From positions 3,782,001 through 3,846,000 of the forward strand of contig CM074764.1 in assembly GCA_037355855.1 (NCBI GenBank): 64,000 nucleotides of DNA, given 5' to 3'. Below the pieces are notes generated by a model. The model was not told the DNA's origin. It was given only the letters and a program-made list of their open reading frames with translations, and ran no database searches. The DNA comes from Pseudo-nitzschia pungens. Its lineage: Eukaryota > Bacillariophyta > Bacillariophyceae > Bacillariales > Bacillariaceae. Made by a program: the position numbers and the translations under genes. Shown in pieces: positions 1 to 64,000 of the stretch; the first letter of the stretch is position 1, and every line of letters begins with the position of its first letter.

Positions 1-310
1 AGAAGATATTCGTGGTAATTTCTTCGCATTTGGCGGCTGGGAAAAGCCACTGGATTTCATACTTCTGCAGCCCGGCGTAACATTCCAACGAGGCTGTATT
101 CCAACGGTATTTTTCAAGCGCAGTTCGATCACCAAATATCAATATCTTGATTGCCCCCTTAGTCACCCCCTTAGTCACCTCCTTGGGGGCGTTCAAAGTT
201 TCCGTCGTTAGTAGACTGGCATTGATATCGCGCTGCAACTGAAACGACCATGCGAGTAGCAAGACCGCCGTCAACGATGCGAGCCAAAATGCAAGTGATG
301 AGATATTCAT
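1..310 (-). CDS. 5' part of a host gene: signal-anchored protein, possibly glycosyltransferase-like
   Basis: Reading the minus strand from the ATG at 308-310 gives 103 uninterrupted codons that run off the left edge. Residues 4-23 form a hydrophobic segment (SSLAFWLASLTAVLLLAW) after a short N-terminus, as in a type II membrane anchor or signal peptide. A short stem with two VTKG units follows, then a sequence that looks like the start of a folded domain (IKILIFGD, followed by SLECYAGLQKYEIQW). The hydrophobic strand followed by a cysteine-containing CYA helix reminds me of Golgi/ER sugar-nucleotide transferases, but too little is present to assign a family. It is the only host-type coding sequence in the window. 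The 174 bp between its start and the pogo transposon at 485 would hold its promoter; I see no clear TATA box. Confidence 0.6.
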   Translation of the reverse strand, partial: MNISSLAFWLASLTAVLLLAWSFQLQRDINASLLTTETLNAPKEVTKGVTKGAIKILIFGDRTALEKYRWNTASLECYAGLQKYEIQWLFPAAKCEEITTNIF

Positions 311-484
311 TAGAGAAACGTTTGATCATCCGTTCACGGTCATTCCAGAAGTAAGTATGCCTGTTGATGTCGCTAAAGCAGGCGGGGAGGAATCTGTAGT
401 GGTTGTTTTAATTTTACCACTCGTACCGGCACGGTAATTAGGACTCGTAATTGTTTTAATCTTATCTTAACTTACCTAAGGTTA

Positions 485-510
485 CGAGTTTAAGTGTTAA
501 CGACGCCGAG
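485..510 (+). repeat. Left terminal inverted repeat of the pogo-like transposon
   Basis: It begins CGAGTTTAAGTGTTAAC and ends GCCGAG. It pairs with 9897-9922 with two mismatches and is preceded by TA at 483-484. Confidence 0.8.
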
Positions 511-784
511 TTTTCAGAGACAACTTCCTTAGCGAAAAACTCTAATTAGCGCTTAAAACTTCTCTTTATTTTATTCCTCCAATGACAGCTTTGTTGAACA
601 AAGACAATTGTTACGCCCGAAAGGGTTTGACGTCAGCTTCATTTTGGCGCAAAAACGAGCTCCAAACTCCCAGTACAGCCTTTTCTAGCTTGTCAAACGT
701 CCGCACCAAAATAATCACCGTAATTCTTTTATTTCATTAATCAACACCCATAGGTGTCTAACCATGGGAATTGCATTTATATGA

Positions 785-1135
785 CGTCCGAAAACTGTTT
801 CGCGACCCATCGCGACCAATCGCGACCGGATCGCGACCCAATCGCCACTTGTCTCAGAAAAATGCGACCCCAATTTTTTATTTCACAACCTTTTTTCCAC
901 TATTCTCAACCTTATTTCTCCTTTTTCTTGATCCCCGCATCGTTTTCAGGAAAATGTTCTGATCTAGACCCTGATATTCAGTCCCTCGTCACCCTTTCAT
1001 TCCATTTTACACATTTGACACATTTGACTCAACATAACAAATAATTTTTAATCCAATTTACTTCAATCACACAAAAGGGTTACGTGGTGCAAAAATTGTA
1101 CAGGGAGATACCGGTATGTAGAAAAAAAATTAAAT
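785..1135 (+). repeat. Left arm of E1 with TIR and subterminal TCGCGACC array
   Basis: The first ~65 bp contain five spaced copies of TCGCGACC or a close variant, after which an AT-rich stretch matches the left arms of E2, E3 and E4. The TCGCGA core is palindromic, as expected for a transposase or accessory-protein binding site. No gene is visible. Confidence 0.7.
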
Positions 1136-1139
1136 ACAG

Positions 1140-2600
1140 GGGGATTAGCAATTAGCAAGCAGCAACGAACGCGTCGACAATACAGGGGGGACAGCAAGCA
1201 GTAGGGTTATAATACAGGGGAGGGGACAGCAAGCAGCAACCAACGCGTCAATAATACAGGGGGGGGGGACAGCAAGCAGCAGCAACGCGTCGATAATACA
1301 GAGGAGGGACAGCAAGCAGCAAGCAGCAGCAACGCGTCGATACTACAGGGGGGATAATACACGAAAATATTTTTAAAGAACTATCGCCTTTGTCGTCTTT
1401 CCTTTTGGGGGGGACAGCAAGCAGCAACGCGTTGATAATACAGCAAGCAGCACCAACGCGTCGATAATACAGAGGGGGGACAGCAAGCAGCAACGCGTCG
1501 ATAATACAGGGGGGACAGCAAGCAGCAACGCGTCGATAATACAGAGGGGGGACAGCAAGCAGCAACGCGTCGATAATACAGAGGAGGGACAGCAAGCAGC
1601 AAGCAGCAGCAACCAACGCGTCGACAATACAGGGGGGGGGGGCAGCAAGCAGCAGCAAGCAGCAACGCGTCGATAATACAGGGGGGACAGCAAGCAGCAG
1701 CAAGCAGCAACGCGTCGATAATACAAACAGCAAGCAGCAGTCGATAATACAGGGGGGGCAGCAAACAGCAAACAGCAGCAGCAACGCGTCGATAATACAG
1801 GGGGGAGAGCAAGCAGCAACGAACGCGTCTATAATACAGGGGGGACAGCAAGCAGCAACGCGTCGATAATACAGGGGGGACAGCAAGCAGCAAACAGCAG
1901 CAACGCGTCGATAATTAAGGGGGGACAGCAAGCAACAACGCGTCGATAATACAGGGGGGAGACAGCAAGCAGCAACGCGTCGATAATACAGGGGGGACAG
2001 CAAGCAGCAAACAGCAGCAACGCGTCGATAATTAAGGGGGGACAGCAAGCAACAACGCGTCGATAATACAGGGGGGAGACAGCAAGCAGCAACGCGTCGA
2101 TAATACAGGGGCGGACAGCAAGCAGCAGCAACACGTTGATAATACAAACGCGTCGATAATACGGGGGGGGACAGCAAGCAGCAAGCAGCAAAAAGCAACG
2201 CGTCGATAATACAGGGGGGCCAGCAAGCAGCAGCAACGCGTCAATAATACAGGGAGACATCAAGCAGCAACGCGTCAATAATACAGGGAGACATCAAGCA
2301 GCAACGCGTCGATAATACAGGGGGGGGGACAGCAAGCAGCAGCAACGCGTCGATAATACAGGGGGGACAGCAAGCAGCAGCAACACGTCGATAATACAGG
2401 GGGGACAGCAAGCAGCAGCAACGCGTCGATAATACAGGGGGGACAGCAAGCAGCAGCAACACGTCGATAATACAGGGGGGGACAGCAAGCAGCAACAAAC
2501 GCGTCGACATTACAGGGGGGACAGCAAGCAGCAACGAACGCGTCGATAATACAAGGGGGACAGCAAGCAGCAACGCGTCGATAATACAGGGGGGATAATA
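1140..2600. repeat. ~35-bp G-rich minisatellite (E1)
   Basis: Roughly 35 tandem units consist of a run of 4-9 G, ACAGCAAGCAGCAAC, ACGCGTCGATAATAC and a short AGG linker. Units vary by insertion of extra AGC triplets and in G-run length. A short interruption at 1340-1425 carries the sequence that normally follows the array (AATATTTTTAAAGAACTATC), so the array was partly duplicated together with its flank. The many long reading frames across it come from the lack of stop codons in the unit and are not genes. Confidence 0.9.
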
Positions 2601-2617
2601 CACGAGAATATTTTTAA

Positions 2618-3014
2618 AGAACTATCGCCGTCTTTCGATCGTATCGGTCATTCCCCTCTTCAACAATCGTATCGGTCGTTTGTCGTTCGTCGTCGTCGTC
2701 GTCCTTGAAATCGTCGTTGCTCTTCGTTTCGATCGTGTTTGTCGTCCTTGAAGTCGTCGTTGCTCTTCGCTTCGATCGTCTTCGTCGTTGCTCTTTGCTA
2801 CGATCTGTGTGTGGTTGTACGATTGTACAAAATAAACAACGGGCGGTTAGTCGTCATCGTCGTCGTCGTCGTCCTGGTCGTCGTCGTCGTCCCGGTCGTC
2901 GCCGTCGTCCCCCTCTTCTACGATCGTACCTTCGTCGTACCTTTTAGTGTCTTCGGTCTTCGTTGTTCCAATCGTCTTTGTCGTCCTCTGCAGGTTCGTT
3001 CGCGCGTTGTACTC
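2618..3014. repeat. CGT-rich low-complexity tract (E1)
   Basis: Repeats of TCGTCGT together with AAATCGTCGTTGCTCTTCG-type units, the minus-strand form of the repeat that flanks genes A and B in E3. No coding potential is credible here. Confidence 0.7.
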
Positions 3015-3470
3015 GTAGATGTCTGGTTAAGCCAGATGACCCAAGGTCTGCAGCCCACCCTATCTTGATAGCAAAAGATAACAGCAAGGATTTCAAGAGT
3101 GATCAGTTCTATACTTTCTTTGCCATTTGTCTCTCCAAGATGGTACCAGGCGCCTTGTTCCCACTTTAAACTGGTCCGGCCAGAAAATAAATCGAAAATT
3201 ATGACACATCCTGTACGAGGGAGATGTGGGGCGGAAAATAAACACCGCGATAGTTACGTACTTTACAGTAGTCTACGGTACCGGGTGTACAGACTGCGTG
3301 AAAAAATGACATCAGTGTACGTAACTTGCAGTAGGAACTGTACACGCTGATCAGTACAAAAAAAAAACTAGTGGTTTGTAGAGGCTTGTATGCAGGGGAT
3401 GTGTAGGTTTCCAGTACTGTGTACACTGTACGTACGGTACTGGTACAAATCTTTTGGCGCGAAGTGGTGG
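3015..3470. other. Conserved non-coding block of the E family (E1 copy)
   Basis: It matches E2 (~29515-30115), E3 (~42125-42665) and E4 (~61885-62350). Shared landmarks are CTCCAAGATGGTACCAGGCG, GATGTGGGGCGGAAAAT and GGGGATGTGTAGGTTTCCAG, followed by a GTACGGTACTGG palindrome-rich stretch. In E3 and E4 the block lies between the divergently transcribed genes B and C, so it may be a promoter region. The 230 bp that follow to 3700 show nothing identifiable. Confidence 0.6.
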
Positions 3471-3699
3471 AGATACGGTAAACCTTACCTTACTGTTGGT
3501 ACATATTATACAGGATGAGCCTTCCCCGAGATGGTAGTACGATTTAAAGTTAGAGAGAACACCCTTCCAGCAGCAGTAGACAGTAATAGTGGCACTGTTG
3601 GATGCAACTGATGCAAGGTTGTTGGTTCGAATCTTGTTGTAGCATTGCCTTTTTCGCGATGCAATAGCAATATTTTTGCTGCGAAGCACATGTCATCAG

Positions 3700-4935
3700 G
3701 TGATCTATTCAGTTATTAAATGGTGACATCCATACCATTGGTGATTTTTGAATACTTCTTTTTGCATACTCTTGCCCATGCATAGGATGAGAAATATTCA
3801 CACTGGAATCACAAAATATTGACTAGATTCATTCACATATTTGATTTTACAGCAGTTTCTACTAAATGCTGCGATACTGAACCAAATATTAATTATTCTG
3901 TGGTGACACCCAAATTATTGGTGATTTTTGAATACTTCTTTTTGAATACTCTTGCCCATGCACAGGATGAGGATTATTCACACTGGAATCACACAAAGAT
4001 TGGCCAGATTCATTCAGATATGTGATTTGGTACTTTTTTCTAGTAGATTCCGCAGTAGTGGACCAAATATTTTAATTATTCAGTGGTGACATCCAAATTA
4101 TTGGTGATTTTTGAATACTTCTTTTTGCATACTCTTCCCCATGCACAGGATGAGAAATGATATTCACACTGGAATCACACAACTATTGGCCAGATTCATT
4201 CAGATATTTGATTTTAGAGTATTTTCTACTAAATGCTGAGGTACTGGGCCAAATATTGATTATTCAGTGGTGACATCCAAATTATTGGTGATTTTTGAAT
4301 ACTTCTTTTTGCATACTCTTGCCCATGGATAGGATGAGAAATATTCACACTGGAATCACACAAAGATTGGCCACATTCATTCAGATATTTGATTTTACAG
4401 TATTTTCTAGTACATGCCGCAGTACTGGGCCAAATATTAATTATTCAGTGGTGACATCCAAACTTTCAATGATTTTTGAATACTTCTTTTTGCATACTCT
4501 TGCCCATGCACAGTATGAGGAATATTCACACTGGAATCACACAACTATTGGCCAGATTCATTCCGATATGTGATTTGCTACTTTTTTCTAGTGAATTCCG
4601 CAGTAGTTGACCAAATATTAATTATTCAGTGGTGACACCCATACCATTTGTGATTTTTGAATACTTCTTTTTGCATACTCTTGCCCATGGATAGGATGAG
4701 AAATATTCAAACTGGAATCACACAAAGATTGGCCAGATTCATTCAGATATGTGATTTTACAGTATTTTCTAGTAAATTCCGCAGTAGTGGGCCAACTACT
4801 AATTATTCAGTGGTGACATCCAAATTATTGGTGATTTTTGAATACTTCTTTTTGAATAGTCTTGCCCATGCATAGGATGAGAAATATTCACACTGGAATC
4901 ACACAAAGAATGGCCAGATTCATTCAGATATTTGA
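3700..4935. repeat. ~181-bp tandem repeat (E1)
   Basis: About seven units. The landmark GTGACATCCAAATTATTGG or a variant recurs near 3722, 3903, 4086, 4269, 4449, 4632 and 4815. E2 carries the same family at 30355-31390. The units are AT-rich, with short ORFs that keep phase between units only by chance. Confidence 0.88.
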
Positions 4936-5728
4936 TTTGATGGTATATTCACTGAGGTAGTACTATTCTTGCTGCTTGTAGTAGTAGTACAGTTATACAC
5001 TGCTGCTACATACTACTGCAGTGCGTAGGTAGTAGTACATAAGAGGTAGTCCAAAATTATGGCGCAGCGGGGCTGGCTCTCTGTGGTTTAGGTGGCGCGC
5101 GATATCACCATCATCAGCAGCTTTCTACTGGTTTCTACTATTACTTCAGTACGGTACATACTACTAGTAGTAACTCTACTGCTATCATGTAGAAGAAATC
5201 AATTCTCGGCAAACACATGCATGACAGAAAATGCATGTGTCGTAAATCTTACTTCACATAATTTTGGGTCGAAATGGAACAAGAAAGACGGCAACTGAAA
5301 TATAATGAGATGGAAATGGTAAGTGAACCACATCAAGGTTGGAGGAGGTATTAATAATGGATTTTGATTCGTCTAACTGTGCATCATTGACTTGCCTGCT
5401 TGCTCCTGATAGGGAGGCGACCGCAACTGCTGATGAAATAGGATGCAACGGCAAATGAAATATAATGCAACGGTGAGTGAAGCACATCAAGATCTGGGGT
5501 ATTGATAATGGATTTCAATTGTTCTAATTCTGCATTGAGTTGCCTGCTTGCTACTGATAGGGAAGAATGAACTTTAATTCGACGGGGCAACTGAAAAATG
5601 ATGTGAAAAATGATGTGAAAAATGATGCGACGGGGCAACTGACACATATTGCGATCGCAAGACAAATATGATGGGATCGCAACTGACAAAATGATGCGAT
5701 TGCAACTGATGAAATATGATGCGATGTG
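4936..5728. other. E1 internal spacer with degenerate short repeats
   Basis: It contains GTAGTAGTA-rich sequence (4960-5180) and, from ~5300, degenerate units such as GATGCGACGGGGCAACTGA. E2 has the same segment at 31390-32155. No gene can be supported. A short match around ATTATGGCGC resembles the leader of gene D in E3 (~47515), so part may be decayed gene D sequence. Confidence 0.45.
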
Positions 5729-5815
5729 AGGAGACCTTTACTGGCAGTACAGATACCGGTATGGATGAAATTATCACGATGACCATTATTTAAAAATCGT
5801 TTGAACCAAAATTTT
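5729..5815 (+). pseudogene. Remnant of the 3' end of gene D (E1)
   Basis: The stretch GAGGAGACCTTTACTGGCAG and the following bases through TTTAAAAATCGTTTGAACC align with the last ~70 bp of gene D in E3 (49261-49325), including the stop codon region. It shows that E1 arose by internal deletion from a gene D-bearing element. Confidence 0.6.
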
Positions 5816-6135
5816 TGTGGTGTGCATGAGGACGAAGACGATCGGAGCAAAGAGCAACGACGATTTCAAGGACGACGAAGACGATCGAAGCGAAGAGCAA
5901 CGACGATTTCAGAGAGGACGACGAAGCCAATCGAAGCGAAGAGCAACGACAATTTCAGAGAGGACGACGATTTCAGGGAGGACGACGAAGAGGAAGGCAA
6001 TTGGAGCGAAGAGCAATGACGGCTTCAGGGAGGACGAAGACGATCGAAGCGAGAAGCAACGACAACTTCAAGGACGACGCAGACAAGGACGATCGAAACG
6101 AAGAGCGACGACGATTTCAAGGACGACTTCTTCTT
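5816..6135 (+). repeat. GAAGAGCAACGACG repeat tract (E1, right side)
   Basis: Degenerate 30-50-bp units built around GATCGAAGCGAAGAGCAACG and ACGATTTCAAGGACGACGA. The same family occurs at the right ends of E2 and E3 and, in opposite orientation, around genes A and B of E3 and E4. Confidence 0.75.
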
Positions 6136-6638
6136 TTAACGAACCAAAATTTGTGTGTGCGTGTGTGAGAAAATTGAACAGAGAATAAACAATTATTAGA
6201 GTAATATCAATATTTATCAAAAGAAAGACTTATATTTTGCATCATAGTGTTTCAAAATTTTTTTTCATGGGGGTCGCGATTCCTGGGCTTCGGGTAATAA
6301 TTGTGATTTTTGTGATGAATTTCTTGAGGGGTGTGATGGGAAATACTTTGTGTCGGGATGAGAAATCAATTTTTGGGAGTGAATTTCTGCAACAGTCTCA
6401 TAATATATAATGATGGTAGGGTCGGTAATAATGAGTCAGATTGAAAAAAAATTTGGGTCGAGTTTGAATTTTATTTTTTTTTTTTCGTAATTTTCGTAAT
6501 TGAGGTAGTTACGGGGTCGCGATTGGGGTTGCGAATCGGGAGAGAGCTAGGAATCGAGCTACGTCAAAATGAGCCAGGAATAAATCGCGACCCCCCTAAA
6601 TAAATTCTTGGGAGGGGTCGCGAACCAGTTTTCGGACG
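6136..6638 (+). repeat. Right arm of E1 with terminal inverted repeat
   Basis: It begins near AACCAAAATTTGTGTGTGCG and is nearly identical to 32540-33040 (E2) and 49548-50149 (E3). Three TCGCGA-type motifs occur before the terminal GGTCGCGAACCAGTTTTCGG. No gene. Confidence 0.75.
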
Positions 6639-6683
6639 GACCACCCCCCTCGGAGTAAGTGTTACGTATTCCACCAATACACT

Positions 6684-9600
6684 ATGGACAAGCCACCTTC
6701 CAATTTGCAGTCTGATCGGGACCCCGGTTATGGAGAAACGGATCCACAAAGATTTACAGATTTTTCGGGTGTTGCGTCGAATGACGAAAAACAGTCTCCA
6801 GCTGAAACAACAGTGCTGGGCCATCACACTGCAAAAAAGTTTCCAGGTCTCACTCTCCCACCATGGGATATAACAGATGATGGGTTGGCTAAGAAGGTGG
6901 TTCAGAGACAGCAGGAGCATGCAAGAAATTCGAACAAGGCGGCGACAAGAAAAACAACAACAAAAATGCGTGCGAGTTCCTCAAGCGCTGTGCCCCCTCC
7001 TCCTATTGCAAAGAAGCCAACTGGTGTCATGGTCGAATGTGACCTTACAACTGAAGCAGCTGCGATTCTTGTTCTTTCAAGAAATAGTAAGGCGATGACG
7101 ACCGCGCTTGCCATGCAGTGTGTTGGATTTTCGCCCGAGGAGTGTAAGAATAAGACGCTTCAAAAAAGAGTCAATCGATGCAAGCAAAGGATGCTTGAGG
7201 GAAAGGTGAAGCCGCCTCCATCAGTATTGATCTCCTCGTTAGGTGAGACATCATCTATGTCTCCTCTTACAACAGAATCGCGAAGTCGAATCGCTCAGCG
7301 AACGTCATTGGCGTCTAGCCCTTCTTCAGCAAACGAGATCCTCACCACAGAACATAGCAGCAATAAAAGAAAGAGCATCGAATCAACAACCAACGAAGAC
7401 GCACGCAGTGCAGCTGCACGCCGTCTTGCGTTAAGGATTACCCCGGCGCCTTTAATAGTGAAGAAGACACGCAGAACACCCAAACAAGTGCAGCAGGATA
7501 TGGCTTTGCATCAGATAGAGAGGGAACGTGAAGAAGAGGCCTATCTACTTGCATGTAAAATGTATAAGGATCAGAAAAATGAACAGAATCCAAAGTCAGC
7601 AAGATCGATTTGCGAACTGGTAAATAGACTGTATGGGACACAGGTCCACGAGAGAACAATTCGCGATCGCGTTGCACGGAGTTTGGACAAGGTCCCTCCG
7701 CGGAAGGGAGGGGGAAGAAAAGCAGAACTGCCCGCAGCAACAGAAGCAGCGTTAGTCTCTGCAATTGTAACCTACATTAACCTCACTACTGCGTCTATGG
7801 AGCAAACGCCAAATCGACAGGATATTATCCAACGCTTGGGGATCGTGCTTTTCAATGGTCCAACGCGTATAAGGGATTGCGAAGCCCTTTTCCGTAAACT
7901 GCAACCACGATATGCCAAGGATGTAGAGGTTGTTATTTGCGATTCAAAAATTGAAGACCGTAGAGCGCTCTGGAGTACATACAACCATATCAACGATTGG
8001 TTTGAGAAAAAGAAGGCGTGGTTCATTCAGTTTGGTTTTGCACGAGCAGCAACAGATGCTGATAGAACTGCAGGGCACAAGGGGGAACTTGTTTTCTTCA
8101 AGGGTCAGCTTCATCGCGTATTGAATATCGACAAGACAGGGATTTCTTTGAATGGGACGACTCATGTCTCTGGTGGTCGTCGAAGTACTGAGTACAGTTC
8201 TAGCAACAAACTCTTACCTAGTGGTGTTGATAAACGAAACAAGAGTAGCTATCGCTGTACCTTTATTGGCGGCAGTACAATTTCAGGATATCCAATCCCT
8301 CCACACTTCCAGTTAAAAAGCAAAGTGGCAGATGACGGATCACGCAAAATACAAAAAGACTTCTACCGTCAGAAGTCGATTCGCAAGTTCAAAGGCGTTT
8401 GGGGATTTGGCGAGCTCACTACTCGAGGGATGACAATAGACAGTAATGAAATTGCTGGAATGGATGCCGTTGCTTTTCGAAGCTACGTACTAAACTCAAT
8501 TCGTCCAATCTATCCAGATGTACACGACACGCCTGGAAAGCGCGTCTGTCTTATGGTTGATTTAGGTCCTGGGCGAAAGGACCGTACGCTACTTGCTGAG
8601 TTAAAGGCCCTAGGTATCTACATTATATCCGGTGTTCCAAACACCACCCACATCACTCAACCAACAGATCGCAACTACGGTCCTTTCAAGTCAATCTATC
8701 GCGAACATCTCCGCAAGTTGACGGTTGAGCGCCGATCAAACAATCAGACAATTCGCGCTACAGATATTCCGTTGTTGATATTTGGTGGAGTAGATTCTTC
8801 TACTGCATTGAACTTACCAAGCGCTTTCGATCATGCATTTGCTGTCGACCGATCCGTCGAAATTTGGAAGACAATCGGCTTGTATCCATACACACGACAG
8901 TGTTTAGGCGATTCAAAAGTTAAGCACGAGCTGATCATTCTTCCAGATGGATCCATTGACGTTGATGCGGATCCCTTGACCTTTGAGTTGCTTGAAATCG
9001 AAAAAAAGAATGCAGCTGCAGTTCAGTATCTAACAGAGCACGGATTCAATGGAGAAGCCTTTCGTCAGACAGCACCCCGCAACTACCAAGTTAAAAAGGT
9101 TGAAGTGACAGAGCCCTATACTCGAAAACGACAGGACGCCATTGCTAACGCTACGAGTCAAGGTGGTCTATATCTTGTATTGAACGACGGTGCGGTGAAT
9201 ACAGATGATTTGTTCATTGCTGACGAACGAGCACACCGGCAGGCGGTTGTCAAGAAGCTCATGGCAAAGAAGAAGAAGGCTGACGCTGATGCAGTATTGG
9301 ATGAGTCTGCCAAAGCCCTTATTGCTAAGTGTGCAAATGGGAACAAAGAGATATCCACACTCCCGGTGTCATCGTTGAAGATCCTATTTGAGTGGAAACT
9401 AGGGAAGAAACCAAAGAATGGTCTAAAGAAGAGTGATATTGTTGCTGCTTGGAATAAGGCAAAGGATGATCCCCCAGCTGCAATGGTGGAGTGGACTGAA
9501 GAAGACTCTGAGTATATGAAAAAAATGGAGACAGAAGAAATTGAACTTAAACACACATTAGTTGGGAAGAAGACCAGGGAAATTCTCCAACAGAGTATTT

Positions 9601-9713
9601 CTTTTTTACAGAATCTTACTCCAGAACAAATCAGAACTGCTGATGTATCACCAGAGATGCTAGATTCAATCAAGCGCTTCAAAGGTGGGGAGTTTCAGCT
9701 GGCAGACATTTAA
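6684..9713 (+). CDS. pogo-type DD35D transposase
   Basis: The 1009-aa ORF starts at an ATG 46 bp right of the E1 insertion. The first ~260 residues are basic and low-complexity and probably disordered. Around residues 270-420 are helix-turn-helix-like stretches (SARSICELVNRLYG, followed by HERTIRDRVARSL and a second helical block), the usual place for CENP-B/HTH DNA-binding modules in pogo proteins. The DDE_1-type core shows LNIDKTG (D483), VCLMVDLGPG (D626) and the TTHITQPTDRNYG motif (D662); exactly 35 residues separate the last two aspartates. The C-terminal ~250 residues are charged and lysine-rich. It should bind its inverted repeats and cut and paste at TA. The reading frame is intact, but its original upstream region has been displaced 5.9 kb by E1, so its expression is doubtful. 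Confidence 0.85.
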   Translation: MDKPPSNLQSDRDPGYGETDPQRFTDFSGVASNDEKQSPAETTVLGHHTAKKFPGLTLPPWDITDDGLAKKVVQRQQEHARNSNKAATRKTTTKMRASSSSAVPPPPIAKKPTGVMVECDLTTEAAAILVLSRNSKAMTTALAMQCVGFSPEECKNKTLQKRVNRCKQRMLEGKVKPPPSVLISSLGETSSMSPLTTESRSRIAQRTSLASSPSSANEILTTEHSSNKRKSIESTTNEDARSAAARRLALRITPAPLIVKKTRRTPKQVQQDMALHQIEREREEEAYLLACKMYKDQKNEQNPKSARSICELVNRLYGTQVHERTIRDRVARSLDKVPPRKGGGRKAELPAATEAALVSAIVTYINLTTASMEQTPNRQDIIQRLGIVLFNGPTRIRDCEALFRKLQPRYAKDVEVVICDSKIEDRRALWSTYNHINDWFEKKKAWFIQFGFARAATDADRTAGHKGELVFFKGQLHRVLNIDKTGISLNGTTHVSGGRRSTEYSSSNKLLPSGVDKRNKSSYRCTFIGGSTISGYPIPPHFQLKSKVADDGSRKIQKDFYRQKSIRKFKGVWGFGELTTRGMTIDSNEIAGMDAVAFRSYVLNSIRPIYPDVHDTPGKRVCLMVDLGPGRKDRTLLAELKALGIYIISGVPNTTHITQPTDRNYGPFKSIYREHLRKLTVERRSNNQTIRATDIPLLIFGGVDSSTALNLPSAFDHAFAVDRSVEIWKTIGLYPYTRQCLGDSKVKHELIILPDGSIDVDADPLTFELLEIEKKNAAAVQYLTEHGFNGEAFRQTAPRNYQVKKVEVTEPYTRKRQDAIANATSQGGLYLVLNDGAVNTDDLFIADERAHRQAVVKKLMAKKKKADADAVLDESAKALIAKCANGNKEISTLPVSSLKILFEWKLGKKPKNGLKKSDIVAAWNKAKDDPPAAMVEWTEEDSEYMKKMETEEIELKHTLVGKKTREILQQSISFLQNLTPEQIRTADVSPEMLDSIKRFKGGEFQLADI

Positions 9714-9896
9714 TAGAGCAGTAGTGTCAAACTTAATAAGGTGTTAGTGTTGTTCGTTTGTTTTACTAGTAGTACTATGTTTCGAATCGGTTTCGAAGCA
9801 ATGGGATTGATTATTTTCAAATCATGAGACATCTTGACGTTGGCGTTGAAACCACGCCAAAATTATTTGTGTACAACTGGTAGAGTTTCTACGTGT

Positions 9897-9922
9897 CTCG
9901 GCGCAGTTAACACTTAAACTCG
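9897..9922 (-). repeat. Right terminal inverted repeat of the pogo-like transposon
   Basis: Inverse of 485-510 with two mismatches, followed by TA at 9923-9924. The 207 bp from here to the PAT-like element at 10132 hold short GTACGGTA/TACCGTAC palindromes and no credible gene. Confidence 0.8.
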
Positions 9923-10131
9923 TACCGTACGGTAACTTACCCGTGGGCGTACGTTGGTGTAAATGCCCGTACGCAACGGTTGGTCGTGTGGTCTGACGGC
10001 AGCAGATGTTGGAACCGTCATTGCTTGCAGAATGAAAGTGCAGCACGCCTTCGGCAGAGCCCGCCTGGCTTGTGGTGCCGGATACGAGTAAGGTTATCTT
10101 ACGAATACAAGTAATTACGAGTGATTGTACA

Positions 10132-10410
10132 AGTATCCTATGGGATACCCCGGCGCCGTCTCGGGTGTACGTCAACTTCGGAGTGCACGTACTCTGTGCT
10201 CACATTTGTCTATACTAGGTCATACGCGGTATACACTATGTCTATTCTGTAGTGATGGCGGATTGACGAAGCTTTAGGCGAATGTGTGGTATAGCGTGCG
10301 CGCGCGTGTGCGCGGTAGCTATCTAGTCACTAACCCGAACCCTAATCGGGGGGGGACCCCTATGTAGTAGGGGTATGTAGGGTTAGTACAGTGCACAGAG
10401 AGTCCTTGCC
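10132..10410 (-). repeat. Split direct repeat B2 of the PAT-like element
   Basis: Nearly identical to 10767-11044. It begins AGTATCCTATGGGATACCCC, contains a GCGCGCGCG stretch, and ends GAGAGTCCTTGCC. Confidence 0.9.
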
Positions 10411-10508
10411 GGGTGGGCGGGCGGGAGTTTTGTTGATCCGCTCCCACAGGGAACAGCACTCCTCATTGTCGTCGGCTTGGTGTTGGCCAAGGGACAATGA
10501 GGTGAGCA
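10411..10508 (-). other. Hairpin spacer between B2 and A2
   Basis: A 98-bp unique segment containing CCTCATTGTC and its inverse GACAATGAGG separated by a GC-rich loop (about 10461-10503). It lies between the A2 and B2 repeats and may belong to the circle junction or serve as a transcription-end signal. Confidence 0.5.
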
Positions 10509-10767
10509 GATGGGGAAGGCATCGTCCCGCACCTCCGTGCCCGGTAGCGACTGCGTACCTTGTGCGGGCACCGCATTGTGCCCGTCTACAGTACTTGCGC
10601 TGTCGGCCCTCTCGTGACACTTACCTACCTACCATTGGGACCTTCCTCACATACGTCGTAGTGCTCGTCACGGCGCGCGCGGCAAGTTCACAGGTGGTGT
10701 GCGTGGAGGTGCGGGCGTGTCCCCCACCCGCATCCTGCAGTTGCGGTGACCTGTGTCTTGCCCAACA
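10509..10767 (-). repeat. Split direct repeat A2 of the PAT-like element
   Basis: It matches 17687-17945 with only a few substitutions, from GATGGGGAAGGCATCGTCC to TGTGTCTTGCCCAACA. Confidence 0.9.
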
Positions 10768-11044
10768 GTATCCTATGGGATACCCCGGCGCCGTCTCGGG
10801 TGTACGTCAACTTCGGAGTGCACGTACTCTGTGCTCACATTTGTCTATACTAGGTCATACGCGGTATACACTATGTCTATTCTGTAGTGATGGCGGATTG
10901 ACGAAGCTTTAGGCGAATGTGTGGTATAGCGTGCGCGCGCGTGTGCGCGGTAGCTATCTAGTCACTAACCCGAACCCTAATCGGGGGGGACCCCTATGTA
11001 GTAGGGGTATGTAGGGTTAGTACAGTGCACAGAGAGTCCTTGCC
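10767..11044 (-). repeat. Split direct repeat B1 of the PAT-like element
   Basis: Second copy of the 10132-10410 sequence, directly adjoining A2. The 186 bp from here to the end of the unknown ORF at 11231 include a 17-bp A run and no gene. Confidence 0.9.
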
Positions 11045-11230
11045 ACAACGGGTGGAGAGGAGAGTTCGTGAACCCGCTCGAAGAGGGGGTGAAGCGCGAA
11101 TGGAAAATCGAGCCACCGCCACTCTCGAAGTTGACGAGTACAGCCGGAAAAAAAAAAAAAAAATGAAAAAAATAGGGTGGGATGGTTGTCTAACGGGGCT
11201 TAAAGCGCAGGGCGCGAACAGTTAGGCAAC

Positions 11231-12637
11231 CTAGGCGGCGTTGGCGGGAGCCGGAGCAAGTGGTCCCACGGGGGCCGGAGCAAGTGGTCCCACGGCGGGG
11301 GCCGGGGGAAGGGCGGCGGTGGGAGCGCGATCGGGAGGGAAGACAAAGGCGTAGCTTGAGATCGGGGCGAGCGTGCTGCGGGAAGCGCCGTAGGCGGTGG
11401 CAACATTCGCCATGAAGCGGTCTTGGGTGGTCTCCGCGGTGAATTGGCACAAGACCTTGCCCCGCGTGGAGCAAGGGAAAAGGAGGCGGCCATTAGGGAT
11501 GACGACACCGAAGACGTAGTGCCCGGGGTAGTCGATGAGGGTGGGGACGTGGAGGCACAGGAGGAAGGGGCAGGCGTCGGTGCCCAGACGTGTGGCCACT
11601 TCGTCGCCGGGGGAGTACTCAAGCCCAAGAGCGTTGAGAGTAGCGACCAAGGTCTGGTTGGGGGCGGGGCTGTTCGAAAGCGGGACGTCGAGGGAAGGAC
11701 GGGCGGCGGTAACGCGGGCTAGGAGACGGTCGATGGCAGCGGTGGTGGGTGCCGGAACGGGCTCGGCGTAGTGAACACCGTGGTAGACGGTATAGGCAAG
11801 GCGGAAGTTGGTGACAGCGGTTTGGTAATGGGGGCAGTAAGGGTGGGCCATGTCCAATTCTGCCAAGGCAGAGGCTACAGCCGCACCTGCGGGGTTGGCG
11901 TACAGAGTGTGCAACTTGGCGAGCCACAAGCGGGGACCGGTGGGAGTGTCGAGCGGGCTGTCCGAGTAGCTGGTGAGGTTTCGATTGGCAGAGGTGAGCG
12001 GAAGAGAGTTCAGGACCTTTCTGTCAGAAGGTGGGCTGCTGAGGTTGCCCTCAAGGAGGGCGATGGTCAACGAGATGGCAGTAGGCTCAGGCTGGGCAGG
12101 GTCGCGGGGAGCGGGCGGGCCCGGGATTGGGAGGACAGGAGCAGGATTTTCCGCGGGCGCGGGCGGTGCTTCCACCGCCCCGTGGGCGAGGGGAGCTAAA
12201 GGGAGAGGAGAGTCGGGATCGGAGGAACGGATGGAAAGCGAGGAGGTTCTGGAATGGGTTCGGGCGGACGCGGACGTGGGCGAGTCGCCGACGGACGGGG
12301 GAGGGTCCTCCGGGATGCCCTGAAAGGGAAGGAGGGTCTTGAGGTCGTTGGCGTGGGTGGAAGCTCGGGGCCAGTCGGCTTTGGAGCAAGCGGCGAGGAA
12401 ATCGACGTAGAGGCCGACGTAAGTCTCAAAGTCCTGGAGGGAGGAAGGTGGGAGGTCGACCGGGAGGGTGAAGGGGGGGCGAAACGGAGCGGTGGGGGCG
12501 GCCGCTTCGAGGGTGGCGCCGTGGCGGTTGAAACAACGGTAGACGCCGACGGGGGTTGGGTTGGTGATGAGGTTGATGGCCTGGCTCATGGTGTCGAGGA
12601 GGCGTCGGGCCCTCGCGAGGAACGAGGTGGCAAGCAT
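11231..12637 (-). CDS. Unknown 3' ORF of the PAT-like element
   Basis: The first ATG is at 12637 (468 aa); the open frame extends upstream to 12745 without an ATG. The N-terminal ~100 residues look folded (LARARRLLDTMSQAINLITN, and a DFETYVGLYVDFLAACSK helix). A proline/serine-rich linker follows (~residues 110-215), then a second folded-looking region with CPHYQTAVTNFRLAYTVYHG and CLHVPTLIDYPGHYVFGVV, and an Ala/Pro tail with a repeated VGPLAPAP. I do not recognise the family. It is the most 3' gene, after the recombinase, and shares the GC-rich codon use of the other element genes, so it belongs to the element. Possible roles (coat, DNA binding, host interaction) are guesses. Confidence 0.6.
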   Translation of the reverse strand: MLATSFLARARRLLDTMSQAINLITNPTPVGVYRCFNRHGATLEAAAPTAPFRPPFTLPVDLPPSSLQDFETYVGLYVDFLAACSKADWPRASTHANDLKTLLPFQGIPEDPPPSVGDSPTSASARTHSRTSSLSIRSSDPDSPLPLAPLAHGAVEAPPAPAENPAPVLPIPGPPAPRDPAQPEPTAISLTIALLEGNLSSPPSDRKVLNSLPLTSANRNLTSYSDSPLDTPTGPRLWLAKLHTLYANPAGAAVASALAELDMAHPYCPHYQTAVTNFRLAYTVYHGVHYAEPVPAPTTAAIDRLLARVTAARPSLDVPLSNSPAPNQTLVATLNALGLEYSPGDEVATRLGTDACPFLLCLHVPTLIDYPGHYVFGVVIPNGRLLFPCSTRGKVLCQFTAETTQDRFMANVATAYGASRSTLAPISSYAFVFPPDRAPTAALPPAPAVGPLAPAPVGPLAPAPANAA

Positions 12638-12976
12638 GGTGGGAGCGGCAACAAAGCTAGGTGGTGTTTGGGAGAAGCCCAGGGTGGGGATTATGCGAAG
12701 ACCAGTGGGAGGGGGGCAAAGAGGACCCAGTCCGTGGGCAAGCACGGGAAGAGGGGACCGGGCGAAACCATGGTCAGGGGTAGGGAGAGGAGGAGGAGAA
12801 ACGGTGGGAAAACCATGCTGAAACGGAAATTAGATCGTAAAATAAAACGTGTTTGTTGTAAAATAAAACGGGGTGGAACTGGTCGCTTAGTAAGGGGTGT
12901 GTACGGAGGCGATCGTGGGGGGTTAGGCATCGTGGGGGGGGGGAGTAGACACGGATGTGGGAGAGAACCGTGAAAG

Positions 12977-14227
12977 TTACCAGCGGTCGGGGGGCCGGGC
13001 GGCGCCAGCCGTGAGGATGGCGTTATGCTGGTGAGAGAGGATGTGGAGGTCGCGGGTGTAAATTTGCCACGAATCGCTGTTCCACCGGAGCTGTTTTTTG
13101 ATAAACTCGGGAGACGCGCCGGCGGCCTGGAGAATGCAGCACGCGCCAACGCGAATAGAATGACATGTAAATTTTTTGAGGGCGGACGGAGAAGTAACGC
13201 CGTAGACGACGCGGGCAAGGGAGCGGAGGGTGGACTCGACGTCGGAGTCGACCACGTAAACGGCCACCTTGGAGCAGGGGCTGTAGACTGCGAGGGGCCC
13301 AGCCAAAGGGCCGGGATGGGGGGCCCATGCGGGAAAGAGGCGATAGTAACGGGCCAGGATGCGCAACCACGCCGCGACCAAATCGAGGGAAGCGGTTGAG
13401 TTGCGAGAAAATCCTTTCACAGCATTCCGTTCGCCATTCTTTTGCCATCGCCATCGGACGCAGACACGCATCACGGAGCTGGGGGAGGCGAGGCCGGAAG
13501 GGTGGGGGAGGAGATTCCCATGGCGGTCAAACAGGGTGATGTCAGCCGGGATGAGGGCGACACAGTCGCCCGAAGGGCTACGTGCAAACGTGCCAAGGCA
13601 CCGGTGGCTGTGGGTCTGGCACCACTCACTCTTGCGGAAGCCAGCGGCGAGGCCGACGGTAAGCCAGTCGGCGAGGGTGGCGGGAAGGGAATCCGGGGGC
13701 TCGGCCGCCAAGGCAGTTAGGAGGTGTTGCTGCATGGCAATGGTGACTGGTTCCTTGCGGTCGGGGACCGACTCATAACGGCGGGCCTCGCGGAGGACAG
13801 CGGTAATGTCCGGGCACAAGCCGGTGCGGAGCGGGGACTCTTTGCGGGCATCCCGGTCAGGGACAGGGTCGAAATGGGCGAGAAGGGTACTGGCAGCCAA
13901 GAGATATTTGCTAGCGGTGTCAGCTTTGATGCACTTGCAAAGGAGGCTGTGGCCAGTGAGGAGATGGCGAGCGTAGTTAGCGAGGAGGAGGTTCAGGGCC
14001 TCGGTGGTGATGCGGGAGTCGATCACAGGAAACAGTGCTGGGAAGATACCGAGGTGGGTGCACCACCAGAGAAAATGGAGGCGGCGGGTAAGAACAGTCC
14101 GGGCTTCTTTAGGGTTGTGGGGGGAGCCGTTGCGTAGTCGGAGGACAGCGTCGAACCCAGAAGAGAGACCAGCTCGGGACTTGGGAGGAAAGCAGTCCAG
14201 GACGCGAATCGCGCGTGCTGAGTGCAA
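12977..14227 (-). CDS. Tyrosine recombinase of the PAT-like element
   Basis: A 416-codon open frame without an ATG until mid-protein. It overlaps the end of the RT ORF by 205 bp in the -1 frame, so translation by -1 frameshifting from RT, or from a separate start, is likely. Catalytic signatures are visible: the first arginine in AAGFRKSEWCQ, the HxxR box in FTCHSIRVGACCIL, and the nucleophilic tyrosine in SWQIYTRD, in the usual order of the phage-integrase fold. A helical N-terminal core-binding region precedes them (RRLHFLWWCTHLGIF). It would integrate the circular DNA copy. No stop or frameshift breaks the domain. Confidence 0.88.
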   Translation of the reverse strand: MHSARAIRVLDCFPPKSRAGLSSGFDAVLRLRNGSPHNPKEARTVLTRRLHFLWWCTHLGIFPALFPVIDSRITTEALNLLLANYARHLLTGHSLLCKCIKADTASKYLLAASTLLAHFDPVPDRDARKESPLRTGLCPDITAVLREARRYESVPDRKEPVTIAMQQHLLTALAAEPPDSLPATLADWLTVGLAAGFRKSEWCQTHSHRCLGTFARSPSGDCVALIPADITLFDRHGNLLPHPSGLASPSSVMRVCVRWRWQKNGERNAVKGFSRNSTASLDLVAAWLRILARYYRLFPAWAPHPGPLAGPLAVYSPCSKVAVYVVDSDVESTLRSLARVVYGVTSPSALKKFTCHSIRVGACCILQAAGASPEFIKKQLRWNSDSWQIYTRDLHILSHQHNAILTAGAARPPDRW

Positions 14228-16905
14228 ATCTGGTGGAGAAGAGTGGGATAGGGGAGGGAGAAGTATGAGTAATTGTGGGGGGTGAAAAGTTCGTGGGGAC
14301 GAGAGACAGCATCAGCAAGAGTGTTGTCCGACCCGGGGATGTAATCCACGACGCTGCCAAGGGGGGAGTCCTTGCGGTATGTCGCGGCAAGGAGGATAGC
14401 GCTCCGGCCGAGGGTGGACTTGGTGGAGGATTTCATCCACCAAGCGATGGCGGCCTTGTTGTCGCAGGACGAACGGAGAACCGGGGCCGGGGGGAAAGCG
14501 TGAGGCCGGTCGGAGGTCAAGAGTTGACCAATGAGGAAACACAAGAAGACCCCTAGGAACTCAAGGGTGTTGATGTGGACGTAGTCCGGATGCGTGTTAG
14601 GAAGCTGGGTTCGCGCGTGGAGAGCAGCGGAGTATGGGAGGAAGCAGAACACCCGGGGGGCGGGAAGGACGGCGACGATGCCGGTATGAGAAGCGTCGGT
14701 GGTGTTGTGGTCCAGCGCAAAACACCGAGGGATGAGGTGCCCAATAGGGGTGGAACACAGGCCGGGCCCCTTCAGGTACTCGTAAAGTGCGCGGAGGGTC
14801 GGGATGGTAGTAGCGGGGATCGGGACCGTTGCACGGTTGCGCCAGATGAAAGCCGCCTGTTCGGTCTGGTGGAGCCAAGTGAAGCGACTTTGGAGGTCAG
14901 AGGGCATCGAACTGTAGTGGGGGGGAAGCGGACGGCGCTTGACGAGACGTTTGGCTCGGTGGTATCCCTGGGCGATGCAGGAGCGGAGGATGTCCCGGAA
15001 GACCAGGAGGTGAGCGAGGCCCCAGGGGTAGTGTTGGAAGCCGTCGCCAAGGAGACCCAAGAGGGTGGCCAAGTCGCGGATAGTCGCTTGCTTACCAGGG
15101 GTAAGCCAATGTTCCCGCTCAAGGTAGGAGACTATCTTGTCCCGACGACGGGGGGACAGGCGCACCGTCATGGTGCGCGTATTGACGAGGAAGCCTACGA
15201 GGAGGCGTTCCTCGGTGTAGGCCAGATCGAGTTTATCCTGGGACAGAATCTGTTCTTGGCAGGGATGGTCCGGGCCGAAGACGTCTTCAAGGGCGACAAT
15301 GCTAGCGGCGGAAGTCAGGCGGATGGTGGCGCGGACGTCCGCCGTGAAGAGGTCATCGACCTGCATAGGCATAGCAGGGGCCAGGCGGATCCGCGGGCGG
15401 CCCGGGATCGGGCACTCGCGGTCCTCAAAGACGCCGTGGTTGAGGGTGTCGAGGTTTGCCTGGGCGATCGTGTGGTGCTCCGAGGGGGGGATCTCGGGGC
15501 TGAGGCGCATGCGGGCAACGTAGCGGGACGCACGGCGGAGAGTGTCGTCGGGCTCGTGGCGCCACAAGTACTGGGCCTGTTGGATCCGTGCCTGGGAGAG
15601 AGGGTCCCAGTTGGACGGACAGAAACAACCGCCAAAGGACTGCCCGGTGGCGAAACCGAGGTAGCCGCACGCTTGGTAGGCGTGCATGGGGACGACCTCG
15701 GGGTTGAGTTTGCAGAGGCGGAAGGCGTTGCAGACGTCGTTGTCGATGATGAGGATTGCGGAGTGCGGGAAGGAGATGCGCATGTTCCAGACGTGAACGA
15801 GGAACCGCTGGAAAGAGCCAGGGAACGTGACATCGGGCTCGTTGGTCTTGTTCGTCCAGTCATTGATACACATGGAGTCGACGGCGGGGCGAAAAGAAGC
15901 GTTGAAGATTTGGCGGGACTTCTTCCAGGGGTTGTTGCGGTCGGCGATGCCGAGTGGAGTGAAGTGGAGGTTGGGGATAAACAGATAGAAACGAGGGTCC
16001 ACAAGGATGGTGTTGCCGCGGCGGTAGTCCTTGCAGAGGACTTTCATAAGTTCGGATGGGTCTTCAGCAGCCGACGCATGGTTGCCGTAGCGGTAGTAGG
16101 TCCAGAAATTGCTGTCAGTGGACCGGCCACGGCAGAGGCGTGGGGCCCCCGTGGTGAAAGTGCGGTGAACCTCCCGGCGGATGGGGGCACTCACCCCCAG
16201 GCGAAGGCGGCGCATAATGGTGGGGACGTCTTGATGGACCGCGAGGTGCGGGCCGGCAAGGTAGCGGACGAGGCGGGGGACGTTCATCTGGCAGTGGAGA
16301 AGGGCGGCCGAGGAGCGTCGGATCCGGTCAGTGTTGAGGGTGGTTTCGGAGCGGAAGTCGGTGTACGACTGGTAACCCCGGATGGAAGAGGAGTCGAGGT
16401 GGAAGTAGGTGTCGTGGAGTGTGCGGTAAAGGCGGGCGGGGGGGTAGGCGCGGTCCCAGGCGGCGCGAGCGGAGGGAGAGAGGAAGGGGGAATCATGGAG
16501 AAAGGGGACGATGTGGCGGAGGCGGATGTCGCCGAGAAACGAAATGTTAGCGTGGGGCTTACCGTGGGTGTTGTGGAGGACGCCGTGGACGGCAGGGTGG
16601 AGAGTGGTCCCCCACGACGCGAGTTCCGAGGGGCTAAGGTCGCGTGTTGGGAGAGGGGAGAGAATCGCTTGCGGTGGTGTAGGGGTGTTACGCTTGCCGG
16701 CGGGGACGGTGGGAGGATCAGGGAGGATGCCGGGGTACAGGCAAGGGGACTCGGGGGGGTCGGCCGAGGGGGCAGGGGGAGGAGTGGTGGTTCGCGTTGC
16801 GGACAGAGGGACAAAGGGGGGGACAGGGTGGCTTGGAGTGTAGGGGGTATAGATCGGGAGATAGTTGACGTAGTCTAAAGCGAGAGGTAGAGAGGGAGTG
16901 GGCAT
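14023..16905 (-). CDS. Reverse transcriptase-RNase H polyprotein of the PAT-like element
   Basis: 960 aa from the ATG at 16905. After a proline-rich N-terminus (~residues 1-80) and a helical linker comes a DIRS-type reverse transcriptase: NPWKKSRQIFNASFRP, the motif A aspartate region SAILIIDNDVCNAFRLC, the ATGQSFGGCFCPSNWDP motif B region, and the catalytic pair in MQVDDLF (D517-D518). RNase H follows, with FALDHNTTDASHTG, INTLEFLGVFLC, SCDNKAAIAWW and DYIPGSDNTLADAVSR supplying the acidic residues. The length and RT-RNase H order fit DIRS/PAT elements. The frame is intact, and its 3' end overlaps the recombinase frame, suggesting coupled translation. Confidence 0.88.
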   Translation of the reverse strand: MPTPSLPLALDYVNYLPIYTPYTPSHPVPPFVPLSATRTTTPPPAPSADPPESPCLYPGILPDPPTVPAGKRNTPTPPQAILSPLPTRDLSPSELASWGTTLHPAVHGVLHNTHGKPHANISFLGDIRLRHIVPFLHDSPFLSPSARAAWDRAYPPARLYRTLHDTYFHLDSSSIRGYQSYTDFRSETTLNTDRIRRSSAALLHCQMNVPRLVRYLAGPHLAVHQDVPTIMRRLRLGVSAPIRREVHRTFTTGAPRLCRGRSTDSNFWTYYRYGNHASAAEDPSELMKVLCKDYRRGNTILVDPRFYLFIPNLHFTPLGIADRNNPWKKSRQIFNASFRPAVDSMCINDWTNKTNEPDVTFPGSFQRFLVHVWNMRISFPHSAILIIDNDVCNAFRLCKLNPEVVPMHAYQACGYLGFATGQSFGGCFCPSNWDPLSQARIQQAQYLWRHEPDDTLRRASRYVARMRLSPEIPPSEHHTIAQANLDTLNHGVFEDRECPIPGRPRIRLAPAMPMQVDDLFTADVRATIRLTSAASIVALEDVFGPDHPCQEQILSQDKLDLAYTEERLLVGFLVNTRTMTVRLSPRRRDKIVSYLEREHWLTPGKQATIRDLATLLGLLGDGFQHYPWGLAHLLVFRDILRSCIAQGYHRAKRLVKRRPLPPHYSSMPSDLQSRFTWLHQTEQAAFIWRNRATVPIPATTIPTLRALYEYLKGPGLCSTPIGHLIPRCFALDHNTTDASHTGIVAVLPAPRVFCFLPYSAALHARTQLPNTHPDYVHINTLEFLGVFLCFLIGQLLTSDRPHAFPPAPVLRSSCDNKAAIAWWMKSSTKSTLGRSAILLAATYRKDSPLGSVVDYIPGSDNTLADAVSRPHELFTPHNYSYFSLPYPTLLHQICTQHARFASWTAFLPSPELVSLLGSTLSSDYATAPPTTLKKPGLFLPAASIFSGGAPTSVSSQHCFL

Positions 16906-16980
16906 AGTAAAGGGTTAACATATGGGATTACGGGTTAAAGGAAGGGCAAAAGGGCGGGGACGAGGAGAGGGGAGGGAGGA

Positions 16981-17700
16981 CTAACCTCGGTCGGAGTCGG
17001 AAGGGGCGCCGCTGTTGGGGGCAAAAGCGACGACGGCATGCTTGGTGACATACTGCTTGGCCTTTTCCTTGTCGGCAGCGGAGAGTCCTTTCCAAGTGTG
17101 CGCGTGGAAGAACTTGCAGGAGTCACCGTATGTGCACTGGAAGCCCACAAAGCTAGCGCTCATGCAGAGGCGGGTGCCTTTCTTGCCGAAAGGTTCGTCG
17201 TAGCGGGGGCGGGAGGTACCCGAGGTGAGGGTGAAGAGGCCACGGGCTTTGTCTTTGTCGTCGGCTGGCGAGGGGGTGCGGGAGTGGTCGGCGCGTTGGG
17301 GGCCGGTGGTGCCGGACGGGGTATGGCGAGGTTTCTTGCTGTCGCGGGGGTTGTCAGGCTCGTGAGAGGACCAGGAGCGGGCGCGGTCGGCAACGCGCCT
17401 GTGGTTTTCCCACCAGAAGAAAGTCGCGGGAGGGGTAGAGAAAGTATTGAGGTGCTGGCCGTATGTTGCCTGCTCAATGAGTTGGTTGAGGGCGTTGAAA
17501 TTGTCGCGAGCACTGACGTAGCCCTTGGAGGGCAATGGGGCATCGGTGGAGACGTGGGTAAGGACTTCCGGGATTTGTGCAAGGACGAGGACGGCGACCA
17601 TACCTTCCTGGAGCATGGTGATCATGCTGTGTCGGAGGTGGGGTTGGGTCTGGACCGTGCGTTCGAGCCACGCCGATGTGCGTGGTGATGGGGAAGGCAT
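16981..17700 (-). CDS. Gag-like protein of the PAT-like element
   Basis: 239 aa from the ATG at 17700, which lies inside repeat A1, so the repeat supplies the start. The N-terminal half is helical (HSMITMLQEGMVAVLVLAQI). The middle is Ser/Pro/Arg-rich (SGTTGPQRADHSRTPSP). Near the C-terminus is a CCCH-type zinc knuckle (LCMSASFVGFQCTYGDSCKFFHAH). Position and zinc knuckle fit a nucleic-acid-binding Gag. It ends 75 bp before the RT ORF starts. Confidence 0.75.
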   Translation of the reverse strand: MPSPSPRTSAWLERTVQTQPHLRHSMITMLQEGMVAVLVLAQIPEVLTHVSTDAPLPSKGYVSARDNFNALNQLIEQATYGQHLNTFSTPPATFFWWENHRRVADRARSWSSHEPDNPRDSKKPRHTPSGTTGPQRADHSRTPSPADDKDKARGLFTLTSGTSRPRYDEPFGKKGTRLCMSASFVGFQCTYGDSCKFFHAHTWKGLSAADKEKAKQYVTKHAVVAFAPNSGAPSDSDRG

Positions 17701-17945
17701 CGTCCTGCACCTCCGTGCCCGGTAGCGACTGCGTACCTTGTGCGGGCACCACATTGTGCCCGTCTACAGTACTCGCGCTGTCGGCCCTCTCGTGACACTT
17801 ACCTACCTACCATTGGGACCTTCCTCACATACGTCGTAGTGCTCGTCACGGCGCGCGCGGCAAGTTCACAGGTGGTGTGCGTGGAGGTGCGGGCGTGTCC
17901 CCCACCCGCATCCTGCAGTTGCGGTGACCTGTGTCTTGCCCAACA
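17687..17945 (-). repeat. Split direct repeat A1 of the PAT-like element
   Basis: 5' end of the element, matching 10509-10767. The 234 bp from here to the copia LTR at 18180 are AT-rich with AAGGTTTACC-type repeats and no gene. Confidence 0.88.
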
Positions 17946-18179
17946 CAAGTACAAGTTACGCAATTTTATGTGCGAGCACAAGTAAGGTTTTACCTTACCT
18001 CACTTTTTTGAATGCATAAGGTTTACCGTAATCTTTTAAATCTTACGGTAAGGTTTATGGGGGATCGGTGATGCCCATGTTTTTCAACGGTTCTACAACG
18101 TACAAGGTAACGTAGTTGTTTTTCGAAACTACGAAGTAAGGTTAACTTACTCCTAGTACTAGTAAGAAAGGCAACTCTA

Positions 18180-19122
18180 TGAAGATATCCAGTGTGCTAT
18201 GATCTGTGCTAAGGCTCCTGTGTAGGAGAATGTACTGGGGCTACAGTCAGCAGCCTCCAGTAGTTGACTAACAGGTGCTGAGCTGAGTGCTGAGATGTGT
18301 GCTAATTGGTAGCATACATCCTTAGCAACAGGCTTAGCAACAGGCTTAGCAACAGGCTTAGCAACAGGCTTAGCAACAGGCTTAGCAACAGGCTTAGCAG
18401 CAGGCTTAGCAGCAGACCTATCCTGTCTAGTATGGATGCTAGCAGAGTTTACTAGGGTCGCCGCATACGATTTGTACCAATCGTACGTACCCCGAGTAAA
18501 GCACCTCCTGTCATGGTGTAGCTAAATGCTACAGGGTTAGGGTTGCTAAGGCTACGAGATACTGAAAGATGCTAGCCTACCATGATACCATGCTAAGATA
18601 CTATGCTACCGCCGGGGCCAGGTCATTGGTGTATAATATGTACCATGACTGGATGCCCGGCCCAAACAGTTACCCAACGCGCTAGCATACGCGAGTTATT
18701 ATCGCTAGCACACGATTCGATCTAATTAATCGGAGATACCCTACGATACTCCGATACGCTACCCGTACAATACAGTACCAGAGCTACAGAGTGCTGTTAT
18801 TATACGAGTTAGCGGATTGATATCACGATACGAGCTGAGCGAGCGCTCAGCTCCCTCTTTTCACTCTTTTCTTTACACTCTAAAATAGACGCCTATCATG
18901 CCCTCCCCTTTCGATCGATTCCGATGTACCTCTAGGGAAGTACCTTGTAGTAACTAAGTGTATGCAATAAGACCTTGAACAGTCCACTGTAGCCTCACCT
19001 TTTGCCAGGGATGTACGTGTTATTATTGTTAAGGCTTTTCCCCTTATTTTCCAGTACGCAGTACAAGGCGATTTATCTACGAGTTGATCCCCGAAGATTG
19101 CTGACGAGCGAATATCAACACA
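18180..19122 (+). repeat. Left LTR of the copia element
   Basis: 943 bp, TG...CA. It is nearly identical to 27084-27897 apart from a handful of substitutions and two fewer 12-bp units on the right. A 12-bp tandem repeat (TTAGCAACAGGC, ~8 units) lies at 18321-18414. The last ~75 bp diverge much more from the right LTR than the rest does. Confidence 0.85.
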
Positions 19123-19140
19123 GTTTATCAGACCCACCGC
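19123..19140 (+). promoter_or_regulatory. Possible tRNA primer-binding site of the copia element
   Basis: Immediately after the LTR end the sequence reads GTTTATCAGACCCACC. It resembles the TATCAGA-type primer site complementary to initiator tRNA-Met that many copia elements use. The match is partial. Confidence 0.4.
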
Positions 19141-20173
19141 TCGACCCACTTCTACGAACCGGGACGCCGGCTAGAGCGCGTGACGAAACCCAGTTGGTTG
19201 ATCACCACTGGCATCCATGCCTACACTTGGATGTAAAACTTCAGCTGTAACTGGACCAGCAGCTGACATCGTGAGATCCCTGATGTTAATGGGGAGCCCT
19301 TCCCCAGCAGACAGACGCGCAAACCGACCGGAGCCCATACATCCACCTCTGGGGCCTATTGATACAGAGTACGGTAGCTGAGCATCATGGTGGCACCATG
19401 GAGGCTCAGTCCGGTGGGGAAGGAGCAGGACGGACGTGGAGAAAGCAGCGTCCATGATTCCCTGTTATTCTTACAGGATTCAAGGGGACGCTTGTTTGCA
19501 ACGGATGGAACCACACTGGAAAAAGAAAAAGGCTTTCGTGGAGACAGACCACCACGTATTCCAGTGAGAACAGTCAGTTATATCCAGCAGAATAAAACAT
19601 GACGTCAGGACCATCCGACCAGAACAATGAGGCCCGGACCACCTCGAATCTGCCATACCATCGATTTTTGATTTTAGCCAAGGGAACTTGGAATCAGAAC
19701 CCTGAGATCAGTCATATCTCAAAAACCAATGCAAGACCAGTCATGTCTCTGAGGCCAGTCATGCCTCTGAGATCAGTCATATCTCAAAACCGATAGATCC
19801 CTGGGACCAGTCATGTCCCAAAATCAAATCGATTGGTCCAGAGCAGAAAGACCGAAAGAATTCTTCTCTTTTTGGTTGCCGACACATGAACTCCGATCGA
19901 CACGGACCATCGATTCCGATGTTCTTCTTTCGACCATCGAATCAGAACCATCGATATGGATACCTTTTTTAGACGTCGGCACGAAGCTGTTGACACGAAA
20001 GACACCGACATGAAACTGTTGACACGGAAACGCTGACGTGATACCTTTTCTTGATACCTTTTCTTTTGGTCGACATCGATACAGACCTTTGATCGACGAC
20101 TCGGATGGAAACAGTCCCCACCACAAAAGAATTTGGAAACTGAAGCAAATTAGTTAATCAAAGCAAGACAACC
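19123..20173 (+). other. Copia leader region
   Basis: About 1 kb between the LTR and the gag start with no supported gene. From 19640 to 20100 it carries scrambled short repeats (AGTCATGTCTC/AGTCATATCTC, then GACACGAAAC-type) typical of untranslated leader sequence. Confidence 0.5.
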
Positions 20174-20933
20174 ATGGCCAAGCAAACTAGAAGCCAAGCC
20201 GCCGCCGCTGCAGCCGCCGCCGGAGACAGCGCTGCTGGCGCTGTCCCTGGAGGAGGCGCTGTCCCTGGAGGAGGCGCTGTCCCTGGAGGCTCTGCCCCTG
20301 GAGGCGACGCTCTCCCACCTGGAGCTGTCCCTGGAGCCGTCGCTGGAGCCGTCGCTCCCCCTGCTGGAGATGTCCCTGGAGTCGTCGCTGGAGTCGGCGT
20401 TCCCCCTGCTGGCGTTCCCCTTGTCGGAGCGCCTGGAGTCCCTCCTGTTGGAGCGCCTGCTGCGTTTGGAGTCTCCAGAGTCCAACAAGAACCAAACCTT
20501 GACATCCAACCCCGATCTGAGATGATCCTACTTGCTGCTATTCAAGAACTGCTTCTCATTCTTCAAGAAATGCCTCGGCATACGGAAGATGGGTGCGGCT
20601 TCAACCAAGCGAGCGCGAAGTATTTCCTCTGTACACCAAGATGGTGGTGACGATCAAGGAAGTCAATTGTATAGTAGGAAGGTCGAAGACAAGAAGTATC
20701 CCTACGAAGTTTACAAGACCTTCTCCAAGGAACAACGAAAGCAGTTGTACGACCTCCGTCAGAAGAAGAAGGCTTGAACTATTCAGTCCACTAGTTTGAA
20801 CCATACCACGCCTGCTGCCTCCGCGAACGCGACCCAAGGCGCAGGGAACAGTTTTGGACCCAAGGGGCGCAGAAAGAACAAGAACAAGAAGAAGGGAAAC
20901 GGCTCGAACCAAGGACAGACCCCCAAGAACTGA
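20174..20933 (+). pseudogene. Broken copia gag
   Basis: It starts MAKQTRSQ, followed by an Ala-rich run and many copies of a Gly-Ala-Val-Pro-Gly unit (residues ~20-95). The frame is lost near 20580-20640. In another frame a Gag-like segment (YPYEVYKTFSKEQRKQLYDL) ends at a TGA (20775-20777). The same frame then continues in a basic Lys/Asn-rich tail (RRKNKNKKKGNG) to 20933. The central Gag region normally present is missing, so this is a deleted and frameshifted gag. The Gly-Pro repeats are unusual for Gag and may be a repeat expansion. Confidence 0.6.
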
Positions 20934-21966
20934 AACGACGGCCGGTGCCCGAAATTAAGTAAGGTTGGCCGGCTGTTGTACCAGATGGATCTGCCACGCG
21001 CGCGCCCCCCACCCAGTCCTGAGGGGCAATGCGAGCTGGACAGTGTTAAATTGTAACCAAAATCGGTTTTCGTTTGACAAACCCTTAACCCTACATACAT
21101 TACATATGAACGCTCACACACTGCGCGAAAAGAAAATAAATAATTTTCTACTGGGTTCTCAGTACAAGAAAACAAGCAGCAGCAGCAACCACTCAGTAGA
21201 ATTAACAAGACAGCAACGTCGAATTCCCGACAAGGTTGTTGTCCTCACATCTTTAGTTTAACTCTGATTTGAATACCTTGATACTTACATCCTGCTCCCT
21301 GAGCAGCTCCCTGTAGAACTACAAGCCTAAGATCTAACTGACTGAGCCCCAAAGGTAGTTAGAATAGATCTGATCGATTCGTTCGGTCGTAGTGGTGAAT
21401 CCGAGACTATCGATAGAACAGACCGGCACCTCAACCGGTTTGCTGCTCCTGCTGTAGTATATCTCCAAGCCTGCCTTAGGACCTATCAGCTTAAACCCTG
21501 TTTCAGCTACATTTTAACAGATTAACAGTCGCAAGCTTATTTAAGCTTGCAAAGCTGGAGATCTACTACAAGCCACACAAGATAACAAGGAACAACGACG
21601 ACGACGACGAAAGACGAAATCGACGCTGCTCTCAGTTTTAATTCCACACTGGAACACCGAGCCCCCTGTTGCAAGGCCGTTCCAGGTATTATTATTCTCC
21701 TTGTTATTACGGTTAATACGGTACAAACGGCGTCTCCAAATTCCAAGAACTGAAGGAGAAAGAATTTTTCAAAATTCTGCTGCTGCTGCACCTATTTCTC
21801 CAGTCACGACGACGAGACGCAAAGTACAACACATAACCTTCCACTGATAGATCTGTATTCTCCGAATACAGCTGTATCTATATCTTGTATCCACCAGGCA
21901 AATATATCTCTGTTCTTTTGCCCGGATAACCCCCTCGGATTTATCCACACCACAGCACATGGCGAT
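20934..21966 (+). other. Copia gag-pol gap
   Basis: 1 kb without a supported gene. In the last ~60 bp the pol frame is already open upstream of the ATG at 21967, and HGDMTAAG there is the likely protease active-site region. Stop codons further upstream mean the gag-pol link is decayed. Confidence 0.45.
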
Positions 21967-24900
21967 ATGACTGCCGCCGGTTCCAACATGATCTTGCTTG
22001 AAGACCAAGTCGTCAGCCACGTCGATGTTCATCCTTTCTCGCCTGAGCTCAAGCCTATCAAGAACATTCCTATTGGGACCTGTGTTACGGCCTACACAGA
22101 TACCAACGGGAAAGTTTGGTTGATTTATTTCCACGAAGCCCTGTATTTTGGCGACAAGTTGCCCCACAGCTTGATTTGTCCGAATCAGATACGGGACTGT
22201 CACCCCAATTGTGTCAATGAGGCGCCCCGTCAATATGACGGACAGTCCAGTCACTCCATCCATATTGACAATACCGATCCTGAAGATCCCCAAGCGGGAC
22301 ACACCCTCGACATCAAGCTCCTGCTTGATGGGGTCGTGTCCTATTTCCCTTCCCGCAAGCCCACCAAGCATGAGATGGCCACATGCGATCATGTCGTTGC
22401 AACCCGAGACTTCCCTTGGGACCCGAAGAGCAAAAAGTTCGAGCAAGCCGAAGAAGCCATCGACGGCTCTCATCCGTTGAATCCTACGTTGTCTGTCCTT
22501 TGCGCGGCGCCGCCTATGGCAACGCCCATCGCGCCTGCCGAGACGACCACGAAGCAGTCCAAGAAGTCCAACAAGCGTAAGATGGAGCCCGTCGAAACAC
22601 GGTCCAACTTCAGTCCCCATCTGTACGACAAGCCTCTTCGGAGCGACGAGCTGATCCTACCACAGCATGATTGCTATGAGAAGTACAAGCTGCGGAGCCT
22701 TCAGCAACTCTGTACCCGCCGTGATCTCACCCCATGTGCGATCGCATCCGATTCTCGTCTGGATGCACAACTAATTCCTTGAAGACTTGCAGGGACGATG
22801 TAGACAAGGATTTAGACGAGGATACAGTTCCAAGTCTTACAATCAACGCCCTGCATACCCCTCTGTACGAGCGCGCCTACACCGATGGACGCGAGCGCTT
22901 CGAATTGGATCCCCGTTGCAGGGATTCTCCCGTCTGCTTGTCGTCTGTTTACAAGCATGTTCGATGGGACGATGCAGTTGAACCAGTCGACCCCGAGCTT
23001 GACACCATCGCTAGACGAGCCAAGTGGGGTCCGACGATTGACACCGAACGATACTGCAAGATCGACTCCGACCGTCTGTCCAAGATTTGGGATGTATCTC
23101 CGAGAAAGGCTGCAGATACCCTTCGGGTCACGACCCAGAAAGGCTTCCGCAACCCAATGCATCCCCTTGTCCGCCGATTGCCAACGCAGAGCTTCAGAAA
23201 CAAGCGCATCGCGGCTGGCAAATGGTATACCGACACCTGGATGGCAAAGGTCCCGAGCATCATGCGACAAGATTCAGCCGCCCAAGTTTTCAGTAATGGT
23301 AAGGGCTACGATGAGTTCATACCCATACAGGGCAAGAGACAAGCGTATGAAGGACTGAAGATTTTCATCCACGATGTTGGCATCCCCGAGCATTTGATAT
23401 CCGATGGCGCTCGAGAGCAAGGAGCCCCTGGAACTTACAAGACCCCATGGAATAAGGTTGTCAGCAAGAACCATATCCACCAGACCTTCATCCAGCCAAG
23501 ATGTCCCTTCCAGAATCGCGCGGAGCTCAGCATCGGCCATATCAGCAGAAGCATCCGCAAGAAGACGGCTCGGAAGCGATCCCCCAAGCGACTGTGGGCT
23601 TTTTGCGGAGAGCTCGTTGCTGCCATCCGACAGCGCACGGCTTCCAGCGATCCTGCTACGGTGATGGGTCGAACGCCGTTCGAAATCGTGCATGGGTACA
23701 TGCCTGACATATCTCTGTACCAAGCCCATGAATGGTATGATTTCGTCTATTGGGTTGATCTCTCTGATGGGACCGAAAAGCTAGGACGGTGGCTTGGCCC
23801 GTGTGGTGATAGATTCGGAGGCGGAGACTGCCACTGGATTTTGAACGAGGCGGCCATGCCGGTAAGCACTAATACAGTCCGTGCTGTCACTGAAGAAGAC
23901 TGGCGTTCACACGATGTCAAGCGCTATATGGACTCATTTGACCAAGCAGTGGAATCTAAGATTGGGGACAAAGTGGAGGATAACGACGCGAAGTTCCAAG
24001 CTACGTACCCTGATCCACCCGCTGAGTTATTTGAAGGTCACCAAGAAAGGTGGGAGCTCGCCGAGCCTGAAGCTTCCATTCCTGATATCGACGATCTCAT
24101 ACCTGATGGGGATGACTATGATGAGTATATTGGTAATAATGTCATGATCCAGAAGGGCGACGAACGACTACGGTGTGTTGTGAAGAATCGTTCTGCTGAC
24201 CTTAATGGCAATCCGATTGGCAAGAGGAATGATAACCCTATCCTTGATACCAGAATGTATGATCTGCAGTTTCCAGATGGTTCCGTCGAGCAGTACACCG
24301 CCAATATTGTTGCTGAGAGTATGTACAGCGAGATCGATGACGACGGACATATGTTTTCTCTATTGGACGAGATTATCGATCACGAGAAGGACGGATCCGC
24401 CGTCAGGAAGCAAGACGCGACGATCATCAACAAGTATGGTCGCAAAGTCCCCAAGCCCACCACGAAGGGATGGCGATTGCTCGTCAGTTGGAAAGACGGA
24501 ACCGAATCCTGGTGTAAGTTGAGCGATCTGAAAGGGTCCTTTCCTGTGCAGACCGCAGAGTACGCCGTATCCGCCAAGATTTCAGAGCAGCCAGCATTCC
24601 GATGGTGGATTCACCATGTACTACGAAGGAAGAAGCGAATCCTCAAGGCCACCAAGCGAAACAAGTACTGGGATAGGACGCACAAGTTTGGAGTTGAGTT
24701 ACCTCATTCCATCCCTGAAGCTCTCGCCATCGACCGAAAGACGGGAATGGACTATTGGGAGAAGGCGATTGCGAAGGAGATGAGAAACAACGAGATGGCG
24801 TTCGAGTTTGACCCCAGCTACACCGTCGAAGGTCTCAAGGCCAAAGGATTCAGCAAGATCACGACGCACATGATCTTTGACGTGAAGTTGGGGTCCCTGA

Positions 24901-26408
24901 CGAGAAAAGCCAGATTGGTCGCCGATGGCCATAAAGTACAAGCGACAGCCAAGGAACACACCTTCAGCAGTGTTCCAAGCAGAGATTCAGTCCGTATCTT
25001 CCTCCTGTTGGCAGCGCTGAACAATTTGGACGTACTATCTGCGGACATCCAAAACGCCTATCTTACAGCGCCGATCAAAAAGAAGTATTATTTAGTCGCG
25101 CGGGCTGAAGATGGTTTCCCCCAGCATTTGGTAGGTCAGGTATGTAAGATCGTTCGAGCACTGTATGGGCTTCCTGTTGCGGGCGCGTCGTTTCGATCCT
25201 ATTTGACCAAGCACCTATGAACGCTAGGATATCAACCCTGTAAAGCTGATCCTGATGTTCATATGCGAGTGGAGACAAGGAAAGATGGTTCTAGGTACTG
25301 GGCATACTTGATTGCATACGTCGATGATATCATCTGTTGCAGTGAAGATCCTCGACGACAGCTGGAAAGTATCGAGCAACGCTTCACGCTGAAGGACGGG
25401 ACTATAGAAGTTCCAACCCTGTATCTGGGCGCTGATGTCCATTCGCATGTGGTCGAAGACGACCCAATTCCCAAGTGGGCAATGTCCTCCGAGAAATATG
25501 CCAAGAAGGCCATCGACGCTGTGGAAAAGGAGCTTGGCACCGAGCAGTACGGTTACAAGTACCTTCCGAACAAGGTGTCAACCCCGTTGACATCCGATTA
25601 TCAACCTGAGGTTGATGTAACCGCCGAACTAGATCCAAGCAAGCAGAATTACTACCAAGGATTGATTGGAGTCTTAAGGTGGCTATGTGAGCTCGGTCGG
25701 CTTGATTTGGTCATGCCTGTATCTCTTATGTCTAGATATCTAGCGCAAGCGCAAACAGGGCATTTGAATCAAGTATTGCACATGTTTGCCTATCTCAAGG
25801 CGCATGCCCGATCCAAGTTGGTGTTTGATGAGACCCGGCCTGAAGTAGATGAGTCCAGATTCCCCGACTGTGATTGGAGTGAGTTCTATCCAGATGCCAA
25901 GGAAGTGTTGCCACCAGATGCCCCTGAAGCGCTTGGAAAAGCAGTTATTATGAGTTGTTTTGTCGATGCGGATCATGCCGGTTGCAAAGCAACAAGAAGA
26001 TCCCATACCGGGATTATTATCTTTGTAAACAGGGCCCCCATCCTGTGGTTCAGCAAACGCCAGACCACTGTCGAGACGTCAACCTTCGGTTCTGAGATAG
26101 TTGCACTCCGAATTGCCATTGAACTGATTGAGGGTCTTAGATACAAGCTCAGGATGATGGGCGTCCCTATTGAAGGTCCTACCAATGTGTACTGTGACAA
26201 CGAGTCTGTTGTTAAGAACACCACCAGGCCGGAGAGTCCATGCAACAAGAAGCACAACTGCGTTGCTTACCACAAGGCGCGCGAGTCTGTTGCTGCTGGG
26301 ACGATCCGAATTGCGAAGGAGCCTGGCGAGACCAATATTGCTGACTTATTCACCAAGCTACTGAATGGTCCAGCTCTGAAAGAACACTGCGCTCAATGCA
26401 TGTGGTAA
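21967..26408 (+). pseudogene. Broken copia pol: protease-integrase-RT-RNase H
   Basis: The protease region resembles the diatom CoDi type (GDMTAAG, PIKNIPIGTCVTAYT, LPHSLICPNQIR) and ends at 22782; the frame changes there. Integrase follows with WYTDTW, LISDGAREQ and QNRAELSIGH for the D, D and E residues. Reverse transcriptase has LSADIQNAYL and YVDDIICCS. An in-frame TGA at 25218-25220 interrupts it between TKHL and TLGYQPCKADPD, and the same frame resumes directly after. RNase H shows FVDADHAG, TFGSEIVAL and VYCDNESVV. The C-terminal ADLFTKLL motif is intact and the stop is at 26408. One frameshift and one nonsense codon make it non-functional. Confidence 0.9.
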
Positions 26409-27083
26409 GAAATTGCTCTAGCTGCATTATTTGGGATACTTTTGGTCCCTGACAAGCAGCTCGGACGCAACGTCTTTTGATTTCGATTACGAGTTCATTT
26501 CGATTCCGATTTTCGGATGCAACGATTTTTCGGAAGCAGTCGACATCGAATACGAATTATTCGAACAAAGCAGATATCGGATTGTTCGAAGCGGTCGACT
26601 TCGATATCGATTACGATTTACAGCGGATCTGATGTTCCGGACGCGATTTTGATTTCGAGTACAGATTTCTTTGTTGCAGTGGACTTTGATTTCGATTTCG
26701 ATCCGACCTCGACCTTATGTTATATGTTATGTATTTGGGAGTCTCCGGTACACCGGTTCCGGGGACTATAAACTTGAAAGACAATAGGCTGATTGATCTG
26801 TCCTTATATGTGTTAAGGAATCGGACCAGGGGCAAAACGTCCTATGGTTCAACCCCCTTTTTTTTGTACTACAAATCAGCCAGGCCTCTGATAGAAGAAC
26901 TGCAATATTTGGTGCAGTTTGATCTCTGACAAGTCATATGGAAGCATCCCTGAATTCTGTTATGATCCATCCAAGTGTCCTGGTACAACAAGCAAGAGTA
27001 TTGGTGTTTCCCTGGTAGTATCTGTTTCCGGGGACCAGTATAGTTGCTCAGTACAGGGCCACTGGCATGAATCACGGGGACTA
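26409..27083 (+). other. Copia 3' untranslated region
   Basis: Between pol and the right LTR. From 26470 to 26710 it is packed with TTCGATT/ATTCGA-type degenerate repeats. The sequence before the LTR (CACGGGGAC) is a weak candidate polypurine tract. No gene. Confidence 0.5.
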
Positions 27084-27897
27084 TGAAGATATCCAGTGTG
27101 CTATGATCTGTGCTAAAGCTCCTGTGTAGGAGAATGTACTGGGGCTACAGTCAGCAGCCTCCAGTAGCTGACTAACAGGTGCTGAGCTGAGTGCTGAGAT
27201 GTGTGCTAATTGGTAGCATACATCCTTAGCAACAGGCTTAGCAACAGGCTTAGCAACAGGCTTAGCAACAGGCTTAGCAGCAGGCTTAGCAGCAGACCTA
27301 TCCTGTCTAGTATGGATGCTAGCAGAGTTTACTAGGGTCGCCGCATACGATTTGTACCAATCGTACGTACCCCGAGTAAAGCACCTCCTGTCATGGTGTA
27401 GCTAAATGCTACAGGGTTAGGGTTGCTAAGGCTACGAGATACTGAAAGATGCTAACCTACCATGATACCATGCTAAGATACTATGCTACCGCCGGGGCCA
27501 GGTCATTGGTGTATAATATGTACCATGACTGGATGCCCGGCCCAAACAGTTACCCAACGCGCTAGCATACGCGAGTTATTATCGCTAGCACACGATTCGA
27601 TCTAATTAATCGGAGATACCCTACGATACTCCGATACGCTACCCGTACAATACAGTACCAGAGCTACAGAGTGCTGTTATTATACGAGTTAGCGGATTGA
27701 TATCACGATACGAGCTGAGCGAGCGCTCAGCTCCCTCTTTTCACTCTTTTCTTTACACTCTAAAATAGACGCCTATCATGCCCTCCCCTTTTTATCGATT
27801 CCGATGTACCTCTAGGGAAGTACCTTGTAGTAACTAAGTGTATGCAATAAGACCTTGAACAGTCCACTGTAGTCTCACCTTTTGCCAGGGATGTACG
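27084..27897 (+). repeat. Right LTR of the copia element, first part
   Basis: It matches 18180 onward. The 12-bp TTAGCAACAGGC array here has ~6 units (27225-27294) against ~8 in the left LTR. The LTR is broken at 27897 by E2, whose target duplication is CG here and TG on the other side. Confidence 0.85.
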
Positions 27898-28189
27898 CGT
27901 CCGAAAACTGTTTCGCGACCCATCGCGACCAATCGCGACCGGATCGCGACCCAATCGCCACTTGTCTCAGAAAAATGTGACCCCAATTTTTTATTTCACA
28001 ACCTTTTTTCCACTATTCTCAACCTTATTTCTCCTTTTTCTCGATCCCCACATCATTTTCAGGAAAATGTTCTGATCTAGACCCTGATATTCAGTCCCTC
28101 GTCACCCTTTCATTCCATTTTACACATTTGACACATTTGACTCAACATAACAAATAATTTTTAATCAGATTTACTTCAATCACACAAAA

Positions 28190-29010
28190 GTGACAGCAAG
28201 CAGCAACCAATGCGTCGATAATACAGGGGGGAAAGCAAGCAGCAGCAACGCGTTGATAATACAAACGCGTCGATAATACAGGGGGGGGGCAGCAAGCAGC
28301 AGCAACGCGTCGATAATACACCAGGGACAGCAAGCAGCAACGTGTCGATAATACAGCAGGGGGGACAGCAAGCAGCAACGCGTTGATAATACAAGGGGGG
28401 GACAGCAAGCAGCAGCAACGCGTTGATAATACAGGGGGGGACAGCAAGCAGCAGCAACGCGTCTCGATAATACAAATGCGTCGATAATACAGGGGGGTTA
28501 GCAAGCAGCAAGCAGCAACGCGTCGATAATACAGCAGGGGGGACAGCAAGCAGCAGCAACGTGTCGATAATACAGCAGGGGGGACAGCAAACAGCAACGC
28601 GTCTATAATACACCAGGGGGGACAGCAAGCAGCAGCAAGCAGCGACGTGTCGGTAATACAGGGGGGACAGCAAGCAGCAGCAACGCGTTGATAATACAAA
28701 CGCGTCGATAATACGGGGGGGGACAGCAAGCAGCAAGCAGCAAACAGCAACGCGTCGATAATACAGGGGGGACAGCAAGCAGCAGCAACGCGTCGATAAT
28801 ACAGGGGGGACAGCAAGCAGCAACAAACGCGTCGATAATACAAGGGGGACAGCAAGCAGCAACGCGTCGATAATACAGGGGGGACAGCAAGCAGCAGCAA
28901 CGCGTCGATAATACAGGGGGGACAGCAAGCAGCAACAAACGCGTCGATAATACAAGGGGGACAGCAAGCAGCAACCAACGCGTCGATAATACAGGGGGGA
29001 TAATACACGA
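28190..29010. repeat. ~35-bp G-rich minisatellite (E2)
   Basis: About 20 units of the same family as 1140-2600, with G runs of 3-9. It is followed by the same boundary sequence (GAATATTTTTAAAGAACTC) as in E1. Confidence 0.9.
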
Positions 29011-29119
29011 GAATATTTTTAAAGAACTCTTGCCATGGTCGTCTTTCCTTGTCAGCGATCGTATCGGCCGTTCCCCTTTTCAGCAATCGTATCGGTCGTT
29101 CCCCTCCGTCTCCGTCTTT

Positions 29120-29510
29120 CGTCTCACTCGTAGGGATTATTTTGATCCGTCGCTCCTTTTCGCAACAACCGAAAATCGTAGGGGTGTCGTTTTTCTCTGG
29201 AAAGACGAAACAATGACAAACCGTTAGTACCCTCGTCGTCCCCGTCCGAAGCGATCGTAGCGATCGTACCCTCGTCGTCCCTGTCGTTTTTCTCTGGAAA
29301 GACGAAATTCAAAAAACAACAACGACAAACTGTTAGTACCCTCGTCGTCCCCGTCCGAAGCGATCGTAGCGATCGTACCCCCATCGTCCCTCTCTGGAGC
29401 GATTGTACCCCCGTCGGCCATCTCTGGAGCGATCGTACCTTCGTCGTCGTCGTCGTCCGTCTCCGCACCAATCGGTTGTGATTTTCGTCTTCGTTGTTTT
29501 CAATATCAGT
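29120..29510. repeat. CGTCGT-rich degenerate repeats (E2)
   Basis: Imperfect ~110-bp duplication containing TACCCTCGTCGTCCCCGTCC and GCGATCGTAGCGATCGTACC units, seen twice between 29226 and 29380 and more loosely after. No gene. Confidence 0.6.
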
Positions 29511-29514
29511 ACGT

Positions 29515-30115
29515 CGTATATCTGGGTAAGCCAGGTAGTTCCAGGACTTCAACACACCCAACCTCCGTGATATGAATCAGACAACAGAGCAGAAAGCAAG
29601 AGCGGCCGTTCTCAAGCTCCCCACAGCATGTGTGTCTTTTTCAAAAGAGATGGTCCCGGTGCCTGATGGCTAGGTTAAACTGGACCGGCCAGAATATTCC
29701 GATGCAAGAATTGAAACGAAAATGAAAATTATGACACATCCTGTACGAGGGAGATGTGGGGCGGAAAATCGATCTGCCACTGTGACGTAGTGCTTTAGTG
29801 CTTTATTACAGTGCTTTATTACGTGTGCTTTACGGTACTGTGTGTACAGGCTGAGTGGAAAAAATGACAGCAATGTACGTACTTTACAGTACTAAGTGTA
29901 CAGGCTGAGAAAAAGAAAAAATGACAGGTCTGTGCATACCCGTTCCTAGTAGGTACCGACAGTACGTACAGGCTGGGGATGTGTAGGTTTCCAGTACGGT
30001 GTAAACGGTACGTATAAACTGTACGTACGGTACTGGTACAAATCTTTTGGCGGTACGTATAAACTGTACGTACGGTACTGGTACAAATCTTTTGGCGCGA
30101 AGTGGTGGAGGTACG
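29515..30115. other. Conserved non-coding block of the E family (E2 copy)
   Basis: Homologous to 3015-3470, 42125-42665 and 61885-62350, with an extra ~120 bp of GTACGTA-rich sequence. A 42-bp duplication of the GGTACTGGTACAAATCTTTT segment lies at 30005-30100. No gene. Confidence 0.55.
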
Positions 30116-30354
30116 GTAACTTAGTGTTGGTACATATTATACAGGATGAGGCTTCCCCGAGATGGTGGTAGCATTAAAAGATGGAGAGAACACCTGTTTA
30201 GCAGTAGTAGACAGTAATAGTGGCACTACTGGATTGTATGCAGTTGGTATTGTTGGTTCGAGTCCCATCACGGGAATGTCTTTTGCTACATCACGATGCA
30301 ATAGCAATATTTTTGCTGCGAAGCACATGTCACAATAAGTGAGCTATTCAGTTA

Positions 30355-31390
30355 TTCAATGGTGACACCGAAATTATTGGTGCTTTTGGAATGCTTCTTT
30401 TTGAATACTCTTGCCCATGCATAGGATCAGGAATATTCACACTGGAATCACACAAAAATTGACCACATTCATTCAGATATTTGATTTTACAGTATTTTCT
30501 AGTAAATTTTCCAGTAGTGGACCAAATATTAATTATTCAGTGGTGACATCCAAACTTTCAATGATTTTTGAATACTTCTTTTTGAATACTCTTGCCCATG
30601 GATAGGATGAGAAATATTCACACTGGAATCACACAAAGATTGGCCAGATTCATTCAGATATGTGATTTTACAGTATTTTCTAGTAAATTCCACAGTACTG
30701 GGCCAAATATTAATTATTCGGTGGTGACATCCAAACTATTGGTGATTTTTGAATACTTCTTTTTGAATACTCTTGCCCATGCATAGGATGAGGAATATTC
30801 ACACCGGAATCACACAAATATTGGACAGATTCATTCAGATATTTGATTTGGTACTTTTTTCTAGTGAATTCCGCAGTAGTGGAACAAATATTAATTATTC
30901 TGTGGTGACATCCAAATTATAGGTGATTTTTAAATACTTCTTTTTGAATACTCTTGCCCATGCACAGTATGAGGAATATTCACATTGGAATCACACAAAC
31001 ATTGGCCAGATTTGCTCAGATATTTGATTTGGTACTTTTTCTATTGAATTCCGCAGTAGTGGACCAAATATTAATTATTCAGTGGTGACATCCAAATTAT
31101 AGGTGATTTTTAAATACTTCTTTTTGCATACTCTTGCCCATGCATAGGATGAGGAATATTCACACTGGAATCATACAAACATTGGACAGATTTGCTCAGA
31201 TATTTGATTTGGTACTTTTTTCTATTGAATTCCGCAGTAGTGGACCAAATATTAATTATTCAGTGGTGACATCCAAATTATAGGTGATTTTTGAATACTT
31301 CTTTTTGCATACTCTTGCCCATGCATAGGATGAGGAATATTCACACTAGAATCATACAAACATTGGCCAGATTTGTTCAGATATTTGATT
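30355..31390. repeat. ~181-bp tandem repeat (E2)
   Basis: About six units; the GTGACATCCAAA landmark recurs near 30362, 30541, 30721, 30903, 31084 and 31263. Same family as 3700-4935. Confidence 0.88.
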
Positions 31391-32155
31391 TGATGGTATA
31401 TTCACTGAGGTAGTACTATTCTTGCTGCTTGTAAGAGTAGTACAGTTATACACTGCTGCTACATACTACTGCAGTGCGTAGGTAGTAGTACATAAGAGGT
31501 AGTCAAAAATTATGGCGCAGCGGGGCAGGCTCTCTTTGGTTTAGGTGGCGCGCAATGATACCACCATCAGGTTTCTACTGGTTTCTACTATTACTTCAGT
31601 ACGGTACATACTACTAGTAGTAACTCTACTGCTATCATGTAGAAGAAATCAATTCTCAGCAAATAAATGCATGACAGAAAATGCATGTGTCGGTCGTAAA
31701 TCTTACTTCACATAATTTTGGGTCGGAATGGAACAAGAAAGACGGCAACTGGAAATGGTAAGTGAACCACATCAAGGTTGGAGGAGGTATTAATAATGGA
31801 TTTTGATTTGTCTAACTGTGCATCATTGACTTGCCTGCTTGCTCCTGATAGGGAGGCGACCGCAACTGCTGATGAAGTAGGATGCAATGGCAAATGAAAT
31901 ACAATGCGACGGTGAGTAAACCGCATCAAGATCTGGGGTATTGATAATGGATTTCAATTGTTCTAATTCTGCATTGAGTTGCCTGCTTGCTACTGATAGG
32001 GAAGAATCAACTTTAATGCGACGGGGCAACTGAAAAATGATGCGAAAAATGATGCGACGGGGCAACTGACACATATTGCGATCGCAAGACAAATATGATG
32101 GGATCGCAACTGACAAAATGATGCGATTGCAACTGATGAAATATGATGCGATGTG

Positions 32156-32545
32156 AGGAGACCTTTACTGGCAGTACAGATACCGGTATGGATGAAATTA
32201 TCACGATGACCATTATTTAAAAATCGTTTGAACCAAAATTTGTGTGGTGTGCATGAGGACGAAGACGATCGGAGCAAAGAGCAACGGCGATTTCAAGGAC
32301 GACGAAGACGATCGAAGCGAAGAGCAACGACGCTTTCAGAGAGGACGACGAAGCCAATCGAAGCGAAGAGCAACGACAATTTCAGAGAGGACGACGATTT
32401 CAGGGAGGACGACGAAGAGGAAGGCAATTTGGAGTGAAGAGCAACAACGACTTCAGGGAGGACAAAGACGATCGAAGCGAGAAGCAACAGACGATCGAAA
32501 CGAAGAGCGACGACGATTTCAAGGACGACGACTTCTTTTAACAAA
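32156..32545 (+). repeat. Gene D remnant and GAAGAGCAACGACG tract (E2)
   Basis: 32156-32240 matches the last bases of gene D as in E1. It is followed by degenerate repeats around GAAGCGAAGAGCAACGACG to 32545. Not coding. Confidence 0.65.
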
Positions 32546-33040
32546 CCAAAATTTGTGTGTGCGTGTGTGAGAAAATTGAACAGAGAATAAACAATTATTA
32601 GAGTAATATCAATATTTATCAAAAGAAAGACTTATATTTTGCATCATAGTGTTTCAAAATTTTTTTTCATGGGGGTCGCGATTCCTGGGCGTCGGGTAAT
32701 AATTGTGATTTTTGTGATGAATTTCTTGAGGGGTGTGATGGGAAATACTTTGTGTCGGGATGAGAAATCAATTTTTGGGAGTGAATTTCTGCAACAGTCT
32801 CATAATATATAATGATGGTAGGGTCGGTAATAATGAGTCAGATTGAAAAAAAATTTGGGTCGAGTTTGAATTTTATTATTTTTTTTTCGTAATTTTCGTA
32901 ATTGAGGTAGTTACTGGGTCGCGATTGGGGTTGCGAATCGGGAGAGAGCTAGGAATCGAGCTACGTCAAAATGAGCCAGGAATAAATCGCGACCCCCCTA
33001 AATAAATTCTTGGGAGGGGTCGCGAAACAGTTTTCGGACG
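32546..33040 (+). repeat. Right arm of E2 with terminal inverted repeat
   Basis: Almost identical to 6136-6638, ending GGTCGCGAAACAGTTTTCGG then ACG. Confidence 0.75.
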
Positions 33041-33042
33041 TG

Positions 33043-33134
33043 TGTTATTATTGTTAAGGCTTTTCCATATTTTCAGTATGAGACGAGTCAATACGAATCG
33101 ATACGAAGATCGCTAACGAGCGAATATCAACACA
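33043..33134 (+). repeat. Right LTR of the copia element, last part
   Basis: It begins TGTTATTATTGTTAAGGC like the left LTR at 19018, then diverges strongly for ~50 bp. It re-matches at GCGAATATCAACACAG. Confidence 0.7.
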
Positions 33135-34671
33135 GTTACGAATTTGGTAGTAGGCTCCGTACTATATGTACCATACAGTGGAGTGCGTGGTAAGGAATGT
33201 GTTAGACTGTTAAATATGGACTGGGACTGGGAATGAGAGGAGTGACCGGGACCTGAGATATGAGGGAATGAGAATGACCGGGACTAGAGACATGAGACCA
33301 GAGGCATTACCACTTACTTAAAGAGACATTACCAAGGTTACTAAAAAAATAGGACTCTAAGTACCGAGTCTACAGTGCATTAAGTGTAAATACACGGGCT
33401 CTAGTAGACTCGTGTACAGAAGGTTAATTGTGTGGATAAGAATAAGAACAGGAAACAAAAGAGATGAGAATGGAGAATCGGTGGTTGGAATGATCATCTC
33501 AGTAATCGAAATACTCAGGATTTAACAATGTAATTAAACAATTAAGAGACTCAAACCTCGTAGGGTACAAATCTACACGATCTTTACGAGCCCTCCAAAC
33601 AGAGATCTATTGCAACTCTCGGTTTGATCGGGTGGATGTCGTATATCTCTAAACTACGACACTCCGACACTCAATAAATAATCTATTCTCCTATCTGAAA
33701 GAGGTCGCTGCAAAAGCTGACTATAAGTGATAAATTATCTATCATGCACATCATCGAAGCAATTAGTGGTCTCCGCAAAAGCTGTATATCATGAATGAAG
33801 ATAAATTATCTATCGTGCCCATGAGATAATCTATTTGTCAAAATGTATCTGAAACTGGTTTAAGCTGACTTTTTAACACTAAGTTATTGTGCCCATAGTA
33901 TGTTTGGACGTGACTTCCAGTCGTGCTTGAAACAGTGACTTGCCCGATTCAAAGAAACAAAGAACAATTACCTCCTACCAAAGCATCGTAAAAGAATGAG
34001 ATCAACGAATACAAGGACATGCTGAGCAAGGACATGCTGAGCAAGGACATGCTGAGCAAGGACATGCTGAGCAAGGACATGCTGAGGAACAAGGACATGC
34101 TGAACAAGGACATGCCGAGCAATAGGCTTACTAGCAACATGCTGAGCAATATGCTGTGCAAGAACATGCTGAGCAATATTCTTAGCAACATCATGCTGAG
34201 CAATAGGCTGAGCAATAGTACTAGGCTGATGAGCAACAGTACGCTGAGCAATAGCAGGCTTACTATCTTCTAAGTACTTGTAGTGCCTGGTTCACATGTA
34301 AAAAATTCTTACTAATCTTAAATCTTACATACCCGACAAAGCACATAAGACAAAACAACTCCCTCGCCCCTGCGGACCGACAAATACTGCTACTGCAATT
34401 CGTTAAAACCGTTAACAAGAATTCTACTTTTCTAATAAACATCTATTCGCATTTCTATTGGTGGGCATTATTGTACAATAAACTCTTGAATTATTTTGAT
34501 TGGTTACAAATTCGTTAGAATTTTTAGTTCGCTAAAAATCACAGACTGATTCATACATACCGTATTATGTATTACGTATGGTACCAAAAAAATTGTACGA
34601 TTTTGAACATAAAAATTACAGACTGATTCATACATGATACTGTATGTACTAGGTATGGTACCCGGTACCAA
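33135..34671. other. Unassigned repeat-rich interval
   Basis: 1.5 kb with no supported gene. It contains paired near-copies of GATAAATTATCTATC (33730-33820), a 15-bp minisatellite (34012-34262), and a duplicated segment AAAAATTACAGACTGATTCA near 34535 and 34610 that is found again at ~50480. The minisatellite is readable as a Met/Ser-Leu-rich ORF on both strands, but this is repeat artefact. Confidence 0.5.
34012..34262. repeat. 15-bp minisatellite AAGGACATGCTGAGC
   Basis: Four to five perfect units, then increasingly degenerate AACATGCTGAGCAAT and AATAGGCTGAGC units to 34262. Confidence 0.85.
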
Positions 34672-35081
34672 CGTCCGAAAACTGTTTCGCGACCCATCGC
34701 GACCAATCGCGACCCGATCGCGACCCAATCGCGACTTGTCAAAAAAAATTCAACCCCAATTTTTTATTTCACAACCTCTTTTTTATTATTCTCAACTTTT
34801 TTCCATTATTCTCAACCACATTTCTCCCTTTTCTCAACTCCCCCAACGGGTCGACGGAAATGTTCTGTTCTAGACCCTGACATTCAGTCCCTCTTCACAC
34901 TTTCATTCCATTTTACACATTTGACACACTTGACTCAACACAACAAATAATTTTTAATCCAATTTACTTCAATCACACCAAAGTGTTACGTCGTGCACCT
35001 TTGTGAACCTTTTTTTTCAGTGGTGTCACATCACATACCGGTACCCCAGCTAAGAATCGCATCACAAAAACACACACCACC
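34672..35081 (+). repeat. Left arm of E3: TIR, TCGCGACC array, gene A leader
   Basis: TIR at 34672-34696, then TCGCGACC copies at ~10-12-bp spacing to 34735. An AT/CT-rich leader contains a TTTTTTTTCAG tract at ~35010, a possible splice acceptor or pyrimidine promoter element. The gene A start lies in the context CACCACCATGCCG. E4 has the same arm at 54593-55004 with few differences. Confidence 0.75.
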
Positions 35082-38000
35082 ATGCCGAAAGCTTCCTCGG
35101 ACCCAAGGCACTTTGCCAATGAGCCCAGAATACCCAAGACATTCCATTGTCGCAACTGCATTGCCTCCGGAAGAAGTAGAAAATCAAAATCCTTCAAGGG
35201 ATACAAACAAGAATCGAGCCACTTTCACACCTACCGATATGTCTGTAGAGGACTTTCATTTCACTTGAAGTCCAACATTGATTGCCGAACTTATTATGTT
35301 AAGAACGATCTTATGGATTTTATTTCTTCTGCGAAAGCAGAAGTCACCCTCCCTTTGGTCCGACACACACCATCACAGTATGGACTGACAATGACACAGA
35401 ATGGACCACAAATCCCCCCCTCCCTTGCCGAAACGAACACCGCCGCAACAACTTCTATCCATACCTCACTCAATCCTCAAGTGATCGCCAATGTATTGAT
35501 CCCACCCATGGACAGACAGGCAATCGAATCGCATATGGCTGAAAATGAGGAACAAATGAATGCAATCGATTCCGCTGTTGATGCCTCAGATCATTTTGAT
35601 GCCAGTTCCGACACCGAAATATCTGATTCCGAAATCATGAAAAGCACCACCATTTCCATAAACGAAAGAGAGGAAACATTCCGGAATCACACTCTGTTCC
35701 CACCCCGCCCGGAACTTATTGCTGAAATCAACCTCCTCAACATTATATCACAATACAAGCTACCTCTTTCCACTTATCAAACCATTTTCAATTGGGCGAA
35801 AGACAGCAACAATCTTCCCGGTTTTGATTTCAAGGTTACACCAACAAGAAAACGTGATGCCATTTTCCAAGAAATAAAAAAAAATCTTGGCATATCTTCC
35901 GAACCAAAATTTGAGCCCAAAATTGTGAATTGGCTTCCCGACCACAAACCTGCTCAAATATATGTCCGCTCTTTTCTGGATGCTTTGTATTCCCTTCTGT
36001 CGAACCCAGATTTAATGATGGAAGAAAATTTGTCATTCCCCAACAGCAACACCCCCTTGTCACCAGAGCATTTCCCGGTTCGAACTGATTCCTGTCCCAT
36101 CACAGAGTTGCATCACGGATCATGGTGGTCGGATTCCTGGAGATCCCTTTGCATAGAAGAAAATTCTGAAATCCTTGTTCCCATCATTTTTTACATGGAT
36201 GGAATTAGCTTGGATGCGCACGGAAGACTATCACTGACTCCACTCAACATGACCCTAGGCATATTCAACATCGAAACCAGGAAAAGGCCGGAAGCATGGA
36301 CAACAATCTATTTTCATCCTGACTCTGATTTGGAGAGCATCCACCATTCAAGAAAACCATCTCCAAAAGAATCAATCCAAAACCTCCATAATGCCCTAGA
36401 AGTGGCGCTCCGATCTTTCAAAGAAGCATGTGAGTCCACCCATGAAGGCATCCAATGGAATTTTCTCCCTTATGCCGGCCAATTGTGGCAAGTCAAAATG
36501 AAATTTGCAATAGCCTATGTCATCGGTGACACCGAACTGCATGATAAATTATGTGGGAAATATGGTTCCGGGTCGGGTGGTGTACAAAAGCTTTGCCGAC
36601 ACTGTAATTGTTCCACCAAGGACATAAATATTCCATCAGCACAACAAACAGCCTCTCTTTGGGTCCCATCAGATTTTCATACATTTCCAGACTCAGATGC
36701 CACCACCACCAAGGAATATTTCAACAATATTTCTCACCACCAAATCAGAAATGCATTCCACGGTCTCAACTTTGGTACCAATGTAAACAATATCCACCTA
36801 GCCACGCCCGGTGAATGCCTCCACATGCACCAGCTGGGGTGTGCCAAACGAGAGGTAGAATCCCTGGAGCAACTGATGAAGGGTTCAATACCATGCCCGT
36901 ATGCTGATCACCTAAAGACCGGTGTTTCCACAGTAAATACAATTGGGCATGTCTCTCAAAAATATGGAGCCCTACTGTCAAGGCAGTCGGATCGTGACTT
37001 TCCCAGAACTAAATTCAGCTCCAATCTTCTATCTGTCACTAAAAAAGAGGGGCACGATTACAGTGGTATGCTGATTTCGATTCTTCTAACATTGGTTTCT
37101 GAATCCGGCAATGCAGTTTTGAGCGACCCCTCATTTGTGAAGAAACATATTGATGTCATCGAACAAATCATCTCAATGGAAGAATTTCTCAAACACGGCC
37201 GGCCTACCACAAAGTGCATCAAAAATCTTCCCAAAACCATTATTCATTTCCTCAACTCTATCAATGGCACCTGTCTTAGGAAGGGAATGGGAACAAAATT
37301 GATAAAAAATCACCTCTACTTTCACATTCCAAAGTACATCAGTCTGTGGGGTCCAACATTAGGTTTCGATTCTGCATACAGTGAAAGTCACCACAAGACA
37401 GAAATAAAAGCACCATCCAAAAACACTCAACAAAATGCCGCAACCTTAGTCCATCAGACAACCCGTCGGAAAGAAGAAGCATCTCTCCTTCGACTCGCAA
37501 CCTCTCATCACAAGTTGAAGAAAGTGGGTGGTGATCCTAAAGTCATTTCCCCCCGTCCTCCACAGTCTGGGTCCCGTTTCACCATTTTTCGTGACGGAAC
37601 TAGAGGTTCAATGAAATGGGACTTAAGACGAAACTACAACAAACCATTTCATTCAACAATTGTACTAGATTTTGTTTGTGACTCCGTCCTTCCTTTGCTG
37701 GATGACAGATCCAGCATATTTGGGTTCACCGAACACAACAGATGGGATTCTGTGAATCGCGTCAACTACCTGTTCCGATGTCACCCCTCATACAGGTCTG
37801 ATTCAGGCCAAGTTAACAGTGTATGGTTTGACTGGGCAATGTTTGCAGTTGATGACAACACTGAAATCCCCTGTCAAATGCTGTGTTTTCTGCATGTAAA
37901 AGATTTGAAACAACCCACATCGGCTGTGAATGGATACGATGTTGATTCAGATGGCATCTACGCGGTTGTCAGAAAGTTTAGAGAAGATCCAAGGTCTACA

Positions 38001-38273
38001 TCATCTCACTTTGTAAAAAGTGGCTATCTCGACAATACTTTATATTTATTTAACACTGACACTATTCTTTCGGAACTGGCAGTTGTTCCTGAACTGGACG
38101 AGAATGCGGAACCAGTAAACAATGGTCGGTGGTTCGTTGTTCACAATCGATTGCAATGGCTCGAATTCTTTGAAAAGAGGAATAATTCTATGACCTATAC
38201 TACCTACGAGAGCCTCTACTCCGCTTGCCCTGTACAACGAGAGGAATCAGACAGCACCGGCATTGCTGAATGA
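35082..38273 (+). CDS. Gene A (E3): probable CACTA/Plavaka-like transposase
   Basis: 1063 aa. The N-terminal ~60 residues are basic with a CRNC pair. An acidic, Ser-rich linker spans ~140-200. The core shows FYMDGISLDAHG (D373, D378), then MTLGIFNI. YVIGDTELHDKLCG (D483) follows, with a zinc-knuckle-like KLCRHCNC insert, and then PGECLHMHQLGCAKREVESL (E578). This order (DG..D, GD...G with Cys pairs, then LHxxHxG) matches the RNase H-fold transposases of CACTA/Plavaka elements as I know them; it is a motif-level assignment. The E4 copy differs at about 39 residues, with no indels. It would recognise the TCGCGACC-bearing ends and move all E copies. Confidence 0.72.
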   Translation: MPKASSDPRHFANEPRIPKTFHCRNCIASGRSRKSKSFKGYKQESSHFHTYRYVCRGLSFHLKSNIDCRTYYVKNDLMDFISSAKAEVTLPLVRHTPSQYGLTMTQNGPQIPPSLAETNTAATTSIHTSLNPQVIANVLIPPMDRQAIESHMAENEEQMNAIDSAVDASDHFDASSDTEISDSEIMKSTTISINEREETFRNHTLFPPRPELIAEINLLNIISQYKLPLSTYQTIFNWAKDSNNLPGFDFKVTPTRKRDAIFQEIKKNLGISSEPKFEPKIVNWLPDHKPAQIYVRSFLDALYSLLSNPDLMMEENLSFPNSNTPLSPEHFPVRTDSCPITELHHGSWWSDSWRSLCIEENSEILVPIIFYMDGISLDAHGRLSLTPLNMTLGIFNIETRKRPEAWTTIYFHPDSDLESIHHSRKPSPKESIQNLHNALEVALRSFKEACESTHEGIQWNFLPYAGQLWQVKMKFAIAYVIGDTELHDKLCGKYGSGSGGVQKLCRHCNCSTKDINIPSAQQTASLWVPSDFHTFPDSDATTTKEYFNNISHHQIRNAFHGLNFGTNVNNIHLATPGECLHMHQLGCAKREVESLEQLMKGSIPCPYADHLKTGVSTVNTIGHVSQKYGALLSRQSDRDFPRTKFSSNLLSVTKKEGHDYSGMLISILLTLVSESGNAVLSDPSFVKKHIDVIEQIISMEEFLKHGRPTTKCIKNLPKTIIHFLNSINGTCLRKGMGTKLIKNHLYFHIPKYISLWGPTLGFDSAYSESHHKTEIKAPSKNTQQNAATLVHQTTRRKEEASLLRLATSHHKLKKVGGDPKVISPRPPQSGSRFTIFRDGTRGSMKWDLRRNYNKPFHSTIVLDFVCDSVLPLLDDRSSIFGFTEHNRWDSVNRVNYLFRCHPSYRSDSGQVNSVWFDWAMFAVDDNTEIPCQMLCFLHVKDLKQPTSAVNGYDVDSDGIYAVVRKFREDPRSTSSHFVKSGYLDNTLYLFNTDTILSELAVVPELDENAEPVNNGRWFVVHNRLQWLEFFEKRNNSMTYTTYESLYSACPVQREESDSTGIAE

Positions 38274-38329
38274 ACCATTCTACACTAGGCAGGTAACTAA
38301 ACAATAAAAAATCTTTGTATCATTTGCTT

Positions 38330-38905
38330 ATCTTCGTCGTCATTAAAATCGTCGTTGCTCTTTGCTCCGATAGCCTTTCTCTTCGTCGTCCTTCCTAAAA
38401 TCGTCGTTGCTCTTCGCTCCGATAGCCTTCCTCTTCGTCCTTGAAATCGTCGTCGCTCTTCGCATCGATTGTCTTCCTCTCTCTTCGTCCTTGAAATCGT
38501 CGTCCCTCTTCGATTCGATTGTGTTCGTCGTCATTAAAATCGTCGTTGCTCTTTGCTCCGATAGCCTTTCTCTTCGTCGTCCTTCCTAAAATCGTCGTTG
38601 CTCTTCGCTCCGATAGCCTTCCTCTCTCTTCGTCCTTGAAATCGTCGTCGCTCTTCGCATCGATTGTCTTCGTCGTCATTGAAATCGTCGTTGCTCTTCG
38701 CTCCGATGGCCTTCCGCTTCGTCGTCCTCCCAAAAATCGTCGTTGCTCTTTGTCGTCCTCCCTGAAATCGTCGTTCTCCCTGAAATCGTCGTTGCTGTCC
38801 GCTTCGATCATATTCGTCGTTGTCCTTGAAATCGTCGTTGCTCTTGAAGTCGTCGTTGCTCCTCGCTTCGGTCGTCTTCGTGGTCGTCTCTTCGATCTTC
38901 TATTT
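38330..38905 (-). repeat. AAATCGTCGTTGCTCTTCG repeat between genes A and B (E3)
   Basis: Degenerate 50-60-bp units in the space where A and B converge, opposite in orientation to the tracts at the right ends of E1-E3. A ~120-bp block at 38341-38465 recurs at ~38536-38660. The open frame readable on the minus strand here is repeat artefact. Confidence 0.8.
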
Positions 38906-38908
38906 GAA

Positions 38909-40999
38909 TCAGTCGTTCCGCCTGAACTCTGAAACGTCCTCTGCCTCCGTGTCTGATTCCGAAAGTTCCAAATCGGAGTCGTAGAATTCCGCATCCGAAT
39001 CTGAATCTGAATCAGAACCAGCATCACCAGCATCCTCATCGTCATTCCCAGGGGGATTATTGGCTGCAGCATCAGCCTCAGCAACGGCCGCATCTGCTTG
39101 ATCAAAGGCAACTTGGGCAGCGTCTCTGGCTGCCACGGCTTCATCACGAGCTGCTTGGGTTGCCATTTCTTCCGCCTCTGCCTCATACCTTTCATCCTGA
39201 GTGGCATTTTGATTCTCATCGATTTCTATCCAACGGTCCAACGCAGCTTGCCACTCAGCCTGTCGTTGTGCGAGCTCTACTTGCGCTGCCTGCAAATTAA
39301 CTTCGGCCACACGTCTTGCTCTTCTGTGTTTGCCCCAATCAAGCAAACAGAACACAAATGTTTCTGGACCACGACCTCCCCTTCCCATTCCGTATTTTCT
39401 GTGAAATTCAGGGTTTTTGGTGGCAAAACCAATCTTGTTCTCCAGACTGAAAACAGTACCTTCTTCGTCTGTACCAAATTTGTCATAGTGAAGACCGACC
39501 GGGTGTTGCACAAGTGTTGTGGAATTAAGGGAACAAAACTGATACAAAATTTCACCAATGTCATTCGAACCTGCACGGGTCGTGGCTTTCTTGTGGTTTC
39601 TCAACTCTCGCGCAACAGCAAGAGGTACCACATTCAGCACCCCTTCCACTCCTTCAACAACAATGTTGCTCAGCTCTCTCAGAAGTAATGCACTGACTAT
39701 CTTCGACGCTGTGAATGGCTGAAAGAATTTGTATCGCGAAAACAAATCCTTGGTGATCGGCCCGATCTGTCCTCCATACTGAGGGTTGGAATATGCCCAA
39801 TGAATTGGACGTCCTCTTCTGTTGATGTAAAACACACGTATTTTGTGCCCGTCTGGAACAACGAAGGTTGCATTTCCCTTCCTAGGTGTAACACTCGGGT
39901 TTTCAAGCATCTGGAAGAGGGCTCGAGTTGGTCCACTGTATACTCCACTGCTGCCCCCAGAACGACTCCTTTCTATGTGGTTAGTTCTCGTCATTTTCTG
40001 AACTTCCAGAAACAACGATCGAACCTCCTTCTGCTTCATTTGAAGAGCATCACTTCCATGATAGAACCGAGCCAAAAGCAGGTTCTGTTTCTGTCCCAAT
40101 TTAGGTGATTCAGAAAAACTTCCAACAATGATGGTAACGTCACATTCTTCCCCACGATCCTGAACTGAGAACACCCTGGAATTGCTGAGTGATGCCGCTG
40201 TATATTCCGGAACTTCAATGATGCCTTTGGTACACTGGGAACCATGCACTACGATGAGTTGCACCCTGTACATCCTTTTTTTATTTGGATTGGCAATCCC
40301 GGGACACATGACATTCACCACACTTGTTTTCACCGTGTCGGAATTGCTGGTAAGTTTGCTGGGTCTAACATCCATTGCTGCAGCTTCTCTAGCAAGATTG
40401 TACCCCACGACAAAATGTTTCACTCCAGCAAGGTTTGGCTCCTTCCCGAATCCATGGCAATCAATGACATTCTCCGAGATAAGAGGGGTGTCGATTATCA
40501 CATTGTACTCTGGTAACACGATGTAACCATCAAACCTAAGTTGCACTTGTCTGCATTCCACATGAATGAAATGACGATGGGACCTCAGTACCTCCTCTCT
40601 TTGATCAACAAAAATACAGCCGTGACAAACTGATACCTCTCTCCGGTTATCAATCAAAGCATTTTTCATTTGTTTGATCCCATCAGGCAGATCGACGCTG
40701 CTACCGCCTGTCCTTTTTTCTATGAGTCTAAAAATAGACTGCAAGCATTTTCTGCAAGAAAATGTGTTACACCTTGTGCAAACAATTCCATCAGAGGTGC
40801 GTCGACAGTTCTTAGTGCCCTTCTTCCCCCTTGTACTTGCCTGCGTCAACGTCGCTATGCGACCCAAATTGCACCGGCACGAATTGTCCTTACTTTTCTG
40901 CTCGTCCTTTCTCCTCAACCTCTCCTGCCTTATCTCCTTGTTTTCAACAAGGTCGGTCCCAATTTTTTTGTTCCTCTTGGAAGATGTGGATCGTGTCAT
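38909..40999 (-). CDS. Gene B (E3): Cys-rich conserved protein of unknown function
   Basis: 696 aa from the ATG at 40999, chosen because E4 has an ATG at the matching place (MTRS/MTRT). The basic N-terminus is followed by a cysteine cluster, residues ~35-150 (CRCNLG, NCRRTSDGIVCTRCNTFSCRKC, VCHGC and a HRHFIH pair), which looks like two or more zinc sites. A conserved central part follows (YIVLPEYNVIIDTPL, NVIDCHGFGKEPN, IIVGSFSESP, NPQYGGQIGP, VQHPVGLHYDKFG). Residues ~570-650 are an Ala/Gln-rich coiled coil and the last ~50 are acidic. No family recognised. Retained between E3 and E4 in spite of roughly a quarter of residues changing, so it is under selection. Its place beside the transposase suggests a transposition or host-targeting helper. 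Confidence 0.75.
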   Translation of the reverse strand: MTRSTSSKRNKKIGTDLVENKEIRQERLRRKDEQKSKDNSCRCNLGRIATLTQASTRGKKGTKNCRRTSDGIVCTRCNTFSCRKCLQSIFRLIEKRTGGSSVDLPDGIKQMKNALIDNRREVSVCHGCIFVDQREEVLRSHRHFIHVECRQVQLRFDGYIVLPEYNVIIDTPLISENVIDCHGFGKEPNLAGVKHFVVGYNLAREAAAMDVRPSKLTSNSDTVKTSVVNVMCPGIANPNKKRMYRVQLIVVHGSQCTKGIIEVPEYTAASLSNSRVFSVQDRGEECDVTIIVGSFSESPKLGQKQNLLLARFYHGSDALQMKQKEVRSLFLEVQKMTRTNHIERSRSGGSSGVYSGPTRALFQMLENPSVTPRKGNATFVVPDGHKIRVFYINRRGRPIHWAYSNPQYGGQIGPITKDLFSRYKFFQPFTASKIVSALLLRELSNIVVEGVEGVLNVVPLAVARELRNHKKATTRAGSNDIGEILYQFCSLNSTTLVQHPVGLHYDKFGTDEEGTVFSLENKIGFATKNPEFHRKYGMGRGGRGPETFVFCLLDWGKHRRARRVAEVNLQAAQVELAQRQAEWQAALDRWIEIDENQNATQDERYEAEAEEMATQAARDEAVAARDAAQVAFDQADAAVAEADAAANNPPGNDDEDAGDAGSDSDSDSDAEFYDSDLELSESDTEAEDVSEFRRND

Positions 41000-41480
41000 T
41001 ATGTGAGGGTCGTTGCTCTTCACTTCGGTTGTCGTCGTCGTCCCTGAAATCGTCGTTGCTCTTCGATTCGATCGTCTATGTCGTCGTCCCTGAAATCGTC
41101 GTCGCTCTTCGCTTCGATCGTCTTCGTCGTCCCCGAGATCGTCGTCGTGCTACGTTTCGATCGTCTTTGTCGTTGTCCCTGAAATCGTCGTCGCTCTTCG
41201 CTACGATCGAAATCGTCGTCGCCCTTCGCTTCCCTCTTCGCTTCGATCGTCTTCGTCGTCCCTGAGATCGTCGTCGTGCTATGTTTCGATCGTCTTTGTT
41301 GTCGTCCCTGAAATCGTCGTTGCTCTTCGCTACGATCGTCTTCGTTGCTTGAAATAGTGGTCGCTCTTCGCTTCGATCGTCGTCGTCGATCGAAATCGTC
41401 GTCGCGCTACGTTGCGACCGTCTTAAATCGTCGTCGCGCTTCGTTTCGATCGTCGTTGTCGTCGTCCCTGAAATCGTCGT
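41000..41480 (-). repeat. AAATCGTCGTTGCTCTTCG repeat upstream of gene B (E3)
   Basis: Second tract of the family, running directly up to the start of gene B, built from GATCGTCTTCGTCGTCCCTG and AAATCGTCGTCGCTCTTCGC units. It would be transcribed as a leader if B starts upstream. Confidence 0.8.
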
Positions 41481-41589
41481 AACCGGTGGTTAGATGTGAA
41501 AAATGTTAGTACTAGTAGTAGTAACGAGTCTAAATCAAAAATACACCGTACACATACATCTTAGAGGCAGAAAATACCAGAATATTTTT

Positions 41590-42124
41590 AGGAAACTATG
41601 CATACCTTTTCCGATCGTTCGTATCGTCGTCGTCCTCCCTCCTCGTTCCAATCGTCGTCGTCTTCCCTCCTCGTTCCGGTCGTCCTCCCTCCTCGTTCCG
41701 ATCGTCGTCGTCTTCCCTCCTCGTTCCGATCGTCGTCGTCGCTCTTCGTTCCAAAGGTCGTCGTCGCTCTTCGTTCCAATGATCGTCGTCGCCCCTCACT
41801 GTTCCGAATGTACAAAATAAACAACACACCGTTAGCTACTATTTTCGTCGTCGTCCCTCTTCGTCCCGATCGATTCAAGTGAAGTACCTTGCGTCGTCGT
41901 CCTTTCTCGTCCCGATGGTCGTCGTCGTCCCTCCTCGTTCTGATGGTCGGCGTCGTCCCTCTTGCTAATGTACAAAACAAACAACGGACTGTTAGTTACG
42001 ATTTTCTTCGTCGTCCATCTTCGTCGTCGCTTTGTTCCCATGCACGTACCTCCTTTGCTTGTCGTACCTCCTGTTGTTGTCGTACCTCCTACGATCGATA
42101 TTTGTTGTCCCTAGCGTCGTACTC
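41590..42124. repeat. CCGATCGTCGTCGTC-type degenerate repeats (E3)
   Basis: ~50-bp units such as TCCCTCCTCGTTCCGATCGT with two copies of a TGTACAAAATAAACAAC motif (41810 and 41970). Similar sequence occurs in E4 at 61340-61860. No gene. Confidence 0.65.
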
Positions 42125-42665
42125 GTAGATATCTGGGTAAGCCAGGTGATTCGAGGACTGCAGCCCACCCTACCTTGATAACAAAAGAAAACAGCAAGGA
42201 TTTCAAGAATGGCCGGTTCCGTACTCTCTTTGCTGTTTGTCTCTCCAAGATGGTACCAGGCGCCTCGTGGTTCACTTTCAACTGGACCGGCCAGAAAATT
42301 CCAACACCGAAACAAAAATGAAAATTATGAAAATTTTGACGAGGGTGATGTGGGGCGGAAAATCGATTTTGCGATGATCATCAAAAGACACCGCAATAAT
42401 GCACATAATGTAAGTACGTGACAGTACTGTTTGTACAGGCCAAGAAAAAATGACTAAATATACTGTACATGACAGTACTGTTTTTACAGGTAAGGAAAAA
42501 TAAAACATCCACGTACCTAGATTATGGTACTAAGTCTACAGGCTGAGTGAAAGAAAAAATGACGCGCAAAAAATGACTGGTGTGTATAGCTTGTACGCAG
42601 GGGATGTGTAGGTTTCCAGTACTGTGTACACTGTACGTACGGTACTGGTAGAAATCTTTTGGCGC
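42125..42665. other. Conserved non-coding block of the E family (E3 copy)
   Basis: Lies between the divergent genes B and C. Landmarks CTCCAAGATGGTACCAGGCG (42244), GATGTGGGGCGGAAAATCGA and GGGGATGTGTAGGTTTCCAG (42600) are shared by all four copies. It is a candidate bidirectional promoter or cis-acting element. Confidence 0.6.
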
Positions 42666-42718
42666 GAAGTGCTGGTTGGTTGTCCAGGGTTGGTATGTAT
42701 GAGAGCATCATACTAGTG

Positions 42719-43438
42719 GCATTAGGCTGTAACATTATTTACTAGCATCGGGCTGTAATATTATTTGCTAGCATCGTAATAGTGCCCACTGTATGTTGCT
42801 AGCACTACTACTAGGCTGTAATATTATTTTCTAGCATCAGAATAGTGCCCACTGTATGTTGCTAGCACTACTACTAGACTGTAATATTATTTGCTAGCAT
42901 CGTAATAGTGCCCACTGTTTGTTGCTAGCACTACTAGGCTGTAATATTATTTGCTAGCATCGTAATAGTGCCCACTGTATGTTGCTAGCACTACTAGGCT
43001 GTAATATTATTTGCTAGCATCGTAATAGTGCCCACTGTATGTTGCTAGCACTACTAGGCTGTAATATTATTTGCTAGCATCAGAATAGTGCCCACTGTAT
43101 TTTGCTAGCACTACTAGGCTGTAATATTATTTGCTAGCATCGTAATAGTGCCCACTGTATTTTGCTAGCACTACTAGGCTGTAATATTATTTGCTAGCAT
43201 CGTAATAGTGCCCACTGTATGTTGCTAGCACTACTAGGCTGTAATATTATTTGCTAGCATCGTAATAGTGCCCACTGTATGTTGCTAGCACTACTAGGCT
43301 GTAATATTATTTGCTAGCATCGTACTAGTGCCCACTGTATTTTGCTAGCACTACTAGGCTGTAATATTATTTGCTAGCATCGTACTAGTGCCCACTGTAT
43401 TTTGCTAGCACTACTAGGCTGTAATATTATTTGCTAGT
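42719..43438. repeat. 60-bp tandem repeat upstream of gene C (E3)
   Basis: About 12 units of a 60-bp sequence containing CTGTAATATTATTTGCTAGC and ATCGTAATAGTGCCCACTG. From 42900 the units align at exact 60-bp spacing with very few substitutions. E4 has about three units at 62570-62780. The 400 bp from here to gene C are unique and shared with E4. Confidence 0.95.
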
Positions 43439-43841
43439 AGTGACCATTGTTCCTTGCTTGCAGTAGGCTGTACTACAATACATTTTGACACGATGACAAC
43501 AGAAAGTGGTGGGAGTAACATTGATTTCTTTGCAAACCAATACGTTATTCCTATCATTATTATTACCCCCTAAACAAAACCTTGCCCATGACGCATGACC
43601 GACCCTTGACTGTTAGTAGTGCCTGTGGACAACGGTTTTTTTTCAGTTTCCAAAACATTCAGTTCAAATTAGTTTTGTTCCACGGTGAAAAAAAGGATCA
43701 CATCGTGTTTACATTTTAAACATTTTGAGATCAATTGTTACGATCAAGCAATTGCCTAATGAATTCATGCTTCGGAGCCTTTAAGATGAACAAACATAAT
43801 TTCAATTTTCATACAGGAGCATCAGTTCACTGTGAAACATC

Positions 43842-46199
43842 ATGGCAAGGCACAAAAGGAATAGAGATTCACCGTCTCGTCGGTCTGGAAATTCATCTCG
43901 GTCCACACGGCGACGAACAAATGCTCTGAGAAGATCACCCCGTTCACCCCCCGAACGAAACTATCGTGAGGATTCATCTAGCAGTGATGATGGTGATGAA
44001 GCAGTACCTGCTCGTGACAAATATGTACCTCCACCAGTATCGGAGAATGAGGAGGAACTTGAGCAAGATTCCACCAACACTGAACAACCCCAACAAGAGA
44101 ATGAGGAGGAACTTGAGCAAGATTCCACCGACACTGAAGAATCTTCTGGTGGAGAATCGGAAAGTGAGAATGAAGACAGTGAATCGGAAAGTGAGAATGA
44201 AGACAGTGAGGATGAAGACAACAACCGGGAATCGAAGCGTGACACCCATCCGCAAATGCCTGACTTCCCATGGGAAAATTGGGATAACGAAGGCGAGGCC
44301 GATGACCAAAATAAAACTAATCCTTCCGTCGGGGCTAAGGGAACCGACGATCCTGACAATGACCAAGACTATATCACTTTGCAGGATGTTCTTCGCCAAA
44401 CTACTAATTCTTCTCCGGATTTGAAGGAAAACGAAGAAGATGACCGAAACGAAAAGAAAGATAATGACGATCCTCCCGTCGGGGCCAAGGGCAACGATGA
44501 CCGAAAAACCAACAATTCTTTCGAGGCTCGTGGTGCCGACGATTCAAGCGAAGACGACGATTCGAACGATGACGAAGACAAGGACCGAAAGGAAAAGAAA
44601 GGTAATCCTCCCGTCGGGGCCAAGGGCAACGATGACCGAAAAACCAACAATTCTTTCGAGGCTCGTGGTGCCGACGATTCAAGCGAAGACGACGATTCGA
44701 ACGATGACGAAGACAAGGACCGAAAGGAAAAGAAAGGTAATCCTCCCGTCGGGGCCAAGGGCAACGATGACCGAAAAACCAACAATTCTTTCGAGGCTCG
44801 TGGTGCCGACGATTCAAGCGAAGACGACGATTCGAACGATGACGAAGACAAGGACCGAAAGGAAAAGAAAGGTAATCCTCCCGTCGGGGCCAAGGGCAAC
44901 GATGACCGAAAAACCAACAATTCTTTCGAGGCTCGTGGTGCCGACGATTCAAGCGAAGACGACGATTCGAACGATGACGAAGACAAGGATCGAAAGGAAA
45001 AGAAAGTTAATCCTCCCGTCGGGGCCAAGGGCAACGACGACCGCAAAACCAACAATTCTTTCGAGGCTCGTGGTGCCGACGATTTGAGCGAGGACGATGA
45101 TTCGAGCGAAGACGACGATGCCAAAGCCAACGACAGGGGTGGGGAAGACGACGAGCCTAAAGCGAACGAAGCCACAAACCAAAACAAAGCCATCGGGGCT
45201 GTGGAGGACGACGTTCCTAAAGCGAACGAAGCCACAAACCCAAAAAAAAACAAAAAAATTGACTATGACAATAACGAGGTACGGATTGAACGCAGGCTCG
45301 GCCGCAAACAAAGTACACAGCCAAAAAATGCCAAGAACATGAAAGACAAAGGCGTTAGAGGAAAACTAACAACGGTTGCAAAAAACGTAAAAGAACTTCA
45401 GTTTTGCAGCACCTATGGAGATATGACAAAACAAAAAGAAAGTCCCGGCTTTATTAACTTTTTGGGTTCCTACGACGACATCATTCCAAGAACAAGTGCT
45501 AAATCAAATTTTGAGTCCGATTGGGACTATCAGAGAAAGAAAGGACCAAAACTCACATTTCTTGTCGATCCCGCATTTGACCTATATAGAAAAAAAATTG
45601 GTGATCAATTAATCAGTGCTGGCAATTGGTTTAAGGAGAACAAGTGTGAAGAGACAGGACCATATCACACACAAACTGTGGAAGATTATTTCGATAGGAA
45701 CTTCGGTGATGCTGCGCCAGCAACAAATGGGAAATTCAAACGTGATGACATCAAGAGTGTGTCCCCCTCTGAAATAGAAAAGTGGACGGAGAAACAGATG
45801 GAAGATATCGTTCGGGAGGAAACTAAAGCTATGACAACAGAAGAAAAAGGGTTGTTCCGTCGCTCGGTGAATGCTGTGATGGGCGAGCAGCAACGCTACA
45901 AGAAGAAAGGGAATGGTGCGATCCGTGAAGGAAAGAAAAATTGTTTCGTAGTCGCCCACGAGAACGTCAACCAGAAAAGAAGGGGGGACGAGAAGAAGAA
46001 ATTAGCAAGCCTCAGTAATAGTGTTCAAAACAAGGAACAGGAGACTGAACAAGACAGAGTGAAAAAGAAGAAAAGGAAAAAAAAGGGGAAGAGGATACAG
46101 AACTCAACGTCCAACCTTCCACCTCATATGAAGAAGCATCCTCCACCAGGTCCACCGAAGCCAGAGAAAAAGCCTCCAGCAGGGGCACAACAGAAGTAG
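43842..46199 (+). CDS. Gene C (E3): acidic repeat protein with basic C-terminus
   Basis: 785 aa from the ATG at 43842. Residues 1-45 are Arg/Ser-rich, RS-like. Residues ~45-140 are Glu/Ser/Asp-rich with repeated NEEELEQDST and SESENED. Residues ~210-425 hold five copies of a 45-aa repeat (PPVGAKGNDDRKTNNSFEAR, then an acidic half). After a linker comes the only folded-looking part (residues ~510-680; LQFCSTYGDMTKQK, FINFLGSYDDIIP, FLVDPAFDLYRKK, IEKWTEKQMEDIVREE). The tail is Lys-rich, then Pro-rich. It is probably nuclear; the charge pattern resembles histone-chaperone-like or splicing-associated proteins, but no family is recognised. E4 has the same N-terminus with a different repeat layout. 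Confidence 0.7.
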   Translation: MARHKRNRDSPSRRSGNSSRSTRRRTNALRRSPRSPPERNYREDSSSSDDGDEAVPARDKYVPPPVSENEEELEQDSTNTEQPQQENEEELEQDSTDTEESSGGESESENEDSESESENEDSEDEDNNRESKRDTHPQMPDFPWENWDNEGEADDQNKTNPSVGAKGTDDPDNDQDYITLQDVLRQTTNSSPDLKENEEDDRNEKKDNDDPPVGAKGNDDRKTNNSFEARGADDSSEDDDSNDDEDKDRKEKKGNPPVGAKGNDDRKTNNSFEARGADDSSEDDDSNDDEDKDRKEKKGNPPVGAKGNDDRKTNNSFEARGADDSSEDDDSNDDEDKDRKEKKGNPPVGAKGNDDRKTNNSFEARGADDSSEDDDSNDDEDKDRKEKKVNPPVGAKGNDDRKTNNSFEARGADDLSEDDDSSEDDDAKANDRGGEDDEPKANEATNQNKAIGAVEDDVPKANEATNPKKNKKIDYDNNEVRIERRLGRKQSTQPKNAKNMKDKGVRGKLTTVAKNVKELQFCSTYGDMTKQKESPGFINFLGSYDDIIPRTSAKSNFESDWDYQRKKGPKLTFLVDPAFDLYRKKIGDQLISAGNWFKENKCEETGPYHTQTVEDYFDRNFGDAAPATNGKFKRDDIKSVSPSEIEKWTEKQMEDIVREETKAMTTEEKGLFRRSVNAVMGEQQRYKKKGNGAIREGKKNCFVVAHENVNQKRRGDEKKKLASLSNSVQNKEQETEQDRVKKKKRKKKGKRIQNSTSNLPPHMKKHPPPGPPKPEKKPPAGAQQK
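44471..45120 (+). repeat. 135-bp in-frame tandem repeat in gene C (E3)
   Basis: Units start at 44471, 44606, 44741, 44876 and 45011, each exactly 135 bp (45 codons). The first four are almost identical and the fifth is more diverged. Such identity points to recent expansion. Confidence 0.95.
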
Positions 46200-46319
46200 G
46201 AGTCTGCAAAATTTGGTACACCCAACAAGAAAAGGAAGACAACGGGCGTGTCATGGAATATTATAAAAGATAGTATAATGTGATTTGGTAATTTTATCTA
46301 ATAAATTGTGAATAATTCG

Positions 46320-46935
46320 TAATGTTTGAATACTTCTTTTTGAATACTTTAAATAATGGTGGGTATATGCATCAATTAGAATACTAAAAGGGTATAAAGT
46401 TGCTACCAATTATATTTCGGATGTAAGTTCTGATTTCTTAGAGAAATTCTGGGTACACAAAATTACAGCATTCGTGAAATTGTCCTAGATTATTTGTGTT
46501 CCGCACTGAATAATGGTGAGTATATGCATCAATTAGAATACTAAAAGGGTATAAAGTTGCTACCAATTATATTTCGGATGTAAGTTCTGATTTCTTAGAG
46601 AAATTCTGGGAACACAAAATTACAGCACAGAATGTGCAAATTTCCTGTGGATGGGTGAAATTGTCCTAGATTATTTGTGTTCCGCACTGAATAATGGTGA
46701 GTATATGCATCAATTAGAATACTAAAAGGGTATAAAGTTGCTACCAATTATATTTCGGATGTAAGTTCTGATTTCTTAGAGAAATTCTGGGAACACAAAA
46801 TTACAGCACAGAATGTGCAAATTTCCTGTGGATGGGTGAAATTGTCCTAGATTATTTGTGTTCCGCACGGAATAATGGTGAGTATATGCATCAATTAGAA
46901 TACTAAAAGGGTATAAAGTTGCTGCAACTTATATT
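46320..46935. repeat. ~180-bp tandem repeat downstream of gene C (E3)
   Basis: About 3.5 units. AATAATGGTGAGTATATGCA recurs near 46352, 46509, 46689 and 46871; the first unit lacks ~25 bp. It occupies the position of the 181-bp repeats of E1/E2 but has a different sequence, sharing mainly GAATACTTCTTTTTGAATAC at its start. The 530 bp from here to gene D show nothing else. Confidence 0.88.
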
Positions 46936-47464
46936 TTGGATGTGACACTTGCTTTGTAAAAAAAATCCTCGGTTGACCAAAATCCACCCCAAAATATGCT
47001 TTTTTCCGGAACGGGCATCATACTGACCAATGTTTTCTTGTCTTAGGGTGTTAAAAATGCATGGTAACACAAGTGGCTATGTAAGATAATGGTGATTGTT
47101 TGGTTGCTGGTATGTCCAAGAATATAAAATGGAATAAAGCAGGATGAAAAATCTGACAAAAAAAAATAGTAATCTAGCCCATTGGCGAAGACAAATGTAA
47201 TTCTTGTGAAGGATTCCATCCTGCCGCATCTGATCCTTGTGACCACAATGCTACCACAGAGACGATACGATCCTTTTATTTCAGCCGTGGATATTGTCAT
47301 TATATATTTGGTTCTATCACTGCCGGTACTACTGTAGGTATGCGTAGTAGTTGAACTTCTGCTACTGCTGGTATACTTATGTAGTAGTACTACTACTAGT
47401 AATTTCTACCTACTGTCCCGCAGGGAATAGTAGAGCCAAAAATACAATCAATAGTGAATACCGT

Positions 47465-49311
47465 ATGGGTACAGTAGAGAATGAACAGAGATGTGCACAG
47501 GTGGATAGAAAAAAATTATGGCGCGGGTGGGAATCCTCTAAAACATTTGGCCACGTCACCTACAATTTCCATAGTGAAGTGTATGCCATTACAAGTTGCG
47601 TGGATGGTGAAAGGAAAATGATTAACAGGTTTTTTGTTAGTAGTAGTGAAAAAACTGTGTTCACAATTTTATGGCTTCACATATTTTTTTTACTTCCGAC
47701 GCCCGAAACAATGCCTACCGTATATGATGAGTATCAGCAAATAGAAAAGAAATCAGATTGCAATGCACCAAGAAAGAATCGAAGTGGAAAAATTGTCTCC
47801 AATGCTAATACAGGTGCTGATACTACTGCTAGTATTACCCCTACGAAATCGAACCCAAAGACAAGTAGAAAACTACCACCCACCTCAGGTGGTGCTGATG
47901 AAAAAAATAAAAGAACCAAGAACAACCCGACCGCGGTTTTCGTTGGTACCACACCACCAACCAACAAACACCCCGCCGCCCCGGGTGTTGTTACACCAAG
48001 ACCGATTACGACCGGTACCAAAACAACACCAAGACCCACATACGAAGCATTGCTGCAACAGCTAAAAGAGAGCCAGCAGAAAGTAGCTTCTTTAGAGAGG
48101 GATGTGACAACACTGCAGAAGGATACAAAAAAAGAAGAACCCACGCTGGAGGCAACTACAACAGGGAAGAAGCCAAAGCCACAGATGGTACGAACCGTAA
48201 GTGAAGCAAAATTAGAGATAACTAAGGCGCAATCGGATACACTTAAGAAACATCAAAAAGACGCGGGTTTGGAAGCACAGTTGACACGGCACATAAGAAA
48301 TAGTTGGTTTCGTAGCATGAAGTTTATCGTGGATGAAAATAAGGTCAAAAAAATTTTGAAGAAAGCGATTGCGTCCCGAGCTGTCGTTCCACCCCATGGT
48401 ATTTCATTTGAAATTTTTTATGGTTTTAACAGAAGGTTGGTGTACAAGGGTCTTTCCACGCTGCGGCACAATGCTCAAACTTTGGCTAGAAAACATTTTC
48501 TCGGTACGTGCTTACTAAGTGAATAAATTGGTTGCTATTACTGCTTGGTTGAGATTGATGGTATATCCTCCCCTGCTACTCTGACACTTTCTACTGCTGT
48601 GTACACGTCGTACTAGAGGACACACTCGATCGCGAAGGCATTGTGCCAGATTCCTTTCCAGGTAAAGTGGAGATTGTGATGCGGGAGAGTACTAGTAGTA
48701 GTGAAACTAGTAGTAGAAAGAAGCTGGGACTGAACCCAGGGTACAGAAGGTATGACAACAACAGTGAAAATGATGATTTTTATTACTTTGTGACTCGGAT
48801 TCTATCAAGCATCTCTCCAATAGAGAGGGGCTACAGATGGAAAAAGACGACATGTTTGCTGAGTGAAATATTCACAGAAAGCGATGAAGCATTTGCATTG
48901 ATGATGATTCATAATGAGTATGATGTTTGGGTGAATCATGTTGAGCAAAAAAGGAACGGTGGTGGCAGGATTGTGAGAAGGAGGAAGAAAAAGAAATTTT
49001 GTGACCAATACAGTGGAGAGGAACAATCATGGTCGAAGGAAGGTATAGCACTGTTCAATAACTTGTGCAGGGAGATTGATGTGCTGAGGAAGAATCCGAG
49101 AACGGGTAGAGAGTGTGAGGAAAGATTGAGAGAGAGGCTCCGTCGCGAGAGTGAAAACGATGACAACAACAACAGTCCGTACGATGAGGACTGGGTGCAG
49201 GAGGAAGAAGTTACTGAATACATTAGTCCGGAGCTACAAGCTTTGCTAGATGTAAATGAAGATGAGGAGGACTTTACTGGCAGTAACGATATCGCGTTGG
49301 CCAGTCTTTAA
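47465..49311 (+). CDS. Gene D (E3): spliced accessory protein, ~577 aa
   Basis: The first exon frame is open from 47351. I chose the ATG at 47465; the ATG at 47711 (MPTVYDEY) is a strong alternative. A GT-AG intron at 48504-48616 joins exon 1 to exon 2 exactly in frame, and both exons otherwise end at nearby stops. The N-terminal part is Thr/Pro-rich. A coiled coil follows (EALLQQLKESQQKVASLERD), then a conserved-looking domain (QLTRHIRNSWFRSMKFIVDE). Exon 2 contains DEAFALMMIHNEYDVWVNHV and SWSKEGIALFNNLCREIDVL. This pattern is familiar to me from uncharacterised diatom transposon-associated proteins, where a FALLVLEN..W block precedes a W..EG..RFNEL block; that link is from memory and unverified. 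Likely a DNA- or transposase-binding helper. Confidence 0.62.
48504..48616 (+). other. Predicted 113-bp GT-AG intron in gene D
   Basis: Donor GTACGTG and acceptor TACTAG after a pyrimidine-containing stretch. The phase matches (1 nt of exon 1 plus 2 nt of exon 2 make one codon). Unspliced reading stops within 25 bp of the donor. Confidence 0.65.
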
Positions 49312-49319
49312 AAATCTTT

Positions 49320-49547
49320 TGAACCAAAATTTGTGTGATGTGCATGAGGACGAAGCCAATCGAAGCGAAGAGCAACGACGATGTCGAGGACGACGAAGGC
49401 GATCGGAGCGAAGAGCAACGATGACTTCGAGGACGACGAAGAAGACAATCAAAGTGAAGAGCAACGACGACTTCAGGGAGGACGACGGAGCCGAAGGCAA
49501 TCGGAGCGAAGAGCAACGACGATTTCAAGGACGACGACTTCTTTTAA
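49320..49547 (+). repeat. GAAGAGCAACGACG repeat tract (E3, right side)
   Basis: Same family and position as 5816-6135 and 32240-32545, directly after the gene D stop codon. Confidence 0.8.
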
Positions 49548-50149
49548 CGAACCAAAATTTGTGTGTGCGTGTGTGAGAAAATTGAACAGAGAATAAACAA
49601 TTATTAGAGTAATATCAATATTTATCAAAAGAAAGACTTATATTTTGCATCATAGTGTTTCAAAATTTTTTTTCATGGGGGTCGCGATTCCTGGGCTTCG
49701 GGTAATAATTGTGATTTTTGTGATGAATTTCTTGAGGGGTGTGATGGGAAATACTTTGGGTCGGGATGAGAAATCAATTTTTGGGAGTGAATTTCTGCAA
49801 CAGTCTCATAATATATAATGATGGTAGGGTCGGTAATAATGAGTCAGATTAAAAAAAATTGGGGGAAGGGGGGAATTATTTTGAGAAAACAAATAATTTT
49901 TTTGAAAATATTGATTAATTTGATTAAGTGACTGAAGAACAAATATTTGAGTCTTAAAAAAAATCGGGTCGAGTATGAATTTTTTTTTTTTTATTGTTTT
50001 TTCTCGTAATTGAGGTAGTAACTGGGTCGCGATTGGGGGTTGCGAATCGGGAGAGAGCTAGGAATCGAGCTACGTCAAAATGAGCCAGGAATAAATCGCG
50101 ACCCCCCTAAATAAATTCTTGGGAGGGGTCGCGAAACAGTTTTCGGACG
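49548..50149 (+). repeat. Right arm of E3 with terminal inverted repeat
   Basis: Matches the right arms of E1 and E2, with an extra ~100 bp of AT-rich sequence at ~49855-49965. Three TCGCGA motifs lie within the last 125 bp before the terminal inverted repeat. Confidence 0.75.
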
Positions 50150-50590
50150 AAAACTCATGCTCACAAGGTCCGTAACCTTACGCTAAGGTTAACAAGCCAT
50201 CTACTGGTACGTACTACAACATGAAGGCCAAACAAAATCCTTCCATATTTTTGGATTCTGGGCTCATCCCTGGATGAATCTAATTCTATTGCCATTACTA
50301 GTAGTAACCAAACCAAAATCTATGCCTATTTGATTCTAGACATGTCCCTCTAGATGAATCTAATACTACTGCCACTAATAGTATGGTAGTAGTACTAGCT
50401 GGTGATTAAAGTAGTGGCGGCCACTACCAGTAATCTTACCTCGTAATCCACTCATAAAAAATTGTACGATTTTGAACATAAAAATTACAGACTGATTCAT
50501 ACATACCATACTGTACATATTGTGTTTGGTACCAAAACTCAATTCTATGCTCACAAGGTTTTTACTATTAATATTAATATACGTATTTAA
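50150..50590. other. Spacer with a repeat copy that shows the unfilled E3 target
   Basis: 50455-50560 matches the flanks of E3 on both sides (34590-34671 and 50150-50180), including AAAAATTACAGACTGATTCA and GCTCACAAGG, but without an insertion. The rest holds loose duplicates around CTAGATGAATCTAAT (50265-50365) and no gene. Confidence 0.7.
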
Positions 50591-50911
50591 ATAACTTTAA
50601 TCACCAAAGGCGAAACTAAATTACTCAGTCTGTAACCAGACTTTAACGTCGCCTCCATCATAGAGTCAGGACCCCAAGTGGCAGAACGACAAATTTTCAA
50701 ACAAACCTTGAACATCAAGCAGGGAAAAGGACAAACAAGTCCCACAAAAAAGGGACTTGAGAGAAAGGGAGATGGGATGATATTGGGATTCAAACCAGCA
50801 GTATCAAAAGGGGTGGGGCAGGAGAAGAGGCAGGAACAGAAGACAAAACCAAGGTACAAAGTGTAATCAACCCTAAGGTCCAGTAAGCCAGGCTCTGAGG
50901 AGAGCAGCCTC

Positions 50912-52066
50912 TCATTGGTATGGCTGCACTGGTTGGACAGGTGCTGCATACTGCTTCCTGGCAAGGTGGATGGTTGCAAGCCACTGCCTCTTGGCAGTCA
51001 GGGTGTAACCTTGTAGGACTTGGAAAGGGGTTTGTAAAAGGGAGTGTGACTGGGGAAGTGCACCAGCTGCACCAATGGCCAATTCAGAGGAGATGGAAGC
51101 ATCAAGAGATTGGTGTTGTTCAGCATCAAGGGTACCCCCAGGACCATGGAGTCGTTCATTCCTATAGGTCCAAAGATCCCAGGAGGTAAGAAAGAACTGA
51201 TGGATGATAGCTGTTGCCCAACGTCTGGGGGAGCGCTTGCTTCCAATGTGGGAGTAGTAGTCAGCCTGGATTTGATACCAGCGAGGAGACCACCTACCAA
51301 GGAGCCAGTTGTGCCAACCAATAGTCCTCTGTGCCCTGACAGCAGAAGCAATTGCAAGGGAGTAGGATGATGGATAAATTCTCTGGCCCTTCCGAACTCT
51401 GGTGAGGAGATCCACAATGGCAACAACCAATGATGGATCAGTTTGTTCAACTTCAAGCCTCTTCTGCAGGGGTCCCGTGAAGGCAGACACACTGTGCCTG
51501 ACAGCCCCAGGATCCTTGCAGGAGAGCACATGAGAAACCTTCTCATTGTCTGCATCACACAATGGGCACCTGGAGTGATCCTGATACTGGTAGTGAAGTA
51601 GTTGGTTGCCCACACCAATACTGGTGCCAGAAGCAAACTTGACAAACCACCGTTGCATGCCAGGAGGTAGTCGCTTGAAGGCAGACAGATGGGCACACCA
51701 ATGGATGGAACTCAAAACAGGTTGTGGAATGGGGATATCATGGTGGGTCTGCCAATATTGAAGAAGAGGAGGACCCGAAATGGCAACATGCAAAGCATTC
51801 TGATCAAACCTTGAACACTTGCATCCATTGAGAGAAAATGCCGAAGGCTCAAACACAAGTCTGGGATAGTGATGGGCAGAAGCTCTATGGACAGAGAGAA
51901 AGGCCTTGGCCATGCTGTCAACCTGATGATTGCGAAGGGCCCACCAATCAAGAAAGATTCCAGCTTGATGTCCCTGAACCCACTGAAAGTGCACAGAGAT
52001 TGGCAGGGCAGAAATCATGTTTCTGATGACATAAACATAATCAAAAGACTTCTGGGAAATAACCAA
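50912..52066 (-). pseudogene. LINE RNase H end and C-terminal region
   Basis: Continues the RNase H in a shifted frame: HFQWVQGHQAG carries the expected histidine block. Further on is a CCHC finger, CPLCDADNEKVSHVLSC, typical of LINE C-termini, then a Trp/Tyr-rich tail. No ATG at the start, which confirms that it belongs to the upstream frame. The 320 bp after its stop are probable 3' untranslated region. Confidence 0.72.
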
Positions 52067-54495
52067 TGGCCATGATCCTGAGCCTGTTTGAGAGCTGTGT
52101 CACCATCCAGAGCAATGGTGATAGAGCCAGAAGCAATATCAAAAAGACTCACCAGAGCAGTGCAACAGGTGAGAACCCCAATGATGCCTGCCAATTCACT
52201 CCTGTAGGATGACTGATCCTCAGGGGACCCACTGACAAAATTACAGCCTGTGAGGAACAATGAGGTAGTCTTGGTGGAGGTATTGGGTGACAGAATGAAA
52301 GCAGAGGTGCCTCGGAGAAGGTCCGGATCATATGAACCATCACATACAGCACTGGCAGTACCACTTTGAATAGCATCAACAAGGGGCTGACAACCAACCT
52401 GTGGTAGGGAATATTTGTGGAGAAGGACTCTTGGAGACTCACAGAGTGCATCAAAGGCATCTGCAGGGGATTCTGGAAGAGAATCAAATGGATTGTACTC
52501 CAGAGGATCCATATCAGGAGGTGCAGAAGCAAAGGCTGAGGGCCCAACCACACGTACAACTTGGCCGAGAATAACAGGGCAGACAAGCACAACAGCACAT
52601 GCTGGTTTGTCAGAAATGATTTCAGAAGTGACCCTGTATCTGCCCCTGCCCTGGGAGGTGCTCACAATCCAGCCAGTAGAAGTTTTGGAGAATATTCTGT
52701 TGGTGGATAAAGACAAAAACCAAGGCCAAAGAGAAGCTGTCTGGGGAGAGAGCCAATGCCCAAGGTGAAAAGAAGGAGCCAATGCCCTGGCTGCAGGGGG
52801 GGGGCAAGAAGGAAGAAAACAGGTCTGAAGAGCCTTGATCCATAAGCGCTGAGCTGCTGGAGGCCAAGGTGGGGGAGGACATCTGGGCCAGTCAAGGTGA
52901 TCCCTCAAGTGATTGGAGGATGTCAGCTGGAAAGCCATGGGGGTAAGCCTTTTCCCATCTGGAGTACAAATATCAGCAAGGGAAATAGCCTTGAGGGACA
53001 TTCGAATGTGATTCAAGAGGGACAAGTCAGCACCTCTGAAGCCAGCGTTGACAAAGGCTTGCATGAGATAACAGTCATTGGAACGTAGCAGAGGAAGAAG
53101 ATCTGGGAAGTCTTCAACCAAGCTCACAGGGTGAACAGAGAAAAACTTCCACACATGTTTGTACCAGCAAGGAGTGACGTATGAAGCAAAAGGATGATAG
53201 GGTGTGACACCAAGATGAAGAGGAAATCCAAGTTCAAGCCGGAGAGACTCAGCAGTTAGCCTGAGAATCCTACCAGTTTGCGAGGACCTGACAGATTCCT
53301 GAAAAAGAGTGGCAATATGACTAAACTCTTGGAGGAGGTATGGATGGATGAAACCAAAGCCTTGATATAGGGAAGGACCATAGAATACATGTCTAGGAAA
53401 TGTCCGCAACATCCCTGCTTTGTTCAGCACAGGAACAAGAGCTGGGTGAATAATCTTAGTCCAGGTGGCCTCATCAAGTTGCGTGACAGGCATGGGGTAT
53501 TCAACAGACTTCATGAAAGAATACTTGAAGGTGTAGAGGGATGCTCGCTTCTCACACTTGGAAGCCTTGAGTTGAGAGCCAAAAGACTGAGACTGGGACT
53601 TCATGTGAGCAATCTGTGCTTCCTCATTGCCATCCATGGAGATAAAAACCCCAAGGGTCTTGTCAGCATGGTCAACTTCAAACCGATCTAGGGTAGCTCG
53701 ATGGCCATTCTTGTCAGCAACAGAGAAGTCACCAGGCATGTCAGCAATTGAGCGGTAGTCCCAACCGGATCCATTCCATTTGAAATCAATCAAATAACAG
53801 AAAGATTTGGCAGGTTCAATAGCACCACCAGTGGCAATAATCCCACCAGCCCATCTGTCAAGAGCTCCCTGAAAGTCAACAGCCAAGGCCTCACCAGATG
53901 TTGAGGAATCAGAGCCAGCACAAAACAAATCTGTGTCATCCACAAAAGCAAAACCCACAAGAGACACCAGTTGCAGTGACAATGAAGTGATAAGATGGAC
54001 ACCATGCCCAGCCTGTTGCATCATTCGGAAGACAATTGTTGACACCAAAGCCCAAAGAGTTGGACCAATACCGTTGCCTTGGCCACAACCACTGAGAGGA
54101 ACAGGTTCATCACCATACACAGGGCCGGAACGACCAAAACCAGTTTTGATGTGGTGCTTGGCATGTTGTAGAGTAGACAGGAGAACCTCACACACATGGG
54201 CAGGAACCCCAAAGCTCTGAAGAGTGAGACCTGCAATGGGATGAGATATCCTATCATAACAGCCCTTGGCATCATTCATAGCCACAGCACCAGATCTGCG
54301 CTTCTGCCGCAGCACATCACAGATGAGCTTCTTGTTCAGGCAGGTGTTGATGGCCTTATGGTGTTTCCTGCTACCATGTTGATCAACAGCCACTGCATTG
54401 GCAAGTTCAGCATGGGCAAGAATGCATCTGCCAATCATCTTGTTGTTGATTTGGAACTCAGAAGACATCAACTGGATAAGCCTCATCTTATCCAC
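52015..54495 (-). pseudogene. LINE reverse transcriptase with N-terminal part of RNase H
   Basis: 826 codons, open from 54495 with a TAA six codons further upstream. Catalytic regions: AVAMNDAKGCYDRI (D75), GCGQGNGIGPTLWAL, and FVDDTDLF (D186-D187). The spacing and the QHGSRKHHKAIN segment before motif A fit a family of LINE-like RTs that I associate with diatoms. Near the end are RNase H residues VCDGSYD, RSELAGIIGV and ALDGDTALKQ. Then the frame is lost at about 52060 and the ORF stops. It lacks its 5' portion, so it cannot encode a whole protein. Confidence 0.78.
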
Positions 54496-54592
54496 TCTAT
54501 ATTCACCAGGTTAAGGTCTTTACTAAGAGGTTACTAATGTCATCTACTACCGTACGGTATTACTAGTAGTACCTGGTCCACGTTGTACCTTG

Positions 54593-55004
54593 CGTCCGAA
54601 AACTGGTTCGCGACCCATCGCGACCAATCGCGACCCGATCGCGACCCAATCGCGACTTGTCTAAAAAAAATTCAACCCCAATTTTTTATTTCACAACCTT
54701 TTTTCCATTATTCTCCACTTTTTTCCATTATTCTCAACCACATTTCTCCCTTTTCTCAACTCCCCCAACGTGTCGACGGAAATGTTCTGTTCTAGACCCT
54801 GACATTCAGTCCCTCTTCACATTTTCATTCCATTTTTACACATTTGACACACTTGACTCAACACAACAAATAATTTTTAATCCAATTTACTTCAATCACA
54901 CCAAAGTGTTACGTCGTGCACCTTTGTGATTTTTTTTTTTCAGTGGTGTCACATCACATACCGGTTTCCCAGCTAAGAATCGCATCACAAAAACACACAC
55001 CACC
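54593..55004 (+). repeat. Left arm of E4
   Basis: Nearly identical to 34672-35081, with the TCGCGACC array in the first 65 bp and a T-run ending in CAG before the gene A leader. The 97 bp between the LINE and this arm hold TACTAGTAGTA repeats only. Confidence 0.75.
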
Positions 55005-58000
55005 ATGCCGAAAGCTTCGTCGGACCCAAGGCACTTTGCCAATGAGCCCAGAATACCCAAGACATTCCATTGTCGCAACTGCATTGCCTCCGGAAGAAGT
55101 AGAAAATCAAAATCCTTCAAGGGATACAAACAAGAATCGAGCCACTTTCACACCTACCGATATGTCTGTAGAGGACTTTCATTTCACTTGAAGTCCAACA
55201 TTGATTGCCGAACTTATTATGTTAAGAACGATCTTATGGATTTTATTTCTTCTGCGAAAGCCGAAGTCACCCTCCCTTTGGTCCGACACGCACCATCACA
55301 GTATGGACTGACAACGACACAGAATGGACCACAAATCCCCCCCTCCCTTGCCGAAACGAACACCGCCGCAACAACTTCTATCCATACCTCACTCAATCCT
55401 CAAGTAATCGCCAATGTACTCATCCCACCCATGGACAGACAGGCAATCGAATCGCATATGGCTGAAAATGAGGAACAAATGAATGCAATCGATTCCGATG
55501 TTGATGCACCTGACAATTTTGATGCCAGTTCTGACACCGAAATATCTGATTCCGAAATCACGAAACGCACCACCATTTCCATAAACGAAAGAGAGGAAAC
55601 ATTCCGGAATCGCACTCTGTTCCCACCCCGTCCGGAACTTATTGCTGAAATCAACCTCCTCAACATTATATCGCAGCACAAGCTACCTCTTTCCACTTAT
55701 CAAACCATTTTCAATTGGGCAAAAGACAGCAACAATCTTCCCGGTTTCGATTTCAATATTACACCAACAAGAAAACGTGACGCCATTTTCCAAGAAATAA
55801 AAAAAAATCTTGGCATAGCGTCGGAACCAAAATTTGAGCCCAAAATTGTGAATTGGCTTCCCGACAACAAACCTGCTCAAATATACGTCCGCTCTTTTCT
55901 GGATGCTTTGTATTCCCTGCTGTCGAACCCAGATTTAATGTTGGAAGAAAATTTGTCATTCCCCAACAGCAATACCCCCTTGTCACCAGAGCATTTCCCG
56001 GTTCGAACTGATTCTTGTCCCATCACTGAGTTGCACCACGGATCATGGTGGTCGGATTCCTGGAGATCCCTCTGCATAGAAGAAAATTCTGAAATCCTTG
56101 TTCCCATCATTTTTTACATGGATGGAATTAGCTTGGATGCGCATGGAAGACTATCACTGACTCCACTCAACATGACCCTAGGCATATTCAACATTGAAAC
56201 CAGGAAAAGGCCAGAAGCATGGACAACAATCTATTTTCATCCTGACTCAGATTTGGAGAGCATCCACCATTCAAGAAAACCATCTCCAAAAGAATCAATC
56301 CAAAACCTCCATAATGCCCTAGAAGTGGCGCTCCGATCTTTCAAAGAAGCATGTGAGTCCACCCATGAAGGCATCCAATGGGATTTTCTCCCTTATGCTG
56401 GCCAATTGTGGCAAGTCAAAATGAAATTTGCAATAGCCTATGTCATCGGTGACACAGAACTGCATGATAAATTATGTGGCAAATATGGATCACGGTCAGG
56501 GGGTGTACAAAAGCTCTGCCGACACTGTAACTGTTCCACCAAGGACATAAATATTCCATCAGCACAACAAACAGCCTCTCTTTGGGTCCCATCCGATTTT
56601 CATACATTTCCAGACTCAGATGACACCACCACCAAGGAATATTTCAACAATATTTCTCACCACCAAATCAGAAATGCATTCCACAGTCTCAACTTTGGTA
56701 CCAATGTAAACAACATCCACCTAGCCACGCCCGGTGAATGCCTCCACATGCACCAGCTCGGGTGTGCCAAACGAGAGGTAGAATCCCTGGAGCAACTGAT
56801 GAAGGGTTCAATACCATGCCCGTATGCTGATCACCTAAAGACCGGTGTTTCCACAGTAAATACAATTGGGCATGTCTCTCAAAAATATGGAGCCCTTCTC
56901 TCAAGGCAGTCGGATCGTGATTTTCCCAGAACTAAATTCAGCTCCAATCTTCTATCTGTCACTAAAAAAGAGGGGCACGATTACAGTGGTATGCTGATTT
57001 CGATTCTTCTAACATTGGTTTCTGAATCCGGCATTGCAATTTTGAGGGACAACTCATTTGTGAAGAAGCACATTGATGTTATCGAACAAATCATCTCTAT
57101 GGAAGAATTTCTCAAACACGGCCGTCCAACCACAAAGTGCATCAAAAATCTTCCCAAAACCATTATTCATTTCCTCAACTCTATCAATGGCACCTGCCTT
57201 AGGAAGGGAATGGGAACAAAACTTATCAAAAATCACCTCTACTTTCACATTCCGAAGTACATCAGTCTTTGGGGTCCAACATTAGGTTTTGATTCTGCAT
57301 ACAGTGAAAGTCACCACAAGACAGAAATAAAAGCACCGTCCAAAAATACTCAACAAAATGCCGCAACCTTAGTCCATCAGACAACCCGTCGGAAAGAAGA
57401 AGCATCTCTCCTTCGACTCGCAACCTCTCATTACAAGTTGAAGAAAGTGGGTGGTGATCCTAAAGTCATTTCCCCCCGTCCTACACAGTATGGTGCCCGT
57501 TTCACCATTTTTCTGGATGGAACCAAAAGTTCTATGAGATGGATCAGACAACGGAACTACAACAAACCATTTCATTCATCAATTGTGCTAGATTTTGTTT
57601 GCAACTCTGTCCTTCCTTTGCTCAATGACACATCCAGCATATTTGGGTTCACCGAACACAACAGATGGGATTCTGTGAATCGCGTCAACTACCTGTTCCG
57701 ATGTCACCCCTCATACAGGTCTGATTCAGGCCAAGTTAACAGTGTATGGTTTGACTGGGCAATGTTTGCAGTTGATGACAACACTGAAATCCCCTGTCAA
57801 ATGCTGTGTTTTCTGCATGTAAAAGATTTGAAACAACCCACATCGGCTGTGAATGGATACAATGTCGATTCAGATGGCATCTACGCGGTTGTCAGAAAGT
57901 TTAGAGAGGATCCGAGGTCTACATCATCTCACTTTGTAAAAAGCGGCTATCTCGACAATACTTTATATTTATTTAACACTGACACTATTCTTTCCGAACT

Positions 58001-58196
58001 GGCAGTCGTTCCTGAACTGGACGAGAATGCTGAACCGGTAAACAATGGTCGTTGGTTGGTTGTTCACAATCGATTGCAATGGCTCGAATTCTTTGAAAAG
58101 AGGAATAATTCTATGACCTATACTACCTACGAGAGCCTCTACTCCGCTTGCCCTGTACAACGAGAGGAATCAGACAGCACCGGCATTGCTGAATGA
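55005..58196 (+). CDS. Gene A (E4): probable CACTA/Plavaka-like transposase
   Basis: 1063 aa, same length as the E3 copy, with about 39 substitutions and no indels by hand count. All putative catalytic motifs are unchanged (FYMDGISLD, VIGDTELHDKLCG, PGECLHMHQLG). About a third of the changes cluster in ~55 residues near position 840 (RPTQYGARFTIFLDGTKSS against RPPQSGSRFTIFRDGTRGS), which may be a short exchange tract with a third copy. Intact, so a second possible source of transposase. Confidence 0.72.
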   Translation: MPKASSDPRHFANEPRIPKTFHCRNCIASGRSRKSKSFKGYKQESSHFHTYRYVCRGLSFHLKSNIDCRTYYVKNDLMDFISSAKAEVTLPLVRHAPSQYGLTTTQNGPQIPPSLAETNTAATTSIHTSLNPQVIANVLIPPMDRQAIESHMAENEEQMNAIDSDVDAPDNFDASSDTEISDSEITKRTTISINEREETFRNRTLFPPRPELIAEINLLNIISQHKLPLSTYQTIFNWAKDSNNLPGFDFNITPTRKRDAIFQEIKKNLGIASEPKFEPKIVNWLPDNKPAQIYVRSFLDALYSLLSNPDLMLEENLSFPNSNTPLSPEHFPVRTDSCPITELHHGSWWSDSWRSLCIEENSEILVPIIFYMDGISLDAHGRLSLTPLNMTLGIFNIETRKRPEAWTTIYFHPDSDLESIHHSRKPSPKESIQNLHNALEVALRSFKEACESTHEGIQWDFLPYAGQLWQVKMKFAIAYVIGDTELHDKLCGKYGSRSGGVQKLCRHCNCSTKDINIPSAQQTASLWVPSDFHTFPDSDDTTTKEYFNNISHHQIRNAFHSLNFGTNVNNIHLATPGECLHMHQLGCAKREVESLEQLMKGSIPCPYADHLKTGVSTVNTIGHVSQKYGALLSRQSDRDFPRTKFSSNLLSVTKKEGHDYSGMLISILLTLVSESGIAILRDNSFVKKHIDVIEQIISMEEFLKHGRPTTKCIKNLPKTIIHFLNSINGTCLRKGMGTKLIKNHLYFHIPKYISLWGPTLGFDSAYSESHHKTEIKAPSKNTQQNAATLVHQTTRRKEEASLLRLATSHYKLKKVGGDPKVISPRPTQYGARFTIFLDGTKSSMRWIRQRNYNKPFHSSIVLDFVCNSVLPLLNDTSSIFGFTEHNRWDSVNRVNYLFRCHPSYRSDSGQVNSVWFDWAMFAVDDNTEIPCQMLCFLHVKDLKQPTSAVNGYNVDSDGIYAVVRKFREDPRSTSSHFVKSGYLDNTLYLFNTDTILSELAVVPELDENAEPVNNGRWLVVHNRLQWLEFFEKRNNSMTYTTYESLYSACPVQREESDSTGIAE

Positions 58197-58254
58197 ACCA
58201 TTCTACACTAGGCAGGTAACTAAACAATAAAAAATCTTTGTATCATTTGCTTCC

Positions 58255-58745
58255 GGCGTGATTGAAATCGATTGTCTTCGTCGTCATTAAAATCGTCGTC
58301 GCTCTTCGATTCGATTATCTTCGTCGTCATTGAAATCGTCGTTGCTCTTCGCTACGATAGCCTTTCGCTTCGTCGTCCTTCCTAAAATCGTCGTTGCTCT
58401 TCGCTCCGATAGCCTTCCTCTCTGTCCTTGAAATCGTCGTCGCTCTTCGATTCGATTGTCTTCGTCGTCCTAGAAATCGTCGTTGCTTTTCGCTCCGATG
58501 GCCTTCCTCTTCGTCTAGCCTTTCTCTTCGTCGTCCTCTCTGAAACCGTCGTTGCTCTTCGCTTCGATTGTCTTCGTCGTCCTTCCTAAAATCGTCGTTG
58601 CTCTTCGCTACGATAGCCTTTCTCTTCGTCGTCCTTCCTAAAATCGTCGTTGCTCTTCGCTACGATAGCCTTCCTCTTCGTCCTTGAAATCATCGTCGCT
58701 CTTCGATTCGATTGTCTTCGTCGTCATTGCTCCTCTCTTTCATCA
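58255..58745 (-). repeat. AAATCGTCGTTGCTCTTCG repeat between genes A and B (E4)
   Basis: Counterpart of 38330-38905 with a different number and order of units. Confidence 0.78.
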
Positions 58746-58779
58746 TCTTCGTTGTCGTCCCTTCGATCCTCTATTCGAA

Positions 58780-60897
58780 TCAGTCATTCCGCCAAAACTC
58801 TGAAACATCCTCTGCCTCCGTTTCTGATTCTGATGGTAGTGAAGCCGAACCGTAGTCAATTAAATTTGGATGAACATAAGAAACTTCTGAACCCGAACCT
58901 GAATTATCATCCTCTTCGTCATCCCCATCCGCATCATCCTCTTCGTCATCCCCATCCGCATTCCCAGGAGGATCATTGGCTCCAGCTTCAGCTGCTTCAA
59001 CTGCAGCATTTGCTTCGTCCAAAGCACCGTTGGCAGCGTCTCTTGCTGCCCGGGCTTCGTCACGTGCAGCTTCAGTTTCAAGTTCGCGTGCATGTGCCTC
59101 GTGCTCCTCGTCCTGAGTGGCATTTTGATTTTCAGCAACGGCCATCCAATTGTCAAATGCTGCTTGCCACTCTGCCTGTCTTTGTGTGAGCACTTCTTCC
59201 GCCGCTTCAAAGTTCCTTCGGGCGATCGTTCGTTGTTTTCTTTCTTTGCCCCAATCAAGCAAGCAGAACACAAATGTTTTTGGACCGCGACCACCCCTTC
59301 CCATGCCGTACCTTCTATAAAATTCAGGGTTCTTAGTGGCAAACCCAATCTTATTCTCCAGACTGAAAACAACACCTTCTTCATCCGTACCGAATTTGTC
59401 ATAGTGAACACCGACCGGGTGTTGCACAAGTGTTGTTGAATTAAAGGAACAAAACTGATACAAAATTTCACCAATGTCATTCGACTCGGCACGGGTCATG
59501 GCTTTCTTGTAGTTTCTCAACTCCCGTTCCACAGCAAGTGGGACGACGTTCAGTTTGTTGCCAATCTTGCTCAGTTCCGTCAAAAGTAATGCACTCACTA
59601 TCTTCGACTCTGTGAACGGTTTAAAGAAATTGTATTCGGAGAACAATTCCCTGGTAACAGGACCGATCTGCCCTCCATACTGTGGGTTTGAATATGCCCA
59701 ATGAGTTGGTTTTCCTTTCCTGTTTATGTAAAATACATGTATTTTGTGCTGATCTGGAACAACGAAGGTTGCATTTCCTTTCCTGGGAGTTACACTTGGA
59801 TATTCAAGCATCTGGAAGAGGGCTCGAGTCGGTCCTTTGTATACTCCACTACTGCCCCCGGTGCGCTTTCTCTCTATGTGGTTGTTCCTGGTCATGTTCC
59901 GCACCTCACGAAACAGGGAGTGAACCCGATTTTGGTTCATTCGAAGGACACGACTTTCATGATAGAACCGAGCCAGGAGCAGGTTTTGTTTCTGTCCAAG
60001 TTCAGGTGATTCAGAAAAACTTCCCACGATGATGGTAGCATCACAGTCTTCCCCGCGATCGGCGACGGAGAACACCATTGACTTGTCGAGTGATTCCACT
60101 GTATACTCAGGATAGTTGTTGATTTTTTGGGTACACTGTGTGCCATGCACAACAATGAGTTGCACTCTGTACAATCTTTTTTTATTGGGATTGGCAATTT
60201 CCGGACACGTGACATACACCAAACTTGTTTCGACTGTCTCTGTAAGTTTGCTTGGTTTTACATCTGATGCTGCAGCCTGCCTTGCTAGATCATAGCCCAC
60301 GACAAAATGTTTCACTCCAGCAAGGTTTGGCTCCTTCCCGAATCCATGGCAATCAATGACATTCTCCGAGTTTAGAGGTGTATCGATTATCAAATTGTAC
60401 TCTGGTAACACAATGTAACCATCATACCTAAGTTCGACTACTTGGCTTTCGACATGGATGAAATGATCGTGTGACCTCATGACATGCTCCTTTTGACTAT
60501 CAAAAATGCACCCGTGACAAGTTGATACCACGGTTTGATTATCTTTCAGTGCTTTTTTCATCTGTTCAATCCCATCTGGTAGATCTGTGCTTTGCGCTGT
60601 CTTCTCGTCAATGAGTCGAAAAATAGATCTAAGGCATCTCCTGCAAGAAAAAGTGTTGCACCTTGTGCAAACAATTCCGTCTGAAGTGCGACGGCAGCTT
60701 TTGGTGTCCTTCTTCCACCTTGTGCTTTCCTGAGTCAACGTTGATCTGCAACCTAAATTGCAACCACCGACAATGTCCTCGTCACTAGTACATCTCTGAT
60801 CGTGCTTTCTCATCCACCTGTCACGCTTAATCTCTTTGTTTTCGACAGGATCCACTCCGACCTTTTTCTTCCTCTTGGAACGCGATGTACGTGTCAT
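58780..60897 (-). CDS. Gene B (E4): Cys-rich conserved protein of unknown function
   Basis: 705 aa from the ATG at 60897. The cysteine cluster (SCRRTSDGIVCTRCNTFSCRRC, TCHGC, HDHFIH), the central region (NVIDCHGFGKEPN, NPQYGGQIGP, VGVHYDKFG) and the coiled coil are shared with E3. The acidic tail is longer and contains a duplicated DADGDDEEDD-type unit. By eye roughly one residue in four differs from the E3 protein, far more than for gene A. The first cysteine pair (CRC in E3) is GGC here, so that pair is not essential, while the later ones are invariant. Confidence 0.75.
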   Translation of the reverse strand: MTRTSRSKRKKKVGVDPVENKEIKRDRWMRKHDQRCTSDEDIVGGCNLGCRSTLTQESTRWKKDTKSCRRTSDGIVCTRCNTFSCRRCLRSIFRLIDEKTAQSTDLPDGIEQMKKALKDNQTVVSTCHGCIFDSQKEHVMRSHDHFIHVESQVVELRYDGYIVLPEYNLIIDTPLNSENVIDCHGFGKEPNLAGVKHFVVGYDLARQAAASDVKPSKLTETVETSLVYVTCPEIANPNKKRLYRVQLIVVHGTQCTQKINNYPEYTVESLDKSMVFSVADRGEDCDATIIVGSFSESPELGQKQNLLLARFYHESRVLRMNQNRVHSLFREVRNMTRNNHIERKRTGGSSGVYKGPTRALFQMLEYPSVTPRKGNATFVVPDQHKIHVFYINRKGKPTHWAYSNPQYGGQIGPVTRELFSEYNFFKPFTESKIVSALLLTELSKIGNKLNVVPLAVERELRNYKKAMTRAESNDIGEILYQFCSFNSTTLVQHPVGVHYDKFGTDEEGVVFSLENKIGFATKNPEFYRRYGMGRGGRGPKTFVFCLLDWGKERKQRTIARRNFEAAEEVLTQRQAEWQAAFDNWMAVAENQNATQDEEHEAHARELETEAARDEARAARDAANGALDEANAAVEAAEAGANDPPGNADGDDEEDDADGDDEEDDNSGSGSEVSYVHPNLIDYGSASLPSESETEAEDVSEFWRND

Positions 60898-60909
60898 GTT
60901 ACTGAATTC

Positions 60910-61200
60910 TTTCGTCTCGTCGGCGCTCTTCGCTGGGATCGTCTTTGTCGGCGTCGTTGCTGTTCGCACCGATCACTTTCGTCTTTCTCGCCGTCCCTGA
61001 AATCGTCGTTGGTCTTCGCTTCTGTTCGCACCGATCACTTTCGTCTTTCTCGCCGTCCCTGAAATCGTCGTTGGTCTTCGCTTCGATTGTATTCGTCGTC
61101 GTCCCTGAGATAGTCGACGCTCTTCGCTTCGATTGTATTCGTCGTCGTCCCTGAAATCGTCGGCGCTTTTCGATCCGATCGTTGCTCTGCGTTTCGATCG
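60910..61200 (-). repeat. AAATCGTCG repeat upstream of gene B (E4)
   Basis: Includes a near-perfect ~66-bp duplication (60957-61085) around GCACCGATCACTTTCGTCTT. Counterpart of 41000-41480. Confidence 0.75.
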
Positions 61201-61339
61201 TGTTCGTTGTCAAGCAGTGGTTCGATGCGAAAAATGTTAGTACTAGTAATGATTCTAAATCAAACATGCACGATACACCTACATCTTAAAAGCAGAAAAT
61301 AAGAGAATATTTTTAGGGAACTATGCATACCTTTTCGGA

Positions 61340-61884
61340 TCGCTCCGGTTATCGTCGTCGGTCCTCTTTGATCCGATCGTCGTCGTCCCTCTTGCTTCCG
61401 ATCGTGGTCGTTGACCCTCTTGCTTTCGATCGTGGTCCCTATTTGTTTTGCGAATGTACAAAATAAACAACAGGCGGTTAGTCGTCATCGTCGGCCCGGT
61501 TGGCATCGTCGTCTCTCTCTCTTCCGAACGGTATTCAATTACGGTACCTTTTAGTGTCGTCGTCTTTGTTCCGATCGTCGTCTTTGTTTCGATCGTCGTC
61601 GTCGTCGTCGTCGTCCTTGAAATCGTCGTTGCTCTTCGCTTCGATCGTCTCCGTCGTTGCTCTTTGCTACGATCTGTGTGTGGTTGTACAAAATAAACAA
61701 CGGGCGGTTAGTCGTCATCGTCGTCCCGGTCGTCGTCGTCGTCGTCCCGATCGTCGTCGTCAGCTCGCTCGTCATCGTCGTCCCCCTCTTCTACGAACGT
61801 ACCTTCGTCGTACCTTTTAGTGTCTTCGGTCTTCGTTGTTCCGATCGTCTTTGTCGTCCTCTGAAGGTTCGTTCGCGCGTTGTA
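61340..61884. repeat. CGTCGT-rich tract with TGTACAAAATAAACAAC motifs (E4)
   Basis: Counterpart of 41590-42124. Its second half (61660-61884) matches E1 2805-3014 more closely than E3, so E1 derives from an E4-like parent. Confidence 0.6.
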
Positions 61885-62350
61885 CTCGTAGATATCTGGA
61901 TAAGCCAGATGACTCAAGGTCTGCAACCCACCCTACCTTGATAACAAAAGATAACAGGAAGGATTTCAAGAGTGATCAGTTCTTTACTTTCTTTGCCATT
62001 AGTCTCTCCAAGATGGTACCAGGCGCCTTGCTCTCACTTTAAACTGGGCCTGACAGAAAATTCCAACGCCGAAACGAAATCGAAAATTGTGACACATCCT
62101 GTACGAGGGAGATGTGGGGCGGAAAATAAACACCGCGATAGTTACGTACTTTACAGTAGTCTACGGTACCGGGTGTACAGACTGCATGAAAAAATGACAT
62201 CAGTGTACGTAACTTGCAGTAGGAACTGTACATGCTGATGAGTACAAAAAAACGACTGGTTTGCAGAGGCTTGTATGCAGGGGATGTGTAGGTTTCCAGT
62301 ACTGTGTACACTGTACGTATGGTACTGGTACAAATCTTTTGGCGCGAAGT
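61885..62350. other. Conserved non-coding block of the E family (E4 copy)
   Basis: Nearly identical to E1 3015-3470, from the TAAGCCAGATGAC segment to GTACAAATCTTTTGGCGCG. It lies between divergent genes B and C. Confidence 0.6.
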
Positions 62351-62569
62351 TGTGGTTGGTTGTCCCGGTATGGTATGTATGGTATTAACCTTAGCATCAT
62401 AATATTGCCCACTATTGTATGTTGATATCATCAGTCAAATAATATTGCCTGATATTACTACTAGTAGCAAAATAATAGCACCGGTAATATTATTTGCTAG
62501 GCATCATAATACTGCCCACTGTATGTTGCTAGCACTACTAAGCATCATAACACTGCCCACTGTATGTTG

Positions 62570-62780
62570 CTAGCATCAGGCTGTAATATTATTTGCTAGC
62601 ATCGTAATAGTGCCCACTGTATGTTACTAGCACTACTAGGCTGTAATATTATTTGCTAGCATCATAATAGTGCCCACTGTATGTTGCTAGCATCAGGCTG
62701 TAATATTATTTGCTAGCATCGTAATAGTGCCCACTGTATGTTGCTAGCACTACTAGGCTGTAATATTATTTGCTAGTAGT
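62570..62780. repeat. 60-bp tandem repeat upstream of gene C (E4)
   Basis: Three to four units of the 42719-43438 family. A more degenerate version (ATCATAATACTGCCCACTG) starts at ~62500. The 400 bp after it match E3 upstream of gene C. Confidence 0.88.
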
Positions 62781-63180
62781 GACCACTGTTCCTTGCTTGC
62801 AGTAGGCTGTACTACAATACATTTTGACACGATGCCAGCAGAAAGTGGTGGGAGTAACATTGATTTCTTTGCAAACCAATACGTTATTCCTATCATTATT
62901 ATTACCCCCTAAACAAAACCTTGCCCACGACGCATGACCAACCCTTGACTGTTAGTAGTGCCTATGGACAACGGTTTTTTTTCAGTTTCCAAAACATTCA
63001 GTTCAAACTTGTTTTGTTCCACGGTGAAAAAAAGGATCACATCGTGTTTACATTTTAAACATTTTGAGATCAATTGTTACGATCAAGCAATTGCCCAATG
63101 AATTCATGCTTCGGAGCCTTTAAGATGAACAAACATAATTTCAATTTTCATACAGGAGCTTCAGTTCACTGTGAAACATC

Positions 63181-64000
63181 ATGGCAAGGCACAAAAGGAA
63201 TAGAGATTCACCATCTCGTCGGTCTGGAAATCCATCTCGGTCCACACGGCGACGAACAAATCCTCCGAGAAGATCACCCCGTTCACCCCCCGAACGAAAC
63301 TATCGTGAGGATTCATCTAGCAGTGATGATGGTGCTGAAGCAGTACCTGCTCGTGACCAATATGTACCTCCACCAGTATCGGAGAATGAGGAGGAACTTG
63401 AGCAAGATTCCACCAACACTGAACAACCCCAACAAGAGAATGAGGAGGAACTTGAGCAAGATTCCACCGACACTGAAGAATCTTCTGATGGAGAATCGGA
63501 AAGTGAGAATGAAGACAGTGATTCGGAAAGTGAGAATGAAGACACTGAGGATGAAGACAACGACCGGGAATCACAGCGTGACACCCATCCGCGAATGCCT
63601 GACTTCCCATGGGAAAAAAAAGACGAAACAACCAAAACAAATCCTACTCCCGTCGGGGCTAAGGGAGCCGACGATCCCAAAGATAACGAAGGCGAAGATG
63701 ATGAACAAAATAAAATTACTAATCCTGTCGTCGGGGCTAAGGAAATCGACGATCCTGCGGATAATGAAGAGAACGCAAAAAATAAAATTAATCCTTCCGT
63801 CGGGGCTAAGGGAACCGACGATCCTGACAATGACCAAGACTGGGTAAGTGAGATAACAAATATCACTTTGCAGGAGGTTCTTCGCCATCCTCCGGCCCAG
63901 ACCAACAATTCTTTCGGGGCTGGCGGTGCCGACGATTTCAGCGAGGACGAAGACAGGGACCGAAACGAAAAGGAAAATAATGACGACGATTCGAGAGATG
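63181..64000 (+). CDS. Gene C (E4), 5' part
   Basis: Open from the ATG at 63181 to the window end (273 codons and one base). The N-terminus (MARHKRNRDSPSR) and the Glu/Ser acidic region follow E3 closely. After residue ~140 it carries three variant PVGAKG/PSVGAKG units of 20-30 residues rather than the uniform 45-aa array of E3. A GAGGADDFSEDED segment near the edge suggests the E3-type repeat begins there. So the protein varies mainly in its repeat section. Confidence 0.7.
   Translation, partial: MARHKRNRDSPSRRSGNPSRSTRRRTNPPRRSPRSPPERNYREDSSSSDDGAEAVPARDQYVPPPVSENEEELEQDSTNTEQPQQENEEELEQDSTDTEESSDGESESENEDSDSESENEDTEDEDNDRESQRDTHPRMPDFPWEKKDETTKTNPTPVGAKGADDPKDNEGEDDEQNKITNPVVGAKEIDDPADNEENAKNKINPSVGAKGTDDPDNDQDWVSEITNITLQEVLRHPPAQTNNSFGAGGADDFSEDEDRDRNEKENNDDDSRD

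What the first reader, a model, noticed from the sequence alone, without database searches (positions are those of the whole stretch)
34672..50149. A 15.5-kb DNA transposon with four genes and 2-bp target duplication
The ends of E3 are exact inverses and the target site can be reconstructed from an unfilled relative. It carries a likely DDE transposase plus three proteins of unknown function (B, C, D), all open. Cut-and-paste transposons of this size with a conserved accessory gene set are uncommon, and I cannot name the family. Motifs in gene A fit CACTA/Plavaka, but the terminus (CGTCC) is not the usual CACTA and the duplication is 2 bp.
Basis: partly seen in the sequence, partly recalled or inferred. 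Interest (0 to 1): 0.9.

Follow-up and report, generated by a model that had tools for sequence, protein, structure and literature searches.

The report
Mosaic 15-kb transposon with RAG1-like enzyme
This is a recently mobile 15-kb jumping gene from a diatom-like genome, moved by an enzyme predicted to fold like the one that shuffles our antibody genes, and carrying a block of unknown genes that its copies appear to swap among themselves.

Summary
Confirmed and extended. E3 (34672-50149) is an intact cut-and-paste transposon: 24-bp exact inverted ends, AA/AA duplication. Of 36 copies checked, 35 show a matched 2-bp duplication; the other (E2) has an empty site in the window. Three copies 99.9% identical over 4 kb lie at different sites with different duplications: recent movement. 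Its predicted fold is RAG1-like; its C-terminus resembles BAH histone readers by fold only. Gene D is one spliced gene (495 aa), also found beside other Plavaka transposases. B (orphan) and C form a cassette: copies with A and D 93-97% identical can have B/C near synonymous saturation, and two lineages with diverged A and D share nearly identical B/C. Breakpoints lie near tandem arrays. Median dN/dS is below 1 for every gene. Of 36 paired copies, 23 are 5-7.6 kb. The CGTCC termini match neither described Plavaka group; my searches found no report of Plavaka in diatoms. New variant of a known kind. Functions of B, C and the BAH-like part are inference.

The parts
34672..50149 (+). E3, complete autonomous-type element, 15,478 bp, flanked by AA/AA
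34672..34695 (+). left terminal inverted repeat, CGTCCGAAAACTGTTTCGCGACCC (24 bp exact)
50126..50149 (-). right terminal inverted repeat (24 bp exact inverse)
34687..34725 (+). left subterminal motif TCGCGACC, 4 copies at 34687, 34697, 34707, 34718 (10-11 bp apart); putative protein-binding sites
49680..50134 (.). right subterminal motif, copies at 49680, 50025, 50096 and 50127; none elsewhere in E3
35082..38273 (+). gene A, Plavaka transposase, 1063 aa: N-terminal Cys/His cluster C23/C26/H61/C68, RAG1-like core with D373/D483/E768, BAH-like C-terminus
35700..37529 (+). RAG1-like core of gene A (residues 207-816), predicted model
37551..38141 (+). BAH-like part of gene A (residues 824-1020), by fold comparison only
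   Evidence: not confirmed by sequence profiles
38331..38885 (.). tandem-repeat array 1; near the left boundary of exchanged blocks
38909..40999 (-). gene B, 696 aa, Cys-rich N-terminus, acidic/Ala-rich tail; orphan in the searches made
41009..41480 (.). tandem-repeat array 2 (unit like array 1)
42751..43437 (.). 60-bp tandem array, 11.4 units; near the right boundary of the B-only difference (E3 vs E4)
43842..46199 (+). gene C, 785 aa, acidic repeats (135-bp array 44470-45115) and a conserved core
46317..47016 (.). 181-bp tandem array; near the right boundary of the B+C difference
47711..48503 (+). gene D exon 1 (predicted)
48504..48616 (+). predicted 113-bp GT-AG intron of gene D
48617..49311 (+). 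gene D exon 2 (predicted; spliced product 495 aa)
785..6638 (+). E1, 5,854-bp derivative without genes A-D, GA/GA
27898..33040 (+). E2, 5,143-bp derivative without genes A-D, CG/TG
54593..64000 (+). E4, second full-length copy (14,679 bp), running 5,271 bp past the window; TG/TG
18998..19037 (+). unfilled relative of the E2 target site

Best explanation
E3 is a recently mobile, probably autonomous cut-and-paste transposon of the Plavaka family (clade of EnSpm/CACTA, Transib and RAG1) in a diatom-like genome. Gene A binds the two ends (24-bp inverted repeats plus TCGCGACC subterminal repeats spaced about one helical turn), cuts with a RAG1-type D373/D483/E768 active site, and joins the element to a target with a 2-bp stagger. 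Gene D, present beside other Plavaka transposases in the same genome, is the likely partner of the transposase (DNA-binding or assembly role). Genes B and C are a later-added cassette, kept by purifying selection, that is exchanged between element copies and lineages, probably by recombination at the tandem-repeat arrays around it. B and C probably help the element in host chromatin or against silencing. Shown: structure, duplications, recent copies, gene conservation, discordant histories of A and B/C. Predicted: fold, active site, intron. Inferred: what D, B and C do, that D came first, and the exchange mechanism.
Against: E3's own protein is 1.3 bits under Pfam's Plavaka cut-off. The termini fit neither Plavaka group in Kojima 2025. 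No fungal Plavaka sequence was put in a tree here, so the exact place in the clade is untested. No transcript or transposition assay. Gene D trees do not reject the B groupings (p-AU 0.349 and 0.173), so D's independence from B/C rests on the dS contrast. The AU groups were named after the dS table was seen. Exon 2 dN/dS is near 1 among the closest copies (few changes), and dN/dS at saturated dS is rough (four B pairs gave no dS). Breakpoints come from pairwise alignments through repeats, good to a few hundred bases only. 3 of 29 open A copies lack a B match. Near the sister copy L072 there are C-core matches on both sides and a B match about 5 kb upstream, so that B/C are absent from the sister family is shown only by the lack of listed matches at the other two copies read.
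Confidence: 0.85

Rival explanations
1. E3 is a divergent CACTA/EnSpm transposon rather than Plavaka.
For: Same clade and same C(2)C/H(3-4)H signature; subterminal repeats and a second protein recall EnSpm TnpA/TnpD (recalled); subterminal motif seen.
Against: Termini CGTCC, not CAC; 2-bp duplication, not 3. Pfam Plavaka is the only family hit at E<=0.01 among 34 members, and no CACTA-type transposase family is among the 19 listed at E<=10.
Confidence: 0.08
2. B and C are passenger genes, captured by chance and carried without function, like the gene pieces in Pack-type elements.
For: Of 36 paired copies 23 are 5-7.6 kb, and the two short ones in the window lack all four genes, so B/C are not needed in cis.
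Against: B has dN/dS 0.11-0.20 in pairs with dS>1.5, and C 0.38-0.70 in pairs with dS>0.05; B or a part of it accompanies 26 of 29 full-length open A copies.
Confidence: 0.12
3. The A-versus-B/C discordance reflects gene conversion of A and D homogenising old, separate lineages, not movement of B/C.
For: A, D and both ends are 93-97% identical or more in most of the 11 copies while B/C types are old; gene conversion between copies is common in transposon families (recalled).
Against: C7m36 and C4p61 share B/C at dS 0.04-0.10 but differ in A (0.56) and D (0.79-0.90), so B/C crossed a lineage border recently. Homogenisation of A and D may still explain other pairs such as E3 and C4p61.
Confidence: 0.25
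4. The BAH-like C-terminus is not a histone reader but a family-specific beta domain (e.g. DNA or partner contact).
Against: Several BAH entries (ZMET2, DNMT1, ORC1b, SHL, Orc1) hit the same residues 824-1020, outside the RAG1-matched core; the region is conserved across the family (W915, D917 invariant in 63).
Confidence: 0.4

Closest known systems
Plavaka (PlavakaA/PlavakaB of fungi; Kojima 2025, PMC12730594)
   Same: Pfam Plavaka transposase; 2-bp duplication; D..D..C(2)C..H(3-4)H..E signature; habit of carrying accessory genes that pass between transposon lineages (TET/JBP in fungi).
   Different: Termini CGTCC..GGACG, not TGT..ACA or CATCA..TGATG; diatom-like host; 13.9-16.6 kb in the 11 copies examined; accessory genes B, C, D with no TET/JBP found by Pfam; B/C discordant between copies.
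CACTA/EnSpm
   Same: Same clade; asymmetric subterminal repeats inside short inverted repeats; a transposase plus a second protein (recalled).
   Different: Ends not CAC..GTG; 2-bp, not 3-bp, duplication.
RAG1/RAG2, ProtoRAG and Transib
   Same: Gene A's predicted fold over about 470 residues; same order of catalytic and zinc-type residues (RAG1 positions recalled); RAG2 brings a histone-reading PHD finger (recalled), as the BAH-like part would here.
   Different: Different ends and duplication length (recalled for RAG/Transib); the putative reader is fused to the transposase.
Sister Plavaka family in the same genome (L069, L072, L075)
   Same: Gene A 56% identical (L069); gene D homologue downstream; right end CGTCTGATAACTG resembles CGTCCGAAAACTG.
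   Different: No B or C match is listed at L069 or L075; L072 has such matches just outside it; its left end was not located.

Membership tests
Plavaka (transposase family) | Match to Pfam PF18759 | tested here: met
   26 of 34 members, best 8e-16; 56 of 57 matches in this genome over the cut-off (11 only with neighbours), 0 of 14 controls; but E3's own whole protein 25.0 vs 26.3 bits
Plavaka (transposase family) | D..D..C(2)C..H(3-4)H..E | tested here: met
   D373, D483, C505/C508, H744/H748, E768; signature
Plavaka (transposase family) | 2-bp (or 2-3 bp) target duplication | tested here: met
   35 of 36 copies
Plavaka (transposase family) | Groups with fungal Plavaka in a CMCT tree | not tested
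   no named fungal reference sequences in hand
PlavakaA | Termini TGT..ACA | tested here: not met
   termini CGTCC..GGACG
PlavakaB | Termini CATCA..TGATG | tested here: not met
CACTA/EnSpm | CAC..GTG termini and 3-bp duplication | tested here: not met
KDZ (Zisupton) | 8-bp duplication | tested here: not met
   the 8-bp rule
RAG1/Transib superfamily fold | RAG1-like core | tested here: met
   (predicted model)
BAH domain | BAH fold | tested here: inconclusive
BAH domain | binds modified histone tail | not testable with these tools
   needs a binding assay

The most novel reading that the evidence does not exclude
A third Plavaka lineage (termini CGTCY..) in diatoms whose RAG1-fold transposase carries its own BAH histone reader, and which evolves by trading an orphan two-gene chromatin or anti-silencing cassette between copies at tandem-repeat joints: a modular eukaryotic DNA transposon with a phage-like way of evolving.
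Probability: 0.35. Interest if true: 0.85.

Novelty: new variant of a known kind. Interest (0 to 1): 0.7.

Why it matters
RAG1-fold transposases are the source of V(D)J recombination. A many-copy, recently mobile family outside animals and fungi, with a putative chromatin reader fused to the transposase, would give an independent test of how such enzymes are steered by chromatin. B/C shared between lineages whose A and D differ gives a natural experiment on what accessory genes do for a DNA transposon, and the near-identical copies and 5-7.6 kb derivatives with the same ends supply ready substrates.

Tried and rejected
Catalytic E578: near-invariant (>=90%), but it does not follow the H(3)H pair; E768 fits the CMCT signature and the fold. 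Gene B: no relative in two protein searches (7994 candidates scored in each), none in IMG/VR, no convincing Pfam family in 11 copies (best bMERB_dom, E 0.0039 in 2 of 11), no PDB sequence match (one at E 0.38), no PHROG at E<=0.1; AlphaFold with 2 sequences gave pLDDT 33.9, so no fold is claimed. I considered a TET/JBP-like enzyme because of an HYD motif in B and found no support. Viral origin: gene A has no relative in IMG/VR with the single-sequence query and no viral fold match at E<=0.001; the PDB sequence search with its alignment found nothing convincing (one at E 0.64). BAH by sequence profile: not found. Left end of the sister family: sought in L069 and L072-L078, not found. Distant D matches (about 22-34% identity) and the weak exon-2 PHROG hit (E 0.0016) were not classified. 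In the fold search, P-element and Hermes transposases also match the core at lower Z (6.4 and 4.8). Literature: 'Plavaka'+'diatom' 3 papers, 2 listed, none about it by title; 'Plavaka'+'RAG1' only Kojima 2025; 'BAH domain'+'transposase' 22 papers, none by title on such a transposase; 'diatom' with DNA-transposon terms 17 papers, listing only; Kojima's main text does not contain 'diatom' or 'BAH', its supplements were not seen. Most subscription papers are not held, and Repbase was not available. Of papers, I read Kojima 2025 in outline, section 3.2.2 and passages; all others were seen in listings only.
Full report
WHAT IS THERE. The element called E3 runs exactly from 34672 to 50149 and is flanked by AA on both sides; its ends are exact inverses for 24 bp. 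Seven terminus matches lie in the window where 100 shuffles give none, making three whole elements (E1, E2, E3) and the left end of a fourth (E4, completed from the genome at 14,679 bp). The nearest named relatives of gene A come from records labelled Psemu1 (Pseudo-nitzschia multiseries, recalled) and Cylindrotheca fusiformis, which are diatoms (recalled). I therefore call the host diatom-like.

COPIES AND TARGET SITES. The 23-bp terminus (one free base) occurs 181 times forward and 179 times reverse genome-wide; the reversed pattern occurs 0 times. From the 100 places listed out of these 360, 36 inverse pairs could be made within 25 kb (28 ends left over): 23 are 5-7.6 kb, 6 are 12.5-17 kb, and 7 lie outside (1.0, 3.7, 8.9 and four of 19.9-23.2 kb). 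E1 and E2, the two short ones in the window, show no similarity to genes A-D; at least one other short copy (C2:2740766-2746712) holds matches to parts of A and to D, so 'short' does not always mean gene-free. I fetched the ends of 20 of the 24 pairs of 5-9 kb on C1 and C2: all 20 have one left-type and one right-type end and a matched 2-bp duplication, and none matches at 3 bp. Of 11 full-length copies chosen for an open gene A, all 11 have a 2-bp match: nine by script, and two with slightly changed ends (C7m46, C7m36) read from the printed flanks. Three more copies on C1, C2 and C6 are 99.9% identical over their first 4.0 kb, with AA, TT and TA and different bases in the 14 printed on each side: recent movement. 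The C6 copy has only part of B. E1 is GA/GA; E2 is CG/TG, where the empty relative at ~19018 suggests a CG duplication followed by one change. Total: 35 of 36.

NAMES OF COPIES. C3m = L009+L010, C5m = L011+L012, C7p = L013+L014, C9m = L015+L016, C4p = L017+L018, C7m46 = L019+L020, C4p61 = L021+L022, C11p = L023+L024, C7m36 = L025+L026, E4 = window + L027.

ENDS. In all 13 elements scanned, every copy of the 8-mer TCGCGACC (either strand) lies within 60 bp of the left end or 490 bp of the right. In E3 the left copies are at 16, 26, 36 and 47, spaced 10-11 bp; about 0.14 per strand is expected by composition. The most diverged copy, C7m36, keeps fewer. These are likely binding sites of the transposase or of D (inference).

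The splice motif is found in 9 of 11 full-length copies; no exon-2 match was found in C4p, and C4p61 did not match the motif used. Distant relatives in the genome lie in open frames of about 495-498 aa, and two that I read carry both parts in one frame. D relatives also stand about 2-3 kb downstream of four Plavaka matches outside this family, one read in L069. No B or C match is listed at L069 or L075, but around the third copy read (L072) C-core matches lie just outside on both sides and a B match lies upstream; whether they belong to it was not resolved. Transposase plus D is therefore the likely, not proven, ancestral pair.

GENES B AND C HAVE THEIR OWN HISTORY. Of 29 full-length open A copies (list drawn by hand), 26 have B or a part of it and 28 have D at the expected place (51 of 73 B rows and 48 of 122 D rows were typed in). 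Synonymous distance differs by gene (11 elements). E3 against C4p61: A 0.066, B 1.71, C 1.50, D exon 1 0.073. C4p61 against C7m36: A 0.563, B 0.041, C 0.101, D exon 1 0.79, exon 2 0.90. E3 against E4: A 0.116, B 0.683, C 0.116, D exon 1 0.033, so B can differ alone. Trees agree: two B clades with 100% bootstrap support are rejected by gene A (p-AU 1.2e-7 and 1e-47; groups named after the dS table was seen), whereas gene D does not decide (p 0.349 and 0.173). Identity along the element falls just after gene A's stop, at the tandem array 38331-38885, and recovers around the 60-bp array (E3 vs E4) or just past the 181-bp array (E3 vs C4p61 and C7m46). Recombination within these arrays is the simplest mechanism, but it is inferred, and for some pairs conversion of A and D would look alike. 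Median dN/dS is 0.17 (A), 0.23 (B), 0.45 (C), 0.52 and 0.35 (D exons) for pairs with dS>0.05. B has no relative outside this genome in the searches made; C has a conserved core with weak relatives elsewhere in the genome. By analogy with TET/JBP genes of fungal Plavaka and other transposon-borne anti-silencing genes, I think B/C most likely act on host chromatin or silencing (about 0.35); this is inference.

CLASSIFICATION. Member of Plavaka by transposase family, signature and duplication length; not PlavakaA or PlavakaB by its termini; not CACTA/EnSpm or Zisupton. A related Plavaka family in the same genome has right ends reading CGTCTGATAACTG (37 genomic matches to its 23-bp terminus, 0 of the reversed pattern; right end seen in two copies), so CGTCY may mark a third lineage. 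I found no report of Plavaka in diatoms, within a library that lacks most subscription papers and Repbase.

Noticed in passing
window 50912-54486: Reverse-transcriptase gene (RVT_1, E=3e-9) between E3 and E4, with a second ORF at 50912-52018: a LINE-like element.
   Followed up: partly
window 22734-25220: Copia-type reverse transcriptase (RVT_2, E=1.1e-10); 18340-18639 and 27220-27519 are 99% identical direct repeats, so the stretch looks like an LTR retrotransposon whose right repeat was hit by E2.
   Followed up: partly
window 10001-18000: Block of 59-63% G+C with strong GC skew and long overlapping ORFs on both strands; of the five tested, only weak CCCH zinc-finger hits at 16981-17754.
   Followed up: no
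window 6684-9713: Open frame of 1009 aa directly after E1 with no Pfam match at E<=0.01.
   Followed up: no
window 3712-4921, 30352-31374, 46317-47016: Tandem arrays of the same 181-bp period in E1, E2 and E3; E1 and E2 share theirs, but no blastn similarity to E3's array was listed, so the period is kept while the sequence differs.
   Followed up: partly
terminus base 14 across copies: The two ends of one copy nearly always share the same variant at base 14 (T/T or G/G): 19 of 20 shorter copies, exception L033/L034; E1 in the window also differs between its ends.
   Followed up: no
L079, L080: Relatives of gene C's conserved core lie in other ORFs of the genome (211 and 266 aa here), one next to a Cys-rich ORF.
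   Followed up: partly
G000:C1:3683215-3703135: A 19.9-kb copy whose gene B is split into pieces around a nested 5.8-kb element of the same family with its own AG/AG duplication.
   Followed up: partly
around L072 (G000:C5:4917745-4931193): A sister-family Plavaka copy with a B match upstream and C-core matches on both sides; its relation to the B/C cassette is unresolved.
   Followed up: no
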